A stretch of 64,000 bases of DNA from Portibacter lacus (GTDB lineage: Bacteria > Bacteroidota > Bacteroidia > Chitinophagales > Saprospiraceae): positions 485,001 through 549,000 of the forward strand of contig NZ_JAJNKA010000002.1 in the NCBI RefSeq assembly GCF_021533215.1. Reading direction: 5' to 3'. The translations under genes and the position numbers were made by a program. The stretch's first letter is position 1, and every line of letters starts with the position of its first letter. The notes under the pieces were generated by a model. It was given only the letters and a program-made list of their open reading frames with translations, was not told where the DNA came from and searched no databases. Below are positions 1-64,000 of the stretch, in pieces.

Positions 1-470
1 GAAAAGTGCTATGTCTTTTCGGTGAACCACAATGGGCTGTAGTAGGAGATACTTTCCCTGTAGGTTGTAAGTTCTCGGACAAGATTGTCTATCCAGAGTT
101 TTTCAGCTTGAATCCAGATAGCACAAATAAAGATTACAACACCAAATACGGTGTCTATGAAGAACATTGTGGACTAGACAACGTTCATATGTCTTGGGGT
201 CATGATGAGTACATCTATCACATTATGAAAGATTACCTACCTGAAGAAGGTCTAGCGATGCTTAGATATCACAGCTTCTACTCTCAGCACAGAGAGAATG
301 CGTATGATCACTTGATGGTGAAACATGACCATGAAATGTTCAAGTGGGTAGATACCTTTAATAAATATGATCTGTATTCTAAAGCTGCAGTACCGCCGAA
401 TGTAAAAGAATTAAGACCTTATTACGAAGACTTAGCTGCTAAGTTTCTTCCAGATACATTAAAGTTCTAG
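1..470 (+). CDS. Inositol oxygenase, C-terminal part (5' end outside window)
   Basis: Non-haem di-iron myo-inositol oxygenase (MIOX), which cleaves myo-inositol to D-glucuronate. Only the last ~155 codons are present; the frame is open to the window edge, so the GTG at position 6 is not taken as the start. Counting from that GTG, SWGHDE (63-68), RYHSF (about 87-91) and YDLYSK (121-126) carry two of the conserved iron-ligand histidines and the last ligand aspartate of the family. The HD pair with the earlier ligands lies upstream. The sequence is very close to eukaryotic-type MIOX, as seen in other Bacteroidota. The gene ends just before a bidirectional terminator shared with the convergent saccharopine dehydrogenase gene. 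Family assignment is firm; in vivo role (inositol catabolism) is inferred. Confidence 0.93.
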
Positions 471-488
471 GATCACATCTGATCAATA

Positions 489-556
489 AAGTTTGGGTTA
501 CAACCTAGATATGCCAAAAGATAACAATTGGAATATTCAGATGATAACCCAAACTT
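489..556. terminator. Bidirectional terminator-like hairpin
   Basis: A perfect 12-bp inverted repeat, AAGTTTGGGTTA (489-500) and TAACCCAAACTT (545-556), with a 44-nt loop, lies between two convergent genes. It is followed by CCTTTTAT on the + strand and by TTATTG on the - strand. Position between convergent stops makes shared termination the likely role, although the loop is long for a classical intrinsic terminator. Confidence 0.6.
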
Positions 557-560
557 CCTT

Positions 561-1934
561 TTATCCAATGACGCCTCCATTCGGATTGTATCCTAAATAG
601 GGCACTTCTTTTTCCTTGAAATGTATTCCATAACCTTTTAACTCATTCAAAATTGGTTCGTAAACCTCTTTGGATATAGGTAACTGAACGCCGGGAGTTG
701 TAATTTCCTTATTTAAAATTTTAAGCGCTGCAATAGCGACTGGTAGCCCAACAGTGGCTGCCATAGCAGTATAGGTTTGATCTTCACCTATAAGGACCAT
801 ATTACTATCGATCTGATATTTTTCATCTTGAAGAACATATCCAAATTTGTGATACATCACGATCATGTCTTTTTCATCTTGTCGTAAAGTCCATTTATCC
901 ATCAGAATCTTCTGGAGTGCTTGTGCAGGTGTTGCATTTTCTATGCCGATCTTCTTTTCAGCGTTAAATATATCCAACTCCAGAAGTTTGTACCACATTA
1001 AATCATCTTGCTCAATCTTTAATGCATACCTCATTTTTAGTTCAACAGAATCTGTAGGAGAGTAAGCGAGAAATAAATTGATAAAATCTCTATAGCTCAT
1101 TTTAGCTGAGTCTGGAATCACATAACTATCATCCGTCATCCCTAGCTGAACAAACATATTCCATGCTTTGCTAAAACCAACTCTACGCATAGTTCCTCTA
1201 AATAATGTCCCAATATCATCCAACCCATAAATCTTTCGATATTTCAGTGAATTACGATTAGCATAACCTTCGAACCTTCCATATCCATCTATATCAAGAA
1301 ACTCAGTTCTTCTAAACAACCTGTGATAAGGAATATACTTATACGAACCTTCTTGGATGAACTCAGCCGCTCCACCCTGTCCTGCCAAAACTACATTCCT
1401 AGGATTCCAAGTAAATTTATAATGCCATAGATTATTATCTGACTCTGGTGCTACTAGTCCTCCCGTGAATGATTCGAACATAATCATCTTGCCTCCTTGG
1501 TCACGTATTCTATCGATCACTTGCATTGCGCTCATATGATCGATGCCCGGATCTACGCCTATTTCGTTCATGAATACCAATCCTTTGGCTTTTGCTTCTT
1601 CATCCAGAGCTTGCATTTCATCGCTTATATAGGAGGCCGTAACTAAATTCTTATTGTAGTTAATACAATCTTTTGCGACTTCGATATGAAATCGAGCAGG
1701 TAGCATTGAAATAATAAGATCAGCAGCTTGGATTGCAGCCCGACGCTTATCTATTTCAAAAATATCAAGCTGCATGCCTTTAGCATTAGCATGTCCTTGA
1801 GTATATTTCTTAGCAGTTTCTTCAGAAATATCTCCAATAGTAATAAAGATATTCTCCTCTTCGGATTTGTCTAATAGATACTTAATTAGACGAGTACAGG
1901 ATCGTCCTGCACCTATGATTAATATGTTTCGCAT
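561..1934 (-). CDS. Saccharopine dehydrogenase-family oxidoreductase
   Basis: 457 residues with an N-terminal Rossmann fold (GAGRSC at 8-13, then an acidic GDIS turn near 34) and the catalytic/C-terminal domain of glutamate-forming saccharopine dehydrogenases (Lys9/AASS type), including the conserved block NEIGVDPGIDHM near residue 123-134. It would interconvert saccharopine with glutamate and aminoadipate semialdehyde, most plausibly in lysine degradation; carboxyspermidine/homospermidine-type reductases in the same superfamily are the main alternative. No lysine-ketoglutarate reductase partner is adjacent, so the pathway is inferred. The ATG start sits ahead of a ~280-bp gap before the next gene, so it probably has its own promoter. 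Confidence 0.85.
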   Translation of the reverse strand: MRNILIIGAGRSCTRLIKYLLDKSEEENIFITIGDISEETAKKYTQGHANAKGMQLDIFEIDKRRAAIQAADLIISMLPARFHIEVAKDCINYNKNLVTASYISDEMQALDEEAKAKGLVFMNEIGVDPGIDHMSAMQVIDRIRDQGGKMIMFESFTGGLVAPESDNNLWHYKFTWNPRNVVLAGQGGAAEFIQEGSYKYIPYHRLFRRTEFLDIDGYGRFEGYANRNSLKYRKIYGLDDIGTLFRGTMRRVGFSKAWNMFVQLGMTDDSYVIPDSAKMSYRDFINLFLAYSPTDSVELKMRYALKIEQDDLMWYKLLELDIFNAEKKIGIENATPAQALQKILMDKWTLRQDEKDMIVMYHKFGYVLQDEKYQIDSNMVLIGEDQTYTAMAATVGLPVAIAALKILNKEITTPGVQLPISKEVYEPILNELKGYGIHFKEKEVPYLGYNPNGGVIG

Positions 1935-2162
1935 TGTGGCTTTACGAATTTGGTTGGAACGAATGTACTAAAGTGTAATGGAAACTTATATAAATCCCTC
2001 TTAAACTTGAAAATCAACCTTTACGATCATTGGATCACTAAAATGATAACACTTATATGATGTACCATTTATAGCAATAGAGGAAAAGCTTTACCTACAG
2101 AAATAAATACGGTAGAAAATATAACGGAGCTTAGATACAGCTCGAGAGAGGTAAGTTATATA

Positions 2163-2205
2163 TCCCTGTTACTTTTAAGCACGCAGCGCCTAAAAGTACC
2201 AGGGA
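2163..2205. terminator. Hairpin at the 3' end of the T9SS protein gene
   Basis: TCCCTGTTACTTTTA (2163-2177) can pair with TAAAAGTACCAGGGA (2191-2205), 14 of 15 positions, around a 13-nt GC-rich loop. It starts 8 bp beyond the stop codon of the leftward gene at 2214. The tail on the - strand is ATATATAAC rather than a clean U-run, so it may stabilise the 3' end rather than terminate strongly. Confidence 0.5.
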
Positions 2206-2213
2206 TTATATTT

Positions 2214-3989
2214 TTACTTAGCTAAAATGATCTTTCTGATAATCGTTTCGCTTTCTGTTTCTATATTAATAAAATAAACTCCATTCGAGTACTTTGCTAA
2301 ATCCAATGCGATCTTCTCTGAACTTGAATGATAGCTTTCTGATTGCATTAATCTTCCGTTAATGTCCATCAGCTTAAGATTTACACTGCTTGACTCATTT
2401 AGTTCATAGTTAACCCAAATTTGGCCAGTAGTTGGATTTGGCGCTACAGAAAAATGCTGAACATCTTTTAAATTAGATACCGCACTAATCATAACAGTTA
2501 CTGTTCCAACAGAGCTACAACCAACAGCATCTGTTACCGTTACATTATAGTCCCCTTCTGAAAGACCTTCTATGGTTCCTGTTGTTCCACTATCAGGATC
2601 TGACCAAGCATAAGTGTAAGGTTCCGATCCTCCACTGGCAGTAACCATAGCAGATCCACTGCCAAGGTCTGTAACCTCGATTGCAAGATCGGAGTTGAAA
2701 TACGCCGTTATCGTAGAATCAGATAACTCACATAATGAATTAGCTGCATTTCCAGCTTCTGTATAAATAAAAGGTGTTATGATCCATTCTCCTTGAAGAA
2801 TAGGTAAGTTATTTGCTTCAAGTAATCCACCGATTCCATTATCGAAAGCCGTAGAGACACTAGAGCCCGTTATTGAAAACCCTGTCCCATTTCCTCCGGT
2901 TCCACCTTCTCCAGGAGCGAACCCATATGCGATTCCTCCTCCATCAGGTATCGTTACATTTTCCATTAATATAATTACCGAATCCTGATCACCACAAACA
3001 ACAACATTCGTTTCAGATGCAATACTACCGACTGCACAAGCGGCCATAGTCGTATCACACATTGTATTTCCTAGACATGTTATTGCTGGGAAACCATTTG
3101 CTACATCTGTATTGTCTCCATCTCCACAGAACCCTTCCTCATTTATAACAATTAAATAAGTTCCTGATTCAGAAGCCGTCCATGAAATGGTACAAGAATC
3201 GCCATCTCCACCTCCCTCAGCATCTACTTCACCACTCGGCGCTATGATTGTAAATCTAGGAACCCAAGTACCTGCTCCTGGTCCATTACACATGCTAAAT
3301 GAATATTCACCTCCTTCTTGAAAATTATCAATTGAATAAGCTTCAGAAGCAAAAACTTCAAAGTCTGTAATTTCATTAACAGCACATCCTGATCCATCAT
3401 CACACGGCGCTCCTCCGAAATTAGTATTAAAATCTGTCCATCCGCCACCTGGTGCAGGACTTGTCCAATCATTACAATAATCAGGGCAAGGTGTATTCCC
3501 AAGACAAGTTATTGCAGGATACCCATTATCCACAGTAGAATTAGACAGTGTGCCACATGAATCTAATTCATTAATAATAATGGTGTAACTACCAGATTCA
3601 GTAGCTATCCAAGAAATCGTACAAGAATCGCCATCTCCAGCACCAAAAGCATCGATTGCCCCACTTGGTGCGACAATTGTAAATTCTGGCACCCAAGATC
3701 CTGCGCCTGGCCCATTACACATACTGAATGAATACTCACCACCCTTGATAAATTTATTGATTAGATAAGATTCCGATGCATATACTTGAAAGTCTGTAAT
3801 TTCGTTGGTTTGGCAACCCGTTTCGCCTTCGCAAGGTGCACCACCGAACATATCATTAAAGTCTCCCCACGAAGTTGTAGTAGTTGGTTCGGTCCAAGTT
3901 TCACATTGTGCACTTATGTTATTAACGCAAATGCCGCCTATAAATATTAGGGCAAAAAATAATGTTTGAATAGTAAATATCTTTTTCAT
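2214..3989 (-). CDS. T9SS-exported repeat protein
   Basis: 591 residues. A signal peptide (MKKIFTIQTLFFALIFIGG, cleavage after about ISAQ at 28) is followed by two tandem ~135-residue modules (about 29-165 and 168-310). Each module has the pattern WxDFNxxFGGAPC, NEITDF, a GGEYSFSMCNGPGAG block and GDGDSCTISW; paired cysteines suggest disulfides. After a linker comes a SprB-like/PKD-like segment (YAWSDPDSGTTG...GDYNVTVTDAVGCSS, about 465-500), and the last ~85 residues form a type A T9SS sorting domain (APNPTTGQ, NGVYFINI, KIILAK). The protein should cross the outer membrane by the type IX system and be surface-anchored or released. The modules match no family that I can name. It is monocistronic, flanked by gaps on both sides. 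Confidence 0.85.
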   Translation of the reverse strand: MKKIFTIQTLFFALIFIGGICVNNISAQCETWTEPTTTTSWGDFNDMFGGAPCEGETGCQTNEITDFQVYASESYLINKFIKGGEYSFSMCNGPGAGSWVPEFTIVAPSGAIDAFGAGDGDSCTISWIATESGSYTIIINELDSCGTLSNSTVDNGYPAITCLGNTPCPDYCNDWTSPAPGGGWTDFNTNFGGAPCDDGSGCAVNEITDFEVFASEAYSIDNFQEGGEYSFSMCNGPGAGTWVPRFTIIAPSGEVDAEGGGDGDSCTISWTASESGTYLIVINEEGFCGDGDNTDVANGFPAITCLGNTMCDTTMAACAVGSIASETNVVVCGDQDSVIILMENVTIPDGGGIAYGFAPGEGGTGGNGTGFSITGSSVSTAFDNGIGGLLEANNLPILQGEWIITPFIYTEAGNAANSLCELSDSTITAYFNSDLAIEVTDLGSGSAMVTASGGSEPYTYAWSDPDSGTTGTIEGLSEGDYNVTVTDAVGCSSVGTVTVMISAVSNLKDVQHFSVAPNPTTGQIWVNYELNESSSVNLKLMDINGRLMQSESYHSSSEKIALDLAKYSNGVYFINIETESETIIRKIILAK

Positions 3990-4064
3990 AGAACTGTTTT
4001 GCTATCAAAATAGTAAAACTTCTAGATTATTATATTTAATTCTTTAAACTTTTAGACGAATCAG

Positions 4065-5960
4065 CTATGCATAAGCTCTAGCGTCGACATTTTCCATGTA
4101 ATTTACAAAAGCCTTATTGACCACTCTAATTCCTCCTGGTGTAGGAAAATTTCCTGAAAAATACCAATCCCCAGAATTTCCTGGACAAGCTTCATGAAGT
4201 GATTCTATGGTTTGATAAATTATTTTCACATCCGGCTTAATATCGGGAGGTGTAAGAATTTCACTTATCTTTTCACTAACCATTTCATACGGAAATTCAT
4301 CATATAATTGCTGAACTTCATTTTTCAATTGATCATCTGGAAGATCTGCCATAGCGACACATCTTTGGTATGTTTCCTCAAGCAAATGTTCTTTCCCATG
4401 TTCCTTTAATAGCGCAACTAATGCTCTAAAAGCAACAAAGTTTTTCATCTTAGACATGTCTATTCCATAACAATCTGGATATCTGATCTGTGGTGCCGAA
4501 GAAACAATGATAATTTTCTTAGGTCTCAGTCTGGCCAATATTCTAAGAATAGAATTCTTCAATGTTGTACCTCTAACAATAGAATCATCGATTAACACAA
4601 TAGTATCTATATCATTCTGCACGATTCCGTAGGTCACATCGTAGATATGAGGAACCATAAGTCCTCTACTGTTGTCATCCGCAATAAATGTTCTGAGTTT
4701 AGCATCTTTAATAGCCAATTTCTCAAATCTTGGTCTTACAGATAGTATTTCTTCTAATTTTTGAACATTCGGTGTAGGCCCTAATTCCTTTATTTGCTTA
4801 ATCTTCAATGAATTTAATGCATCCTCCATTCCGTGCATCATTCCGAAGAAAGCAGATTCCGCTGTATTCGGTATAAAAGAGAAAATCGTATCCTTGAAAT
4901 CATAGTTGATTTCTTTCAACACCTTCTCACATAATAATTCCCCTAATTTTTTTCTTTCTAGGTAAATGTCTCTATCTGTTCCTCTACTGAAATATATTCG
5001 TTCGAATGAACACGCCTTTTTCTCTACCTGATCTTTTATCAATTCTTCGCTGATCGTCCCATTCTTTCGAATGATGAGCGCATGACCTCTTTTAAGTTCT
5101 TTAACTTGATCGTACTGCACATCGATTGCCGTCTGAATAGCTGGTCTTTCAGAAGCAACAACAGCTATTTCATCATCGTGATAATAATATGCTGGTCTGA
5201 TTCCTGCTGGATCTCTTACTACAAATGCATCACCATGACCTATTAATCCAGCCATCGTATATCCTCCGTCAAACTTTCTGAAGGCACGCTGAAGAAAGCG
5301 TTGTATATCTAAATGCTCGTATATTAAAGTATTGATTTCTTGATTATTGTAACCCTCTGGCTTAAACCATGAATGGAGTCGCTGAACTTCATCGTCTAAG
5401 AAATGTCCAATTTTTTCCATAACGGTAACCGTATCAGATTTCTCTTTCGGATACTGACCTAGTGTGACTAACTCATCGAAAAGTTCTTCTACGTTAGTCA
5501 GGTTAAAGTTACCTGCAACGACAAGATTTCTACTGATGTAGTTGTTTTGTCTTAAGAAAGGATGGCAGGTTTCTATAGAATTATCACCATGTGTTCCATA
5601 TCTTAAGTGACCTAAAAGTAACTCGCCAGTATAGGGTTTATTCCTTTTCAGCCATTCTGGATTATTCATCTGTTCTGGCGATAAATCTTCAAAATGTGAA
5701 AATACGCCTTCGAAAAGATCTTTAAGGTAGGTGGAAGTATTCGTCCTTTTTCTTGAGATGTATCGGTGCCCCGGTCCCATGTCTAGTTTAATCGTTGCTA
5801 GCCCAGCGCCATCTTGCCCTCTGTTCCGCTGCTTTTGCATGAGCAATTGCATCTTATCCAGGCCATACAATGACGTTCCATACTTTTCTTTATAGAACTC
5901 TAGTGGTTTTAACAATCTAACTACGGCTAAACCGCATTCATGTTTAATTTGATCGCTCAT
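4065..5960 (-). CDS. PurF-family amidophosphoribosyltransferase, long form
   Basis: 631 residues with an N-terminal glutamine amidotransferase (Ntn) half and a C-terminal phosphoribosyltransferase half. The nucleophile is Cys9 in HECGLAVV, so an 8-residue propeptide must be removed, as in Bacillus-type PurF. Further marks are RYGTHG, GNFNLTN and the PRPP loop VLIDDSIVRGTT (about residues 453-464). It is about 130-150 residues longer than classical PurF, from insertions in both halves, which matches a second long PurF-like group common in Bacteroidota. Making phosphoribosylamine for purines is the default role; whether this is the main PurF cannot be decided here. A TAACTTTG promoter lies just upstream. 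Confidence 0.85.
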   Translation of the reverse strand: MSDQIKHECGLAVVRLLKPLEFYKEKYGTSLYGLDKMQLLMQKQRNRGQDGAGLATIKLDMGPGHRYISRKRTNTSTYLKDLFEGVFSHFEDLSPEQMNNPEWLKRNKPYTGELLLGHLRYGTHGDNSIETCHPFLRQNNYISRNLVVAGNFNLTNVEELFDELVTLGQYPKEKSDTVTVMEKIGHFLDDEVQRLHSWFKPEGYNNQEINTLIYEHLDIQRFLQRAFRKFDGGYTMAGLIGHGDAFVVRDPAGIRPAYYYHDDEIAVVASERPAIQTAIDVQYDQVKELKRGHALIIRKNGTISEELIKDQVEKKACSFERIYFSRGTDRDIYLERKKLGELLCEKVLKEINYDFKDTIFSFIPNTAESAFFGMMHGMEDALNSLKIKQIKELGPTPNVQKLEEILSVRPRFEKLAIKDAKLRTFIADDNSRGLMVPHIYDVTYGIVQNDIDTIVLIDDSIVRGTTLKNSILRILARLRPKKIIIVSSAPQIRYPDCYGIDMSKMKNFVAFRALVALLKEHGKEHLLEETYQRCVAMADLPDDQLKNEVQQLYDEFPYEMVSEKISEILTPPDIKPDVKIIYQTIESLHEACPGNSGDWYFSGNFPTPGGIRVVNKAFVNYMENVDARAYA

Positions 5961-5981
5961 CAGGTTACCGTATTATTATCG

Positions 5982-6013
5982 CAAAGTTAAAGTAAACTTA
6001 AGACTTATTACAA
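5982..6013 (-). promoter_or_regulatory. Bacteroidota-type promoter of the purF-like gene
   Basis: On the - strand TAACTTTG (complement of 5982-5989) matches the -7 consensus TAnnTTTG. A TTG (complement of 6011-6013) lies 21 bp upstream, near the expected spacing for the -33 element. Transcription would start about 10-15 bp before the ATG at 5960. Confidence 0.55.
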
Positions 6014-6393
6014 CAAACCAAGGACATAAAAGATTTATTAAAACTGTCGGGGTTAGTCATATCATTGAATTTCTAGTATTCGACCTCGTTTTCATGAAGA
6101 AACATCACCCATAATTGCACTTGAAAGCCTTGCTTTGAGACCTACGAAGGCGAGGACTTTTGAGCTTACATTTAATTCGAATTAGGCTACCCTAGAATGT
6201 TCGCATCACTAATAAAGTGGTATCAACAGAATAAAGCGATGGCATCAAAACCAAACACCATCAAACTGCATCTACTAAATAAGTATCTGTATAAGTTTAA
6301 TACCTTTTAATCAAGAACGTGATAACATTGACCTAAAAAACAAAACTTATCACTTCCTTAAATCGTTATCAATTAAATCCTTAATTTTACCGT
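6014..6393. other. Non-coding gap between divergent genes
   Basis: About 380 bp with no convincing reading frame on either strand. It holds one copy of the repeated 15-bp motif AACATTGACCTAAAA (6324-6338). A TAATTTTA element (6382-6389), one base off the TAnnTTTG -7 consensus, ends only 4 bp before the next start codon. No recognisable RNA gene was found by eye. Confidence 0.5.
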
Positions 6394-6708
6394 ATGGCAA
6401 TATTCTCATTTTTCAATACTCAAAAACCAAAGCAATTCAACTTCAAGCCTCGGCATTATGATGAGCGGAAAGAAAGAATTGATGAAATTATTTCAAGAAA
6501 CAAAGAGGAAGCTATTTCGGATCCTGATGCCATGAAGTCAAGAATAAAACATGGCTTCCAAACCCGCGGATCAGTTGACAGAAGCTACGAATCTAATATT
6601 CGCAAGCGTTCTAATAGAACATTATTGATCACAATGGTTGTGCTTGTTTTATTATCTTTCTTACTTTTGTCTACATATCTGCCGGAAATATTAAAACTGG
6701 TAGAATAA
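6394..6708 (+). CDS. Small C-tail membrane protein upstream of mutL
   Basis: 104 residues: a basic, charged cytosolic part (1-72) and a single hydrophobic helix near the C-terminus (about 75-95, LLITMVVLVLLSFLLLSTYL) followed by a short tail. It starts MAIFSFFNTQKPKQFNFKPRHYDE. Proteins of this size and layout sit immediately before mutL in many Bacteroidota and are sometimes mislabelled as riboflavin synthase subunit beta; nothing in the sequence supports an enzyme. The stop is 12 bp before the mutL ATG, so the two are probably co-transcribed. Function unknown. Confidence 0.75.
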   Translation: MAIFSFFNTQKPKQFNFKPRHYDERKERIDEIISRNKEEAISDPDAMKSRIKHGFQTRGSVDRSYESNIRKRSNRTLLITMVVLVLLSFLLLSTYLPEILKLVE

Positions 6709-6720
6709 AAAATTGATTTT

Positions 6721-8520
6721 ATGGCTGATATTATTCAGCTTCTTCCTGATTCTATTGCTAACCAAATTGCTGCAGGGGAAGTGGTTCAACGACCATCTTC
6801 CATAGTGAAAGAATTGTTGGAGAATGCTATTGATGCTGGTGCAACTGAAATTCAACTCATTCTGAAAGATGCTGGTAAAACCCTCATTCAGGTTGTTGAT
6901 AATGGGAAAGGAATGAGCGAAACCGACGCAAGGATGTGTTTCGAAAGACATGCGACTTCCAAGATTAGAAATACGGAAGACTTGTTTTCTATTCAGACCA
7001 TGGGATTTAGAGGTGAAGCACTTGCTTCCATTGCAGCTGTTGCTAAAGTGGACCTTATCACTAGAACAGCTGATAAAGATATTGCAATTAATGTAAGAGT
7101 AGAAGGCACAAAAGTTACTCGACAAGAGGCATGTCAGGGACCTTTAGGAACAAGTATTTCCATAAAAAATCTTTTCTACAATGTTCCTGCTCGTAGGAAA
7201 TTTCTAAAATCGGATCCGACTGAGTACAAGCATGCCTTAGATGAATTTAACCGAATTGTCTTATCCTACCCTGAAATAAAATTTACGCTTTACCACAACA
7301 ACAATAACATTATGTCATTGTCTGCAGGCAATTTGCGTCAGCGGATAGTCAGTGTCCTTGGAAAATCTATTAATGACAAGTTGGTTCCAGTAGAAGTAGA
7401 TACCGATAATCTAATATTGTCAGGATTTATCGGAAAACCTGAAGCGTCGAAAAAGAGTCGAGGAGATCAATACCTTTTTGTGAATAAACGATTCATCAAG
7501 AGCAACTATATTAACCATGCCATAAAGGCTGCATATGAAGACCTTATTGCAAGCGACCATACGCCAGTTTACTTCTTATTCTTAGAAATCGATCCGACGA
7601 GCATCGATGTCAATGTGCACCCAACTAAGCAAGAAATTAAGTTTGAAGAGGAAAGGTTAATATACAACTACATTAAAGTTGCGGTTAGACATGCTTTAGG
7701 TCAATATAATATAACGCCAGTACTTGATTTCTCGCGTGAGAACACCTTTGACCACCAAAAGCACAATGTGCAAAAAAGAATGGATTCAGGCGGATACGGT
7801 ATGCCTGAAAAATCACCTTTGCAAAAGGATAATCTAAAAAATTGGGAGTCCATATATGAAGGAATGATTACCATAGAATCAGATGAAGACTTACCTGTAA
7901 GGGTTCCAAGTTCGATGCCTAATGATGATGGGCCTCTAATTTCGACAGATTCGCTAAGTAATCGCCCCTACCAGATTCACAATAAATACATTATTAATCC
8001 GATCAAATCAGGATTTTTAATCATTGACCAAAAAAGAGCTACTGAAAGAATTTATTATGAGGAATTCATGGAATCGGTAGAGAATCAAGAAGTACTAACA
8101 CAGAAAAAATTATTCCCAAAACCTATAGAACTTTCTTCTGCGAAAGCAGAAACATTAAGGCTCATGAAAAATGACCTAAGTTGTATGGGACTAGAAATTG
8201 AGGAATTTGGGAAAGACGACTTCATTATCCATGCTTTACCAGCGGGGATAGGAGATAATATTGATGAAACTGTTCTAATAGAAGAATTAATTACACAGTA
8301 CGAAGCCAATATAGATATGAAGCTTGGTTTATCTGAAAGTGTGGCAGCCAGTGTTGCTTCGAAAAAAGCAATCCGTGGAGGAACTTCACTTTCGGAAACT
8401 GAAATGCATAATATTATTGATCGCTTATTTGCTTGTAAAATCCCATATACGAATGCATATGGCAATAAGACTTTTATTACCGTCGAAATAGATGAACTGA
8501 AAAAGCGTTTCAATAGTTAA
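6721..8520 (+). CDS. mutL: DNA mismatch repair protein MutL
   Basis: 599 residues. The N-terminal GHKL ATPase is intact: ENAIDAG (34-40), DNGKGM (60-65), GFRGEA (95-100), followed by the transducer domain with NVHPTKQE. MutL couples MutS mismatch recognition to strand processing. The C-terminal dimerisation domain is present, but the endonuclease signature DQHAxxExxxxE reads DQKRATERIYYE from residue 436, the ACR motif reads ASKKA (546-550), and the final Cys/Pro/His-Gly-Arg-Pro motif reads CKIPYTNAYGNKTF (572-585). It therefore looks nuclease-deficient. It heads a five-gene conserved run with the rhomboids and the EEP protein. Confidence 0.95.
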   Translation: MADIIQLLPDSIANQIAAGEVVQRPSSIVKELLENAIDAGATEIQLILKDAGKTLIQVVDNGKGMSETDARMCFERHATSKIRNTEDLFSIQTMGFRGEALASIAAVAKVDLITRTADKDIAINVRVEGTKVTRQEACQGPLGTSISIKNLFYNVPARRKFLKSDPTEYKHALDEFNRIVLSYPEIKFTLYHNNNNIMSLSAGNLRQRIVSVLGKSINDKLVPVEVDTDNLILSGFIGKPEASKKSRGDQYLFVNKRFIKSNYINHAIKAAYEDLIASDHTPVYFLFLEIDPTSIDVNVHPTKQEIKFEEERLIYNYIKVAVRHALGQYNITPVLDFSRENTFDHQKHNVQKRMDSGGYGMPEKSPLQKDNLKNWESIYEGMITIESDEDLPVRVPSSMPNDDGPLISTDSLSNRPYQIHNKYIINPIKSGFLIIDQKRATERIYYEEFMESVENQEVLTQKKLFPKPIELSSAKAETLRLMKNDLSCMGLEIEEFGKDDFIIHALPAGIGDNIDETVLIEELITQYEANIDMKLGLSESVAASVASKKAIRGGTSLSETEMHNIIDRLFACKIPYTNAYGNKTFITVEIDELKKRFNS

Positions 8521-8529
8521 TGTAAATGT

Positions 8530-9264
8530 ATGATGAATAATATTACAGATGTAGTAAAAAATCTACTCATCCTTAATGTGATTGTTTTTGTAGGTGTAAG
8601 TCTAACAGGAGAGCTAAGTGGCATAGATCTTTCCCAGTATTTCATGTTGTACTCGCCCCTTTCAGAAAATTTCAAGCCAATTCAGTTGGTCACCCATATG
8701 TTTATGCATGGTGGTATATCGCATTTACTTTTTAATATGTTAGGTTTGTTTTTCTTAGGACCATATGTAGAAAAAAGAATGGGTTCTCAGCGATTTTTGA
8801 TTTTCTACCTTGCTTGTGGGTTAGGCGCTTTGCTCGCACATATCGGTGTAGATTACATACAATATTATAGCATGTCTGACTTGACTTCATTAATAAGTAT
8901 GGATCAGTTAAAATCTTTAATGGCAACTGGCCAATATGCGGGAACAGGTTTAGGAAGAAATGAGGCAGAACTTCTATATCAAGGTTTATATGGTGTATAT
9001 AATGTTCCAGTAGTAGGCGCTTCAGGAGCCATCTATGGTGTATTCTTAGCCTTTGCGATGTTCTTTCCAAACATGAAATTGATGTTACTTTTCCCTCCTA
9101 TTCCAATTAAAGCGAAATTTTTAGTTGCAGGAATTATAGCCATTGACTTATTTTCAGGAATTAGTGGCCAGCAGACAGGAATTGCACATTTTGCGCACAT
9201 AGGAGGCGCTATTATGGGCTTTATTCTCGTTAGTATTTGGTATGGAAACCCATTTAAAAAATAA
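8530..9264 (+). CDS. Rhomboid intramembrane serine protease
   Basis: 244 residues with six predicted membrane helices. The Ser-His dyad is intact: Ser165 in GASGAIYG and His223 in AHFAHIGG. The N-terminal HMFMHGGISHLLFNM loop is typical of bacterial rhomboids. It would cleave transmembrane helices of inner-membrane substrates that are unknown here. It lies 9 bp after mutL, and its stop is 2 bp before the start of a second rhomboid, a duplicated arrangement that is conserved in Bacteroidota. Confidence 0.92.
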   Translation: MMNNITDVVKNLLILNVIVFVGVSLTGELSGIDLSQYFMLYSPLSENFKPIQLVTHMFMHGGISHLLFNMLGLFFLGPYVEKRMGSQRFLIFYLACGLGALLAHIGVDYIQYYSMSDLTSLISMDQLKSLMATGQYAGTGLGRNEAELLYQGLYGVYNVPVVGASGAIYGVFLAFAMFFPNMKLMLLFPPIPIKAKFLVAGIIAIDLFSGISGQQTGIAHFAHIGGAIMGFILVSIWYGNPFKK

Positions 9265-9266
9265 AG

Positions 9267-10190
9267 ATGTTCGATTCTATTTTTGATGATTTAAAGAATT
9301 ATTTCCGATCAGGAAACATGATTTCCAGGATCATTATTATTAATGGGGCTGTTTTCCTAGCTTTGATTTTAATTAAAATAGGACTCATCTTTACCGGTCC
9401 TGAGTACGCCGCGAAAATGGCTGTTGTTACGAAATACATTTCTATCAACGAGAGTATGTGGTTTAACATCACCCATCCATGGGTTTTCGTTACACATGCA
9501 TTTACTCATTTCGGATTTTTTCACATTCTCTTTAATATGTTAATGTTGCTATGGTTTGGTAGAATCGTAGGTGACTTGTTAGGTGACAAACATGTTCTTC
9601 CTATCTACATTTATGGAATAATGGCCGGAATTCTATTCTTCTGGATATCTGCAAATTATATATCTCCGGGTACTCAGATCGCTTATGGTGCATCAGCAGC
9701 AGTAATGGCGATTGTGGTAGCGGCAGGTTTTACTGCACCTGATTATGAAATGAATCTAATACTTATCGGACCGGTCAGAATAAAATATATTGTCCTAGTT
9801 TTATTGATACTAGACTTGCTATCCGTTTCGAACATGAGTAATACTGGCGGGCATCTTGCTCACTTAGGTGGAGCAATATTAGGAGGTTTGTATGTCAATG
9901 GGTTGCGGAGTGGATATGATCTTTCTACGCCAATGAACAACCTAATAAATAAAATCGTTGCTATCTTCACACCTTCTGAAAGAAGCGCACCAAGAAGAAA
10001 AAGTCCTCTTACCGTAAGTTTTAAGTCAGAAGGAAAAACTAGAAAATCAGGTAGCATCTCCGATACAGAAGAAAAGCAATATTCAGTATCTGATAGACTC
10101 GATGAAATTTTAGATAAAATAAAAGAAAAAGGAATTCAACGATTAACAAAAGAAGAGCGAGAATTCTTAGAAAACCAAAGTAAAAACTAA
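9267..10190 (+). CDS. Rhomboid-family protease with C-terminal cytosolic extension
   Basis: 307 residues. Rhomboid fold with Ser143 in AYGASAAV and His199 in GHLAHLGG, so the dyad is present, though the serine loop is GASA rather than GxSG. After the membrane part a basic linker (about 235-265) leads to a short charged helical C-terminal motif, YSVSDRLDEILDKI...LTKEEREFLEN, that recurs in this branch of rhomboids. It follows the first rhomboid by 2 bp. Probably not redundant, given the divergent core and the extension; substrates unknown. Confidence 0.9.
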   Translation: MFDSIFDDLKNYFRSGNMISRIIIINGAVFLALILIKIGLIFTGPEYAAKMAVVTKYISINESMWFNITHPWVFVTHAFTHFGFFHILFNMLMLLWFGRIVGDLLGDKHVLPIYIYGIMAGILFFWISANYISPGTQIAYGASAAVMAIVVAAGFTAPDYEMNLILIGPVRIKYIVLVLLILDLLSVSNMSNTGGHLAHLGGAILGGLYVNGLRSGYDLSTPMNNLINKIVAIFTPSERSAPRRKSPLTVSFKSEGKTRKSGSISDTEEKQYSVSDRLDEILDKIKEKGIQRLTKEEREFLENQSKN

Positions 10191-10203
10191 TTCGAAAGTT
10201 GAT

Positions 10204-11259
10204 TTGAAGAAGATTTTAAAATTTTTCTTATTCCTGAATATTGTCTTGGTGATCGTTACGCTTTTCGCCTATCTTTCTCCTTATGCCAATCCTAAGCACC
10301 TCTGGCCGGTTTCAGTAATTGCTGTATTCTATCCTTGGTTGCTACTTTTCAATTTTATCTTTATAGTCTTCTGGATGTTTAATAAGTTTCGATATGCACT
10401 TATTTCTGTTGCTACGATCCTACTAGGGTTTAATTACCTGAATGGCTTCATCGGATTTAACAGCTCTGGTTATATGTCAAGTCCAGACCAGATAGAGATC
10501 CTTAGCTATAATACCCAAAACCTATATTACATCTACAAAACAGAAGAAAACAGAAAGGCTAGGACCGACAAATTCTTCAAATTCATGAAGGACCAGCATG
10601 GAGTCGATATCATCTGTGCACAAGAACTAGGCTTACGATCCATCGAATTATGGAATAAGAAAATGAAATTTCCACACGTTTTTGCTCCAGAAAAAGTAGG
10701 TCCTGTGATTTTCAGCAATCATCCAATTTCAGATCGTGGACAAATTCATTCTGAAGTCTCTACGATTAATTCATGCATCTGGGCGGATATCAGCATTAAA
10801 GGAACGACTTATAGAATATATAATCTGCACATGGAATCGAATAAGATTACCAGAACTGCAGAGAAGGTGATTGAAGAGGTTAACCTACAGAATAAGGAAA
10901 CATGGAGTGGTGTCAAGGCCATTATAAAACGATATAAAAACAACGCTTCGCTCAGAATCGGTCATGCCGAAAGGATTAGAGCGCATATGCTAGAAAGTCC
11001 ATATCCTATAATTTTAGCAGGAGACTTTAACGATGTTCCTATGTCTTACCTTTACCACATTCTAAGCTCAGGCATGAATGATAGTTTTATTAAGAAAGGA
11101 CGAGCATTCGGCACCACATTTGCAGGGAAAATACCGGCATTAAGGATTGATTACATCCTAACGGATAGTCAATTTAAAATTTTGGACCACAAAATAATGA
11201 AAGAAGGATTTTCTGATCATTATCCTATAAAATCAGTTGTCCAATTAAAGCAAGAATAA
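10204..11259 (+). CDS. Membrane-anchored endonuclease/exonuclease/phosphatase-family protein
   Basis: 351 residues. Three N-terminal hydrophobic helices (within about 1-85) precede a periplasmic or cytosolic EEP domain with LSYNTQNLY, the metal-ligand Glu in CAQE (about 139-142), AGDFND (about 273-278) and the final FSDHYPI His. EEP enzymes cut phosphodiesters or phosphomonoesters in nucleic acids or lipids; substrate not predictable. The start is taken as TTG at 10204 because MKKILKFFLFLNI begins there and no ATG is nearby. It closes the mutL-rhomboid run, 13 bp downstream of the second rhomboid. Confidence 0.87.
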   Translation: MKKILKFFLFLNIVLVIVTLFAYLSPYANPKHLWPVSVIAVFYPWLLLFNFIFIVFWMFNKFRYALISVATILLGFNYLNGFIGFNSSGYMSSPDQIEILSYNTQNLYYIYKTEENRKARTDKFFKFMKDQHGVDIICAQELGLRSIELWNKKMKFPHVFAPEKVGPVIFSNHPISDRGQIHSEVSTINSCIWADISIKGTTYRIYNLHMESNKITRTAEKVIEEVNLQNKETWSGVKAIIKRYKNNASLRIGHAERIRAHMLESPYPIILAGDFNDVPMSYLYHILSSGMNDSFIKKGRAFGTTFAGKIPALRIDYILTDSQFKILDHKIMKEGFSDHYPIKSVVQLKQE

Positions 11260-11314
11260 CGAAATAGATATTTAATATACGGATTGCCAATAAATAAAAT
11301 CACTTAAAAAAATA

Positions 11315-11322
11315 TACTTTTG
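11315..11322 (+). promoter_or_regulatory. -7 element adjacent to cysS start
   Basis: TACTTTTG matches TAnnTTTG and ends 6 bp before the cysS ATG (11329). Transcription from it would give an almost leaderless mRNA. No TTG lies at the expected 17-23 bp upstream; the nearest, at 11284, is 28 bp away. Only the -7 half is therefore supported. Confidence 0.4.
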
Positions 11323-11328
11323 CACCTT

Positions 11329-12810
11329 ATGGACAAGAAACTTAGTGTATACAACAGCTTAAGCAGGAAAAAAGAGGAATTTAAACCTATTCATGAAGGA
11401 AGAGTCGGAATGTATGTATGTGGTCCGACGGTATATAGCGATGTCCATTTAGGAAACTGTCTCACCTTTGTCAGATTTGATGTCATTTATAGAACACTTC
11501 TTCACTTAGGATATAAGGTAAGATATGTGCGAAATATTACCGATGTTGGTCACTTACTAGACGATGGGGAAGATAGAATTTCTAAGGGTGCTCGAATCGA
11601 TCAACTAGAACCGATGGAAGTTGTCCAGAAATATGCGAATGGCTTTCACGACATCATGGATATATTTAATGCCCTAAGACCTAATATCGAGCCAAGAGCG
11701 ACTGGTCATATCATGGAACAGATTGCCATGGTAGAACAAATCATTAAAAATGGATATGGTTACGAGGTAAATGGTTCTGTATATTTTGACACGATAAAAT
11801 TTGCCGAACAGACTGGAAAATATGGCGAACTATCTGGAAGAGTGATAGAAGATTTATTAGTAGAAACCAGAGATCTAAAGAATCAAAGTGACAAGAAACA
11901 TCCAGCTGATTTTGCGATATGGATGAACGCTTCACCAGAACATCTGATGAGATGGCCATCACCATGGGGAGAAGGATTTCCAGGCTGGCACTTAGAGTGT
12001 TCTGCAATGTCAACTAAATACTTAGGTAAGACTTTCGATATTCATGGTGGAGGAAATGACTTAAAATTTCCACACCACGAAAATGAAGTAGCTCAGAATG
12101 TCGGAGCTTGTGGTTGTGCACCAGCAAATTATTGGTTGCATACGAATATGCTATTAATGAATGGTCGAAAGATGTCTAAAAGTGACGGGAACACGATTTC
12201 TCCTGAAGAATTATTTACAGGAGATAGCCCACATGTTTCTAAAGGATATCACCCAATGATCATCAGATTCTTTATGTTGCAATCTCATTACAGAAGTGAA
12301 TTGAACCTGACAGATGAAGGAATTTTATCCGCAGAAAAAGGGTACAAACGACTGATGGAATGTTTGAAATCTGTAGGTAGTTTAGAGGCGAAAGGTTCTA
12401 AAGCTACTCCATTAGATGAAGAAATATTAAGCTTGTTAAATCAAGCTGAAGAAGATATGCTTGATGACTTTAATACACCGAAAGCTATTTCTAGATACTT
12501 CGAATTGTGTAATAAGATCAATGGATTAAAAGAAGGCCAATTAAACCTTGGGGATGTATTACCGTCTACTATAGAGAAACTTGTGAAAGATTTTAATGCT
12601 TTTGTACACAATGTTCTAGGACTTAAAGATGTTTCGGATTCAGAATCAGGTGCCATTTTAGATGGTGTTATGCAACTAGTGATTCAACTGAGACAAGGAG
12701 CACGAGAAGAAAAGAACTGGGCTGCTTCAGATAAAATTAGAGATGGTTTAGCAGCGTTAGATATACAGATTAAAGATGGCAAAGAAGGAACGGAGTGGTC
12801 TTTTAAGTAG
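11329..12810 (+). CDS. cysS: Cysteinyl-tRNA synthetase
   Basis: 493 residues, class I aminoacyl-tRNA synthetase charging tRNA-Cys. Visible marks: CGPTVYSDVHLGN (31-43, with zinc ligand Cys31 and the HIGH-like HLGN), WHLECSAMS (about 221-229), FPHHENE (about 247-253) and KMSKSDGN near 281. The DALR-type C-terminal helical domain is present. A TTG-initiated extension of three codons is possible at 11320, but MDKKLSVYNSL at ATG 11329 fits the family. Length is normal for the enzyme. Confidence 0.97.
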   Translation: MDKKLSVYNSLSRKKEEFKPIHEGRVGMYVCGPTVYSDVHLGNCLTFVRFDVIYRTLLHLGYKVRYVRNITDVGHLLDDGEDRISKGARIDQLEPMEVVQKYANGFHDIMDIFNALRPNIEPRATGHIMEQIAMVEQIIKNGYGYEVNGSVYFDTIKFAEQTGKYGELSGRVIEDLLVETRDLKNQSDKKHPADFAIWMNASPEHLMRWPSPWGEGFPGWHLECSAMSTKYLGKTFDIHGGGNDLKFPHHENEVAQNVGACGCAPANYWLHTNMLLMNGRKMSKSDGNTISPEELFTGDSPHVSKGYHPMIIRFFMLQSHYRSELNLTDEGILSAEKGYKRLMECLKSVGSLEAKGSKATPLDEEILSLLNQAEEDMLDDFNTPKAISRYFELCNKINGLKEGQLNLGDVLPSTIEKLVKDFNAFVHNVLGLKDVSDSESGAILDGVMQLVIQLRQGAREEKNWAASDKIRDGLAALDIQIKDGKEGTEWSFK

Positions 12811-12960
12811 GGAGGCGGGGAGTCTTGAATCTTAAGTCTTAAGTACGGATTGGAGAGAAGTGAGGTTTCTAGTGAACTTAGCCAGTGAACTATCTTGCAA
12901 ATTCATTTTTAAAATATGATGATTTAAAAATTACTAAGGTGAAAAAATATATCTGCATAC

Positions 12961-13959
12961 ATGAAAATTAAATATCTATACTTTCTCCTGATTATTGGAT
13001 TTGCAATGTTTTCTTGCAAGTCAGATCCTAAGCCTCAGACTGTTGAAACCAAACTTAAGGCGAGAGCAAAAGTGCCTGTTTTCAATATTGATTCCTCATT
13101 TTCTTACTTAGAAAAGCAGTTGGACTTTGGATTTAGAATTCCTGGAACAGCCGAACATGAGGCTACTAAGGACTGGTTGGTTGCTAAATTTAAAGAATTT
13201 GGTCTGTCAGTAAAAGTTCAGAAATTTAATACAACCATTTTCAATGGTCAAAAAATGCCTGGCTATAATATCATTGCACAAATAAACTCTGAACATGCAG
13301 ATCGGGTAATTATTGGTGCACACTGGGATACGAGGTTCATTGCCGACAAAGATCCAGATGAAGAAAATCATGATGATCCAATCATGGGAGCGGATGATGG
13401 AGCAAGTGGAGTTGCTGCAATTCTAGAATTAGCTCGTACAATTAGCCAAAACCCAATAGATATGGGTGTTGACTTTATTTTATTTGATGTAGAAGACCAA
13501 GGTGATATGGGTGGTGATGTAACTACTTGGGCACTTGGATCTCAATATTGGGCAAAAAACAAGGTACCTAAAAATTATAGCGCTGATTTCGGAATTTTAT
13601 TAGATATGATTGCTGCTAAAGGAGCACGATTCGGACGGGAAGGGTATTCTATGAGAGATGCTGGACACGTTATGGATAAAGTATGGAAATTGGCTCAAAA
13701 TATGGGTTACTCAGATCTTTTTCAAGATTACAATGCAGGCGGCATTGCGGACGATCATGTATATATGAATCAAGCTGGAATACCGACGATAGACATCATT
13801 AGTATCCCAAATCCAGATAATAAAGAATCATCTTTTGGTTCGTATCATCATACAGTTGCGGATAACATTGACATTATTGACAAGCGGAATCTAAGAGTGG
13901 TAGGTCAAGTTGTGCTTGCAGTCTTATATAGGCATTCAGATGGAACTCTAGGCTTGTAG
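12961..13959 (+). CDS. Lipoprotein of the M28/glutaminyl cyclase family
   Basis: 332 residues with a lipoprotein signal ending in FAMFSC (Cys19). Zinc-site motifs of M28-type glutaminyl-peptide cyclotransferases are visible: GAHWDTR (about 119-125), GADDGASG (about 143-150), FDVEDQGD (about 175-182) and a late YHHTVADN histidine. It should act at the periplasmic face, either cyclising N-terminal glutamine to pyroglutamate or as an aminopeptidase; the length and the WDTR motif favour the cyclase. Pyroglutamate formation is common on T9SS-exported proteins in Bacteroidota, so the two sorted proteins here are possible clients (inference). A 60-codon gene follows after 3 bp. Confidence 0.85.
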   Translation: MKIKYLYFLLIIGFAMFSCKSDPKPQTVETKLKARAKVPVFNIDSSFSYLEKQLDFGFRIPGTAEHEATKDWLVAKFKEFGLSVKVQKFNTTIFNGQKMPGYNIIAQINSEHADRVIIGAHWDTRFIADKDPDEENHDDPIMGADDGASGVAAILELARTISQNPIDMGVDFILFDVEDQGDMGGDVTTWALGSQYWAKNKVPKNYSADFGILLDMIAAKGARFGREGYSMRDAGHVMDKVWKLAQNMGYSDLFQDYNAGGIADDHVYMNQAGIPTIDIISIPNPDNKESSFGSYHHTVADNIDIIDKRNLRVVGQVVLAVLYRHSDGTLGL

Positions 13960-13962
13960 CGT

Positions 13963-14145
13963 ATGAAAAAAGTAGTTGGAATTATATTTTTGCTGTTCGT
14001 ATTGCTTTTAATTTCTACCGTAATTACGAATCTACCTTTAATTGTAGCGGTTGTTATGAATCCACTTGGATTAATCGTTTTTCTTTTAATCTCTGCTGGG
14101 CTAATCTTTTCATTATACAAGTTATTAAAGTTTCTAAGGTCGTAG
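13963..14145 (+). CDS. Small two-helix membrane protein
   Basis: 60 residues with two hydrophobic helices (about 4-24 and 32-52) and a short basic C-terminus (YKLLKFLRS). It begins 3 bp after the stop of the lipoprotein gene, which supports translation by coupling. The first repeat unit begins right after its stop codon. No family recognised; function unknown. The antisense frame across it is judged a shadow. Confidence 0.55.
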   Translation: MKKVVGIIFLLFVLLLISTVITNLPLIVAVVMNPLGLIVFLLISAGLIFSLYKLLKFLRS

Positions 14146-14149
14146 AGAT

Positions 14150-14338
14150 GGATCAGTACGCCGAGCTTAGGATAGAGCGATGGCAAGGATTGCTGAGCCG
14201 ATATTCGAGGGTTGTTAATGCTCAATATTTTATCATAATCCACAAAAGTATTTATAGGCTCACGGCAGGTGAGGCTATGATTTTTCGCTAACTGGAAAGC
14301 AAACCATCTAACTTCTCGCTAATGCTGATCGTAAGCTT
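14150..14338. repeat. ~189-bp repeat, unit 1
   Basis: First full unit of a direct repeat whose boundary I set at GGATCAGTAMGCCGAGCTT. It is noticeably more GC-rich than the flanks. It contains a hairpin with arms ATAGGCTCAC (14254-14263) and GTGAGGCTAT (14269-14278), 9 of 10 pairing around GGCAG. Across the junction to the next unit a second small inverted repeat of the form CTGATC...GATCAG is visible. Confidence 0.9.
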
Positions 14339-14528
14339 GGATCAGTAAGCCGAGCTTTGAATAGAGCGATGGCAAGGATTGCTGAGCCGATATTCGAGGG
14401 TTGCTAATGCTCAATATTTTATAATAATCCGCAAAAAAATTCATAGGCTCACGGCAGGTGAGGCTATGATTTTTCGCTAACTCGAAAGCAAAACCATCTA
14501 ACTTCCCGCTAATTCTGATCGTAAACTA
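14339..14528. repeat. ~189-bp repeat, unit 2
   Basis: Second full unit in direct tandem with the first, differing at a limited number of scattered positions. Hairpin arms here are CATAGGCTCAC (14442-14452) and GTGAGGCTATG (14458-14468), 10 of 11 pairing. Confidence 0.9.
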
Positions 14529-14584
14529 GGATCAGTAAGCCGAGCTTTGAATAGAGCGTTGGCAAGGATTGCTGAGCCGATATT
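14529..14584. repeat. ~189-bp repeat, unit 3, truncated
   Basis: Only the first ~56 bp of a third unit, ending at GAGCCGATATT. Similarity stops abruptly at about 14584, where unrelated AT-rich sequence begins. This is the left edge of the 1.8-kb insert carrying the toxin-antitoxin pair. Confidence 0.85.
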
Positions 14585-15044
14585 AAAATTACGAAGTAAA
14601 GATTATTCTAGAACCATCCCCAATGACTCAATTACCATGTTTCAATTCTTGCTGTATGAGTGCTTAATTTCATGTATTCAATTCAGAAGTATGATGAGTG
14701 TTGTTCTCATAGACCTTATATTTGCTTGTTATGGCTTATGTAAGACCAATATTCAGTTATAAGTCTGAGCATTGCTACCTTTAATTTCTGACTCTCTGAC
14801 AACTAAACAATAGAGACTTAATTAGTACCTAATTGCCTAATCTATGAGCTTACATCTACTTATAAAGTCACATTACGAAACTAAACCTGATTTGTCAATT
14901 AGGAATACGAGAAACTAAAAACAGGTCAACTAACTGAATATCAATTATTTAGAAAATAGGATATAAGACATTTTATTTTCAAAATTAGGAGTTTGGCACC
15001 ATTTAGCTCAAAAAATCGTTATCTTAGTAACTAAATTGAAGGAT
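14585..15044. other. AT-rich non-coding stretch before the toxin-antitoxin pair
   Basis: About 460 bp with no gene that I can support. A 71-codon + strand frame beginning inside repeat unit 3 has no recognisable content and is left out. A TTTG (14992-14995) and TATCTTAG (15020-15027) just before the antitoxin resemble weak -33/-7 elements but with 24-bp spacing. Confidence 0.5.
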
Positions 15045-15278
15045 ATGTCTACAATAGAACTTAAAAATAAACTTAAGGAAAAAATAGAGTCTATCCACGA
15101 GGATTATCTCCTTGAACATCTTATAGACATCATAGAAGCTGAAACAGCTAATGAAGCCTTTGAAATACCCAAGTCGCATATGAAGAGTATAGACATTGGA
15201 ATTGCTCAAATTAAGGCAGGAAATACTTATACAAATGATGAAGTTATGGAAAGAGTGCAACAATGGTCAGAGAAATAA
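15045..15278 (+). CDS. Putative antitoxin of a ParE/RelE-type module
   Basis: 77 residues, acidic and helical, beginning MSTIELKNKLKEKIESIHED. The ATG at 15045 is chosen over an in-frame TTG at 15036 because GAAGG lies just upstream. The C-terminal half (IAQIKAGNTYTNDEVMERVQQW) resembles the toxin-wrapping tail of short Bacteroidota antitoxins. It overlaps the downstream toxin by 16 bp, the usual antitoxin-first layout of type II modules. It should bind and neutralise the toxin and probably autoregulate. Family not named with certainty. Confidence 0.8.
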   Translation: MSTIELKNKLKEKIESIHEDYLLEHLIDIIEAETANEAFEIPKSHMKSIDIGIAQIKAGNTYTNDEVMERVQQWSEK

Positions 15279-15568
15279 TTTGGTCACCTGAAGCGCTTGA
15301 ACTATTAGAAGGCATCTTAACATATTGGGAAGAAAGGAATGGATCAAAAAAATATTCTCTTAATCTAAATAAGTACTTCCAAGACGTACTTAGGCAAGTC
15401 AGTAAATATCCAGAATCTGGCAGAGTTACTAAATATCGGGATGTTTATTATAGAATTGTGAAAGACTATTTTATCTACTATGCATATAATGAAGAGGTAA
15501 TAGAAGTCCTTTCCTTATGTGATATGAGAAGAGATCCAGATTATATCAAATCCTTACTAGACAGATAA
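15263..15568 (+). CDS. Type II toxin, ParE/RelE superfamily
   Basis: 101 residues with the ParE/RelE fold pattern: N-terminal IIWSPEALELLEGILTYWEERNG helices, then YPESGRVTK, DVYYRIVKDYFIYYAYNEEVIEVLSLCDMRRDP strands with the terminal RRDP arginines. Such toxins either poison gyrase (ParE) or cleave mRNA on ribosomes (RelE); the short sequence does not discriminate. It lies in a non-core insert between repeat arrays, typical of horizontally moving stabilisation modules. Confidence 0.9.
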   Translation: MVREIIWSPEALELLEGILTYWEERNGSKKYSLNLNKYFQDVLRQVSKYPESGRVTKYRDVYYRIVKDYFIYYAYNEEVIEVLSLCDMRRDPDYIKSLLDR

Positions 15569-15734
15569 CATACGAGCCATAACACCATATATCATGTCAT
15601 GCACTACTTAGGCCCAATCTGCTCTATTGGTAATATGAGATTTATAGCATAATTCAGCTTCATCGCTGTAATGCACGCCTCATATCCTTGAAACGTTATT
15701 TCATTGCCACTAAAACCTCCCTAATCAACCCTGA

Positions 15735-16244
15735 CTATCCAATACCATGCTCCAAAATTCTTACTCCTTCCCATTCGCCTATATTGTTCTTCTGAAAAAA
15801 TACTAATAGTGGAACAAAAAAGTCTTTATTTTCAAATGTTGCAAAGATAACCGCCTTATTTCCCTTTACGAAAATAGGACTACAACCAAATAAATTCTCC
15901 TTTCTTTCTTTCGAATCGTACTCTTCCCTTGAAATTATGGGATAACCTAAATCCGTGCATTCTATTTCTTCACCTATTTTTACTGGGTCAATGGTTGTAA
16001 AACTTGAATCTATAGAAGAAATGAACTTGATATCTTCTTCTGAAATTCCATGGAGTTCTAAAGAAATGTAAATCTCTTCTTTTGGTAGCCATGAAATAGA
16101 ATCTGAGACATATTCAATGCATGTAGTGATTAATGAACATTCACCATTATCTTTAGAATCATCGCATGAAAATAGAATGAATGATTCATTATTATTTGCA
16201 CAATTAAAGATCATGAGTGATAATAATAGTATTGCAAATTTCAT
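15735..16244 (-). CDS. Hypothetical lipoprotein
   Basis: 169 residues with a lipoprotein signal (MKFAILLLSLMIFNC, Cys15) and a rest that is acidic and cysteine-containing. No family is recognised. It is alone on its strand in the insert between the repeat arrays, next to the toxin-antitoxin pair. Codon usage looks ordinary for the window. The opposite-strand frame at 16117-16407 overlaps its start and is considered spurious. Confidence 0.6.
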   Translation of the reverse strand: MKFAILLLSLMIFNCANNNESFILFSCDDSKDNGECSLITTCIEYVSDSISWLPKEEIYISLELHGISEEDIKFISSIDSSFTTIDPVKIGEEIECTDLGYPIISREEYDSKERKENLFGCSPIFVKGNKAVIFATFENKDFFVPLLVFFQKNNIGEWEGVRILEHGIG

Positions 16245-16400
16245 AGGAATTATTGATAAAATGGTTTTTCACAACAATTGTGACTATGATTTTTCACATT
16301 TCGGCATCATAATGGTTAAGTCCAAAAATAAAAACTTTAGTTCCGAAACCAAAACGGAGTTGCGTATTCCTAATAGCGAAAAGATAATAAAATCTAATCA

Positions 16401-16434
16401 CATCTAGTTTCCCGCTAATGCTGATCGTAAACTT
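16401..16434. repeat. ~189-bp repeat, 3'-end fragment
   Basis: About 34 bp (CATCTAGTTTCCCGCTAATG onward) matching the last part of the repeat unit, directly followed by a full unit. Together with the truncated unit at 14529-14584 it brackets the insert; about 100 bp of the middle of the unit is missing from both fragments. Confidence 0.8.
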
Positions 16435-16623
16435 GGATCAGTACGCCGAGCTTTGAATAGAGCGATGGCAAGGATTGCTGAGCCGATATTCGAGGGTTGC
16501 TAATGCTCAATATTATATCATAATCCGCAAAAAAATTCATAGGCTCACGGAAGGTGAAACTATGATTTTTCGCTAACTCGAAAGCAAACCATCTAACTTC
16601 CCGCTAATGCTGATCGTAAACTT
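16435..16623. repeat. ~189-bp repeat, unit 4
   Basis: Full unit in the same orientation as units 1-2. The hairpin is partly eroded: the right arm reads GTGAAACTATG instead of GTGAGGCTATG, leaving 9 of 11 pairs with two adjacent mismatches. Confidence 0.9.
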
Positions 16624-16790
16624 GGATCAGTACGCCGAGCTTAGGATAGAGCGATGGCAAGGATTGCTGAGCCGATACTCGAGGTTGTTACTGCTCAATA
16701 TTTTACAACAATCAGCAAAAATATCCATAGGCTCACATAAGGTGAAGTAATAATTCCCCCCAACTTGAAATGGAATTATTTATCTTGACT
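16624..16790. repeat. ~189-bp repeat, unit 5, degenerate
   Basis: Close to the other units for the first ~110 bp, then increasingly diverged (CATAGGCTCAC retained, right arm lost). The end is set approximately; it fades out just before the start of the next gene. Confidence 0.75.
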
Positions 16791-16816
16791 TACCTTAATC
16801 AAAACATTGACCTAAA

Positions 16817-17467
16817 ATGAAGAAGGAAAAACCCGCTGATAAGATTCGAGTAAAACGTATTCCTAAAAGAGGCATCTACGACCGAGAAGAAATTTACGAG
16901 ATCCTTGACAAAGACTGCGTCTGTCATGTTTCCTTTGTCTACGAAGGTTACCCCGTCATCATCCCAACCATCTACGGCCGAAAAGAGGACAAACTCTATC
17001 TTCATGGCGCTGGCAGTTCAAGAATGATGAAAACCTTAGCATCTGGAATTCCCATCTGTATTGCAGTCACACAAGTAAATGGAATCGTCCTTGCTCGATC
17101 ACTTTTTAATTCTTCCATGAATTACGAATCCGTTGTGGTTTTTGGGAAAGCTAAAATGGTAGAATCTGCCGAAGAAAAAAATGAAGGCTTAGCCGTTGTT
17201 TCTGATCAAATTCTTAAAGGAAGATGGGAAGAAGCGCGCCTCCCGAGCGCGAAAGAACTGAAAGCTACCATGCTTCTAGAAGTGACCATAGAAGATGCTT
17301 CCGCTAAACGAAGAGAAGGAGATCCTGGAGATGAAAAAGCAGATTACGATTTAGATATCTGGGCAGGCGTTGTTCCTATGATTCGATCATATGGACCACT
17401 GATTCCCGATGCGCTCTTGAGAGAAGGTATTCCCGCACCATTATCCACAGAAAAGCTGTATAAATAA
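16817..17467 (+). CDS. Pyridoxamine 5'-phosphate oxidase-family flavin protein (NimA-like)
   Basis: 216 residues, FMN-binding split barrel. The run IKRIPKRGIYDREEIYEIL, VIIPTIYGRKEDKLYLHGA, SSRMMKTLASG and VNGIVLARSLFNSSMNYESVV fits the group that includes the nitroimidazole-resistance protein NimA and related flavin/haem-binding reductases. The physiological substrate is unknown. The start ATG overlaps the last base of a copy of the repeated motif AACATTGACCTAAAA. It lies 36 bp before moeA on the same strand and may share a transcript with it. Confidence 0.85.
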   Translation: MKKEKPADKIRVKRIPKRGIYDREEIYEILDKDCVCHVSFVYEGYPVIIPTIYGRKEDKLYLHGAGSSRMMKTLASGIPICIAVTQVNGIVLARSLFNSSMNYESVVVFGKAKMVESAEEKNEGLAVVSDQILKGRWEEARLPSAKELKATMLLEVTIEDASAKRREGDPGDEKADYDLDIWAGVVPMIRSYGPLIPDALLREGIPAPLSTEKLYK

Positions 17468-17503
17468 CAAGATATTTCCCTTAAGATTAATAACTTGTAA
17501 ACT

Positions 17504-18697
17504 ATGATAACCGTTGAAGAAGCACACAGAATTGTACTGAGCAATTGTTCAGTAGCTAGTATTGTATTAGAAAATATTAACGATGTTCAAGGTTACAACC
17601 TTGCTGAAGATATCTACGCTGACCGCAACTTTCCTCCTTTCGATAGAGTAACCATGGATGGAATCGCTATACGATTCGAAGATTATAGCAAAGGTATCAG
17701 AACTTTTAAAATCAATGGAATTGCCGCTGCTGGAAGTGAGCAAATTAGCATTCACAAAAGCGGAGAATGCGTGGAAGCAATGACAGGTGCTATGCTTCCT
17801 GAAAATTCGGACACTGTTATCAGATACGAAGATCTTGAAATCGAAGGCAACAAGGTTACCATTATTGCCGAAAGGGTTACCCATGGCCAAAACATTCATA
17901 GAGAAGGCGAAGACAGAAAAAAAGGTGACTTAATTCTTCGTAAGGGGAAGAGAATCGAAGCTCCAGAGCTAGGTGTCCTTGCAACAGTAGGGAAGAACAT
18001 GGTAAAAATCTATCAAAGACCTAAAATTGCAATCATTTCTTCAGGAGATGAGTTGGTTAATGTTGATACTAAGCCAGAACCTCATCAGATTCGAAAATCG
18101 AACAATTATAGTATTCAAGGTGCATTGACTCAATTTAATTGTGAAATCGACCAATTTCATCTACTAGATGATCCAGATGAAATCACCAATAAAATTCGAG
18201 GCATTCTGAATGAATATGATGTTTTAATATTGAGTGGTGGCGTATCGAAAGGCAAATTTGATTACATCCCTGAGGCCTTAATGCAGCTCGATGTCAAAAA
18301 ATTATTCCATAGGGTTAAGCAACGTCCTGGCAAACCATTCTGGTTCGGTAAGTCTAAAGAAGGAAAGACCGTGTTCGCATTACCAGGAAACCCAGTCTCT
18401 TCTTTCATGTGTACTCACAAATATGTGTTATCATGGATGAGGTGGCACCTCGGTCTCACAGAACCCACGATATATGCCGAACTCGCTTCTGATATAAATT
18501 TCAAACCGAACTTAACTTACTACGCACAAGTGAAATTGACATATAGCAAAACAAGTAAAATATTAGCCCACCCTATCGAGGGAAATGGTTCTGGCGACTT
18601 GGCCAACTTAACAGATGCCGATGCTTTCATGGAATTACCAATGGGGAAAGAAATCTATAAAGCAGGAGAGGTTTATGAAGTTATCCGATTCAGATAA
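17504..18697 (+). CDS. moeA: Molybdopterin molybdenumtransferase MoeA
   Basis: 397 residues with MoeA domain order: the N-terminal ITVEEAHRIVL, FPPFDRVTMDGIAI (substrate loop with the conserved Asp), AAGS, AMTGAMLP, the MoCF-like central domain with SSGDELV and LSGGVSKGKFD, PGKP and FALPGNPVS, and a C-terminal beta domain. It inserts molybdate into adenylylated molybdopterin. Placed immediately beside the convergent molybdenum-hydroxylase cluster, so it probably serves that enzyme. No mogA/mobA is in view. Confidence 0.96.
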   Translation: MITVEEAHRIVLSNCSVASIVLENINDVQGYNLAEDIYADRNFPPFDRVTMDGIAIRFEDYSKGIRTFKINGIAAAGSEQISIHKSGECVEAMTGAMLPENSDTVIRYEDLEIEGNKVTIIAERVTHGQNIHREGEDRKKGDLILRKGKRIEAPELGVLATVGKNMVKIYQRPKIAIISSGDELVNVDTKPEPHQIRKSNNYSIQGALTQFNCEIDQFHLLDDPDEITNKIRGILNEYDVLILSGGVSKGKFDYIPEALMQLDVKKLFHRVKQRPGKPFWFGKSKEGKTVFALPGNPVSSFMCTHKYVLSWMRWHLGLTEPTIYAELASDINFKPNLTYYAQVKLTYSKTSKILAHPIEGNGSGDLANLTDADAFMELPMGKEIYKAGEVYEVIRFR

Positions 18698-18719
18698 TAA
18701 TGGACTAGTATTTTAACAA

Positions 18720-19832
18720 CTAAATCACAATCTTCAGTAAGTCTTCGACGCTATTGGCCGCTTGAAATACATCGATATATGGCCAGGCCGCTTTCAGACA
18801 TGCTACATCTGGTTTGAAATTAGGATTGGCAGCTAGCGGATTAAGCCAAATAATTTTTCCACTCTTCCGACTGATAATATTCATTGCACGAGCTACCACT
18901 TCAGGTTCGCCAGTATCCCAGCCATCACTTAACACTACCACCTTCGTCTTATGATCTAATAATTGGCTTCCATAATTTATTGCAAAATCTTCCAACGCGG
19001 CTCCAATTTTAGTCCCTCCAGACCATTCATCAAAACTTTCTTTCAATGCATTAAGGACCGTCGGAAAATCGTAATGGCTTAAACTATTTGTTATTCGTTC
19101 CAGTCGAGTACTGAAAACAAAGGTTTCTATCTTGGTTGATGCTTGGTTTAGTCCATACATAAACTGGATTAAGAATTTGGAATAGAGCTCCATCGACTTG
19201 CTTACATCGCAGATGAGGACCAATTTTAATTTCTCTATTTTCCGCTTTTTATACTTGAGGTAAATGATTTCATCGCCCTTCCCGAAATTTGCCCGCATCA
19301 CTTTCCTCAGATCGAGTTGAATGGGCATTTTAACATCTACTGATCGCTGCCCCTTCTTATTAGACCACTTTTTAACCACTAAGCGAGCATGCCTAAGCGT
19401 TTCAGATACATCATCTTTGGCAAAATTTGAAAAGTCCTTGTCGGTAAATTTTTGCTTAGCGTCATAACTAGCCACTGTAACTTCATCATTTTCCTTATTT
19501 CCATTCAGCCACTTTTTCAAAACTTCAACACCAGATTCCTGAGGTTTCGGTTTTTCTTTCTCTTCCGGAACTTCCTTTTGTTTTGAGTTTTCGCCACGCT
19601 TAACTTCGGCCCAGTACTGTAAATAAAGATCATCGAACTTGTCTAATTGGGCTTTATTCTTGGTCAATGTAGACCTAAGTGCTCCTTTGAAATAAGCCGG
19701 ATCTCCGTAAGGAATAACTTCTAAGGCTTGTAATGCTTGAGACTGCTCCAAAGGTCCAATTGTAAAACCCTTGTTTCTAAGAAATCTGCAAAATTGAATC
19801 ACATAAGCGCTTATGGTATTTTGTTTTTCCAA
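18720..19832 (-). CDS. coxE: VWA-domain protein, CoxE-like
   Basis: 370 residues. The N-terminal part (FCRFLRNKGFTIGPLEQSQALQAL) and the C-terminal von Willebrand A domain with a MIDAS motif (DVSKSMELY, then SGGTKIG and LSDGWDTGEP) are typical of CoxE proteins. With the MoxR-type ATPase CoxD, such proteins mature the CO dehydrogenase active site, adding sulfur and copper in Oligotropha. The start is TTG, one base after the coxD stop codon, so translation is probably coupled. No ATG is nearby in frame. Confidence 0.9.
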   Translation of the reverse strand: MEKQNTISAYVIQFCRFLRNKGFTIGPLEQSQALQALEVIPYGDPAYFKGALRSTLTKNKAQLDKFDDLYLQYWAEVKRGENSKQKEVPEEKEKPKPQESGVEVLKKWLNGNKENDEVTVASYDAKQKFTDKDFSNFAKDDVSETLRHARLVVKKWSNKKGQRSVDVKMPIQLDLRKVMRANFGKGDEIIYLKYKKRKIEKLKLVLICDVSKSMELYSKFLIQFMYGLNQASTKIETFVFSTRLERITNSLSHYDFPTVLNALKESFDEWSGGTKIGAALEDFAINYGSQLLDHKTKVVVLSDGWDTGEPEVVARAMNIISRKSGKIIWLNPLAANPNFKPDVACLKAAWPYIDVFQAANSVEDLLKIVI

Positions 19833-19833
19833 G

Positions 19834-20715
19834 TTAATGCACTTTCATTTTAACCTTAACTTTATCAAATAATTCAGAAAGGGAATCCTGAGACAATCGC
19901 GTATCCTGCCAGTCTTTTATAATAATCCCTAGTGTGGATTCAATAATTTTCACATCTAGCGCATCGAAATGCATATTACTCAATGCTAATGCCCAATCTA
20001 AAGTCTCTGCAATTCCTGGCACTTTCTGTAACCTCAACTTTCTTAGCTCTTGCATAAAATAAACAATCTGAGCAGCAAGGCGCTTATTAATCTGTGGCAC
20101 TTTTTGTTCAACGATCTGCTTTTCTTTTTCAAAGTCAGGGAAATCAATCCAAAGATATAAACACCTTCTTCTCAGCGCCTCAGACAACTCCCTATTTCTA
20201 TTAGACGTTAGTATGACGTGCGGAATGGATTTCGCAGCTATGGTTCCTAACTCTGGAATTGAAATTTGATAATCAGAAAGTAATTCTAATAAGAAACTTT
20301 CAAATTCTTCATCTGCTCGATCTATCTCATCGAGCAATAATACAGGTGATGTTTCTTTAGAAATAGATTGCAAAAGCGGCCTTTTCAATAAAAATTTCTC
20401 ACTGAAAATAGTCTCCTCTTTTTCTTCGAGACTTTTCTCACTCTCATCCATTTTCAGGTAAAGCAACTGATGCTGATAATTCCATTCGTAGATAGATTGA
20501 TTCACATCTAAACCCTCGTAACATTGCAATCTAATTAATTCCGTTTCTAGCGCCTTCGCAAGTACTTTCGCTATTTCAGTTTTCCCTACGCCTGGAGGTC
20601 CTTCTATTAATATTGGCTTGTTCAATGATATAGAAAGAAAAACCGACATGGTTATTTTTTCATCGGAGATATAATGGTTTTCCTCAAGTAATCTAGCTAC
20701 TTCTTGAAGCGTCAT
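19834..20715 (-). CDS. coxD: MoxR-type AAA+ ATPase, CoxD-like
   Basis: 293 residues with Walker A GPPGVGKT (39-46), Walker B LLLDEIDRAD (about 127-136), sensor-1 TSNR and an arginine-finger ELSEALRRRCLYLWIDFP region. MoxR/CoxD ATPases act as chaperones that load metal centres together with a VWA partner, here encoded directly downstream. A terminator-like hairpin separates this pair from the coxGSLM genes upstream, so the pair likely has its own promoter in the ~145-bp gap. Confidence 0.92.
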   Translation of the reverse strand: MTLQEVARLLEENHYISDEKITMSVFLSISLNKPILIEGPPGVGKTEIAKVLAKALETELIRLQCYEGLDVNQSIYEWNYQHQLLYLKMDESEKSLEEKEETIFSEKFLLKRPLLQSISKETSPVLLLDEIDRADEEFESFLLELLSDYQISIPELGTIAAKSIPHVILTSNRNRELSEALRRRCLYLWIDFPDFEKEKQIVEQKVPQINKRLAAQIVYFMQELRKLRLQKVPGIAETLDWALALSNMHFDALDVKIIESTLGIIIKDWQDTRLSQDSLSELFDKVKVKMKVH

Positions 20716-20772
20716 AACCTAATTTTTTTTCTATGAAGTAAGAAGGAAAGGTAGTCAATACATATTTTATTC

Positions 20773-20812
20773 ATTAAAAAATGCTTAGTTCATTTGCATG
20801 ACCTAAGCATTT
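20773..20812 (-). terminator. Terminator of the cox structural genes
   Basis: Read on the - strand, AAATGCTTAG (complement of 20803-20812) pairs perfectly with CTAAGCATTT (complement of 20779-20788) around a 14-nt loop and is followed by a short T-run (TTTTTTAATG across the stem end). It lies ~50 bp after the coxM stop, between coxM and coxD. Confidence 0.65.
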
Positions 20813-20860
20813 ATAATGTCTACCCGTAGATCTTCTTACGGTTTAATTTTCTAATTGTTC

Positions 20861-21700
20861 TCAGAGTCGACTGATTGCTCTCTTAGCATATACACATGCT
20901 AAATGAGCTCGGTATTTCTCTGATGCAAAATGATCACTCATCACGTCTACTCCTGCAGTAGCGCCGGCGCAAGCTGTTTCGATATGATCAGCACTGAGAT
21001 CACCACCTTTTAGTGCATTTTCGATTTCTTTAGCTCTATACGCTGAATCACTAACACCTGTAAATGCTATTCGAGCAGCTGAAACAGTCCCATTGTCTTT
21101 CGCAATAGCTGCTGCACATCCTACGATTGCAAACCGCGATGCAGGCTGTACAAATTTCATATAACACGAATTGGCATTTGCTGCACTTTTAGGAATTTTA
21201 ATGCTGGTGATAATTTCATTATCGTTTAAAGCTGTTTCATAAAATCCTTTAAAAAATTGATCTACATCCACTTCTCTATTGCCATTTGCACTAGCGATTA
21301 CAATCTTAGCATCTGCCGCAAGTAATACCGCAGGCCAGTCAGCTGAAGGATCTGCGTGTGCAATCGAACCTCCTATTGTTCCTCTATTTCGTACTTGGAT
21401 GTCACCTATCATGCCTGCAACTTCTGCAACCATGGGTGCATGTTTTTTAAGATCTTCATTTCTAGAAATACTTGCATGTGTCGCCCCAGCCCCTATTGTT
21501 ATGGTCTGGTCATTATTTCTAATTTCTTGAATTGCTTCAATTTTTGAAATATCTACTAAAGCTTCAGGCATATTCAATCTTAACTTCATTGCTGGCACAA
21601 GGGAATGCCCACCTGCTAGGATTTTATCATCCTCACCGAGCATTGCTAGTGCTTCCTGAATAGAATTTGCTTTTTTATATTCAAATGATGCTGGTATCAT
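20861..21700 (-). CDS. coxM: Molybdenum hydroxylase FAD-binding subunit, CoxM/CutM-like
   Basis: 279 residues with both FAD-contact signatures of medium subunits: AGGHSLVPAMKLR (31-43) and TIGGSIAHADPSAD (about 107-120), then the C-terminal CO-dehydrogenase flavoprotein domain. It passes electrons from the [2Fe-2S] subunit to an acceptor. It is 41 bp downstream of coxL, in the order S-L-M rather than the M-S-L of Oligotropha. Confidence 0.94.
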   Translation of the reverse strand: MIPASFEYKKANSIQEALAMLGEDDKILAGGHSLVPAMKLRLNMPEALVDISKIEAIQEIRNNDQTITIGAGATHASISRNEDLKKHAPMVAEVAGMIGDIQVRNRGTIGGSIAHADPSADWPAVLLAADAKIVIASANGNREVDVDQFFKGFYETALNDNEIITSIKIPKSAANANSCYMKFVQPASRFAIVGCAAAIAKDNGTVSAARIAFTGVSDSAYRAKEIENALKGGDLSADHIETACAGATAGVDVMSDHFASEKYRAHLACVYAKRAISRL

Positions 21701-21741
21701 TATTTTTCTATTTTTTTAATTAAAAATTAATTGCCATTAAA

Positions 21742-24105
21742 TCAATTATTCATGGCATTCCATACACGTTCAGAAGTCATTGGCATTTGTATATCTTTTA
21801 CCTTATGACCCGCCTTCCATAATGCGTCGATGACAGCATTAACCACAGCTGGTGTAGAACCGATACATCCTGCTTCACCTGCACCTTTCACTCCTAGTGG
21901 ATTGTGTGGACACGGTGTTACGGTACGATCTATTTCAAAACTTGGCAAATCATCAGCTCTTGGCATCGTATAATCCATGTATGATCCATTAATCAATTGT
22001 CCTCCTTCATCATAAATCGCTCCTTCGAGTAAAGCTTGGCCTATTCCTTGCGCAAGACCTCCATGAATCTGACCATCTACGATCATTGGGTTTATAACAT
22101 TTCCTACATCATCTACCGCTATGAATCTCTTCAACTTCACCTTACCTGTTTCTTTATCAATTTCCACGATAGCGATATGACATCCAAATGGGTAGGTAAA
22201 ATTAGCAGGATCATAGAAAGAACTGAAGTCTAATCCAGGCTCTAGGTCTGCAGGATAATCATGAGGAACATATGCTGTAAGCGAAACATCACCAAAAGCG
22301 ATCGATCGATCTGTTCCTTTAACGGTCCACTTGCCTTCAGCATAATCTAGATCATCTACAGAGGCTTCTAGTTTGTGTGCAGCTATTTTCGCACCTTTTT
22401 CTAATACTTTTTCGATACTCTTCACAATTGCACTTCCACCTACTGCTAAGGATCGTGAACCATAAGTTCCCATTCCGAAAGCCACCGCGTCAGAATCTCC
22501 GTGAATCAAGTCCACATCTTCCATAGGAATACCTAGTTTATCAGCGACAACTTGAACGAAAGTCGTTTCATGGCCTTGACCATGTGAATGCGATCCAGTA
22601 TATACACTTACTTTTCCTGTAGGCTGAACCCTCACTTGAGCGGACTCAAACAATCCTGCTCTAGCACCTAAAGCACCCACTACAGCGGAAGGCGCAATAC
22701 CACAAGCTTCCACATATGTAGAAAACCCAATTCCAAGCAACTTGCCATTTTCTAAACTCTTTTTCTGTTCAGCTCTAAAATCTTCGTAACCAACCATTTC
22801 TAGCGCTTTGTCTAAGACTGGCTGATAATCACCTGAATCGTATTGAAGGGCGACTTGTGTTTGATAACCTGGTTGTTCTATTCCATCAAAAGCAGGTATA
22901 AAGTTCTTTTTTCTTAATTCTGCCGGATCCATATCCATTTCTAAAGCACCTAGATCAATCAGCCGTTCTAATAAATAAGTGGCTTCAGGTCTACCTGCGC
23001 CTCTATAAGCATCTACTGAATTCGTATGTGTAAATGCGGCTACCACATTAACATTTATTAATGGTGTAGTATAGAGTCCCTGCAATAAAGTACCATGCAG
23101 ATAAGTAGGAACCGCTGGTGCAAATGTTGCTAGATAAGCTCCCATATTTGCAAAGGTATCAGATTTCAATGCGACAATCTTCCCATCTTTATCAAATCCC
23201 ATATTAGCTGTTGTCACGTGATCTCTTCCGTGAGCATCAGTCATAAATGCTTCACTTCTGTCTGAAGTCCATTTCACTGGACGATTTATTTGCTTCGAAA
23301 CCCAGACCATCAAAGCTTCTTCTGTATAATGGAATATTTTACTTCCGAAACCACCACCCACATCGTGAGAAACGATACGTACTTTATGTTCTGGAATTCC
23401 TAGCACAAATGCACATAAGAGCAATCTTATCAAGTGCGGATTTTGAGTAGAGGTATATAATGTATATTTATCCAAAGCATCATCATAATGGCCGATAGCA
23501 CTTCGGGGTTCCATAGCATTTGGAATCATTCGTTGATTAATAAATTCTAATGTCGTCACATGATGTGCTGATGCTAATGCAGCATCCACTTCTTCAACTG
23601 GATTTCCTAACTCCCAATCAAAACATATATTATTCGGTGCATCCGGGTGAACTTGAGGTGCTCCTGGTGCTGTTGCTTTCTTCGGATCCGTAACCGCGTC
23701 CATCACATCATAATCCACTTCTACCAAATCGGCAGCATCTCTAGCGATTTCTTTCGTTTCTGCTATTACTACAGCCACTGCATCACCTACATGTCTAACA
23801 TTATCTCTTACCAATAGCGGATGCGCTGGCTCCTTCATGGTATCACCGTTTTTAAAATTGACTTGCCAGCCAGTAGGTACACCTACGATTCCCTCTATAT
23901 CAGAACCCACAAAAACTGCAACGACTCCGTCATGGGCTTTTGCCGCAGCAGTGTCGATAGATAAAACTTTAGCATGAGCATATGGTGATCTAACGATATG
24001 GGCATGAGTCATACCAACTAATTTTATATCGTCTGTATATTTTCCTTTTCCAGTTAAAAAGCGCTTGTCTTCAATACGCTTTACTGATTTTCCTATAAAT
24101 GACAT
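21742..24105 (-). CDS. coxL: Molybdopterin-binding large subunit, form II CoxL/xanthine-dehydrogenase-like
   Basis: 787 residues, with an N-terminal a/b hammerhead domain (about 20-130) and the molybdopterin-binding domains. Key sites: GGGFGSK, the active-site loop AYRGAGRPE (366-374) and the catalytic Glu744 in GVKGAGEAG. The loop lacks the AYRCSFR sequence with the copper-ligand Cys found in form I CO dehydrogenase. So this is a form II-type or generic hydroxylase that oxidises an aldehyde, purine or other heterocycle, possibly CO. It catalyses water-derived hydroxylation at Mo in the cytoplasm. Accessory genes coxG, coxD and coxE are alongside, but no XdhC/CoxF-type gene is. Confidence 0.93.
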   Translation of the reverse strand: MSFIGKSVKRIEDKRFLTGKGKYTDDIKLVGMTHAHIVRSPYAHAKVLSIDTAAAKAHDGVVAVFVGSDIEGIVGVPTGWQVNFKNGDTMKEPAHPLLVRDNVRHVGDAVAVVIAETKEIARDAADLVEVDYDVMDAVTDPKKATAPGAPQVHPDAPNNICFDWELGNPVEEVDAALASAHHVTTLEFINQRMIPNAMEPRSAIGHYDDALDKYTLYTSTQNPHLIRLLLCAFVLGIPEHKVRIVSHDVGGGFGSKIFHYTEEALMVWVSKQINRPVKWTSDRSEAFMTDAHGRDHVTTANMGFDKDGKIVALKSDTFANMGAYLATFAPAVPTYLHGTLLQGLYTTPLINVNVVAAFTHTNSVDAYRGAGRPEATYLLERLIDLGALEMDMDPAELRKKNFIPAFDGIEQPGYQTQVALQYDSGDYQPVLDKALEMVGYEDFRAEQKKSLENGKLLGIGFSTYVEACGIAPSAVVGALGARAGLFESAQVRVQPTGKVSVYTGSHSHGQGHETTFVQVVADKLGIPMEDVDLIHGDSDAVAFGMGTYGSRSLAVGGSAIVKSIEKVLEKGAKIAAHKLEASVDDLDYAEGKWTVKGTDRSIAFGDVSLTAYVPHDYPADLEPGLDFSSFYDPANFTYPFGCHIAIVEIDKETGKVKLKRFIAVDDVGNVINPMIVDGQIHGGLAQGIGQALLEGAIYDEGGQLINGSYMDYTMPRADDLPSFEIDRTVTPCPHNPLGVKGAGEAGCIGSTPAVVNAVIDALWKAGHKVKDIQMPMTSERVWNAMNN

Positions 24106-24143
24106 TTCTTAGATTTTTAAATTAATAATTACACGTTCTAGAA

Positions 24144-24608
24144 TCAAGCAGACATCGTTTCAGCAGCATCTTTTATCGCTGCTACTATATTATGATATCC
24201 TGTACATCTGCAAAAATTACCTTCTAAGGCATGCCTTATTTCATCTTCAGAGGGCGATGGGTTAGTTTCTAAAAAATCACTTACCAGCATAATCATCCCT
24301 GGCGTACAAAATCCACATTGGAGACCATGTTTTTCTTTAAATGAATCTTGAAGTGGATGCATTTTCCCGTTTTCTGCCAAACCTTCTATGGTTTTAACTT
24401 CACAACCATCTACCTGACCTGCTAACAAGGTGCAAGACTTCACTGCTTTACCATCCACATGTACTGTACATGCGCCACATCCACTGGTATCGCAACCTAT
24501 GTGTGTACCAGTCAAACTAAGATCTTCTCGCAAAAAAGTAGATAAGGTGGTTCTTCCTTCTACTTCACGAGTTACTTGTTTGCCATTAACTTTAACTGTA
24601 ATTTCCAT
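24144..24608 (-). CDS. coxS: Molybdenum hydroxylase [2Fe-2S] subunit, CoxS-like
   Basis: 154 residues with the two cluster-binding domains of small subunits: plant-type ferredoxin cysteines C39, C44, C47 and C59 ([10 protein letters not shown]...C) and the second cluster C98, C101 (QCGFC), C133 and C135 (FCRC). It relays electrons from molybdenum to the FAD subunit. Lies 38 bp upstream of coxL and 17 bp downstream of coxG, clearly one operon. Confidence 0.96.
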
Positions 24609-24625
24609 TGGCTAATATTTATTAT

Positions 24626-25075
24626 TTATGTATTCATTAATTCAATTTCCTTATCAAATGCTTCGAAGAATTGCTTCGTCAAAGAATTTGCAACGCCTGA
24701 AACAACTCTTGCTCCAGTTCTAGCTAATAACCCAGACATCTGAGCATTTCCGTCAAATGTGATTTGGGTATCACCATTTCCAACTTCATCAAGATGAATC
24801 ACAACATCAGCTTTTACATTTCCAATTTTACTTTGTTGGGTGACGACAAGCGTAAAGCTCTCTGGCTTTACCAAATCCTTGAGCTCTAGATCACCTTTGA
24901 ATTTTCCTTTTACCGGACCTATCTTCACTTCAGAGACTGCTTCATAATTAGTCTCATCTCTTTTGTTTAATTCAGATATTCCTGGTGTGATTTTTACAAG
25001 TTGATCAGGGTTCATTAACATATCCCACACGACATTTCGGGGAGCTTTTAATACATGATCTCCGTTTAGTTTCAT
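24626..25075 (-). CDS. coxG: CoxG-like SRPBCC protein
   Basis: 149 residues of the SRPBCC/START-like fold (MKLNGDHVLKAPRNVVWDMLMNPDQLVKITPGI, later GxxKGKFKGDLELKDL). CoxG proteins accompany molybdenum hydroxylases; in CO oxidisers they are linked to membrane attachment, possibly through quinone binding, and the visible protein lacks a hydrophobic C-terminal tail. It is the first gene of the coxG-S-L-M operon, which reads leftward from the ~270-bp divergent gap. Confidence 0.9.
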   Translation of the reverse strand: MKLNGDHVLKAPRNVVWDMLMNPDQLVKITPGISELNKRDETNYEAVSEVKIGPVKGKFKGDLELKDLVKPESFTLVVTQQSKIGNVKADVVIHLDEVGNGDTQITFDGNAQMSGLLARTGARVVSGVANSLTKQFFEAFDKEIELMNT

Positions 25076-25344
25076 ATTTTTTACGATTTCAGAATAAAAA
25101 TTTAAAATATGAAATACTTCGCGAATTAATAAAGGTATTGTGGTAAATTTTAAAAATTAAATCCATTACAACACTTAAATGCAAAGACTATATTTACATT
25201 AATCATTTTTTTTACTCAGAAATTATTCAATATTTAAAATTTCGCAATTCGATTTTTTGTATCTTGATACTCTAATTTCTTTAGGAAAAGGAATGAAACA
25301 TTTACCTATTTACAAAAAACCTAATAATTACAAATCTCAGCCAA

Positions 25345-28300
25345 ATGAAATCATCTAATCTATTATTTAGTGCTACTATTAAATTTTTTCTCTTTTCCCT
25401 CCTACTTTTGTTCAGCTTTCATAGTTATGGACAAGTATGTGCTACTGTAACCTTAACCACACAAGCTCAAGTTAATGCCTTTAGTTGCACAAGTATCAAT
25501 GGAGATTTAATTATAAATGATGGAGGAACTGGAAACATTACAGATCTAAATCCAATTTGGACAACTCTACATGGACCAGGTGCCACGATATCGGGAAGAC
25601 TCATAGTCAGCAACTGTCCTAATATTCCATCATTATATGGATTAGATGGAATTGTAAGTATTGGGAATAGGTTCGAAATTGGTAACTGTCCTAATATCAC
25701 CACTTTAAATCATAATAATTTTCCTTTTCAACTAACGAATATTGGAGAATTTCTATATATTCATGATTCTCCCAAACTCACCAACATAAGTGCTTTAAGT
25801 GCACTAACAACCTTGGGGAGTGGTATAAGCATTGCATTTCAAGTTCCTGTTAGTGATTTCAATGTTTTCAATAATGTTACTTCATCTCGTGTAATAGAAA
25901 TAATAAATCTTTCTTCAACAACTATTAATGGTTTTGCAAATCTGACATCTTGCGAATATCTCAATATTTCTGGTTGTCAAAATTTAACTTCTATAAGTGG
26001 TTTTGAAAAATTGCAATCAATAAAACAAGGCACATGGAATGGTATCTATAATATCCTTAATAATCCAAATCTATCATCTGTTAGCGGTCATCCAAATCTT
26101 AATACCGTTAATGCGGTTACCATTACAAATAATCCAAAATTAGCCTCATGTTGTTTCATGCTACCTATATTAGATAATAATCCATCTTCTATTTCTATTT
26201 CAGGTAATGCTGCAGGGTGTAAAAATGTGGGACAAATAGACTCTGCACCCCAATTATCTGCATGTCCACCTAATCGAACGGTATCTACCGGATCCGGTAA
26301 TTGTCTAGGATCCACCTCTGCGATAAGTCCAATCGCTATGGATAATTGTGATCTTTCTTCCTATAATCTCACTTTACTTTCTCCAGATGGATCAACAACA
26401 AATGTTAATAATGTTCCTAATGGTGTTTCGCTAACTTATTCTAACTTGTTGCAAGGGATATCGAAAGTAACGTTTAAAGCTACTGATGCAAGAAACAACA
26501 GTTCTGATTGCTCCTTTAACATAACTGTTAAAGATAATGAAAAGCCCATTTTATCCAATATTCCGCCTAACGTGACCATTCATTGTAACGATAACTTCCC
26601 CACTATTCCTAGTCCAATAATAAATGATAACTGTGATGGCTCTCCAGCTTTAACAGCTGCTTCATCATTAGCTATTGGTAATTGTACACTTGGAGCACCT
26701 GCAGAAATACATTCTTATTCATGGACAGCAACAGATGAATCAGGAAATGAATCCACTGCAAATTGGGAGGTCACTGTGATTAGCGACTTTTCGTTTAACC
26801 TTGGAGCTCCTATAGAAATTTGTGATGCAAGTAATTATATTATAGACCCTGGAAATATCGGAGAATCTTACGCTTGGTCTACAGGTGCATCTTCTCAAGC
26901 AATTAGTGTAAGTTCTTCTGGAACTTATAAAGTAACTATAACAAGTAAAAATGGCTGTTGTTATGAATCAGAAAAAACAGTTGCTTTTTCTAGTCCTCCA
27001 GATGCCACCGCAATGGGTGCAACATTAAATTGTGAAGCTACTGAAGTCCAAATTTTTGGTTCTTCTACAGCAAGTGGTGCTTCTTATTCTTGGACTGGGC
27101 CTGGAGGGTTTATGTCTGATATGCAGAATCCGATGGTTTCAAGCCTTGGAGAATATATATTAACCGTTACTAATGCAGCTGGATGTGGCTCTACTGCATC
27201 AGCATTGGTAATAGGGGATACGGATATTCCCGATGTAAGTGCAGAAGGTGGCACAATAAACTGTGAGACCACATCTATTCAATTAATGGGAAGTTCCGCT
27301 TCATCTGGGGTAACATTTTCTTGGACTGGACCTGACGGATTTACTTCTGATATGCAGAATCCAACAGTAAGTACACCAGGTAATTACATACTTAATGTGC
27401 AATCTGGAAATGGCTGTTCGGGAAGTGCAGATGCTTTGGTTATAGACGATACAAGTCCTCCTGAAATTATACTTTCAGAAGGAATCTTATCTTGTGCGCA
27501 ATCAGAAATTGAATTAAGCGTGGAAGGTGAAGCTTCTTGGACAGGCCCTGATGGATTCACCTCTTCAGATGAAACTATTGTTGTGTCAACTCCAGGTACT
27601 TATTCTGTAACCGTGACAGGAAGTAATTCTTGTACGAATTCTGAAACTGTTGAAATTCTCTCTGATCTAAGTGTTCCAGATATTAGCGCTGAGGGAGGTA
27701 TCATCAATTGCGTTTCCGGGCAAACGACCTTAAGCGGCAATTCTACGACAGAAGGTGCTACCTATTCATGGACTGGGCCTGGAGATTTCACAACAGAAAT
27801 ACAAAACCCTATTGCGATTATAGCAGGTACTTATACTTTAATAGTGACTGGACCTAATGGTTGTTCTTCCACTATGGCTGTTGAGGTTTCTGCAGATATG
27901 GATGCGCCAGAAGTCAGTGTCAATGATGGAAGTGTGGACTGTGTAAATACGTCTACTGAATTGACAGCTTCGACAACCAGTGAAAACATCACTTTTATAT
28001 GGTCTGGACCTAATGGGTTTACAGCAGATGGTGAAAGTATCACAGTCTCTGAACCAGGAGAGTATTTAGTAATGGCCGTTAATGAAAATGGATGTGCTGG
28101 AAGTGCAACCTCTACGGTAGCTGCTAATAACATTATTCCTACTGTCTCTATTTTCGTAGGACCGATAGGATGTCAAACAACCGATGTAACTTTCGCTACA
28201 GAAGTGTCCGAAGGTGTTACCACTTATTCATGGACTGGACCTAATAATTTTACTTCAAACGAAAAAGAACCGGTAATAACTGAAATTGGCACATATACTC

Positions 28301-29520
28301 TTAATGTAACTTCTGAAAACGGTTGTACTTCTATGGCTTCATTCGATGTAATAAGTGATTCTGAAGTACCCGATGCCAATGCAACAGTTGATGGCCTCTT
28401 AACTTGTACACAGAATACCATTACTTTAATGGGAAACACCTCTACTGATACCGTATCTTTCTTTTGGACGGGACCTGATGATTTCACATCAACGCTCCAG
28501 AATCCAACAGTTAGTCAACCAGGTGTCTATATGCTAAGTGTCATTGCCGCTAATGGTTGTGCTGGCCAATCTTCCGTAGAGGTAATGGGTGACGGTGAAT
28601 TCCCAACGGTCAATGCAACTGGAGGAGACATCAATTGTAATAACAGCTCGGTTATCCTTTTAGGTACTACCAATATAGAAAATGCCACTTTTAGATGGGA
28701 AGGTCCTAACGGTTTCGCAACTTCGATTAGCAATCCTGAAGTTGAAATTGCAGGAGAATACACCTTTACTGTTACAAGTGAAGGAGGATGCGTTGCTTTT
28801 AAAACTGTAACCGTAAACATCGACAACCAAGATCCAAATCTTAGTTTGAGCGAGGGTTTCTTAGATTGCAATGCTGGAGTTCGTAATTTCAGAGTAGTAA
28901 CGAATGCTCAAGACCCTACGATCCTATGGACGGGACCTGACAATTATTCTTCTACAGAGCTAAATGCACCTTATTCACAAGCGGGCATCTACAGCCTTTC
29001 AGTAACTGGTTCTAACGGTTGCAGCTCCCAACTTTCTATAGAAGTAGATCACGATATTGCGTATGTCCACACACTAAACATTACAGGAAATGATGCATCT
29101 CTAGAGATAGAAGGTGGAACTCCTCCATTCATAATTACTTGGGATAATGATATAGAAGGATCTGAAGTTTCTGATTTAGCGGATGGTGAACATTTTGTAA
29201 AAATAGTAGATGGCCTAGATTGTACCAAGTTTGTTGAATTCACGATTAGCACATCCAGTGTCACAGACTTAGAAAAAGCGTTAGAGCTTAAAATCTACCC
29301 AAATCCAGTTGTGGATCAATTAAAAATTGAATGGGTAACCACAGATTTCGAACCTAAAAATTTAGAAATTATCAACGCGAACGGTAGAAAATTACAACGC
29401 ACCGATATTGCTGGAAAAAATAATCAAGTAGTAGATATGAGCGACTTAACACCTGGTATCTATTTCGTAAGAATGGAAGGAAAAGATTCAGTAATCTATA
29501 AGAAGTTTTTAAAAATGTAA
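25345..29520 (+). CDS. Large T9SS-exported protein with HYR and nine Ig-like repeats
   Basis: 1391 residues. Signal peptide to about residue 30 (FHSYGQ); a leucine-rich receptor-L-like region (about 45-290, segments such as LTNISALSALTTLG); HYR-type beta domains (about 300-480); one divergent Ig-like unit; then nine tandem ~77-residue units (from residue 553, nt 27001, to about 29060). Each unit has the core YSWTGPxGFTSxxQNPxVSxxGxYxLxVTxxNGC, with one cysteine pair per unit. The end is a type A sorting domain (IYPNPVVDQLKIEW...GIYFVRMEG). Likely a cell-surface adhesin or matrix protein. It sits divergently from coxG and is 20 bp upstream of the haloacid dehalogenase gene. Confidence 0.88.
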   Translation: MKSSNLLFSATIKFFLFSLLLLFSFHSYGQVCATVTLTTQAQVNAFSCTSINGDLIINDGGTGNITDLNPIWTTLHGPGATISGRLIVSNCPNIPSLYGLDGIVSIGNRFEIGNCPNITTLNHNNFPFQLTNIGEFLYIHDSPKLTNISALSALTTLGSGISIAFQVPVSDFNVFNNVTSSRVIEIINLSSTTINGFANLTSCEYLNISGCQNLTSISGFEKLQSIKQGTWNGIYNILNNPNLSSVSGHPNLNTVNAVTITNNPKLASCCFMLPILDNNPSSISISGNAAGCKNVGQIDSAPQLSACPPNRTVSTGSGNCLGSTSAISPIAMDNCDLSSYNLTLLSPDGSTTNVNNVPNGVSLTYSNLLQGISKVTFKATDARNNSSDCSFNITVKDNEKPILSNIPPNVTIHCNDNFPTIPSPIINDNCDGSPALTAASSLAIGNCTLGAPAEIHSYSWTATDESGNESTANWEVTVISDFSFNLGAPIEICDASNYIIDPGNIGESYAWSTGASSQAISVSSSGTYKVTITSKNGCCYESEKTVAFSSPPDATAMGATLNCEATEVQIFGSSTASGASYSWTGPGGFMSDMQNPMVSSLGEYILTVTNAAGCGSTASALVIGDTDIPDVSAEGGTINCETTSIQLMGSSASSGVTFSWTGPDGFTSDMQNPTVSTPGNYILNVQSGNGCSGSADALVIDDTSPPEIILSEGILSCAQSEIELSVEGEASWTGPDGFTSSDETIVVSTPGTYSVTVTGSNSCTNSETVEILSDLSVPDISAEGGIINCVSGQTTLSGNSTTEGATYSWTGPGDFTTEIQNPIAIIAGTYTLIVTGPNGCSSTMAVEVSADMDAPEVSVNDGSVDCVNTSTELTASTTSENITFIWSGPNGFTADGESITVSEPGEYLVMAVNENGCAGSATSTVAANNIIPTVSIFVGPIGCQTTDVTFATEVSEGVTTYSWTGPNNFTSNEKEPVITEIGTYTLNVTSENGCTSMASFDVISDSEVPDANATVDGLLTCTQNTITLMGNTSTDTVSFFWTGPDDFTSTLQNPTVSQPGVYMLSVIAANGCAGQSSVEVMGDGEFPTVNATGGDINCNNSSVILLGTTNIENATFRWEGPNGFATSISNPEVEIAGEYTFTVTSEGGCVAFKTVTVNIDNQDPNLSLSEGFLDCNAGVRNFRVVTNAQDPTILWTGPDNYSSTELNAPYSQAGIYSLSVTGSNGCSSQLSIEVDHDIAYVHTLNITGNDASLEIEGGTPPFIITWDNDIEGSEVSDLADGEHFVKIVDGLDCTKFVEFTISTSSVTDLEKALELKIYPNPVVDQLKIEWVTTDFEPKNLEIINANGRKLQRTDIAGKNNQVVDMSDLTPGIYFVRMEGKDSVIYKKFLKM

Positions 29521-29540
29521 CAAAGGTTGTACATTTCAAT

Positions 29541-30194
29541 ATGGAAAAGATTATTGTGTTTGATGCTTATGGTACACTCTTTAAAATAGATACCGAAAGC
29601 GAAAAGCTGAATGCCGTACTAGGAAGTGTAAAAGGAGCATTTTTAGATTTGTGGAGACAGAAGATACTCGAGTATAGCTGGTTAACAGCTCTCGCAGAAC
29701 AATGGGAAGGATTTAATAATATTGTTAATAAGGCCATTCACTTTTGTTGTGACACCTTTGATATAGAATTAGATGAAGTGCTTCCTATTCTAATGGATAT
29801 TTATGAACACCCTCGTCTCTTCGAAGATGCCAAGTTGATGTTTTCTTCGCTCAAAGGAACATGTAGTATTATGTCCAATGGGGAACTCGAAACGCTTAGA
29901 AATGCTGTTTCCGAAAATGAAATTGGAAAATATATAGATCAAATTTTCTACGCTGCTAAAGCACAGAAATTTAAGGTATCACCCAAAGTTTATAGAATGG
30001 CAACGGTTCACTATAATACAGGGCCAGGCAAGATGTTTTTTGTTTCTTCTAATGCTTGGGATATTGCCGGAGCTAATTTTTTCGGTTACACTACTGTTTG
30101 GGTAAATCGAAGTGGAAAGATATTTGACAAGTTAATAGAAAAGCCTGATTATGAAATTAAGTCTCTCGAAGAGTTAAAGGATATTGGAAATTAA
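29541..30194 (+). CDS. Haloacid dehalogenase type II
   Basis: 217 residues of the HAD superfamily, L-2-haloacid dehalogenase branch. Nucleophile Asp8 in VFDAYGTLF, the Ser/Asn motif IMSNGE near residue 113, the Lys in KFKVSPKVYRM, and the motif SSNAWDIAGANFFGYTTVWVNR. It would hydrolyse 2-haloalkanoates, or act as a related phosphatase. It follows the large surface protein by 20 bp on the same strand; the two functions have no obvious link. Confidence 0.88.
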   Translation: MEKIIVFDAYGTLFKIDTESEKLNAVLGSVKGAFLDLWRQKILEYSWLTALAEQWEGFNNIVNKAIHFCCDTFDIELDEVLPILMDIYEHPRLFEDAKLMFSSLKGTCSIMSNGELETLRNAVSENEIGKYIDQIFYAAKAQKFKVSPKVYRMATVHYNTGPGKMFFVSSNAWDIAGANFFGYTTVWVNRSGKIFDKLIEKPDYEIKSLEELKDIGN

Positions 30195-30314
30195 GCGGAT
30201 AATTTAAGAAGTAAGAAATATATGTGATTCTTTAGATTTTATAATATTGGATTATACTTCCTTGCGTCACGCGGATAAAACATTGACCTAAAAAAATCAA
30301 GCTGGCTTAACACT

Positions 30315-31304
30315 CTAGCCTCCTATCGTGCTCATGCTCTCACTTACTGGGAAGTTTAATGCTCTTTTCTTTTCCGCTTCGAATCCATCTTTTGCTTTGC
30401 CCGATACAGCTTCATAGATTGCTAATGAAATTTCCTCATCGGTAGCGCCTGCTCTCATGATGTTTTTGATGTTAAACACGCCTTCATCATAAAGACAAGT
30501 TTTCACCACCCCTTTCGGTGTAAGTCGAATTCGATTACAACTTCCGCAAAACGTTCGGCTATATGCAGCAATGATTCCGAAAGAACCTTGACCTCCTTCT
30601 AATTGATAATTATAAGCTGTAGAATTCGCAGGATCTTGTAATTTGTTGATCTTCGGAAACGTAGATTCTATTTCAGACAAGATCTTTTTATAGTCCCATA
30701 CTAAGTGCCCCTTTTCCTTCCCTTCTCCATTAAATGGCATTTCTTCGATAAATCGAACACTGACCGGAAGCTCTTGTGTTAACTTAACCAAAGGAATAAT
30801 ATCCTGATCGTTAATTCCAGCCATCACCACACAATTGATTTTCACACTGAATCCCATATCAATCATTCGGTAGAAGCACTCCATGACGACGTCATATTCA
30901 TCACGTCTAGTTATTGCAAAAAACCGCTCTTTATCAAGAGTATCCAAACTTAGGTTTATACTTCGAACTCCATATTTCCACAGTTCATCCAGGTATTTTC
31001 CAGTAACTGTCCCATTAGTGGTCAAGTTAATTTTTTCGATTCCGTCGATCTCTGACAACCCCTTTATGAAAAACATAATATCTCTTCTCAACAATGGTTC
31101 TCCTCCTGTGATCCTAACTTTCGAAACCCCTTCTTTCGCAAATATTCTAGACAATCTCAATAGCTCCTCCCAGCTTAGCAACTCTTCCTTCGGGACATAC
31201 TTTATGCCTTCTTCCGGCATACAATACGTGCACCTCAGATTACAGCGATCTGTTACTGCAATTCTAAGGTAATCTGCGACTCTATTGTATTTATCTTTTA
31301 ACAA
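30315..31304 (-). CDS. moaA: GTP 3',8-cyclase MoaA
   Basis: 329 residues. Radical-SAM cluster C21-x3-C25-x2-C28 (CNLRCTYC), second [4Fe-4S] site C253, C256 and C270 (CGSCNRIRLTPKGVVKTC), and the conserved C-terminal Gly-Gly (STIGG). It makes 3',8-cyclo-GTP, the first step of molybdopterin synthesis. Read divergently from the sulfur/moaD/moaE operon across a ~45-bp gap, so the two promoters must overlap. moaC is not in this window. Confidence 0.97.
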   Translation of the reverse strand: MLKDKYNRVADYLRIAVTDRCNLRCTYCMPEEGIKYVPKEELLSWEELLRLSRIFAKEGVSKVRITGGEPLLRRDIMFFIKGLSEIDGIEKINLTTNGTVTGKYLDELWKYGVRSINLSLDTLDKERFFAITRRDEYDVVMECFYRMIDMGFSVKINCVVMAGINDQDIIPLVKLTQELPVSVRFIEEMPFNGEGKEKGHLVWDYKKILSEIESTFPKINKLQDPANSTAYNYQLEGGQGSFGIIAAYSRTFCGSCNRIRLTPKGVVKTCLYDEGVFNIKNIMRAGATDEEISLAIYEAVSGKAKDGFEAEKKRALNFPVSESMSTIGG

Positions 31305-31350
31305 GCTGAATGTTTAACTATTTCGAAAATTAACTGTTTATTTGGAATAT

Positions 31351-32532
31351 ATGTTTAATTCATCAGACATAAAGAAGAATTTTCCCATTTTCGACCACTA
31401 CCCGGATTTGGTCTTTGCTGATAATGCCTCTACTACCCAGAAACCAAGCAATGTAATCGATGCCATTTCCGACTACTACAAAACTTCCAATGCTAATGTT
31501 CATCGGGCTGTTTATGATCTAGGTGTAAAATCAGATGAGATCTACCACAATACTAGGTTAAAGTTATGTCAATTTTACAATAAGGAGGAAGCTATTTTTA
31601 CTGGCGGCACTACTGATGGAATAAATAAACTCGCACGTGCCATTTCCACAATACTCGAGAACGATTCCAATATCGTCGTTTCCGAAATGGAACATCATTC
31701 TAATTTACTGCCATGGCAAGCGCTGCATAATGAACTTAGAGTTGCTCGCATGACTGACACTGGTGACTTAGACTTAGCGCATCTAGCATCCTTAATAGAT
31801 GATCAGACCCGAGTCGTATCCCTCGTGCATATTTCGAATACTCTAGGCAGCATCAACGATCTTTCTAAAGTGGCAAATTTACTAGCAGGTCGCAATTGCA
31901 TCTTTATAGTTGATGCAGCACAATCATGTTTACTTCACAGAGATTCGATCAGCAAGATCAATGCTGATGCATTTGTTTTCGGAGCACATAAAATGTTTGG
32001 CCCAAGTGGTCTTGGTGTCTTATTAGCGAAGCAAAAATTTCTTGATCAACTACCATCATTTGATTTAGGAGGTGGGATGGTAACCGAGGTCGAGGAACAG
32101 CACGCTGAGTTCAGAAAGGACATTTCGAGATTCGAAGCTGGAACTCCACCTCTTGCTCAGGTTGCTGGAATGCATGCTACCTTAACCTATCTGGAAGGTT
32201 TGGATTTAGGTCAATGTATTACGCATACCCATTCGTTAGCCATAAAGCTTCGAGAATCATTATCGGAAATCGGAGTTCAGTGTTTAGGGAATCCAAAAGA
32301 TCTTTCTGGAATTGTATCTGCGACTTTTGGTGAAATTCATCCACACGATGCTGCTTCTTTTCTGAACAGTAAAAACATTGCAGTAAGAGCAGGACATCAC
32401 TGCACACAATTAATTATGAAAAAATATGATATTCACGCAAGTGTTCGGTTTTCATTTTCGATCTACAATGATCTTAGCGATGTTGAAAAGATAGTAGATG
32501 CTGTAAAATCTATGAAAAAGTATTTCGGATGA
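31351..32532 (+). CDS. Cysteine desulfurase, SufS-type
   Basis: 393 residues, fold-type I PLP enzyme. PLP lysine 214 in FGAHKMFGPSGLG and catalytic Cys351 in RAGHHCTQ; DAAQS holds the PLP aspartate. The ATG at 31351 is used; an in-frame TTG at 31342 would add three codons. SufS enzymes release sulfur from cysteine as a persulfide. The stop overlaps the SufU-like start (ATGA), and moaD and moaE follow. Sulfur supply for the MoaD thiocarboxylate or for the terminal sulfido ligand of the hydroxylase cofactor is therefore at least as likely as Fe-S assembly (inference). Confidence 0.88.
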   Translation: MFNSSDIKKNFPIFDHYPDLVFADNASTTQKPSNVIDAISDYYKTSNANVHRAVYDLGVKSDEIYHNTRLKLCQFYNKEEAIFTGGTTDGINKLARAISTILENDSNIVVSEMEHHSNLLPWQALHNELRVARMTDTGDLDLAHLASLIDDQTRVVSLVHISNTLGSINDLSKVANLLAGRNCIFIVDAAQSCLLHRDSISKINADAFVFGAHKMFGPSGLGVLLAKQKFLDQLPSFDLGGGMVTEVEEQHAEFRKDISRFEAGTPPLAQVAGMHATLTYLEGLDLGQCITHTHSLAIKLRESLSEIGVQCLGNPKDLSGIVSATFGEIHPHDAASFLNSKNIAVRAGHHCTQLIMKKYDIHASVRFSFSIYNDLSDVEKIVDAVKSMKKYFG

Positions 32533-32927
32533 GTAATTTAGATCAGATATATAAAAAACAGATTCTGGAGGAAGCCAAGCACCCTTTTCATTTTGAGAAG
32601 CGAGAAGGGAGTTTAGAGCAGATCAGAGCATATAATCCGATTTGTGGAGATCGATTTGACCTGTATCTTTCAGAGAATGACTTGCATTTTCATGGTTTCG
32701 GTTGCACCATTTCTAAAGCTTCTACGTCTTTTATGCTTAGAAGATTAGAGGGAAAGACTGACCAAGAAAAGTTGGAAATCATAAATGAGTTTCTTAAGTC
32801 CATAGACCAAAACTTGTCGATTAACGATCCGATGCTTAAGGTATTCGAAAACAAAGAAACATTTAGAGGCAGGCTGGATTGTATAATTCTGCCATGGAAA
32901 GCACTGAAGGAAAAATTAGAAGAATAG
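32529..32927 (+). CDS. SufU-like sulfur-transfer protein
   Basis: 132 residues of the IscU/SufU fold. Three conserved cysteines and an aspartate are visible: C39 and D41 in NPICGD, C59 in HGFGCTISKAS, and C118 in RLDCIILPWKAL. The C-terminal RxxCxxLxWxAL pattern is that of zinc-binding SufU, which accepts persulfide sulfur from SufS, rather than of a classical IscU scaffold. Translationally coupled to the desulfurase by a 4-bp overlap, and 44 bp before moaD. Confidence 0.87.
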   Translation: MSNLDQIYKKQILEEAKHPFHFEKREGSLEQIRAYNPICGDRFDLYLSENDLHFHGFGCTISKASTSFMLRRLEGKTDQEKLEIINEFLKSIDQNLSINDPMLKVFENKETFRGRLDCIILPWKALKEKLEE

Positions 32928-32971
32928 AATCATTTTTCGGATGATCTGATAAAATGTACTAATTTAAAGTT

Positions 32972-33214
32972 ATGAAAATTGATCTACTTGCTTTTGGAAT
33001 TGCTAAAGATATACTGGGTTATACACAGAGCAGTTATATGGTAGAGCATTCTATAAGCATAGCAGATCTCAAAAAACAATTAAGCAATCAATTTCCATCG
33101 TTTGAGAAGTTATCGAAATTTGATATTGCGGTCAATCAAGAATATCAATCTGATGATTTCGAGCTCAGTGAAAATGATGAAGTTGCTATTATTCCACCAG
33201 TAAGCGGAGGCTAA
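32972..33214 (+). CDS. moaD: Molybdopterin synthase small subunit MoaD
   Basis: 80 residues, ubiquitin-like fold ending in the required Gly-Gly (IIPPVSGG). The C-terminus is adenylylated and thiocarboxylated and then donates sulfur to the pterin. The activating enzyme MoeB is not in the window. The stop codon shares one base with the moaE start (TAATG), so the subunits are translated together. Confidence 0.93.
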   Translation: MKIDLLAFGIAKDILGYTQSSYMVEHSISIADLKKQLSNQFPSFEKLSKFDIAVNQEYQSDDFELSENDEVAIIPPVSGG

Positions 33215-33630
33215 TGATTAATATTAAACTAACAGATCAGGAACTTTCTCCTTCAGAATGCGAACAACTAATTCTCGATGACCAAGCAGGAGGTCACGTA
33301 GTATTTATCGGAACGGTAAGAAATCATACTTCTTCTAAGACTGTAAAATATCTAGATTTTGAGGCTTATGGACCAATGGCCGAGAAAGAAATGCATAAAA
33401 TTGCAGCAGCGGCAAAAGATCGCTATGACATCTTACACATAGTGATTCATCATCGAACTGGCAAATTAGCTATAGGAGAAATCCCTGTAATTATTGCCGT
33501 TTCTTCTGCTCATCGAAAAGCAGCATTTGAAGCATGTGAATTTTGCATTGATACCTTAAAGGAAACGGTACCTATCTGGAAGAAAGAATATTTCGAAGAT
33601 GGAGAGGTTTGGGTTGCTGCACATCCTTAG
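33214..33630 (+). CDS. moaE: Molybdopterin synthase large subunit MoaE
   Basis: 138 residues with MoaE signatures: GGHVVFIGTVRNHTSSKTV, LDFEAYGPMAEKEM, HRTGKLAIGE, and the catalytic Lys region PIWKKEYFEDGE. With MoaD it converts cyclic pyranopterin monophosphate to molybdopterin. It ends the sufS-sufU-moaD-moaE operon; the following peptidase gene begins ~48 bp later. Confidence 0.95.
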   Translation: MINIKLTDQELSPSECEQLILDDQAGGHVVFIGTVRNHTSSKTVKYLDFEAYGPMAEKEMHKIAAAAKDRYDILHIVIHHRTGKLAIGEIPVIIAVSSAHRKAAFEACEFCIDTLKETVPIWKKEYFEDGEVWVAAHP

Positions 33631-33678
33631 CATTTAGTTCATCTATTGTTATTCGCTATATTTACTAAAAAAACCAAT

Positions 33679-35301
33679 ATGAAAATTCTAACATTTCTTT
33701 TAACCTTGGCATGTATTATATCTTGCTCACCTACTGAAGTTACACCAAGCATTGAACAGAGCACAATTGCTAGACATATGGCTGCACTCGCTTCTGACGA
33801 ATTTCAAGGTAGAATGCCATGTTCCATCGGAGAAGAAAAGACGGTGGATTATCTTGTTAAGGAAATGAAAGCTATGGGCCTTACTCCTGGAAATGGAGAC
33901 TCATATCTACAAACGGTCCCACTCCTTGAAATTGATACTAAATTGACCAACGATATGTCTATTTCTACAAAGGCAGGAAAAATGAGTCTTAACCCAGGGA
34001 CAGACTATGTCGTTCATACTGAGCGTGCGGTAGATAAAGCTGAACTATTAGAATCTGAATTGGTCTTCTGTGGTTTCGGGATAATCTCTGAACAGGACAA
34101 TTGGAATGATTATGCTGGAATAGACATGAAAGGAAAAACGGCAGTGGTGCTCGTTAATGATCCAGGATTCGGTGGAGAGGATTCTACCTTCTTCAAAGGG
34201 AATACGATGACTTATGGTGGTAGATGGAGTACTAAATATGATTTTGCAGATAAAGTGGGAGCAGATGGCTTATTAATCATACACCAGACTTCCATGGCGG
34301 GATATCCGTGGTTCGTAGTGCAGAGTTCATGGATGGGTCCTCAGCAGAATCTTGCCGGAATTAATCGGGATAATGATTGTAGCGTGAAGGGCTGGATTAC
34401 GATAGATAAAGCTCAAGAGCTGTTTAAGAAAAGCGGTGAAGACCTCACAGAAATGATAAAAGCTGCAAGAACACCAGGATTCAAACCAGTTGAATTAGGT
34501 GCTACAGTTTCAGTAGAAATGGAAACAACTAATTCAACTTGTGAATCTAGCAATGTGATTGGATATCTTCCAGGCTCAAAGTATCCCGATGAATACATCT
34601 TATATACAGCACACTGGGATCATATAGGTACAGGAGACCCTGTGAATGGTGATTCAATCTATAATGGAGCACTCGATAATGCAAGTGGCACATCGACGGT
34701 ATTAGCTATAAGTGAAATGTTTGCCAATAAAGAAAAAGCACCTGAACGATCTGTCGTCTTTTTATTTGTTACCGCTGAAGAACAAGGATTATTAGGTTCT
34801 GAATATTATGCAGAAAATCCACTTTTCCCGCTTGACAAAACAGTTGCTAATCTAAACATGGACGGCGTTAATCCTGCTGGCGCGATGAAAGACCTAAGTA
34901 TCACTGGAATGGGTTATTCAGATATGGATGACATTGCTGCTGCTGAAGCAAAGAAGCAAGATCGATATACGATAGCTGAACAAGAACCTGAAAAAGGTTA
35001 TTTTTTCCGCTCAGATCAATTTTCATTTGCGAAAAAAGGTGTACCTGTATTTTATGGTTCTGGAGGTTTTGACCATAAGGAGAAAGGTAAAGAATATGTA
35101 AAAGAATTTTCAGAGAATTATATTGCTAAGAGGTACCATGCTCCAGCAGATAATTATGATGCTGACTCATGGAATTTCGAAGGTATGTTGCAAGATGGCC
35201 AACTTTACTATAATGTAGGTTCGAAATTGGCGAATTCGCAGCAATGGCCAGAATGGAAATCTGGAAGTGAATTTTCTAGACCGAAAATGATGAAAAACTA
35301 A
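33679..35301 (+). CDS. M28-family metallopeptidase lipoprotein
   Basis: 540 residues from the ATG at 33679, which gives a clean lipoprotein signal (MKILTFLLTLACIISC, Cys16); an upstream TTG frame would destroy it. A PA-domain insert precedes the zinc peptidase core YTAHWDHIG, GALDNASGTS, VTAEEQGLLGSEYYAE, NMDG and a late RYHAPADNYD. Probably a periplasmic aminopeptidase acting on peptides. It is the second M28 protein in the window and differs from the cyclase-like one by the PA domain and length. Confidence 0.9.
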   Translation: MKILTFLLTLACIISCSPTEVTPSIEQSTIARHMAALASDEFQGRMPCSIGEEKTVDYLVKEMKAMGLTPGNGDSYLQTVPLLEIDTKLTNDMSISTKAGKMSLNPGTDYVVHTERAVDKAELLESELVFCGFGIISEQDNWNDYAGIDMKGKTAVVLVNDPGFGGEDSTFFKGNTMTYGGRWSTKYDFADKVGADGLLIIHQTSMAGYPWFVVQSSWMGPQQNLAGINRDNDCSVKGWITIDKAQELFKKSGEDLTEMIKAARTPGFKPVELGATVSVEMETTNSTCESSNVIGYLPGSKYPDEYILYTAHWDHIGTGDPVNGDSIYNGALDNASGTSTVLAISEMFANKEKAPERSVVFLFVTAEEQGLLGSEYYAENPLFPLDKTVANLNMDGVNPAGAMKDLSITGMGYSDMDDIAAAEAKKQDRYTIAEQEPEKGYFFRSDQFSFAKKGVPVFYGSGGFDHKEKGKEYVKEFSENYIAKRYHAPADNYDADSWNFEGMLQDGQLYYNVGSKLANSQQWPEWKSGSEFSRPKMMKN

Positions 35302-35431
35302 AACTAGGATTTCATTTAGTGGGAATCTAGGTAATATTAGTGCAGGAAATGATAATTGGCTAATTAGTTTCAGTTAAAAACTAAAAACATTTTAGATTAA
35401 ATGCTAATCTTTGATTTTCAAATTAGCTTTT

Positions 35432-36850
35432 ATGAGTAAATTACTTGACCTCTATAATCCAGATCAATTCGAATCCATCGGGAAGGAGCTTATAACCTTT
35501 CTATCGGACTATCTAAGAAAAGCTACCGCAGATAAGATCCCTGTTAATAATTATAAGGATCCAGAACTTGCTCTATCCTCTTGGAAGGAATTTATGAAGA
35601 AGGATGCCAGCTTAATAGATTATTTCAAGAAAGTTATTGAAGACTCTATTCATCTGCACAATCCAAATTATATGGGACATCAAGTTAGTGCTCCAGCACC
35701 TTTAGCTGCTTTTGGTGGACTGATTTCTGACCTTCTGAACAATGGAATGGCGGTTTACGAAATGGGCGGCGCTTCTAATCCTTTAGAAAAAATGGCGACG
35801 GACCTAATTTGTCAAGCAGCAGGTTATGATGAAAATTCAGCGGGTTTTATGACTTCGGGAGGAACGCTAGCAAATCTTACCGCTCTTATAACAGCAAGAA
35901 GTGTAAAAACCAATGTCTGGGATGAAGGGAATAGTAATCAGAAACTAGGGATCATGGTCTCTGAACAGGCTCACTATTCTGTAGATCGAGCTGCTAGAAT
36001 TATGGGGTTAGGCAGTGAGGGAATCATTAAACTTCCTGTAGGAGATGATTACTCCGTCCTTGCTCAAAAATTGACCGAAAAACTAGAAGAAGCTGAAGCT
36101 AATGGCATCCATGTGTTCGCAATCGTATCAAGCTCTTGCTCTACCTCTACAGGATCATATGATGAAATAGAAGCGTTCAAAGAATTTGCCCAGATGAATA
36201 ATATCTGGTTGCATGTAGACGGTGCACATGGAGGATCTGCTATATTTTCTAAGAAATACAAGCATTTACTAAAAGGAGTCGAAAAAGCAGATTCCTTCAT
36301 TGTCGACTGTCATAAAATGATGATGACGCCGACGCTATGTACAGCTGTGCTTTACAAAAATAGAGCCCATACTTTAGCCACTTTCCGTCAGAAAGCGGAA
36401 TATCTGTTTGATGAATCGGAGCAGTATGACTGGCATAACTCGGGAAAACGCACCTTCGAATGCACGAAATTGATGATGAGCATTAAAATGATGGCGATTG
36501 TAAGACATTCCGGGGCAGAAGTTTTCGAAGAACTGGTGGATACACTCTATGATAATGCAGCAAAGTTTGCACAGATCATTGATGATGATCCCATGTTTGA
36601 ATTAGCATTACAGCCGCAAGCAAACATCATTTGCTTTCGCTTAATTACTGATTCTCCTGATGAGGTGAATTCAAGAATACGTCAGAAGATATTAGAAGAA
36701 GGGAAATTCTATATTGTTCAGACCATACTTAACGGACATGTTTACTTAAGAACTTCTATCATGAATCCGCTGACTACTGAGCATCATTTTCACAATTTGT
36801 TAAAAGAAATCAAACGAATCTCGTATATTCAGATTCAACAAACCATGTAA
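35432..36850 (+). CDS. PLP-dependent group II decarboxylase
   Basis: 472 residues from ATG 35432. PLP lysine 295 in DCHKMMMTP, HVDGAHGG with the PLP aspartate, and N-terminal HNPNYMGHQVSAPAP plus TSGGTLANLTAL, all of the glutamate/diaminobutyrate/aromatic amino acid decarboxylase family. The substrate is not fixed by the sequence; the phylum's homologues are usually labelled diaminobutyrate or tyrosine decarboxylase. Neighbours give no pathway. A DUF1761 gene starts 39 bp after it. Confidence 0.88.
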   Translation: MSKLLDLYNPDQFESIGKELITFLSDYLRKATADKIPVNNYKDPELALSSWKEFMKKDASLIDYFKKVIEDSIHLHNPNYMGHQVSAPAPLAAFGGLISDLLNNGMAVYEMGGASNPLEKMATDLICQAAGYDENSAGFMTSGGTLANLTALITARSVKTNVWDEGNSNQKLGIMVSEQAHYSVDRAARIMGLGSEGIIKLPVGDDYSVLAQKLTEKLEEAEANGIHVFAIVSSSCSTSTGSYDEIEAFKEFAQMNNIWLHVDGAHGGSAIFSKKYKHLLKGVEKADSFIVDCHKMMMTPTLCTAVLYKNRAHTLATFRQKAEYLFDESEQYDWHNSGKRTFECTKLMMSIKMMAIVRHSGAEVFEELVDTLYDNAAKFAQIIDDDPMFELALQPQANIICFRLITDSPDEVNSRIRQKILEEGKFYIVQTILNGHVYLRTSIMNPLTTEHHFHNLLKEIKRISYIQIQQTM

Positions 36851-36889
36851 ACTTTAGATTTTTTAACAAAACATCTAAATTTCAACTTT

Positions 36890-37294
36890 ATGGAAATTAA
36901 TTATTTAGCAGTTATCGCTGGGGGAATCGCTGCTTGGGTAATCGGTTCACTTTGGTACAGTCCATTATTATTTGGTAAAGCTTGGCAAAAAGAATTAGGA
37001 ATGACCGATGACGATTTAAAAGGTGCAAATATGCCCTTGATCTTCGGAACGAGTCTCCTCCTGATGATCATAATGGCTTTCGGAATTGCGCCGATTATTG
37101 CTGCACATGGCGATGACATGGCATGGCATCATGGGATGTTTCATGGACTTATGGTGGGTTTAATGTTTATCGCAACTTCGATAGGTATTAACTATTTATA
37201 CCAAAGAAAAAGCATCAAGCTCTTCTTAATAGATGCAGCTTATCAGATTCTGATCGTTGTAATCGCTGGGCTGATTATTGGTCTTTGGAGATAA
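36890..37294 (+). CDS. DUF1761 membrane protein
   Basis: 134 residues, four hydrophobic helices (about 5-25, 47-70, 83-103, 112-132). The N-terminal pattern AGGIAAWVIGSLWYSPLLFGKAWQKELG is the hallmark of DUF1761. No function is established for the family. It may be co-transcribed with the decarboxylase. A long inverted repeat lies just after its stop. Confidence 0.85.
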   Translation: MEINYLAVIAGGIAAWVIGSLWYSPLLFGKAWQKELGMTDDDLKGANMPLIFGTSLLLMIIMAFGIAPIIAAHGDDMAWHHGMFHGLMVGLMFIATSIGINYLYQRKSIKLFLIDAAYQILIVVIAGLIIGLWR

Positions 37295-37308
37295 GCAAAG
37301 GATCGACT

Positions 37309-37423
37309 AAAGCTATTTCAGAGATAATAAAATCCTTCTTTCAAACCGTAAAGTCAATTAAGTACTTTGCATTAGGAATCACCTTTAAACAAGATGTGGG
37401 TGGCCTATTTCTGAAATAGCTTT
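37309..37423. repeat. 14-bp perfect inverted repeat bounding 87 bp
   Basis: AAAGCTATTTCAGA (37309-37322) and TCTGAAATAGCTTT (37410-37423) are exact reverse complements flanking 87 bp of non-coding DNA between the convergent DUF1761 and ogt genes. No target-site duplication is obvious. It could be a small miniature element or a long-loop terminator structure. Confidence 0.7.
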
Positions 37424-37466
37424 GAATTATGCAAACATAATATTCTTTCAAAGATGGAAATAGATT

Positions 37467-37949
37467 CTAGAACAAAACACCATTCACAGAATACTCTTTT
37501 GGGTTTTCGAGAGCAAGAAGCTTTCTTTTCACTTCTGTACCATAAGCATAACCAGTAAGCGAACCATCACTCCCGATCACTCGGTGACAAGGAACAATAA
37601 TAGCGATTGGATTCTTACCATTCGCCATTCCGACGGCTCTTGTTGACTTCGGGTCTCCTAATTTTTTCGCGATATCAAGATAACTAACTGTTCGCCCAAA
37701 AGGAATATTTACTAATTCAGCCCAGACCTTTTTATAAAAATCTGACCAACTTTCCAAGTTTAATGGAAGGTCGAAACCTTTGCTTTCTCCGGCAAAGTAA
37801 AGATCGAGTTGAGTTTTAGATGCGGTTATGATCGGATTAGGATTAGGAGATTCATCCATTGAACGTACTATGTTCAGGTCAGTAATACCCTTTTCATCTG
37901 CTCTTATTCGCAATATCCCAACTGGAGATTCGTAATAATCAATATGCAT
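37467..37949 (-). CDS. ogt: Methylated-DNA-protein-cysteine methyltransferase
   Basis: 160 residues. Active-site Cys121 in IIVPCHRVIG, the RAVGMANGKNP helix-turn-helix segment, and the closing GYAYGTEVKRKLLALE. It removes O6-alkyl groups from guanine in one suicidal step. The N-terminal ribonuclease-like domain is present and no Ada regulatory domain is attached. Its start overlaps the end of the upstream M90-like gene by 11 bp, so the pair is one transcription unit. Confidence 0.95.
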   Translation of the reverse strand: MHIDYYESPVGILRIRADEKGITDLNIVRSMDESPNPNPIITASKTQLDLYFAGESKGFDLPLNLESWSDFYKKVWAELVNIPFGRTVSYLDIAKKLGDPKSTRAVGMANGKNPIAIIVPCHRVIGSDGSLTGYAYGTEVKRKLLALENPKEYSVNGVLF

Positions 37950-38757
37950 AATTTAGTATTTGAGCGTAAGTGGCGTATTCTTTAGGCCAATTTACCTTAA
38001 ATCCCTCATTATTAATAAAAAATGTTGCTAGTGAAATTACTTTTGGATCTAATGAGGTGAAGCCAGTAAGTTTCAAAATGTGATCCTCACTATAAGGAAG
38101 AATTAAACTGTAATCTACAGCTTCTACATTATTAAATTCCGAATAAAGGGAGAGTAAAATCTCAGCGTATGCATGGTATGCTATATTATAGTTATCATTA
38201 GGCTTACTGATGCTCTGCATTACCGTTTCTAAGGATAGCAAAATCACACCATCTTCTGGATGAATTTCTACGGTGTGGAGAAACTTATTCTGAGGTGTAG
38301 GAAAAGGATGATTATAGCAGATAATTCTGTCAAAATCTCCGATTAAAAAATCTTTCAATCCTAAAGTCATCTGAATTCCATGAGCAGCAATTATGGATTT
38401 AAAATCTTCAGGAATGCTTTTCTTCTCTTTTAACATCAAACTAAAAGATCTTGCATTTAGATAAAGAGCTAATCGAGTATCGAATTTTAGCCGGTCATTT
38501 TGGTCTAAAGTTGAATAAAAGGGAAAAAAATTCTGAAGCCAGATGACAATTTCACGGTCTAATTTGGGTGGAAATTTCTCATCGTACCAATAATTTATCT
38601 CCTCTTTTGCGAAAAAAATGGCCAAAACGACCACAAAAAATGGAATTAAGTAAAAAAGATGCTCATCTTTTCCATAATATATTAAATTAATTCCAGTGTA
38701 CAAACCCCCTAAAACAAAGGGCAAAGCGATTAACATTGAAAATCTTATTCCTCTCAT
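37939..38757 (-). CDS. MtfA/M90-like protein with degenerate zinc site
   Basis: 272 residues. Two N-terminal hydrophobic helices (about 9-45) are followed by a domain resembling MtfA-type peptidases (LPxxFKSIIAAHGIQMTLG..., FDRIICYNHPFPTPQNKFLHTVEI). At the place of the expected HExxH zinc motif it reads HAYAE (His195 to Glu199), so both the catalytic Glu and the second His are missing. It is therefore probably not an active peptidase. Gene position, overlapping ogt, gives no functional clue. The family call itself is moderate because the motif is lost. Confidence 0.6.
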   Translation of the reverse strand: MRGIRFSMLIALPFVLGGLYTGINLIYYGKDEHLFYLIPFFVVVLAIFFAKEEINYWYDEKFPPKLDREIVIWLQNFFPFYSTLDQNDRLKFDTRLALYLNARSFSLMLKEKKSIPEDFKSIIAAHGIQMTLGLKDFLIGDFDRIICYNHPFPTPQNKFLHTVEIHPEDGVILLSLETVMQSISKPNDNYNIAYHAYAEILLSLYSEFNNVEAVDYSLILPYSEDHILKLTGFTSLDPKVISLATFFINNEGFKVNWPKEYATYAQILNYAY

Positions 38758-38779
38758 GGTGTAAATTTATTTATATTTT

Positions 38780-38810
38780 TTTGGGAGTATGAAAAAAGAG
38801 CATAAATTTG
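38780..38810 (+). promoter_or_regulatory. Promoter of tRNA-Phe
   Basis: TTTG (38780-38783), 19 bp, then TAAATTTG (38803-38810): both halves and the spacing fit the Bacteroidota housekeeping consensus. The tRNA begins 15 bp downstream. Confidence 0.8.
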
Positions 38811-38824
38811 CAGACCTATTTTGA

Positions 38825-38897
38825 GGTACCTTAGCTCAGTCGGTAGAGCAATGGACTGAAAATCCATGTGTCCCTGGTTCGATTCCTGGAGGTACCA
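38825..38897 (+). tRNA. tRNA-Phe (GAA)
   Basis: 73 nt cloverleaf. Acceptor GGTACCT/AGGTACC (38825-38831 with 38890-38896), discriminator A (38897), D-arm GCTCAGTCGGTAGAGC, anticodon arm ATGGA-CTGAAAA-TCCAT with anticodon GAA (38858-38860), and T-loop TTCGATT. One T-stem pair (positions 51-63) is T-T. CCA is not encoded. Isolated gene with its own promoter and terminator. Confidence 0.97.
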
Positions 38898-38903
38898 CTT
38901 AAG

Positions 38904-38936
38904 ATCCTGATTTCGCAAGAAGTCAGGATTTTTTTT
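38904..38936 (+). terminator. Intrinsic terminator of tRNA-Phe
   Basis: ATCCTGA (38904-38910) pairs with TCAGGAT (38923-38929), followed by an uninterrupted run of T residues to 38936. It is 7 bp after the tRNA. Confidence 0.88.
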
Positions 38937-38946
38937 GCCTATTCAT

Positions 38947-39005
38947 GAATTTTGAAAATCCATGCAGAAAGTATACTTTCTACTAGTTCGATTCCTGGAA
39001 AATTC
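38947..39005 (+). pseudogene. tRNA-like relic related to tRNA-Phe
   Basis: Two pieces of the adjacent tRNA-Phe recur in order: TGAAAATCCATG (38953-38964) and TTCGATTCCTGGA (38987-38999). They are separated by 22 nt containing a perfect 16-bp palindrome AGAAAGTATACTTTCT (38966-38981). The ends GAATTTT (38947-38953) and AAAATTC (38999-39005) form a 7-bp stem like an acceptor. There is no D-arm. It reads as a decayed or rearranged second tRNA copy, or the scar of an integration event. Confidence 0.55.
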
Positions 39006-39113
39006 TACAAATAAACTTTCACGCCACCCATCTACACATTCGTATTTCTTGAATAGTAATTAACCCTTTCTTCGTCTCTCTTTCAAAACTATCTTGAAGT
39101 AAACAAAATACTA

Positions 39114-40118
39114 ATGAAAGATTTAATGGAAAAGTATAAAAGCTTCGCTAAGCCTGCAGCAGAATCCACGGAGAATAAAGTTGCTACAGAAAGTATTATT
39201 CCTCCAGAACTATTTAATCCAGAGGAAATGCTTGAATATGTAAAAAAAGCAAAGAAAGCGAACAAATACATTCAACATGCAGATAACACTATCTCAGGAA
39301 TAGGAAATAAAGGTATAAGATCTACTGCCATGAAATTAGCTCAAAATATCATGAAAGATCAAATGAAAATCAACAACCTTTTTAAAGCTCATCAATTCAG
39401 TAAGTATCATAGCAAATTAGATATGCTCGTTCAGAATAAACCTGGTGGATCTAAAATGTTAGGCTCAAAGCTCCAAAAGACCAATAAAGCACTTTCAGGA
39501 GCATCATTTGGTATAAACACGATCAAAGCAATAGATGGATTAAAAAACGACGAACAAGGGCAAGCAGTTAAACATAGTGTTGATGCACTTTCGGACGGAT
39601 TAGGAATGACAAAAAACCCAGTTGCTTTAGCTTTTTCTGGTGGATACGAAGGAATGAAGTTCATTAATGAATCCACCGACAATGCCCTCCCAGATGCTAT
39701 ATATTCAGGTTTTGGATTTAAAGAAATAAAACAAAGTGAAGGCACTGACAACGAAATGAAAATGGAAAAACGTGGCATTTATGACGGCCTACTTGGGATG
39801 AAAATCAACAACATCAAAAGCCTAGAACGATACATCAAAAGAATACAAGGTAAAATCACAGGAATAGTTCCTTTCAGAGATGGGCTCATAGAAAACCTAA
39901 GCAAAGAAGGCGTAGAGTTGAAACTGCCTAAACTTTTAACTGAAATGCCTGATCTCTCTATTGTAACTAATCCTTGGCCAGCTAATCTTGATCAGCATGT
40001 GGATAATCTTCTCATTATAGCAGAGAAAATCCGAGATTATTATGAATCGATCAATTTCCAGTTGAAAATTGTATACCGTATTCATGAAGAACATATGGCG
40101 AAGCGTGATCAGAAATAA
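39114..40118 (+). CDS. Orphan hypothetical protein downstream of tRNA-Phe
   Basis: 334 residues with no signal peptide. A lysine-rich helical first part (1-110) leads to a glycine/serine-rich semi-hydrophobic stretch (about 118-175: ALSGASFGINTIKAI, NPVALAFSGGYEGMKFI). The C-terminal half is again charged and helical (GKITGIVPFRDGLIENLSKEGVELKLPKLL onward). No family recognised. The alternation of amphipathic helices around a weakly hydrophobic core recalls secreted effectors or pore-forming cargo, but nothing proves it. It is alone on its strand, convergent with apaG, and lies just after the tRNA and tRNA relic, a common spot for acquired genes. Confidence 0.65.
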   Translation: MKDLMEKYKSFAKPAAESTENKVATESIIPPELFNPEEMLEYVKKAKKANKYIQHADNTISGIGNKGIRSTAMKLAQNIMKDQMKINNLFKAHQFSKYHSKLDMLVQNKPGGSKMLGSKLQKTNKALSGASFGINTIKAIDGLKNDEQGQAVKHSVDALSDGLGMTKNPVALAFSGGYEGMKFINESTDNALPDAIYSGFGFKEIKQSEGTDNEMKMEKRGIYDGLLGMKINNIKSLERYIKRIQGKITGIVPFRDGLIENLSKEGVELKLPKLLTEMPDLSIVTNPWPANLDQHVDNLLIIAEKIRDYYESINFQLKIVYRIHEEHMAKRDQK

Positions 40119-40130
40119 ATGAAACCAATA

Positions 40131-40517
40131 TCAGTTGGCTATATGATCAGCATTTAACTTAAACTCTGGCACCTCAACTTCAAAAATTTGATTTTCCCCT
40201 ACATTTAACATGGTAAAACTTCCATACATCTTCCCTATCTCTGTATTGATCGGACTCCACGAATCATATTCATAAAATTCTCCAGGTCCGATAACAGGCT
40301 GCTTACCGATTACACCGACGCCTTCTACTTCTCTAACTTCACCGAAACCATTGACAATAAACCAATGTCTACTGATTAACTGAACAACCATTTCACTTTG
40401 GTTTTCAATTTTTATATGATAAGAATGGACAAATTTACTAAGATGAGGGAAGGAGTGCATCTGCTCATAGCGAGCCTTCGGCTTTACAACAATATCAGGA
40501 ATTAAAAATCTACTCAT
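40131..40517 (-). CDS. apaG: ApaG family protein
   Basis: 128 residues, a single ApaG/FNIII-like beta domain: HSYHIKIENQSEMVVQLISRHWFIVNGFGEVREVEGVGVIGKQP, then PGEFYEYDSWSPINTEIGKMYGSFTM. ApaG proteins are linked to Co/Mg resistance and Ap4A levels in enterics; the biochemical role is unsettled. Overlaps the end of gmk by 8 bp, giving a yicC-gmk-apaG operon. Confidence 0.93.
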   Translation of the reverse strand: MSRFLIPDIVVKPKARYEQMHSFPHLSKFVHSYHIKIENQSEMVVQLISRHWFIVNGFGEVREVEGVGVIGKQPVIGPGEFYEYDSWSPINTEIGKMYGSFTMLNVGENQIFEVEVPEFKLNADHIAN

Positions 40518-41091
40518 CGGTTATACCTAAAAATCCTTCAACAATAAATTCTGCTTCTTTAAAAGTAACTTCTAATAAATCATTCACGAGAATCCTATCA
40601 AAGCTATTCTCATAATTCATTTCTCGTTTTACCCTTGCTATTCTTTTCTTAAGACTTTCCTCACTTTCGGTTCTCCTACGTTCTAATCTACTAATCAACG
40701 TTTCTATAGAAGGTGGCTTTACAAAAATAGCAAGACAATCATCACCGTACAACTTTTTAATATTAGTTGCACCACGTACATCTATATCAAAAGCAATATG
40801 CTTCTTATTTTCCCAAAGTCTAGTAACTTCAGATTTTAATGTGCCGTAAAATTGGTCTTCGTAAACCTCCTCCCATTCTACAAACTCATCATTTTCTGCA
40901 CGATACCTAAATTCCTCAGGACTCATAAAGTAATAATCCCTCCCATTCTCTTCATGATCTCTTTTTTCTCTAGTTGTAGCTGAAATAGAAAAATCTAAAA
41001 AATCATACGTTTTCAATAAGTGTCTTACAATGGTCGTCTTCCCTGCTCCAGAAGGCGCCGTAAACACAAACATCTTACCCTTAAAATCCAT
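40510..41091 (-). CDS. gmk: Guanylate kinase
   Basis: 193 residues. P-loop APSGAGKTT (12-20), GMP-binding SATTREKRDHEENGRDYYFMS, the lid ERRRTESEESLKKR, and the closing ILVNDLLE. Phosphorylates GMP to GDP. Directly follows yicC by 1 bp, an order widely conserved in bacteria. Confidence 0.97.
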   Translation of the reverse strand: MDFKGKMFVFTAPSGAGKTTIVRHLLKTYDFLDFSISATTREKRDHEENGRDYYFMSPEEFRYRAENDEFVEWEEVYEDQFYGTLKSEVTRLWENKKHIAFDIDVRGATNIKKLYGDDCLAIFVKPPSIETLISRLERRRTESEESLKKRIARVKREMNYENSFDRILVNDLLEVTFKEAEFIVEGFLGITDE

Positions 41092-41092
41092 A

Positions 41093-41968
41093 TTAGACGA
41101 TATTCGCTAGCTGTTCTTTAATCTTTTCAAGTTCATTTTTCATGTTTACCACTAATTTCTGAATGTCGGTAAACTGAGCTTTAGCTCCCATGGTATTAAT
41201 CTCTCTCCCTATTTCCTGAGCGATAAAACTTAATGACCTACCTTTCAAGTCTCCTTCTTTATCTAATTCTTCAATAAAATAGATACAATGCTGAGCTAGT
41301 CTAGATTGTTCCTCATTGATATCCATTTTTTCCATATAGAACAAAATCTCTTGCTCCATTCTATTTCGATCTAGATTCGTATTCTGAGTGAAATCCTGCA
41401 CATTCTTCTGTAGTCTTTGCTTCAGCCTTTCTAATCTCGGAACTTCGAATTCCTCTATTCCACTTCTGAACCTCTCTATTTCTTGAACTCTTTCTCTTAG
41501 ATCTTCCTTAGTTGCCTCTCCTTCTACAGCTCTAAATTTTGTAAGGCCTTCTATTGCTTCTAAGGTCAATTTTTTAATCACCTTATACTCTTCTTCCTCC
41601 ATTTCAGATCCTTCAGCTTGAACAACATTAGGAATTCTCAGAATAGCTTGAACATAATCCGTGGGTGGTATTCCCATTTCACCTTCTAGCTGCTTTAACT
41701 GATTATAGTAAGTTATGAACAAGTTTTTATTGATACATGCATCTGATTGAGTGCCATTATCATCGGTAGAAATGGATAAATCAAACTTACCTCTTAGTGC
41801 TTTATCCGTAACTAATTTTCGAAGTTCCAATTCCTTTTCACGATAGCTAAGTGGTAGTTTACAACGAATATCAGTTGTTTTTCCATTGAGCGATCGAATC
41901 TCAACCGTTATTGTCTTTTCTTTATAGTGGCCTTGCGCTCTGCCATACCCCGTCATTGATAATACCAT
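41093..41968 (-). CDS. yicC: YicC-family endoribonuclease
   Basis: 291 residues. N-terminal MVLSMTGYGRA and SLNGKTTDIRCKLP, and the C-terminal DUF1732 block RNRMEQEILFYMEKMDINEEQSRLAQH...GRSLSFIAQEIGREINTMGAKA, are diagnostic. YicC/YloC proteins act as RNA endonucleases in E. coli and B. subtilis. First gene of the yicC-gmk-apaG operon. Confidence 0.95.
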   Translation of the reverse strand: MVLSMTGYGRAQGHYKEKTITVEIRSLNGKTTDIRCKLPLSYREKELELRKLVTDKALRGKFDLSISTDDNGTQSDACINKNLFITYYNQLKQLEGEMGIPPTDYVQAILRIPNVVQAEGSEMEEEEYKVIKKLTLEAIEGLTKFRAVEGEATKEDLRERVQEIERFRSGIEEFEVPRLERLKQRLQKNVQDFTQNTNLDRNRMEQEILFYMEKMDINEEQSRLAQHCIYFIEELDKEGDLKGRSLSFIAQEIGREINTMGAKAQFTDIQKLVVNMKNELEKIKEQLANIV

Positions 41969-42273
41969 ATTGCTAATTTTGTGTAAAGATAATTAATGGA
42001 GGTAGATTGTGTAATTAAATATATTGATGACATCATAGATCTATACCTCAATTAAGATAAAATTAAATACCTAACCCCAAGAGACATCGAGCTTTAAGCC
42101 TGTAATTACCTCATTAAAAGGCGATTATAAAACAGAAGGGATTAAACAATAAATAAATAAATCTTTTAAAAAGAGCAGGTTTTTTTTCCTTAAATGAATA
42201 ATTTTGCGAAATTTGCAATCCCTAAAAAAAAGGGGCATATATTTCATAACTATTTATAAACCAAATATTAATA
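41969..42273. other. Divergent intergenic region between yicC and HU
   Basis: About 305 bp without a gene. On the + strand TAATTTTG (42199-42206) is an exact -7 element that would start HU transcription with a leader of about 60 nt; the leader contains a small CCCT/AGGG hairpin. No -33 TTG at the normal distance was found. Nothing else recognised. Confidence 0.5.
42199..42206 (+). promoter_or_regulatory. -7 element of the HU gene
   Basis: TAATTTTG, full match to TAnnTTTG, 67 bp before the HU start codon; only the -7 half is visible. Confidence 0.5.
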
Positions 42274-42588
42274 ATGAGGAAAGCCGATTTAGTGTCGTCG
42301 ATATCAGAAAAAACAGGGGTACCTAAAGTTGATGTGTTGGTTACTTTAGAAATGTTTTTCAAAGAGGTGAAATCATCTTTAGGAGGTGGAGAAGATGTAT
42401 TTATAAGAGGTTTCGGATCTTTCAAGATTAAAAAGAGAGCTAAGAAAATAGGAAGACATATAAAGAAACAAAAAGCAATAGAAATACCAGAACATTATAT
42501 CCCGTCGTTTAAGCCTTCTAAAGCATTCGTAGAACATGTGAAAGCAAATGTTACGAGCCTGCCTAAGGATTCTAATGATGATGATTAA
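42274..42588 (+). CDS. HU-family DNA-binding protein
   Basis: 104 residues. MRKADLVSSISEKTGVPKVDVLVTLEMFFKEV is the helical dimerisation part, DVFIRGFGSFKIKKRAKKIGRH the DNA-binding arm, and IPEHYIPSFKPSKAFVEHV the closing strand-helix. A short acidic tail (DSNDDD) extends the usual ~90-residue fold. Nucleoid protein that bends DNA. First gene of a run with a TPR protein, the 30-residue basic protein and the RNase E/G homologue. Confidence 0.95.
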   Translation: MRKADLVSSISEKTGVPKVDVLVTLEMFFKEVKSSLGGGEDVFIRGFGSFKIKKRAKKIGRHIKKQKAIEIPEHYIPSFKPSKAFVEHVKANVTSLPKDSNDDD

Positions 42589-42604
42589 TTAAAAAAGATA
42601 AGAC

Positions 42605-43384
42605 ATGAACAAAAGTCACTACTTAACTATTGGAGTGTTTACCATTTTGTTCCTTGTGTTGTATTTTGGTTTTGATACAAAACCACATGATATATTGCTC
42701 GCTGAAAAGTCTCGAGCAAATTTAATTGAAACAACGAATATTCAGAATCTACTGACGACAGCTCGCGAAGAAATGAGAGCAGATCAAATGGGGATTATTG
42801 ATGCCATGAACATGAGAGTCGAAGCAGCACAAACAGACAGTGCTAGAGTTGAAGAGTTTAAAAACTTATCTTCTGCTTGGTATCAAAATGAATATTATGG
42901 CATTGCTGGATACTATGCTGAAGAAATTGCAAAAATTAATAATGACGAATTAAGTTGGTCCATTGCAGGAACAACTTATGCCGCAGGAATTAAAAATGCA
43001 AAAGATCAGAAGGTAAAAGATTTTTGTGTTGAGAAATCAAGGAAGGCATTAGAGAATGCAATTTCAATTAATCCAACAAATTTGAACCATAAAATCAACC
43101 TTGCTGTTACATATGCAGAACAGCCTTTAGCTGAAAACCCTATGAAAGGGATTTTGATGCTGTTGGATCTTAATAAGCAGAGTCCAGAAAATGTTACTGT
43201 GTTATTTCAGTTAGCGAGACTAGGATTACAGACAGGCCAGTATGATAAGGCAATCGAACGTATAGAAAAAGCGTTAAGTATTGATCCTAACAATCAAAGA
43301 ATTATTTGTTTAGCTGTAGAAGCTTATACAAATGTAGGTAATCAGCAGAAAGCCGATGCTTACAAAAGTAAATGTGAATTATAA
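42605..43384 (+). CDS. TPR-repeat protein with N-terminal membrane anchor
   Basis: 259 residues. One N-terminal hydrophobic helix (about 6-24) is followed by tetratricopeptide-like helices, clearest at ALENAISINPTNLNHKINLAVTYAE (about 151-175) and ENVTVLFQLARLGLQTGQYDKAIERIEKALSIDPNN (about 198-233). Likely faces the periplasm as a scaffold; partner unknown. It lies 16 bp after HU and 20 bp before the small basic protein. Confidence 0.82.
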   Translation: MNKSHYLTIGVFTILFLVLYFGFDTKPHDILLAEKSRANLIETTNIQNLLTTAREEMRADQMGIIDAMNMRVEAAQTDSARVEEFKNLSSAWYQNEYYGIAGYYAEEIAKINNDELSWSIAGTTYAAGIKNAKDQKVKDFCVEKSRKALENAISINPTNLNHKINLAVTYAEQPLAENPMKGILMLLDLNKQSPENVTVLFQLARLGLQTGQYDKAIERIEKALSIDPNNQRIICLAVEAYTNVGNQQKADAYKSKCEL

Positions 43385-43404
43385 AAAATAAAAAATAAAA
43401 GACT

Positions 43405-43497
43405 ATGCCTTGCGGTAAAAAAAGAAAAAGACATAAGATCTCTACTCATAAAAGAAAAAAGAGATTACGTAAAAACAGACACAAGAAGAAGAAATAA
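43405..43497 (+). CDS. 30-residue basic AURKAIP1/COX24-type protein
   Basis: 30 codons, ATG at 43405 and TAA at 43495. The protein starts MPCGKKRKRHKISTHKRKKR and continues with lysine and arginine to the end, about two thirds basic. This pattern is the tiny AURKAIP1/COX24-domain family conserved across Bacteroidota, related to a mitochondrial small-subunit ribosomal protein and thought to be ribosome-associated. It is far too short for default gene finding. It sits between the TPR gene and rng, and is followed at once by a strong terminator. Confidence 0.87.
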   Translation: MPCGKKRKRHKISTHKRKKRLRKNRHKKKK

Positions 43498-43505
43498 TTT
43501 TTTTC

Positions 43506-43535
43506 GGTCAGCAGATTCAGTTCTGCTGACCTTCT
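43506..43535 (+). terminator. Intrinsic terminator after the 30-residue gene
   Basis: Perfect 10-bp stem GGTCAGCAGA (43506-43515) and TCTGCTGACC (43522-43531) around a 6-nt loop, 8 bp after the stop codon, followed by TTCTTTC. It ends the HU operon before rng. Confidence 0.8.
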
Positions 43536-43637
43536 TTCGTTTCGTCTAATCCATAATATCTTTCTGTAAAAACTTCCCTTAAGGGTTTTAGACATTGTTT
43601 AATGTGTACCGAATGAGGTGCCACTAAAAACTGTACC

Positions 43638-45188
43638 GTGCAGAAAGATTTAATAATTGATGTGAGTCCCAGCAAAGTGGACATTGCATTGCTCGAAGAG
43701 GGAAAACTCGTCGAGCTACACAAACAAAAAGCAGATAGCAACTTTACTGTTGGAGATATATTTCTAGGTTCTATTAAGAAAACTATGCCTGGACTTAATG
43801 CTGCTTTTGTAGATATAGGCCATCGAAAAGATGCTTTTCTACATTACACCGACTTAGGACCACAATTGAAATCACTTAACAAATTTGTTAAGGAGACGCG
43901 TTCTAAGAAACAAACTACTCATCTCCTTGATCAATTCGAGAAGGAAAAAGATATCTTTAAATCAGGAAAAATAGATCAGGTTCTTAAGAAAAGAGATCTT
44001 GTCCTTGTTCAGGTTTTAAAAGAACCTATTTCTACGAAAGGTCCTAGACTTACTTGTGAAATAACCATTCCTGGAAGATTTGTAGTTTTAACTCCTTTTT
44101 ACAATAACGTTTCTGTTTCCAAAAAAGTAAGTAATCCCGAAGAAAGAAAAAGACTTCACACTTTAGTCGAAAGTATAAAACCGAAAAACTTCGGAATTAT
44201 CATTCGAACTGCAGCTGAAGGCAAGAAAGTTGCTGATCTACATGAAGAAATCAGTGGCCTAATGGAAACTTGGAAAGGCATGTGGAATTCACTAAAAACT
44301 GCTAAAGTAACTTCGAAATTAGTCAGTGAATTAGACAAATCAAGCAGCATCTTAAGAGATATTCTAAGTGATTCTTTTAGTAAGGTTGTGGTAAACGACA
44401 TGGAAACTTATGAAACGCTTAAAACGTTTCTGGAAACTTCCGCACCCAAACTTGCTAAAATACTTTCCCTCTATAAGTCAAACAAGCCGATATATGATAC
44501 TTTCGGTGTTTCTAGACAAATAAAATCTTCCTTCGGAAAGACCTCAACCATGAGTAGTGGTGCCTATCTAGTGATAGAGCACACGGAAGCTATGCATGTC
44601 ATAGATGTGAATAGTGGACCTAAAATGCAACGGAAAGATCAAGAGACTTCAGCATTAATGGTCAACATGGAATCGGCTAAGGAAATTGCTCGACAGTTAC
44701 GACTTAGAGATATCGGAGGAATTATCTTGATTGACTTTATAGATATGCGAAAGCAAGAAAATAAAGTGACGCTTTACAAAGCCATGAAAGATTACATGGA
44801 AGGAGACAGAGCACAGCATACCATTCTGCCTTTAAGTAAGTTCGGATTGATGCAGATCACGCGTCAAAGAACAAGGCCAGAAGTAAGTGTAGACACCTCT
44901 GAATTATGCCCGACTTGTCAAGGATCTGGAAAAGTAAATTCAACTGTTCTAATTACAGATGATATAGATCGTGATCTTAATTACATCATGACTTCTAGAC
45001 CCAAAAGCAAGGTTACACTGCATGTTCATCCATTTGTATATGCCTACTTGAAGAAGGGAATAAAAAGTCATCAACGAAGATGGTATTTCAAGTATAGTAG
45101 ATGGGTAAAGTTAGTTAGTGAGTTTGAATTTGGACTTAATCAATACGTCTTTTATGACAATCATGATGATGAAATTCGACTAGATTAA
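43638..45188 (+). CDS. rng: Ribonuclease E/G family protein
   Basis: 516 residues starting at GTG 43638 (no ATG is available). S1 RNA-binding domain from about 39 (VGDIFLGSIKKTMPGLNAAF, then VDIGHRKDAFLHYTDL), the DNase-I-like core with the two metal aspartates in DVNSGPK and LIDFIDM, and the Zn-link cysteines C424/C427 in CPTCQGSG. It processes rRNA and turns over mRNA. There is no long disordered RNase E tail, so it is RNase G-like. The HU to rng neighbourhood is conserved in the phylum. Confidence 0.95.
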   Translation: MQKDLIIDVSPSKVDIALLEEGKLVELHKQKADSNFTVGDIFLGSIKKTMPGLNAAFVDIGHRKDAFLHYTDLGPQLKSLNKFVKETRSKKQTTHLLDQFEKEKDIFKSGKIDQVLKKRDLVLVQVLKEPISTKGPRLTCEITIPGRFVVLTPFYNNVSVSKKVSNPEERKRLHTLVESIKPKNFGIIIRTAAEGKKVADLHEEISGLMETWKGMWNSLKTAKVTSKLVSELDKSSSILRDILSDSFSKVVVNDMETYETLKTFLETSAPKLAKILSLYKSNKPIYDTFGVSRQIKSSFGKTSTMSSGAYLVIEHTEAMHVIDVNSGPKMQRKDQETSALMVNMESAKEIARQLRLRDIGGIILIDFIDMRKQENKVTLYKAMKDYMEGDRAQHTILPLSKFGLMQITRQRTRPEVSVDTSELCPTCQGSGKVNSTVLITDDIDRDLNYIMTSRPKSKVTLHVHPFVYAYLKKGIKSHQRRWYFKYSRWVKLVSEFEFGLNQYVFYDNHDDEIRLD

Positions 45189-45261
45189 AATTTCTAGCGT
45201 TTTCTAAAGGACATATTTCCATTTTTTTACACTAGTAGTTATGAACATCTAAATCATAACT

Positions 45262-46581
45262 ATGGTAACTTTTCAAGAAGACTTACTCCACTACGTCTGG
45301 AAACTAAGATATTTTGATTTCGAAAATTTAAAAACCGTGAACGGAGAATCTGTAGAGATTCTCCATCCTGGTTTTCACAATTTTGATGCTGGTCCTGATT
45401 TCAGCGCTGGCAAGATTAAAATTGGATCCACTATTTGGAATGGAAACATCGAATTACATTTAAGAGCATCAGACTGGGTACGTCATGCACATTACAATGA
45501 TGATGCTTATGATAACGTAATCTTACATGTTGTTTATGACAATGATGAAGTTATCCTTCGCAAAAATGGTTCTACTATTCCATGCATTACTTTAAAGAAT
45601 AGGATCGATCCAGAGATTTTTGATAGATATCACTACTTAAGCGAAAACAAAAGCTGGGTTCCTTGTGAAAATTTAGTCACTGAAGTCGAAGAAATACAGA
45701 AACAAATATGGCTGGAAAGGTTGTTTGTTGCTAGACTAGAAGAGAAAAGCAAGAAAATTAGCGAGTTACTAGATTTCAGTAAGCATAATTGGGAGTATGT
45801 ATTGTTTATCATGCTTGGGAGATATTTCGGTTCTAGTATCAATTCTGATGCATTCGAATCTTTGTGCAAAAGCATCAACTTATTTACGATTTATAAAAAC
45901 AGAGATAACACACTGTTAGTAGAATCACTATTATTTGGCCAAGCTGGATTCTTAAAAGGAGAATTTAAAGATCCATATCCTAATACACTGAAAAACGAAT
46001 ATAAATTCATAAAACATAAATACAAATTAGATCCTATTCCCCTAAAATTATGGAAGTTTTTCAGGTTAAGACCTTCTAATTTTCCGACTATTAGAATTGC
46101 TCAGTTTGCTGCGTTAATCAATAAAAAACAATCCTTATTCAATTTCATCCTAGAGGCCAACAATCTCGATGAGCTCTACACGATTTTTGACATTTCTACA
46201 GAATCATATTGGGAAACCCACTACATGTTTGATAAAGAGTCGACTTTTTCCAGCAAAAATATCGGCAAAGGGTTTCAGAACATCATTTTAATCAATGCCG
46301 TTATTCCACTCATTTTCATTTACGGAAAGTTAAGACAAGAACAAAAATATATAGATAAGGCTATCGCCTTCATGCAGGAAATTCCTCCTGAACGAAACAA
46401 GGTAATTTCAAAGTGGAAAAAACTAAAATTCAAAGTTTCCAATGCTGCTGATACACAAGCACTAATTCATTTGAAAAAAGAATTCTGTGATCGTCATCGA
46501 TGCTTACAATGTGCCATCGGACATCAGGTTTTAAAGGAAGACTACCCAGTATATGGACTAATGTACCATGCTATTGATTAA
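45262..46581 (+). CDS. DUF2851 family protein
   Basis: 439 residues. N-terminal FQEDLLHYVWKLRYFDFENLKT, then HPGFHNFDAGPDFSAGKIKI, WNGNIELHLRASDWVRHAHYNDDAYDNVILHVVY, and near the end CDRHRCLQCAIG. The signature matches DUF2851, a Bacteroidota protein usually found near rng. The HxxDxxYxNVILHVVY and aspartate-rich start are reminiscent of nuclease folds, but activity is unproven. Starts 73 bp after rng. Confidence 0.88.
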   Translation: MVTFQEDLLHYVWKLRYFDFENLKTVNGESVEILHPGFHNFDAGPDFSAGKIKIGSTIWNGNIELHLRASDWVRHAHYNDDAYDNVILHVVYDNDEVILRKNGSTIPCITLKNRIDPEIFDRYHYLSENKSWVPCENLVTEVEEIQKQIWLERLFVARLEEKSKKISELLDFSKHNWEYVLFIMLGRYFGSSINSDAFESLCKSINLFTIYKNRDNTLLVESLLFGQAGFLKGEFKDPYPNTLKNEYKFIKHKYKLDPIPLKLWKFFRLRPSNFPTIRIAQFAALINKKQSLFNFILEANNLDELYTIFDISTESYWETHYMFDKESTFSSKNIGKGFQNIILINAVIPLIFIYGKLRQEQKYIDKAIAFMQEIPPERNKVISKWKKLKFKVSNAADTQALIHLKKEFCDRHRCLQCAIGHQVLKEDYPVYGLMYHAID

Positions 46582-46668
46582 TGATCAGCACTACAAAAGT
46601 CGGTCGTAATGATTTAAGTTTGACAGAAGAGCTTTCTTGTCAATGTAACATTTATATTTACCTAAAAA

Positions 46669-47190
46669 ATGCTCGAAATACTGGTGAGTATATTGTACTT
46701 TATCAATAAGGTATTTTTATTGTTAAATGAAAAAGCAGGCTGGGTTATAGGCATTGTCGCTTCTGGAGCTGCAGTATTATATTTTATTGGGATTCAACTC
46801 TACATTTTTAGTGCGCTAGAAATTGCTTGCTTGTGTATTATGATTTATGGCGCTTTAGGAAAGAATGATGCTAAGAAAATAGCGTTGTATGTATATGGGA
46901 TTTGTGTTCTAGTAACAATTCTATTATTAATAAAAATTCCAGATTCGGGTTTGCTTGAGTTTATTACTTCCCTGTTATTCATGGTCGCGTTTGTGAATTT
47001 AGCCAATAACAAAAGGCAATCAGGTTGGGTTGCAATGGGTATCTCACATGCTATTATGGCATACATAACTTTAGGAAAAGATCAATATGTATTTGCCATT
47101 TTACAAGCAGCTTCGGTAGTTGTTTGTATGATAGGAAGTATAAATCCAAAATTGACCATTAGGTCATTAAGGCCAAAGAAAGCAAGTTAA
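46669..47190 (+). CDS. PnuC-like integral membrane protein
   Basis: 173 residues, seven hydrophobic segments. The stretch KAGWVIGIVASGAAVLYFIGIQ and then ALEIACLCIMIYGALG follows the pattern of the PnuC vitamin B3 transporter helices, where Trp, Gly, Tyr and Gln line the channel, but the usual PnuC WNWxxG motifs are weak. It could import nicotinamide riboside or a related vitamin; other small transporters are possible. Alone on + strand, convergent with a glycosyltransferase. Confidence 0.5.
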   Translation: MLEILVSILYFINKVFLLLNEKAGWVIGIVASGAAVLYFIGIQLYIFSALEIACLCIMIYGALGKNDAKKIALYVYGICVLVTILLLIKIPDSGLLEFITSLLFMVAFVNLANNKRQSGWVAMGISHAIMAYITLGKDQYVFAILQAASVVVCMIGSINPKLTIRSLRPKKAS

Positions 47191-47207
47191 TATTCTTTAA
47201 AAATAAT

Positions 47208-47235
47208 GAATCAGCAAAAATGAAAATACTGATTC
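47208..47235 (-). terminator. Terminator-like hairpin at glycosyltransferase 3' end
   Basis: GAATCAG (47208-47214) pairs with CTGATTC (47229-47235). Read on the - strand the structure spans the stop codon and is followed by ATTATTTTTAAAG, a U-rich tail. Confidence 0.45.
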
Positions 47236-48206
47236 CCACTAAAATGTACTCGTTCTATTAAATGAGATCGATCAGCTTGAAAATTGACATCTGATATGGC
47301 GGTAATGATTTGTTTTGATGTGGGTTCCATTAAGATTTCAGCATCTTCTATAAGCACTTCGTAAATGTGTTTTCCAATCTTCTTCTCATTATCAGTGATC
47401 CATCGAAATGGCATTTCATTTTCTAATAAAAGCTTCGCTAAGGATTTTCCTTTTTTCCCCGCTCCCCATAATATTAAAGGAATTGAATCATTATGATCGA
47501 TCTTTCTAAAATATTCAATCTTGAGTGGGAAGAAATTTTGGTCAGCATAGTTAGGATCATTTCTGGAAGCTCGTTCTGAGTGATCTCTCCACAAGTGTAA
47601 TACTTTATCTATTCCGTGTATTGTGTATCCCGCTTCATAGAATCTAAATAGCAAATCATAATCCTCAGGATATTGACTTATTTCAAAAGCTTGAATACGA
47701 AGGAGGTCCGATCGATGTGCCATCCAACACGCAGAAGGCAAAGTGCATTCTTTATAGATAGAAGTATAATAAAATTGCTGATTAATCCACTTCTCATAAT
47801 CTTTGAAACCTTGAAATAATACATCATCAGAAAAATATTCAACCATTCCACTGCTTATATGACCAGGTCCGAGCAATTGAATTTCACTCCATAAAGATGA
47901 TAATTTATCTACGGGCATAATATCATCGGCATCCATTCTGGTAATAAAATGCCCTTTAGACTTCCGGAACGCTAATCTTAAAGCGCCGATGATTCCTTTA
48001 TTTTCGTTTTTGTAAATGGATATTCTCGGATCCTTGATTGCAAATTGACCTAATAACTGAAATGAGTTATCTGTGGAAAAATCATCAACAATAATGAGCT
48101 CCCAATTTTTAAAATCTTGAGAAATAATAGACTGAATACAAGAATCTAAATATTTTTCTTCATTAAAAACAGGCATCAGAATGCTTACCAATGGGGAGTT
48201 CTTCAT
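47211..48206 (-). CDS. GT2 glycosyltransferase with C-terminal Rossmann-like domain
   Basis: 331 residues from the ATG at 48206, which places the family start MKNSPLVSILMPVFNEEKYL at the N-terminus; a longer frame to 48260 adds 18 unlikely residues. GT-A fold with IIVDDFSTDNS and the metal motif RMDADDIM (about 93-100), then an acceptor region. The last ~90 residues (PLILWGAGKKGKSLAKLLLE...FRWITDNEKKIGKHIYEV) look like an added nucleotide-binding Rossmann fold. Transfers a sugar to a surface polysaccharide or glycoprotein; substrate unknown. Monocistronic. Confidence 0.87.
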   Translation of the reverse strand: MKNSPLVSILMPVFNEEKYLDSCIQSIISQDFKNWELIIVDDFSTDNSFQLLGQFAIKDPRISIYKNENKGIIGALRLAFRKSKGHFITRMDADDIMPVDKLSSLWSEIQLLGPGHISSGMVEYFSDDVLFQGFKDYEKWINQQFYYTSIYKECTLPSACWMAHRSDLLRIQAFEISQYPEDYDLLFRFYEAGYTIHGIDKVLHLWRDHSERASRNDPNYADQNFFPLKIEYFRKIDHNDSIPLILWGAGKKGKSLAKLLLENEMPFRWITDNEKKIGKHIYEVLIEDAEILMEPTSKQIITAISDVNFQADRSHLIERVHFSGNQYFHFC

Positions 48207-48335
48207 TTTAAGACTATAATGTTTTGCTACCTCTAAAAGTATAGAAATTAAATTCTGCAAACTTGCTTAGATCAAAATATCCAAAATTGATGGAAATTTT
48301 GTTCATTTTTAGTCGTCTCTATGAGACTAAAGCAT

Positions 48336-48343
48336 TATCTTTG
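48336..48343 (+). promoter_or_regulatory. -7 element of atpD
   Basis: TATCTTTG, exact match to TAnnTTTG, 52 bp before the atpD ATG; no -33 TTG at the usual distance. Confidence 0.5.
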
Positions 48344-48392
48344 CAGCGTTTTTGAGAGGCCTATTGTTTTTAATAAAATCACAAGTAAATAA

Positions 48393-49910
<1,518 letters not shown>

Positions 49911-49912
49911 TT

Positions 49913-50161
49913 ATGAATTTAACAGTATTAACGCCTGGAAAGGAAGTATATAATGGAGCCGTAGCTTCTGTAAAAGTTCCCGGAACATCCGGAGAATTTG
50001 AAGTAAGAAAAGGCCACGCTGCAATTGTATCTTCTTTAAAAGAAGGAAACGTGAAAATAAAAGCTGAAGATGGAACACTCGTTTCTTTTTCAATTGCGAA
50101 TGGCTTCATAGAAGTTTTAAGAGATGAAGTTTCTATACTTGTCCAAGGTTATAAAGCTTAA
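49913..50161 (+). CDS. atpC: F1Fo ATP synthase subunit epsilon, short form
   Basis: 82 residues: only the N-terminal beta-sandwich (MNLTVLTPGKEVYNGAVASVKVPGTSGEFEVRKGHA) is present. The C-terminal two-helix domain that inhibits ATP hydrolysis in many bacteria is missing, as is usual in this phylum. Begins 2 bp after atpD and is followed by a strong terminator. Confidence 0.94.
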   Translation: MNLTVLTPGKEVYNGAVASVKVPGTSGEFEVRKGHAAIVSSLKEGNVKIKAEDGTLVSFSIANGFIEVLRDEVSILVQGYKA

Positions 50162-50179
50162 AAAAATTCTCATATATAA

Positions 50180-50215
50180 AAAAAGCTAGACACTAACCTG
50201 TCTAGCTTTTTTTTT
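50180..50215 (+). terminator. Intrinsic terminator of atpD-atpC
   Basis: GCTAGACA (50185-50192) and TGTCTAGC (50199-50206) form a perfect stem with a 6-nt loop, preceded by an A-run and followed by nine T residues. It can serve both strands. Confidence 0.92.
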
Positions 50216-50274
50216 GCCAATTTCTTTGATCAGCTTTAGGAGTATCACATCTAATAAATCATCTTATGATTGAC

Positions 50275-51237
50275 CTACAGAAAACCCTCTCTTATAAAAT
50301 CATGGATATGTATAATTCCCTTATAATCTCCATGATCGCTAATAATGATGTGTGAAATACTATGAGCTCTCATTTTAGTAAATGCCTCATAAGCTAATAC
50401 ATCAGATTCGATGGTATATGGCGAAACTGTCATGATGTCTTTAGCAGTAAGATGGCTGATGTCTTTCATAGACTGCAGCATTCTCCTTAAATCACCATCC
50501 GTTATAATTCCCAAGATCTTATTGTCTTCACAAATAACCGTCGCACCTAATCTCTTACTGGTCATTTCGATAATGGTTTCCCGAATACTAGCATCAGGAT
50601 GGATAACTGGTTTTTCATTCTTTAAGTATAGTTCTTCCACTTTCACAAATAACTGCTTACCGATAGATCCACCTGGATGCAAACTTGCAAACTCTTTATT
50701 AGAAAACCCGCGCAATGAAAGTAAGCAAACTGCTATTGCATCACCTAATGCCAGTTGTGCCGTGGTACTTGATGTCGGAATCAGATTATTAGGACTCGCT
50801 TCACTGCCTAATGGAATAATTAAATGGTGATCACAAGATTCCGTCAAAAAACATTTTGGTTCAGAGCAAATTCCAATCACTGTAGTTCCTTGCAACTTAA
50901 CCAATGGAACGATGAGTTGTAATTCAGCGGTCTGTCCACTTTTTGAAAGACAAATCAGAATATCTTCTTTTCGAACCATGCCTAAATCTCCATGTGCTGC
51001 ATCACCGGCATGCATATAAATAGCAGGGCTACCTGTCGAATTAAGTGTCGCAACAATTTTCTGTGCGATCAACGCACTTTTCCCAATACCAGTAATTATA
51101 ATTCTACCTTTACACTTGAAAAGTAACTCTACGATAAAAACAAAATGTTGATCTAATGATTGCCCCAGATCTTCAAGCGTCCTTGATTCTTCAAAAATCG
51201 TGTCTTTCGCAATTTTTAGAATGTCTTTTTCCATCAA
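50275..51237 (-). CDS. kdsD: Arabinose-5-phosphate isomerase (KdsD/GutQ/KpsF family)
   Basis: 320 residues: SIS domain (GRIIITGIGKSALIAQKIVATLNSTGSPAIYMHAGDAAHGDLG, then SKSGQTAEL) and two CBS domains in the C-terminal ~120 residues. Interconverts ribulose-5-P and arabinose-5-P, the entry to KDO for lipopolysaccharide. Start MMEKD has a possible alternative ATG one codon later. A ~230-bp gap separates it from divergent recQ. Confidence 0.93.
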   Translation of the reverse strand: MMEKDILKIAKDTIFEESRTLEDLGQSLDQHFVFIVELLFKCKGRIIITGIGKSALIAQKIVATLNSTGSPAIYMHAGDAAHGDLGMVRKEDILICLSKSGQTAELQLIVPLVKLQGTTVIGICSEPKCFLTESCDHHLIIPLGSEASPNNLIPTSSTTAQLALGDAIAVCLLSLRGFSNKEFASLHPGGSIGKQLFVKVEELYLKNEKPVIHPDASIRETIIEMTSKRLGATVICEDNKILGIITDGDLRRMLQSMKDISHLTAKDIMTVSPYTIESDVLAYEAFTKMRAHSISHIIISDHGDYKGIIHIHDFIREGFL

Positions 51238-51467
51238 CTTATTTTAAATAATATTGTGACAAAGGTATTGATATTCGTCATAATAACAGAATCTAGTCAT
51301 ATGTTGATAAAAAATAGCAAAAAGTCCAATTGACAACCGTTTTTTATTAACCATTAGATACTAAAATTGGTTAAAAAGGAGTATATTTAATAACCATTAT
51401 GAGAATAAAATTTATCCCTTTCAAATCAGTTTTTTATTGATTAATCATCGTTTATTAACACATAATT

Positions 51468-53666
51468 ATGCTAGTACAGAGTGTGGATTTGAATGAAGCC
51501 CTGCAAAAATATTTTGGTTTCGATGCATTTAAAGATACCCAAGAAAAAATCATACAGAGTGTTTTAGATCAAGAAGATACTTTTGTTATTATGCCTACTG
51601 GTGGCGGTAAGTCTTTATGCTACCAATTACCTGCATTAATGATGGAAGGAACAGCACTTATTATTTCTCCATTAATAGCATTAATGAAGAACCAAGTCGA
51701 TTCCATTCGCGGATATAGTAAAGAAGATAATATTGCTCATTTTCTGAACTCATCTTTGAATAAAACACAGATAAAAGAAGTAAAAGAAGATATCGTTGCA
51801 GGGAACACTAAAATGCTTTTTATTGCACCTGAAACACTAACTAAAGATGAAAATATTGAATTCTTCAAGAATGTTAATATTTCATTTGTTGCAGTAGATG
51901 AAGCTCACTGTATCTCTGAATGGGGACATGACTTCCGTCCTGAGTATAGAAGAATTAAAGTAATGATCGATTCTATCGGCTCTAATATTCCGATAATCGC
52001 ATTAACCGCAACCGCTACTCCTAAAGTCCAAACAGATATTGTGAAGATCTTAGGAATGGAAAATCCGCATACTTATGTCTCTTCTTTTAACAGAGATAAT
52101 CTCTTTTACGAAATAAGGCCGAAAAGCACTAAAGAGAAAACGATAAAAAGTATCGTCCAGACTGTTAAAAGCATGGCTGGTAAATCAGGTATTATATATG
52201 TCCAATCGAGGAAATCTACGGAAGAAATAGCACAAGTTTTAAGAATAAATGGTGTGAAAGCTTCTCCTTATCACGCTGGATTAGACGCTAAGACTAGGTC
52301 GCAAGTTCAAGATAACTTCCTTATGGAAGAAATCGATGTAATATGCGCTACGATAGCTTTCGGAATGGGAATAGATAAGCCAGATGTGCGCTTTGTAATC
52401 CACTACGATATTGCAAAAAGTATAGAAAATTACTATCAAGAAACAGGAAGAGCAGGAAGAGATGGATTGCCAAGTCATTGCATCGCTTATTACTCTTACA
52501 AAGATATAAGTAAGCTCGAAAAATTCTTACGAGATAAGCCAGTTGCAGAAAGGGAAATGGGTGCTCAATTATTAGAGGAGATCATCGCTTTTTGTGAGAC
52601 AGGAGCTTGCAGAAGAACATTCCTATTACACTATTTTGGTGAAGAATTTGAAGCCGATCAATGTGATGATCTATGCGATAATTGTAAAAACCCGAAACCA
52701 AAGATTATGGTTAAGGATGAAATGCAAATAGCACTTCAGATTATCGATGAATTAAATGAAAAACATACTCTAAAACTTCTAGTTGAGTTCGCACTAGGTA
52801 GAGCAACTAAGGAGCTAAAAGATTTCAGATATGATGGTCGGAAATTCTTCGGAGCACTTAAAGATAAAGAAGAGATATTCATATACTCTTTGTTTAGACA
52901 AGCGTTGCTGAATGATTTAGCATTTAAGGAAGTAGAAGAATATGGAGTATTAAAAATCTCTGAAAAAGGACGCAAATTCATTGCTTCTCCGACGGATATC
53001 AAAATTCCAATTAACCACGACTACGAAGAGTTACAAGACGAAACTGTAGTTAATACAAGTGGCGGTGGCGCTCTTGATGATGAATTGCTAAAGATGCTGA
53101 AAGAGCTCAGACTACGTGAAGCGAAAAAGCAAAGCGTTAAGCCTTGGGTTATATTCTTCGATCCTTCACTGATCGAAATGGCAACGCATTATCCGATTTC
53201 CATGGATGATATGATAAACATTTCAGGTGTAAGTCTCGGTAAAGCAAAACGTTATGGTAAGCCTTTTATTGAATTGATAAAAGACTACGTAGAAGAAAAT
53301 AACATAGAACGACCACAAGATTTTGTTGTAAAACAAGTCGCTAATAAATCAAGAGATAAAGTTAGTATCATCCAAGGAATTGACAAGAAATTTCACCTTG
53401 AAGAAATTGCTGATTCTGTGAAACTATCTTTAGATGATTTGCTTCAAGAAATGTACATCATTGTATCATCAGGAACTAAGTTAAACCTTGATTATTATAT
53501 AGATGACAATATAGATGAAGAAATTGTCGAAGAAATAGAAGACTATTTCGGAGAAGCTGAATCAGATGACGTAGAAGCAGCTATTAAAGAAATAGATGAT
53601 GAAGACATAACAAGAGAAGAAATAGAAATCGTACGATTAAAATTCATCTCTGAGAACGCGATCTAG
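51468..53666 (+). CDS. recQ: ATP-dependent DNA helicase RecQ
   Basis: 732 residues. Motif I MPTGGGKSLCYQLP (about 43-56), DEAH box AVDEAHCISEWGHDFRPEYR, motif VI QETGRAGRDG, then the RQC zinc-binding cysteines (about CETGACRR...CDDLCDNC) and winged helix, an HRDC-like helical region, and an acidic C-terminal tail (about 680-720). 3'-5' helicase for recombination and fork repair. aroQ follows with no gap, so the two are one operon. Confidence 0.97.
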   Translation: MLVQSVDLNEALQKYFGFDAFKDTQEKIIQSVLDQEDTFVIMPTGGGKSLCYQLPALMMEGTALIISPLIALMKNQVDSIRGYSKEDNIAHFLNSSLNKTQIKEVKEDIVAGNTKMLFIAPETLTKDENIEFFKNVNISFVAVDEAHCISEWGHDFRPEYRRIKVMIDSIGSNIPIIALTATATPKVQTDIVKILGMENPHTYVSSFNRDNLFYEIRPKSTKEKTIKSIVQTVKSMAGKSGIIYVQSRKSTEEIAQVLRINGVKASPYHAGLDAKTRSQVQDNFLMEEIDVICATIAFGMGIDKPDVRFVIHYDIAKSIENYYQETGRAGRDGLPSHCIAYYSYKDISKLEKFLRDKPVAEREMGAQLLEEIIAFCETGACRRTFLLHYFGEEFEADQCDDLCDNCKNPKPKIMVKDEMQIALQIIDELNEKHTLKLLVEFALGRATKELKDFRYDGRKFFGALKDKEEIFIYSLFRQALLNDLAFKEVEEYGVLKISEKGRKFIASPTDIKIPINHDYEELQDETVVNTSGGGALDDELLKMLKELRLREAKKQSVKPWVIFFDPSLIEMATHYPISMDDMINISGVSLGKAKRYGKPFIELIKDYVEENNIERPQDFVVKQVANKSRDKVSIIQGIDKKFHLEEIADSVKLSLDDLLQEMYIIVSSGTKLNLDYYIDDNIDEEIVEEIEDYFGEAESDDVEAAIKEIDDEDITREEIEIVRLKFISENAI

Positions 53667-54095
53667 ATGCACATACATATAATGAACGGTCCTAACTTAA
53701 ATTTGTTAGGGCGCAGGGAACCTGGAATTTACGGAAGTAAAGATTTTGAAAGTTATTTCGAAGAATTAAAAGCACAATTCCCTGACGACGAATTGTATTA
53801 TTTTCAATCCAATCATGAAGGTGCTCTCTTAGACTACCTTCACGATATTGGATTTTCACCATGTGGGATCATCATTAATGCTGGTGCTTATACCCATACT
53901 TCTATCGCCTTGGCAGATGCAATAAGTGGAATAAAGGCACCAGTCGTAGAAGTGCATATTTCTAATGTATACGAGAGAGAAGTATTCAGGCATCATTCTT
54001 ACATTAAGCCTGTCTGTGTTCATACCATTGTCGGAAAAGGTTTAGATGGATATGCGGAAGCGATCGAATACCTTAAGACTTCTCCGGAAGCGTAA
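53667..54095 (+). CDS. aroQ: Type II 3-dehydroquinate dehydratase
   Basis: 142 residues. Flavodoxin-like enzyme: MNGPNLNLLGRREPGIYGS with the catalytic Tyr22, SNHEGALLDYLH, INAGAYTHTSIALADAI and EVHISNVYERE. Third step of the shikimate pathway. Its ATG directly follows the recQ stop codon. Its 3' end overlaps the convergent gene at 54073 by 23 bp. Confidence 0.97.
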   Translation: MHIHIMNGPNLNLLGRREPGIYGSKDFESYFEELKAQFPDDELYYFQSNHEGALLDYLHDIGFSPCGIIINAGAYTHTSIALADAISGIKAPVVEVHISNVYEREVFRHHSYIKPVCVHTIVGKGLDGYAEAIEYLKTSPEA

Positions 54096-54573
54096 ACCTT
54101 GTATCTATAATCCTTAATCGGTTTTTATCATTTATCTTAACGGGAATCTTGTAAAACAGTTTTCTGAAAAGCCAGCCACCAACAAATGAACCTCCTCCTA
54201 TAGATAAAACCCGTGTCCAGGAAGTGTTCTCACCAAAAGTTGCAGCAAGCGCTCCTTGAACCAACCATACCACACCAAATGTCTGAACCGTACCTCCTAA
54301 GTATTGAACTGAATTTCGAAACAACATAAAATCTGTAACATGTTCTATTTGCAAAATCTCATTATTCAATAAAAGGGTATTTTCATCTACCAGAATCTTC
54401 TCAATCTTTCCTTTGTTCCAAACTCCAGGATTATAATTGACCTGATAGGTTATCTGGTCACCTACAGCGTACTTAAGTGCCTTCGGATCATTAAAAATTT
54501 CCAACTGAACAAAAACTTGCGCATTGGTAGAAAATAAAAAACATGATAGTATAGTGATTAATAAAATCCTCAT
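54073..54573 (-). CDS. Hypothetical secreted protein
   Basis: 166 residues with a signal peptide (MRILLITILSCFLFSTNAQ). The mature part has a small beta-rich domain (LKYAVGDQITYQVNYN...GKIEKILVDENTLLLNNEIL) reminiscent of SH3-like regions, then a hydrophobic stretch (about 98-133) and a basic tail. Similar small exported proteins are common in this phylum; function unknown. It overlaps aroQ tail-to-tail by 23 bp. Confidence 0.72.
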   Translation of the reverse strand: MRILLITILSCFLFSTNAQVFVQLEIFNDPKALKYAVGDQITYQVNYNPGVWNKGKIEKILVDENTLLLNNEILQIEHVTDFMLFRNSVQYLGGTVQTFGVVWLVQGALAATFGENTSWTRVLSIGGGSFVGGWLFRKLFYKIPVKINDKNRLRIIDTRFTLPEKS

Positions 54574-54664
54574 TCTTCAGAATTATAATATAATGGAATA
54601 TAGTTATATCGATTAAAAAGATAAGGATGATGTCTAAGATTATTTTTTATTTCAGATTTTCAAT

Positions 54665-55801
54665 CTAAATCTTGACGCTCCTTATGATGAATAACATAAG
54701 CACAAATAAAATAACAATCAGTAATAATGCTGCTCTTAAGCTATATGCATCCGCTATAAAACCAATGACCGCTGGACCAAACATAAACCCACTATAACCC
54801 ACCGTTGTTGCCATTGCAATTCCAACTCCAGGATTTATTCCAGGCATTGAACCTGATAAACTATAAATGATCGGTACAATATTAGCCGTACCAAGTCCCA
54901 CTAAACCAAAGCCAATGATAACTAAATATGGATTGTGAAAACATAATACAAATCCCATCCCTATAATAGCTAGTACAGAACCGAGAACTAGCATCATACG
55001 ATCTCCTATAAATTGGCGACCGGTATCTCCCAGCAGCCTCCCTGCTGTCATCGTAGCAGCAAAGGCAGTAATTCCGATTGCATATAAGTAAGCTGGAGCA
55101 TTAATTACCTCTTTCAGATAAACAGCACTCCAATCAGAAATAGCTCCTTCTCCCAGCATGCTGCAAAACGCTATGATACCTAACCAAAGTATAGGACCCT
55201 TTGGAATAACGATCCAAGGCATTTTTTTTTCTTCTTTTACTGGCTCGTCAGGGAATAAATAAAATGAAAAAAGAATGATCAATACAACTACGATCATAAA
55301 TACAAGACCAAAATGATTTGAAACTTGAATTTCGTTACTGATTATATAGCTACTTAAGAATCCACCTAACATCATCCCGATACTAAAGAATGCATGGAAG
55401 GTTGTCATAATAGGCTTCTTCTTATATTTCTCAACTTCCACAGCCTGAGCATTCATAGATACATCCATCATCCCCGCAAAGAAACCCATGAACAAAAAAG
55501 GGAAAAGCAGCGTGAAGAAGCTATTCATCCAAGGAATGGCTTGAAAGAAAAATGGAAATATTACTGCCGAAACCATAGCAACTTTTCTGCTGGTATACTT
55601 AGATATTAAGCTACCTGTAATTGGCATTGCTATAAAAGCACCCACGGAATGTGCTAGAAGTATAAATCCTGTTTCTTTATTATTTAGGTCAAATAGTGAC
55701 TGCAAAGCTGGAATTCTAGCAGCCCAATTGGCAAATACAAACCCATTCACTAAAAAATAAACATTAACAGCCCACCTATGCATATCTCTAATATTTTCCA
55801 A
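54665..55801 (-). CDS. MFS transporter
   Basis: 378 residues, 12 membrane helices expected. YFLVNGFVFANWAARIPALQ, SLISKYTSRKVAMVSAV and a second-half GRLLGDTGRQFIGDRMMLVLG show the MFS repeat with loop 2-3 and loop 8-9 motifs. It resembles the YbjJ/FucP-like branch of bacterial MFS carriers; substrate not predictable. Overlaps the comF gene by 14 bp, so transcription comes from comF. Confidence 0.87.
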   Translation of the reverse strand: MENIRDMHRWAVNVYFLVNGFVFANWAARIPALQSLFDLNNKETGFILLAHSVGAFIAMPITGSLISKYTSRKVAMVSAVIFPFFFQAIPWMNSFFTLLFPFLFMGFFAGMMDVSMNAQAVEVEKYKKKPIMTTFHAFFSIGMMLGGFLSSYIISNEIQVSNHFGLVFMIVVVLIILFSFYLFPDEPVKEEKKMPWIVIPKGPILWLGIIAFCSMLGEGAISDWSAVYLKEVINAPAYLYAIGITAFAATMTAGRLLGDTGRQFIGDRMMLVLGSVLAIIGMGFVLCFHNPYLVIIGFGLVGLGTANIVPIIYSLSGSMPGINPGVGIAMATTVGYSGFMFGPAVIGFIADAYSLRAALLLIVILFVLMLFIIRSVKI

Positions 55802-56477
55802 CAGCTAATACTGCAATACTAATTCTACAATTGAAATCAACAATTAAAGATCCCGCGGCTTCTAACGTAGCACCTGTTGTTAAAATATCATCTAATAATA
55901 AAACATGCTGACCTGCGAGTTTTTCAGGGTTTTCCACACGGAAAGTATGCTTCAGATTGTCTATACGCTGTTCCCTAGTTTTGTTAGTTTGTGAAGCTGT
56001 TTTATTATGCTTAATCAGCACGTTTTCTACATACGGAATTCCAGTAATCTTAGAAATACCGTCAGCTATTAATGCACATTGATTATAATTCCTAACATTT
56101 CTTTTCGATTTATGAATCGGTACTGGTACGATAAAATCAATATCTTTTAAGAAATCTGATTCCATTAGAATCTCTCCAAATTTCAATCCCAACAATTTGC
56201 CTATAAAACCTTCATTTTTATACTTCAATCTATGAATCATTTCTTGAACCAATTCCCCTTTTTGAAAATAGAACATCGACGTTCCTCTTTCAACAGCTAA
56301 CCGACCCCAAAAAAATTTCTCAACTGCATTATCTGGCTCTAAATGAAAATTAGTGAAAGGCAATTCCAACATGCAATTTATACAGAAACATGAATTCTCA
56401 ACTGGATGTTCCTCATCACAGGCTATGCATAACTCTGGGTAAATTGCATTAAAAAATGGAAATAATTTGCCGAACAT
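55788..56477 (-). CDS. ComF family phosphoribosyltransferase-like protein
   Basis: 229 residues. N-terminal zinc-finger cysteines C17, C20, C32 and C35 (CIAC...CINC), then a type I phosphoribosyltransferase fold with VPVPIHKSKRNVRNYNQ and the PRPP loop VLLLDDILTTGATLEAAG (about 193-210). ComF/GntX proteins help take in and recombine single-stranded DNA in competent bacteria; in non-competent ones the role is unclear. First gene of the pair with the MFS transporter. Confidence 0.92.
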   Translation of the reverse strand: MFGKLFPFFNAIYPELCIACDEEHPVENSCFCINCMLELPFTNFHLEPDNAVEKFFWGRLAVERGTSMFYFQKGELVQEMIHRLKYKNEGFIGKLLGLKFGEILMESDFLKDIDFIVPVPIHKSKRNVRNYNQCALIADGISKITGIPYVENVLIKHNKTASQTNKTREQRIDNLKHTFRVENPEKLAGQHVLLLDDILTTGATLEAAGSLIVDFNCRISIAVLAVGKY

Positions 56478-56516
56478 ACACGAAAGTTAGTCAATTTCGT
56501 GAAATTGTATAAAAAA

Positions 56517-56552
56517 ACGCCTGCTCCTGGGAAGAGCAGACGCATCAAAACA
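56517..56552 (-). terminator. Intrinsic terminator of the degP-like gene
   Basis: On the - strand GCGTCTGCTC pairs with GAGCAGGCGT (10 pairs counting two G-U) around a short loop, followed by a seven-residue T-run. Pairing is better on the - strand than on the + strand, so it belongs to the protease gene ending at 56619. Confidence 0.8.
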
Positions 56553-56618
56553 AAACGAAAAACCAACTTTATTTTTATATATCTTTATACTTATATAACA
56601 TCAGAAAAGCACATTTTG

Positions 56619-57785
56619 TTACAAACCTTTCTTTAATCTAATGTTAAATGTCTTTTCACCACCATTTCTATTGACCTTAACCTTAATAGAATCACCTACT
56701 TTCGCGAATTTCATCGCATCTTTAAGGTCATCAAAATTATTAATCTTCTTGTTGTCTAATCCTGTAATGATATCACCTTCTAGAATTCCTGAAAATTGAG
56801 CTGCGCTTCCATTAACTATTTCCGCAACGTAAAATCCGCTATTCACTTTTATATCATTTTCCTTTGCGAATTCCTCATCTATGTCATATCCAGCGACTCC
56901 AAGATTTGCTCTTTCTATATCTCCCGTTTCAATTATTTCATCTACAATCACCTTCATTAGGTTCGATGGAATTGCGAATGAATAACCGGCATAAGTACCT
57001 GTCGGTGTGGCAATCGCCGTATTAATCCCAAGTAGCTCACCTCTTTCATTCACTAAGGCACCACCTGAATTACCTGGGTTGATTGCGGCATCAGTCTGAA
57101 TAAATTCTTCTATTGATTTCTGACCTTTTATAATATCAATATCTCTTCCTTTAGCACTAATTATTCCTGCGGTCACCGTAGATGTTAAATAATCAAATGG
57201 ATTTCCAACTGCAAGGACCCACTCTCCTACTCTACTCTTATCCGAATCTGCTAACTTCAAAACCGGTAGTTCTCTTTCTTCTATTTTAATCACTGCTAAA
57301 TCTGTACTCGGATCAGTTCCAATTTTGATGGCTTGGTATTCTCTACCATCATGAAGCGTCACCTTTATATTATCAGCAAAAGCAACCACGTGGTTATTCG
57401 TAACAATGTATCCATTATCAGCAATGATTACTCCTGAACCAGAGCCTTTCTGCCTGTAAAAACCAGATCCTCCGCCAAAAATATCTTCGAAACTAAAGAA
57501 GCCATCTAGTGGCGATCTTCTATTTTGCCTTTGTTCTTGCAGTCTTTCTTGCGCAAGTACTTCACTCTCTTCAGCAGAAATATGCACCACCACTTCCATT
57601 GATTTTTCAGAAGCTTCTACAAAATCAACTTGAGGAACGGCACTTACTAAAGAAGGTTTCATATTCACCACCTTTGCAAATGATTGCTGATCTAAATCAC
57701 GATTATCTTCAGTAAATTTAATCCCGCCTAACACGACCAAACCACCTACTAATCCAGCTAAAAATATCTTTAATAAATCTTTCAT
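56619..57785 (-). CDS. HtrA/DegP-type periplasmic serine protease
   Basis: 388 residues. N-terminal hydrophobic anchor or signal (LLKIFLAGLVGGLVVLGGI, 4-22), trypsin-like domain with His in VTNNHVV, Asp in STDLAVIKI and Ser in NPGNSGGALV, then one PDZ domain (about 290-385). Only one PDZ is present, as in DegS, against two in DegP/DegQ. Acts in envelope protein quality control. Monocistronic, with its own terminator; it lies near an ECF sigma factor gene pair. Confidence 0.94.
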   Translation of the reverse strand: MKDLLKIFLAGLVGGLVVLGGIKFTEDNRDLDQQSFAKVVNMKPSLVSAVPQVDFVEASEKSMEVVVHISAEESEVLAQERLQEQRQNRRSPLDGFFSFEDIFGGGSGFYRQKGSGSGVIIADNGYIVTNNHVVAFADNIKVTLHDGREYQAIKIGTDPSTDLAVIKIEERELPVLKLADSDKSRVGEWVLAVGNPFDYLTSTVTAGIISAKGRDIDIIKGQKSIEEFIQTDAAINPGNSGGALVNERGELLGINTAIATPTGTYAGYSFAIPSNLMKVIVDEIIETGDIERANLGVAGYDIDEEFAKENDIKVNSGFYVAEIVNGSAAQFSGILEGDIITGLDNKKINNFDDLKDAMKFAKVGDSIKVKVNRNGGEKTFNIRLKKGL

Positions 57786-57908
57786 CCTGTTAATTTATAC
57801 ATCATAAACGCCAAGGATTCCTGGTTGTTTTTATGGTAATTTTCTTTAACAATTTTTTAACTCAGAAATCTTAAGCTCGCCACCGAAGCTAATTACCATA
57901 TGGAGGTA

Positions 57909-58466
57909 TTAATCGATCAGAAATTTTCTCCAAAACAAATCTAAATCCTTTTTCATAAAAACAGCTTGTCTGTAAAACTCGTGTTGTTCATTCTCTAAAA
58001 TGCTATCTAATTGATTATTAAACGTTTCAGACTTACTTCCCATTGTTTTCAAGGCAATTAAAAGCCTTAACCAATCTTTATATTCAGAAATATTACCTTC
58101 AGAATCGTCAGACTTCGACAACCATGAATTGGCTTCTGTATAATCTCCTTTGTAATAAGCTCTTACTGCACTCGTAAAGTTATCATCAGAAATATTATTT
58201 CCATTTCTAGCTATCTGTTTATTAATACCAAATTCATCAGCAATAGCACCATCATTATGACTGAGATTAATGGTTACGACAGAGACGATGAGGATCAATA
58301 AACTTGCAGCAATTCCAGCTAGGTAGAATATTCTTTTTCTCTTTGGTTCAGATTGCTCAGCATCTAACCCATTCAGAAATGCTCTAGTACTATTAGAAAT
58401 TTCTAATTCAAAAGCAGCCTCGCTTACTTTATCAGCTATGGATTCTTTATCTTCTTGATTCAGCAT
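57909..58466 (-). CDS. Single-pass membrane protein, likely anti-sigma partner
   Basis: 185 residues. A cytosolic N-terminal part (1-44), one membrane helix (about 47-67, IFYLAGIAASLLILIVSVVTI), and a helical periplasmic part with a TPR-like segment (AVRAYYKGDYTEANSWLSK). It overlaps the upstream sigma factor gene by 20 bp. That layout and topology fit an anti-sigma or signal-sensing protein; no known anti-sigma domain is recognised. Confidence 0.7.
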   Translation of the reverse strand: MLNQEDKESIADKVSEAAFELEISNSTRAFLNGLDAEQSEPKRKRIFYLAGIAASLLILIVSVVTINLSHNDGAIADEFGINKQIARNGNNISDDNFTSAVRAYYKGDYTEANSWLSKSDDSEGNISEYKDWLRLLIALKTMGSKSETFNNQLDSILENEQHEFYRQAVFMKKDLDLFWRKFLID

Positions 58467-59055
58467 TATAATAATTTGGTATCAACGATGTGTTCTGAAG
58501 CAACGCTTCTTTTAATTTCTGCTGGCAATCGTATTTCAGCTTTCTCAGACTAGCTGTTTTTTCAATTTCAAGTTCCTTCCCTATCTCCTCATAACTTACA
58601 TCATTGCTCCACAATTTCAGGACGGTTTGACATTTCTTAGTCAATAAGCTTAAGATATGATTTAACTTTGTTGCTAGCTCTTTCTCAATAAATATCAACT
58701 CTGGATTTTGGTAATCAGAGAGGTCGTTATAACCTTTATCAAGCTCCACTAATTTTTTCTTCACTAATCTTCTCTTATTAGCCCAGTAATTTTTAGCCAC
58801 TCCGTAGGTATAAGTAACTAAAGTTGAATGACCTTTATATTTTTCATGCCTCACGTTTTTATCAACGATTAGAATACATTCGGTAAATACTCCTTCCCCT
58901 TCATCCACTGACCCTCCATTATAAACCACGTAGTTGATTACTCGTTGTTTTAGGCCTGGTGAATGAAAGATTTGGGCCAACGCTTTCTTACGTTCGGACC
59001 CACCCATCTGTATACATTCCACTAATCTTTCATCATCTAAAAACTCCTTACCCAT
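58447..59055 (-). CDS. ECF-type RNA polymerase sigma factor
   Basis: 202 residues. Sigma-2 region (about 50-95, HSTLVTYTYGVAKNYWANKRRLVKKK) and a sigma-4 helix-turn-helix (about 130-185, LLTKKCQTVLKLWSNDVSYEEIGKELEIEKTASLRKLKYDCQQKL). It would direct RNA polymerase to a small regulon, probably for envelope or growth-phase signals. Co-transcribed with the membrane protein downstream. Confidence 0.88.
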   Translation of the reverse strand: MGKEFLDDERLVECIQMGGSERKKALAQIFHSPGLKQRVINYVVYNGGSVDEGEGVFTECILIVDKNVRHEKYKGHSTLVTYTYGVAKNYWANKRRLVKKKLVELDKGYNDLSDYQNPELIFIEKELATKLNHILSLLTKKCQTVLKLWSNDVSYEEIGKELEIEKTASLRKLKYDCQQKLKEALLQNTSLIPNYYNAESRR

Positions 59056-59114
59056 ATATTAGTGTAAACTTTTGCAATTTTGTTACCGAAATATAACCAT
59101 TCCACATGAAATAA

Positions 59115-59960
59115 TTGGTTAAGCACTTCCGTTTTAACCGAGTGAAGCTGAAAAATATACTAATAATAGCATGTTGTTTTGTGTCTACGCTAAGTAATGC
59201 ACAGAAAGGATGGGAGTTAGGCCCATGGATCGGAATAAGTAATTATTTCGGTGATCTTAATACTAATTTCGATTTTACCGAAATAGGTCCCGCCGCTGGT
59301 GTTATAGCCAGATACAACTGGAATAATCGGATTAACTCTAAGATGGGCCTGAATTATACTTTTCTTTATGGCGATGATCAAGATTCCCCAAATTCATTCG
59401 AGAATAGAAGAAACTTAAGTTTTAGGACTGATCTAGTTGACTTCACAGCCCAAATGGAGTTCAACTTCTTCCCCTATATTCATGGAAGTAAGGAATACTT
59501 CTTCACTCCATATTTATTAGGAGGAATTAATATCCTATATTTTAATCCACGAGCAAAGCTAGATGACGAATGGCACGCATTAAGACCTTTAGGGACAGAG
59601 GGCCAAGCCGTCGGGGAAGAATATGGAATAATCAATGGAGGGGTTGTCTTAGGTGGGGGATTCAAGTGGGATCTTAATAGAGACTGGAGTTTCAACATAG
59701 AAATTGCATTAAAAAGGTTATTTACAGATTACTTAGACGATGTCAGCGGCACCTATCCGAATGCAACTTCTCTAAGAGCTAGAAGAGGTGACATTGCAGC
59801 AGAACTTTCCGACAGAAGTGTAGGTGAAAAAATCGGAGAACTAGGAAGACAGCGAGGAAATTCTAGAGATAAAGATACTTATACCATGTTCGGTGTAGGT
59901 TTAGTTTATTACTTTGGTACAATTCCATGTCCAGAAATAGGAAATAAGTCATTATGGTAG
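59115..59960 (+). CDS. DUF6089-type outer membrane beta-barrel protein
   Basis: 281 residues from TTG 59115, or 272 from GTG 59142, which leaves a more ordinary signal peptide (LKNILIIACCFVSTLSNAQ). Then WELGPWIGISNYFGDLNTNFDF, FTAQMEFNFFPY and a run of alternating amphipathic strands ending in VGLVYYFG. It fits the DUF6089 barrel group of Bacteroidota outer membranes; role unknown. Overlaps the yjbQ start by 7 bp. Confidence 0.8.
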   Translation: MVKHFRFNRVKLKNILIIACCFVSTLSNAQKGWELGPWIGISNYFGDLNTNFDFTEIGPAAGVIARYNWNNRINSKMGLNYTFLYGDDQDSPNSFENRRNLSFRTDLVDFTAQMEFNFFPYIHGSKEYFFTPYLLGGINILYFNPRAKLDDEWHALRPLGTEGQAVGEEYGIINGGVVLGGGFKWDLNRDWSFNIEIALKRLFTDYLDDVSGTYPNATSLRARRGDIAAELSDRSVGEKIGELGRQRGNSRDKDTYTMFGVGLVYYFGTIPCPEIGNKSLW

Positions 59961-60364
59961 ATCAATACCAGATTAAATTAGCGTCAAGACAGCGCGGTTT
60001 TCATTTAATTACAGAAGAAGTCCTAAGACAAATTGGTCGCCTTCCCAAAGCTGGTATTCTGAACATTTTCATTAAGCACACTTCCGCAGCGATTACGATC
60101 AATGAAAATGCAGATCCTAGCGTAAGAGTAGATTTTGAAAGATATTACAATGAAATTGTAGACGAAAACCTACCTGGTTTAACGCATACGATAGAAGGTC
60201 CAGATGATATGCCTGCTCACATCAAGGCAGCACTAACCGGTTCAGATATTAATATTCCCATTACTAATGGACAGCTTAATTTAGGAACTTGGCAAGGTAT
60301 CTATTTGTGTGAATTTAGGAATTATGGTGGGGCACGGACGATAATTGTGTCTGTGTATCATTAG
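59954..60364 (+). CDS. yjbQ: YjbQ family protein (UPF0047)
   Basis: 136 residues of the YjbQ/UPF0047 fold: IKLASRQRGFHLITEEV, LNIFIKHTSAAITINENADPSVR, THTIEGPDDMPAHIKAALTGS, and LGTWQGIYLCEFRNYGGARTIIVSVY. The family has weak thiamine-phosphate synthase activity in E. coli and is annotated as secondary thiamine-phosphate synthase. The ATG lies inside the end of the preceding barrel gene, so translation is coupled. Confidence 0.94.
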   Translation: MVDQYQIKLASRQRGFHLITEEVLRQIGRLPKAGILNIFIKHTSAAITINENADPSVRVDFERYYNEIVDENLPGLTHTIEGPDDMPAHIKAALTGSDINIPITNGQLNLGTWQGIYLCEFRNYGGARTIIVSVYH

Positions 60365-60384
60365 GAAATTATTATCTTTCCACA

Positions 60385-61002
60385 ATGCAATACGTAATAG
60401 AGGGCATCCTAATGGGACTTACCTTATCTATTTTATTAGGTCCTATCTTTATCGCACTTACTCAGAGTTCGATTGAGAAAGGTTACAAAGCAGGTCTTTC
60501 TGTAGGTTTAGGTATATGGGTTTCAGATCTCCTTTTTATTGTTTTGACTTATGAATTCGTTCACAGAATAACTCATATCATAAATGGCGAATATTTTCAA
60601 TTATCAATGGGTATTTTGGGTGGAATTGTATTAATTAGCTTCGGACTTTATTCTATTTTCAGCAAATTGAAAGAGTTTTCTGCAGATGAGATTAAGGGTG
60701 TAAAAGGTTATCTAGGTCATTTCACTAAAGGCTTCCTAATCAACACTATTAATCCATTTACTTTTATATTTTGGATCTCTGTTATTTCCACTTATGTCTT
60801 AGCTAGAAATACCACTGGATGGAATAGCATAGCTTTCTTAGGCAGCATTTTAGTTGTAATCATTATTACCGATTCTTTAAAAGTTTTACTCGCTCAATTA
60901 TTGCGAAAAAAACTTACAAGTACTCACATGCTATGGATTAATCGAATCGCTGGAATTGCACTTACTATTTTCGGAATTCTACTCATCGTTTGGTCTATCT
61001 AG
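60385..61002 (+). CDS. LysE/RhtB-family exporter
   Basis: 205 residues, six membrane helices. ILMGLTLSILLGPIFIALTQSSIEKGYKAGLSVGLGIWVSDLLF is the LysE/RhtB start, and FLINTINPFTFIFWISV the second signature. Exports amino acids or related small metabolites; substrate not predictable. Follows yjbQ by 20 bp. Confidence 0.9.
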   Translation: MQYVIEGILMGLTLSILLGPIFIALTQSSIEKGYKAGLSVGLGIWVSDLLFIVLTYEFVHRITHIINGEYFQLSMGILGGIVLISFGLYSIFSKLKEFSADEIKGVKGYLGHFTKGFLINTINPFTFIFWISVISTYVLARNTTGWNSIAFLGSILVVIIITDSLKVLLAQLLRKKLTSTHMLWINRIAGIALTIFGILLIVWSI

Positions 61003-61075
61003 TTCATTCTCAAATGTTAAAGTTTGTGACTTAAAGCATTCACCTAGTCTTAAGGTCAAACAAAACAATCTAGAT

Positions 61076-62266
61076 ATGGACTATTTGAATCAGCTTACTT
61101 CTTCATTATCCGATAGATTCGGAACACTTCTTCCAACCGTTTTAGGAGCAATACTTGTACTAATTATAGGATTCTTCCTTGCGAGAATCGTTAAGAAAAT
61201 TGTTATTAAGCTCTTATCGAAAACTAAAATCGATGAAAAACTTAATGCTAAATTGAAAATGACAGTAAGAGCTGATCAATTTATTGCCAAACTATTCTAC
61301 TACTTAGTTGTCATATATACTTTAATTATTGCACTGAATATCTTAGGTGTTACAAGTGTACTTCAGCCATTAGAGGAAATGGTTTCTAGTTTCTTAGGAT
61401 ATGTTCCGAACATCATTGCTGCGGGAATTATCGCTTTCGCAGGTTACATTATTAGTAAACTTGTATCTGAAGCTACCGGAGTAATTTCTGAAAGATTAGA
61501 AAGAGTTGGTGCGAAATATGGAATTAACTCCGAGTCATTCAGCTTAGCAAATTTAGTAAAGCAAGTTGTTTTCATTCTTATTTTTATTCCGATCCTTATT
61601 GTTGCATTGGATACTTTAAAAATGAATGCAATCTCTGATCCAGCAACAGAAATGCTAAGATCATTACTTTCTGCAGTTCCTAAGATTATTGCTGCGGTCA
61701 TTATTCTTGTCGTATTCTATGTAATCGGTAAATATGTAGTAGGAATTCTTACAGAGCTTCTTAGGAATCTAGGAATAGAATCCATTGCTGAAAAGATGGG
61801 TTTGAAAAAAGTAATCGGTGATTATTCTGTTTCAAAAATAATCGGAAATATTGCTTTATACTTTATTCTATTCGCTGGACTTATGGCTGCTGCTGATAAG
61901 TTAGAGATGGAAAGTATTCAAATCATTTTTGGCAAAATATTCTTTATCTCAGGAAAAATATTCTTTGGTATCATTATCCTAATGGTAGGTTATTATATCT
62001 CTGGAATAGCTTATAAAGCATTGAATAGTGGAACATATAGCAACTACCTAGCGCCGGTTGCAAGATTTGCCATACTTGGAATATTCTTAGCATTTGGACT
62101 TCATACTATGGGTATAGCTCAATCTATTGTCAATTTAACATTTGGCCTTACTTTAGGTGCACTTGCAGTAGCTTTTGCTCTTTCATTTGGACTAGGAGGA
62201 CAGAAAGCAGCAGGCAAGCAAATGCAAGCATTCTTTGACAATATCAATAATAAAAAAGAACTATAA
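61076..62266 (+). CDS. MscS-related channel with TM-helix repeats (CmpX-like)
   Basis: 396 residues from the ATG at 61076; a longer frame from 60956 overlaps the exporter gene and gives no plausible N-terminus. Four to five repeats of a hydrophobic ~20-residue helix with GxxLxxxIxxxxAxxI pattern (for example LPTVLGAILVLIIGFFLARIVKKI and VPNIIAAGIIAFAGYIISKLV) fit the conserved TM-helix domain of CmpX-type mechanosensitive channels. No classical MscS beta domain is visible; the C-terminal part keeps FGLTLGALAVAFALSFGLGG. Likely an inner-membrane osmotic or small-conductance channel. Confidence 0.85.
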   Translation: MDYLNQLTSSLSDRFGTLLPTVLGAILVLIIGFFLARIVKKIVIKLLSKTKIDEKLNAKLKMTVRADQFIAKLFYYLVVIYTLIIALNILGVTSVLQPLEEMVSSFLGYVPNIIAAGIIAFAGYIISKLVSEATGVISERLERVGAKYGINSESFSLANLVKQVVFILIFIPILIVALDTLKMNAISDPATEMLRSLLSAVPKIIAAVIILVVFYVIGKYVVGILTELLRNLGIESIAEKMGLKKVIGDYSVSKIIGNIALYFILFAGLMAAADKLEMESIQIIFGKIFFISGKIFFGIIILMVGYYISGIAYKALNSGTYSNYLAPVARFAILGIFLAFGLHTMGIAQSIVNLTFGLTLGALAVAFALSFGLGGQKAAGKQMQAFFDNINNKKEL

Positions 62267-62285
62267 ACGCAAATTTTAGAGGTTA

Positions 62286-62358
62286 GCGGTTGCTCACATA
62301 AACATAATTAAATTGTATTTTCTAATACACAAATTAAAGTGAGTAGCCGCATTTTTTA
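62286..62358 (+). terminator. Terminator of the MscS-like gene
   Basis: GCGGTTGCTCAC (62286-62297) pairs with GTGAGTAGCCGC (62339-62350), 12 pairs with two G-U, around a 41-nt loop that itself contains a small hairpin, then a T-run (62352 on). Its T-run reaches the stop of the convergent GT2 gene. Confidence 0.75.
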
Positions 62359-63069
62359 TTTTGACCAGATATTATACTTCAGAATGCACCAAATGGCTCT
62401 AAAGCCATCTCTCCAGCCTATTTTCTTGCCATCTTCATAAGAACGACCATAATATGATATTCCTACTTCATAAATCCTAATCTTAGGAATTCTCGATACT
62501 TTTGCCGTAACTTCTGGCTCAAAACCAAAGCGTCGTTCCTTTAATTGTATAGACTGTATCGTTTCTCTCTTCCACATTTTATAACACGTTTCCATATCTG
62601 TCAAATTTAGATTCGTAAACATATTAGACAAGGAAGTCAGAAATTTATTACCGATAGAATGCCAGTAAAAAAGGATTCGATGAGGCTTACCACCCATAAA
62701 TCTCGAACCATACACAACATCAGCATGACCTTCAAGTATCGGTAATAGTAGCATATTAAACTCTTCCGGATCATACTCTAGATCTGCGTCTTGAATAATA
62801 ACGAAATCACCAGTCACTTTACTAATTCCAGTATGTAGTGCAGCGCCTTTTCCTTTATTAATATCATGTGAAAACAAATTAATATTATGTTCAGGATGTT
62901 CCTTGATGTAAGTTTCTACCTTCGAGTACGTATCGTCAGATGAAGCATCGTTAACTACTATAATCTCTTTTGTAAGATCACCTAATAAATTGACCTTCAA
63001 AACTTTATCCAAAATCTTATGAATAGTCGGTCCCTCGTTGTAAGCAGGAATAATAATTGATAATTGCAT
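62356..63069 (-). CDS. GT2 glycosyltransferase, dolichol-phosphate-mannose-synthase-like
   Basis: 237 residues. [61 protein letters not shown] (DxD at about 94-96) and [11 protein letters not shown]...[23 protein letters not shown] fit polyprenyl-phosphate glycosyltransferases. No membrane domain is attached. Its start shares one base with the stop of the alkane monooxygenase gene (TAATG), so the two are translated together. Confidence 0.92.
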
Positions 63070-64000
63070 TAGCTATTGTAAGCTTTAACTTTTGGGTTCA
63101 TAACTTTAAACCACATGGGTGGAACTAAAGCCAGTAATATAGAGCCAGGATAACCATAAGGAAGTTGAGGGCTACTTTCTATATTTCTTAATATTTGATA
63201 TTTTCTATTGGCATTCAAATGATGATCTGTATGCCTCGTTAATTCATAAAGAAAGATTCTACCTAACTCATGATCTGAATTCCAAGAATGACGCTCATTA
63301 ACTCGTTCATATTTTCCAGATTTTAATTTCTTTCGCTGAAGACCATAATGCTCCACATAATCGATACATTCTAAAAGAGAAAAACTGATAACAGCTGCAA
63401 CTAAGCAAAACAAGAATACATGTAGTCCTCCTATTAAATAGTAAGATGTAAACAATACTAATTGTGCTAACATCATCCAAATGAGCTCATTCGAATAATG
63501 AAACCGAGGCTTTCCTGCCCTTTTCATCTGGGTGAATGAAATTTCCCAAGCTTTAGTAAAGACACCAGATACTGCTGTACCCCAATATGAATAAATCGAC
63601 TGTCCATATTTTGCAGTGACTGGATCATCTGGAGTTGCTACCCATTTATGATGACCGTTATTATGTTCAATAGTAAAGTGGCCATATAGGCTTGGAATCA
63701 AAAGTAATCCTGATGCAATTTTGTTCCATATTCCTGGTCGATGCCCTATTTCATGAGCCACATTAATCCCAGCCGTTGCCATAACAATTCCTAGATTTAA
63801 CAATAAACCTAATTGAGTAACCCAAGAAATATCTGTCTGGATAATAGCGACTGTTTTAAAAATCAAAAAATAAACAATAGGAATATTTAAATAAATTATC
63901 CAATCAAATAAACGATTCAACTTTCTTTGTTGTTCTACTTCTGGAGAATCATTTATATGGTTAGATTTAATAAATCTTTCAGACACAGGTAGGATTACAA
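63069..64000 (-). CDS. Alkane 1-monooxygenase AlkB-like (5' end outside window)
   Basis: At least 310 codons; the frame stays open to the window edge, so the GTG at 63986 may be internal and the N-terminus incomplete. All histidine boxes of the AlkB family are seen: HEIGH (78-82 from that GTG), EHNNGHH (about 108-114), [14 protein letters not shown] (about 205-218) and HTDHH (about 252-256), plus the closing [21 protein letters not shown]. Membrane di-iron enzyme oxidising medium-chain n-alkanes to 1-alkanols with rubredoxin. No rubredoxin gene is in view. Confidence 0.93.

Follow-up and report, generated by a model that had tools for sequence, protein, structure and literature searches.

Which process does a SufS-SufU pair serve when its genes lead directly into those of molybdopterin synthase? 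The question is raised by a locus in a stretch of 64,000 nucleotides (hereafter, the window), which occupies positions 485001-549000 of contig C22 in a 6.3-Mb genome that is 100% complete. A sequence-only reading had described a desulfurase gene and a sufU gene that overlap by 4 bp and run into moaD and moaE, and had proposed that the pair delivers sulfur to MoaD or to the Mo-S ligand of the nearby hydroxylase rather than building Fe-S clusters. We found all four genes in this order at 31351-33630 on the plus strand. The genes of the window that matter here are as follows.

17504..18697, plus strand: moeA, molybdopterin molybdotransferase
18720..19832, minus strand: CoxE/MadC-like VWA protein
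19834..20715, minus strand: CoxD/MadB-like AAA ATPase (MadB by NCBIfam)
20861..21700, minus strand: FAD subunit of a Mo hydroxylase
21742..24105, minus strand: CoxL-like large (Mo-binding) hydroxylase subunit, whose sequence shows the motif AYRGAGR
24144..24608, minus strand: [2Fe-2S] subunit of the Mo hydroxylase
24626..25075, minus strand: CoxG-like protein
30315..31304, minus strand: moaA, GTP 3',8-cyclase (TIGR02666, above cut-off), divergent from sufS
31351..32532, plus strand: sufS-type (type II) cysteine desulfurase (Aminotran_5, TIGR01979)
32529..32927, plus strand: putative sufU-type Zn sulfurtransferase (NifU_N, TIGR01994)
32972..33214, plus strand: moaD, molybdopterin synthase small subunit (ThiS, TIGR01682; C-terminal Gly-Gly)
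33214..33630, plus strand: moaE, molybdopterin synthase large subunit (MoaE family)

The overlap consists of the ATGA at 32529-32532, common to the TGA of sufS and the ATG of sufU; the gap between sufU and moaD is 44 bp, and moaD shares 1 bp with moaE. As an open reading frame, sufS could start either at the TTG at 31342 (31342-32532) or at the ATG at 31351, and the SufS residue numbers given below count from the TTG. A promoter and terminator scan showed no enrichment relative to shuffled sequences (13 versus 13.6 and 4 versus 2.9). The region 18720-25075 encodes a CO-dehydrogenase/aldehyde-oxidase-like Mo hydroxylase together with the CoxG-, MadB- and CoxE/MadC-like proteins. We take the AYRGAGR motif to link the CoxL-like subunit to form II, and CoxD is presumably the appropriate name for the AAA ATPase at 19834..20715 on the minus strand.

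SufS, SufU, MoaD and MoaE all passed the Pfam cut-offs (for SufU, NifU_N at 39.4 versus 22) but fell below those of NCBIfam (SufS, 383 versus 475.1 bits; SufU, 89.5 versus 92.5 bits; MoaD, 57.1 versus 66.15; MoaE, 107 versus 175), indicating that they are divergent members of their families. Despite its score, TIGR01979 (SufS) was the top family for the window desulfurase. In SufS, the PLP lysine (Lys217), the zinc-swap histidine (His335) and the catalytic cysteine (Cys354) are kept; the cysteine and the histidine were found in 90 of 91 aligned rows and the lysine in 88, the remainder being gaps. The equivalence of His335 comes from an alignment to B. subtilis SufS, whose numbering was counted by hand. 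Similarly, SufU retains the three cysteines and one aspartate of the zinc/acceptor site, with Cys39, Asp41 and Cys59 each present in 113/113 rows and Cys118 in 112/113, where the single miss is a gap. The catalytic residues of both proteins are thus present in every row that reaches those positions. According to a passage in PMC10216065, His354 of M. tuberculosis SufS, which corresponds to His335 here, binds the SufU zinc and thereby frees the acceptor cysteine, and E. coli SufS carries a tyrosine at this position. Furthermore, the window SufU has 16 more residues between its second and third cysteines than the genome's own IscU, and Asp117 stands where IscU/NifU has a histidine before the third cysteine. 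A figure legend in the same paper names this insertion and the absence of that histidine as SufU features. An AlphaFold2 model of SufU, built from 8 relatives (pLDDT 88.6), matched B. subtilis SufU (6jzv_A) with a TM score of 0.87 at 30% identity. The relay residues of both proteins are thus conserved, and the assignment of the pair as a SufS-type desulfurase and a zinc-type SufU stands, as far as families and known relay residues can tell.

We then considered the other sulfur and Fe-S genes of the genome. The SUFBD_core family (PF01458) had no match in the whole genome and was positive in 14/14 control genomes. An iscS-iscU-iscA cluster is located on contig C11, with scores over the NF010611 and TIGR01999 cut-offs, and its IscU is the sole NifU_N protein over the cut-off in the genome besides the window SufU. 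The general Fe-S route is thus ISC, because the isc cluster is present and SUFBD_core is without a match. The window sufU is the sole sufU detected in the genome, and the window SufS is the best SufS. Of the 22 matches to PF00266, the eight strongest, comprising the window gene and seven others, were scanned (L005, L006 and L008 over the matched stretch only), and these seven proved to be IscS, NifS-like, SerC or distant. As a second SufS we could reject five class-V aminotransferases, which scored 143, 178, 149, 139 and 116 bits versus 475.1, as well as the sixth non-IscS protein, which is SerC. The sequence-only reading had linked a dedicated role to a second, complete suf operon and had considered general Fe-S assembly the simpler role for a sole pair. 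No second suf operon exists, and the window sufU is indeed the only one detected; the copies can still be read as dedicated, and a sole pair does not imply general Fe-S assembly in a genome whose general system is ISC instead of SUF.

One could still imagine that the pair forms an auxiliary Fe-S unit with SufU as the scaffold, for instance for the clusters of MoaA or the [2Fe-2S] clusters of the hydroxylase. A title cited in PMC8300815 calls B. subtilis SufU an essential scaffold, a passage of PMC4148951 reads Thermotoga thermarum, which is without SufBCD, as using SufU alone, and PDB entry 9dcl is titled as a [2Fe-2S] SufU, in this case of M. tuberculosis, so SufU may hold clusters. The ISC cluster, the lack of a SufBD match in the genome and the replacement of the IscU/NifU histidine by Asp117 all stand against this possibility, which we regard as quite improbable.

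To place the locus among its relatives, we examined 198 genomes of the same order. SufU was found in nine of them, namely, the window genome and eight others. G031, which belongs to the same genus, and G116 share the order sufS-sufU-moaD-moaE with the window, and this recurrence indicates that the order is not due to chance. In G186, moaDE lies 2 kb from sufSU, G179 and G161 display a moeA-sufU arrangement, and in G184 sufSU adjoins xdhC. The G122 contig that carries sufU is 9.5 kb long and holds no Moco gene, and in G005 sufU is part of a suf operon (sufBCDSU). MoaE was detected in 87 genomes of the order, MoCoBD_2 in 75, XdhC in 69 and SufBD in 122. Co-occurrence with molybdenum hydroxylases, suggested earlier as a check of the four-gene arrangement, was found for SufU within these 198 genomes: the eight whose sufU is not part of a suf operon all carry MoCoBD_2, a Mo-hydroxylase domain, and all eight also have MoaE and XdhC (P values, uncorrected for ancestry, of 3e-4, 1e-3 and 2e-4, respectively). 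Counting G005, in which MoaE, MoCoBD_2 and XdhC are all absent, the equally uncorrected P values were 7e-3 for MoaE, 2e-3 for MoCoBD_2 and 1e-3 for XdhC. SufBD was absent from six of the eight genomes, including G122, which is 75% complete. Conversely, 79 of the 87 MoaE genomes had no match to the window SufU, indicating that Moco does not generally require SufU; here, "without SufU" means no match to the window protein at an E value of 1e-3, a threshold that a divergent SufU may escape.

We extended the search to 84,980 species genomes, using two peptide patterns derived from eight SufU proteins (all but that of G005), seven of which have Moco neighbors. This led to 158 SufU relatives, the best 80 of which were kept as loci. 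Of the eight seed genomes, four are represented again in this set (G031 as L071, G116 as L107, G186 as L112 and G122 as L130), two pairs of loci (L072 and L094; L080 and L144) each derive from a single MAG, and many contigs are short. In these best 80 loci, a Moco gene (MoaA/D/E, MoeA, XdhC or a hydroxylase subunit) was located within 9 kb of sufU in 51 and within 1.5 kb in 45, and SufS was located within 9 kb in 59. SufB, SufC or SufD was found within 9 kb in none of the 80, which speaks further against an auxiliary Fe-S unit. Removing the seed loci from this best-80 set hardly altered the picture (Moco, 48/76; SufS, 56/76; SufB/C/D, 0/76). When only those of the best 80 flanked on each side by 3 kb or more were counted (n = 45), 28 had a Moco gene and 17 had none. 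The gene directly after sufU was moaD in 24 of the 80 best loci, xdhC in 7 and moaE in 1, while 6 sufU genes ran into a contig end or had no next gene. The SufS-SufU pair is not always together, since sufS was absent within 9 kb in 21 of the best 80 loci, 8 of which are flanked on each side by 3 kb or more.

The same set also holds counterpoints to a dedicated role. A Moco neighbor was missing in 29 of the best 80 loci; MoaE was encoded elsewhere in 22 of these genomes and went undetected in 7, whose completeness is not given. One of these 7 (L129) has a sufU-sufS pair. Such genomes would fit a pair that acts as a general second sulfur source, for tRNA thiolation, thiamine or stress, and merely travels with Moco genes, and a MoeB-rhodanese fusion could charge ThiS too. 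This explanation is nevertheless very improbable in view of the 8/8 co-occurrence with MoaE, XdhC and MoCoBD_2 and of the fact that sufU repeatedly adjoins different Moco genes.

We compared these loci with sufU genes residing in suf operons, taking the 29 best loci of a phylum-wide search from which the window was excluded. Among these best 29, 26 lie beside sufD and/or sufT, one is G031 again, one (L161), from another family of the class, reads moaE-sufS-sufU, and in one (L176) sufS-sufU alone is visible. Together with G005, the 26 loci make up a suf-operon set of 27, for 26 of which about 1.5 kb was read on each side. The SufD probe works, since sufD was detected in 23 of the 26 best phylum loci at 34-66% identity. 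Core Moco genes were found beside none of the 27 suf-operon sufU genes in the stretch read (sampled best phylum loci and G005) versus 45 of the 80 best loci within 1.5 kb (Fisher P = 3e-8, a descriptive value, as neighboring genes had served to define the suf-operon group). In a SufS tree, all 27 suf-operon rows clustered together (SH-aLRT 99), joined by L176 alone. In the SufU tree, the split between suf-operon and other proteins costs 2 changes. The SufS trees omit rows shorter than 300 aa and L150, and the tree with SH-aLRT 99 also omits L161; the SufU tree omits rows shorter than 100 aa and L150.

We next built an XdhC tree of 111 rows, comprising 87 of the 89 XdhC matches of the 198 genomes and 24 sufU-linked XdhC proteins from the 80 best loci. 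Omitted were 2 of the 26 linked XdhC (230 aa or less), a 33-residue fragment (G188) and a match below the cut-off (G163). A single clade of 31 rows (SH-aLRT 100) holds 31 of the 35 rows from SufU genomes. Seven of the 8 genomes whose SufU lies outside a suf operon are represented in it, whereas the 61 XdhC genomes lacking a SufU match contribute 76 rows to the tree, none of them inside the clade. Its members include XdhC proteins encoded at a distance from sufU, such as that of the window's genome, in which xdhC lies on the same contig about 108 kb from sufSU, near a gene for a MobA-like nucleotidyltransferase. Within the window's own family, a clade-type XdhC was present in 6/6 SufU genomes and in 0/25 other genomes with XdhC. 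Of the four XdhC of SufU genomes outside the clade, one belongs to G122, a 75% complete genome in which SufU is present, and the others are extra copies from G116, G179 and G184. When only the best loci were considered, a single branch set the XdhC of SufU genomes apart (1 change); with the full set, the cost rose to 5 changes because the second XdhC copies and G122 fall outside. Since XdhC handles Moco, the identity of this partner clade also argues against a scaffold for Fe-S clusters. No SufU-linked clade was seen in the MoaD and MoaE trees, which were based on short alignments and, for MoaE, on the best 30 of 88 matches.

MoaD is therefore the receiver suggested by gene linkage and XdhC the one suggested by co-inheritance; both represent sulfur-using Moco steps. 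Could molybdopterin synthase be the only client, with the SufU persulfide charging MoaD via MoeB-rhodanese for both dithiolene sulfurs while another source provides the sulfur of Mo=S? In the window, sufSU directly precedes moaDE, xdhC is remote, and moaD is the commonest identified downstream neighbor in the best 80 of the 158 loci. The genome encodes two ThiF-family proteins, the first of which, on contig C43, is a MoeZ-like fusion of MoeB and rhodanese. The other was rejected as MoeB, as it sits with YukD/ubiquitin-like and ubiquitin-conjugating-enzyme-like proteins in an E1-Ub-E2-like cluster. Against such an exclusive role stand the 79 MoaE genomes of the order without a match to SufU, the finding that the SufU-tied clade is one of XdhC and not of MoaD or MoaE, and the xdhC genes near sufU, which occur in 26 of the best 80 loci, 14 of them without moaD or moaE in the stretch. 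We thus consider this alternative unlikely.

Overall, we favor, with a probability of roughly 0.75, the view that SufS and SufU are dedicated suppliers of Moco sulfur rather than Fe-S assembly factors, a reading that draws on sequence comparisons. This is in good agreement with the role proposed at the outset: ISC is encoded elsewhere, SufBD has no match and the Moco neighborhood is conserved, and further support comes from the co-occurrence with MoaE, XdhC and Mo-hydroxylase domains and from the single XdhC clade. The most likely receiver of the SufU sulfur is XdhC-bound Moco, for the Mo=S of the CoxL-type hydroxylase; MoaD, beside which sufSU sits, is a probable second receiver via the MoeB-rhodanese fusion. 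In such a relay, SufS would strip the sulfur from L-cysteine and form a persulfide on Cys354. SufU would dock on SufS, and its putative zinc would swap a ligand to His335 of SufS. The persulfide would then pass to Cys39 of SufU, as reported for the SufSU of M. tuberculosis and B. subtilis, and SufU-SSH would hand it to Moco proteins in place of SufBCD. There, XdhC-bound Moco may take the sulfur that becomes the terminal Mo=S of the CoxL-type hydroxylase, and MoeB-rhodanese/MoaD may take that for the dithiolene sulfurs. More tentatively, and at somewhat less than even odds, we hypothesize that some Bacteroidota withdrew a whole SUF pair from Fe-S assembly and turned it into the dedicated donor for both Moco sulfur steps, the MoaD thiocarboxylate and the Mo=S on XdhC, and that an XdhC subfamily inherited along with the pair takes the persulfide of Zn-SufU.

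If the dedicated Moco role holds, SufS-SufU would represent a persulfide relay that is portable and can be separated from SufBCD, and a Moco sulfur donor could be named for part of the Bacteroidota. Additionally, annotating Fe-S assembly from the names sufS and sufU alone may mislead in this phylum. As SufU occurs here without SufB/D and iscS-iscU-iscA is present, this genome offers a clean test of SufU as a sulfurtransferase versus a scaffold.

In the open-licence literature, as far as the excerpts at hand go, we found no proposal of SufU as a Moco sulfur donor. Among the closest known systems is that of R. capsulatus, where, according to parts of PMC2997495, the desulfurase NifS4 sulfurates Moco on XdhC and so supplies the Mo=S for an enzyme of the xanthine oxidase family, as we predict here; nifS4 is reported there to be apparently essential. 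Unlike the type II SufS with a Zn-SufU acceptor proposed here, NifS4 acts on XdhC directly, and SufU is unmentioned in those parts. The SufS-SufU systems of B. subtilis and M. tuberculosis share with ours both protein families, the zinc ligands and the SufS histidine and cysteine (PMC10216065, in excerpt; PDB 5xt5 and 8odq); however, they are described there as SUF Fe-S assembly, whereas here SufBD has no match and the neighbors are Moco genes. In E. coli, as passages of PMC8300815 and PMC5372717 have it, a desulfurase likewise gives the sulfur of the MoaD thiocarboxylate, by the route IscS(-TusA) to MoeB/MoaD, but this is IscS and not SufS, in contrast to the separate SufS-SufU pair beside moaD; indeed, MoaD sulfuration dropped in iscS and not in sufS mutants. 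A section of PMC5372717 states that the human rhodanese fusion MOCS3 receives its sulfur from the desulfurase NFS1. Finally, eukaryotic ABA3 is, in the portions of PMC2997495 and PMC8931425 at hand, a NifS-like desulfurase specialized for Moco sulfuration, although it is a single protein fused to a MOSC domain, whereas SufS, SufU and XdhC are separate here. A desulfurase for Moco sulfuration is thus known from NifS4 and ABA3, and what would be new is such a role for a SufS-SufU pair without SufBD.

Among the 80 sufU loci analyzed (the best 80 of 158 relatives), genes encoding a second ThiS/MoaD-like protein and a BNR/sortilin-like repeat protein lay within 5 kb of sufU in 9/80 and 21/80 loci, respectively, and often adjoined xdhC. 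The xdhC of the P. lacus genome is likewise adjoined by a BNR-like gene.
L131 2441-2713, second ThiS/MoaD-like protein, 90 aa
L138 11011-12087, BNR/sortilin-like repeat protein, ~358 aa
L018 9790-10866, BNR-like gene adjoining xdhC, P. lacus

A sufU-sufS pair in reversed order was found in genome G594, in whose 5.8 Mb MoaE was not found. This does not fit a role of SufS-SufU in Moco synthesis only, unless this MAG is incomplete.
L129 around 9001-11000, sufU-sufS pair, G594

The order moaE-sufS-sufU occurs in another family of the class (locus L161, genome G498). The L161 branch is long, and the arrangement may have arisen independently or been acquired by transfer.

The window gene located between the Mo-hydroxylase cluster and moaA encodes a protein of 1391 aa. 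This protein shows Ig/PKD-like matches, carries a type IX secretion sorting domain (Por_Secre_tail) and has repeats discernible on visual inspection. The same-genus genome G031 harbors a 1394-aa ORF at the equivalent place.
Window 25345-29520, 1391-aa protein, Ig/PKD-like matches and Por_Secre_tail
L032 12966-17150, 1394-aa ORF, G031

Elsewhere in the P. lacus genome, three consecutive genes encode ThiF-family E1, YukD/ubiquitin-like and ubiquitin-conjugating-enzyme-like proteins.
G000:C11:626577-628996 (L208 7578-9997), ThiF-family E1, YukD/ubiquitin-like and ubiquitin-conjugating-enzyme-like genes
This trio is a bacterial E1-Ub-E2-like set.
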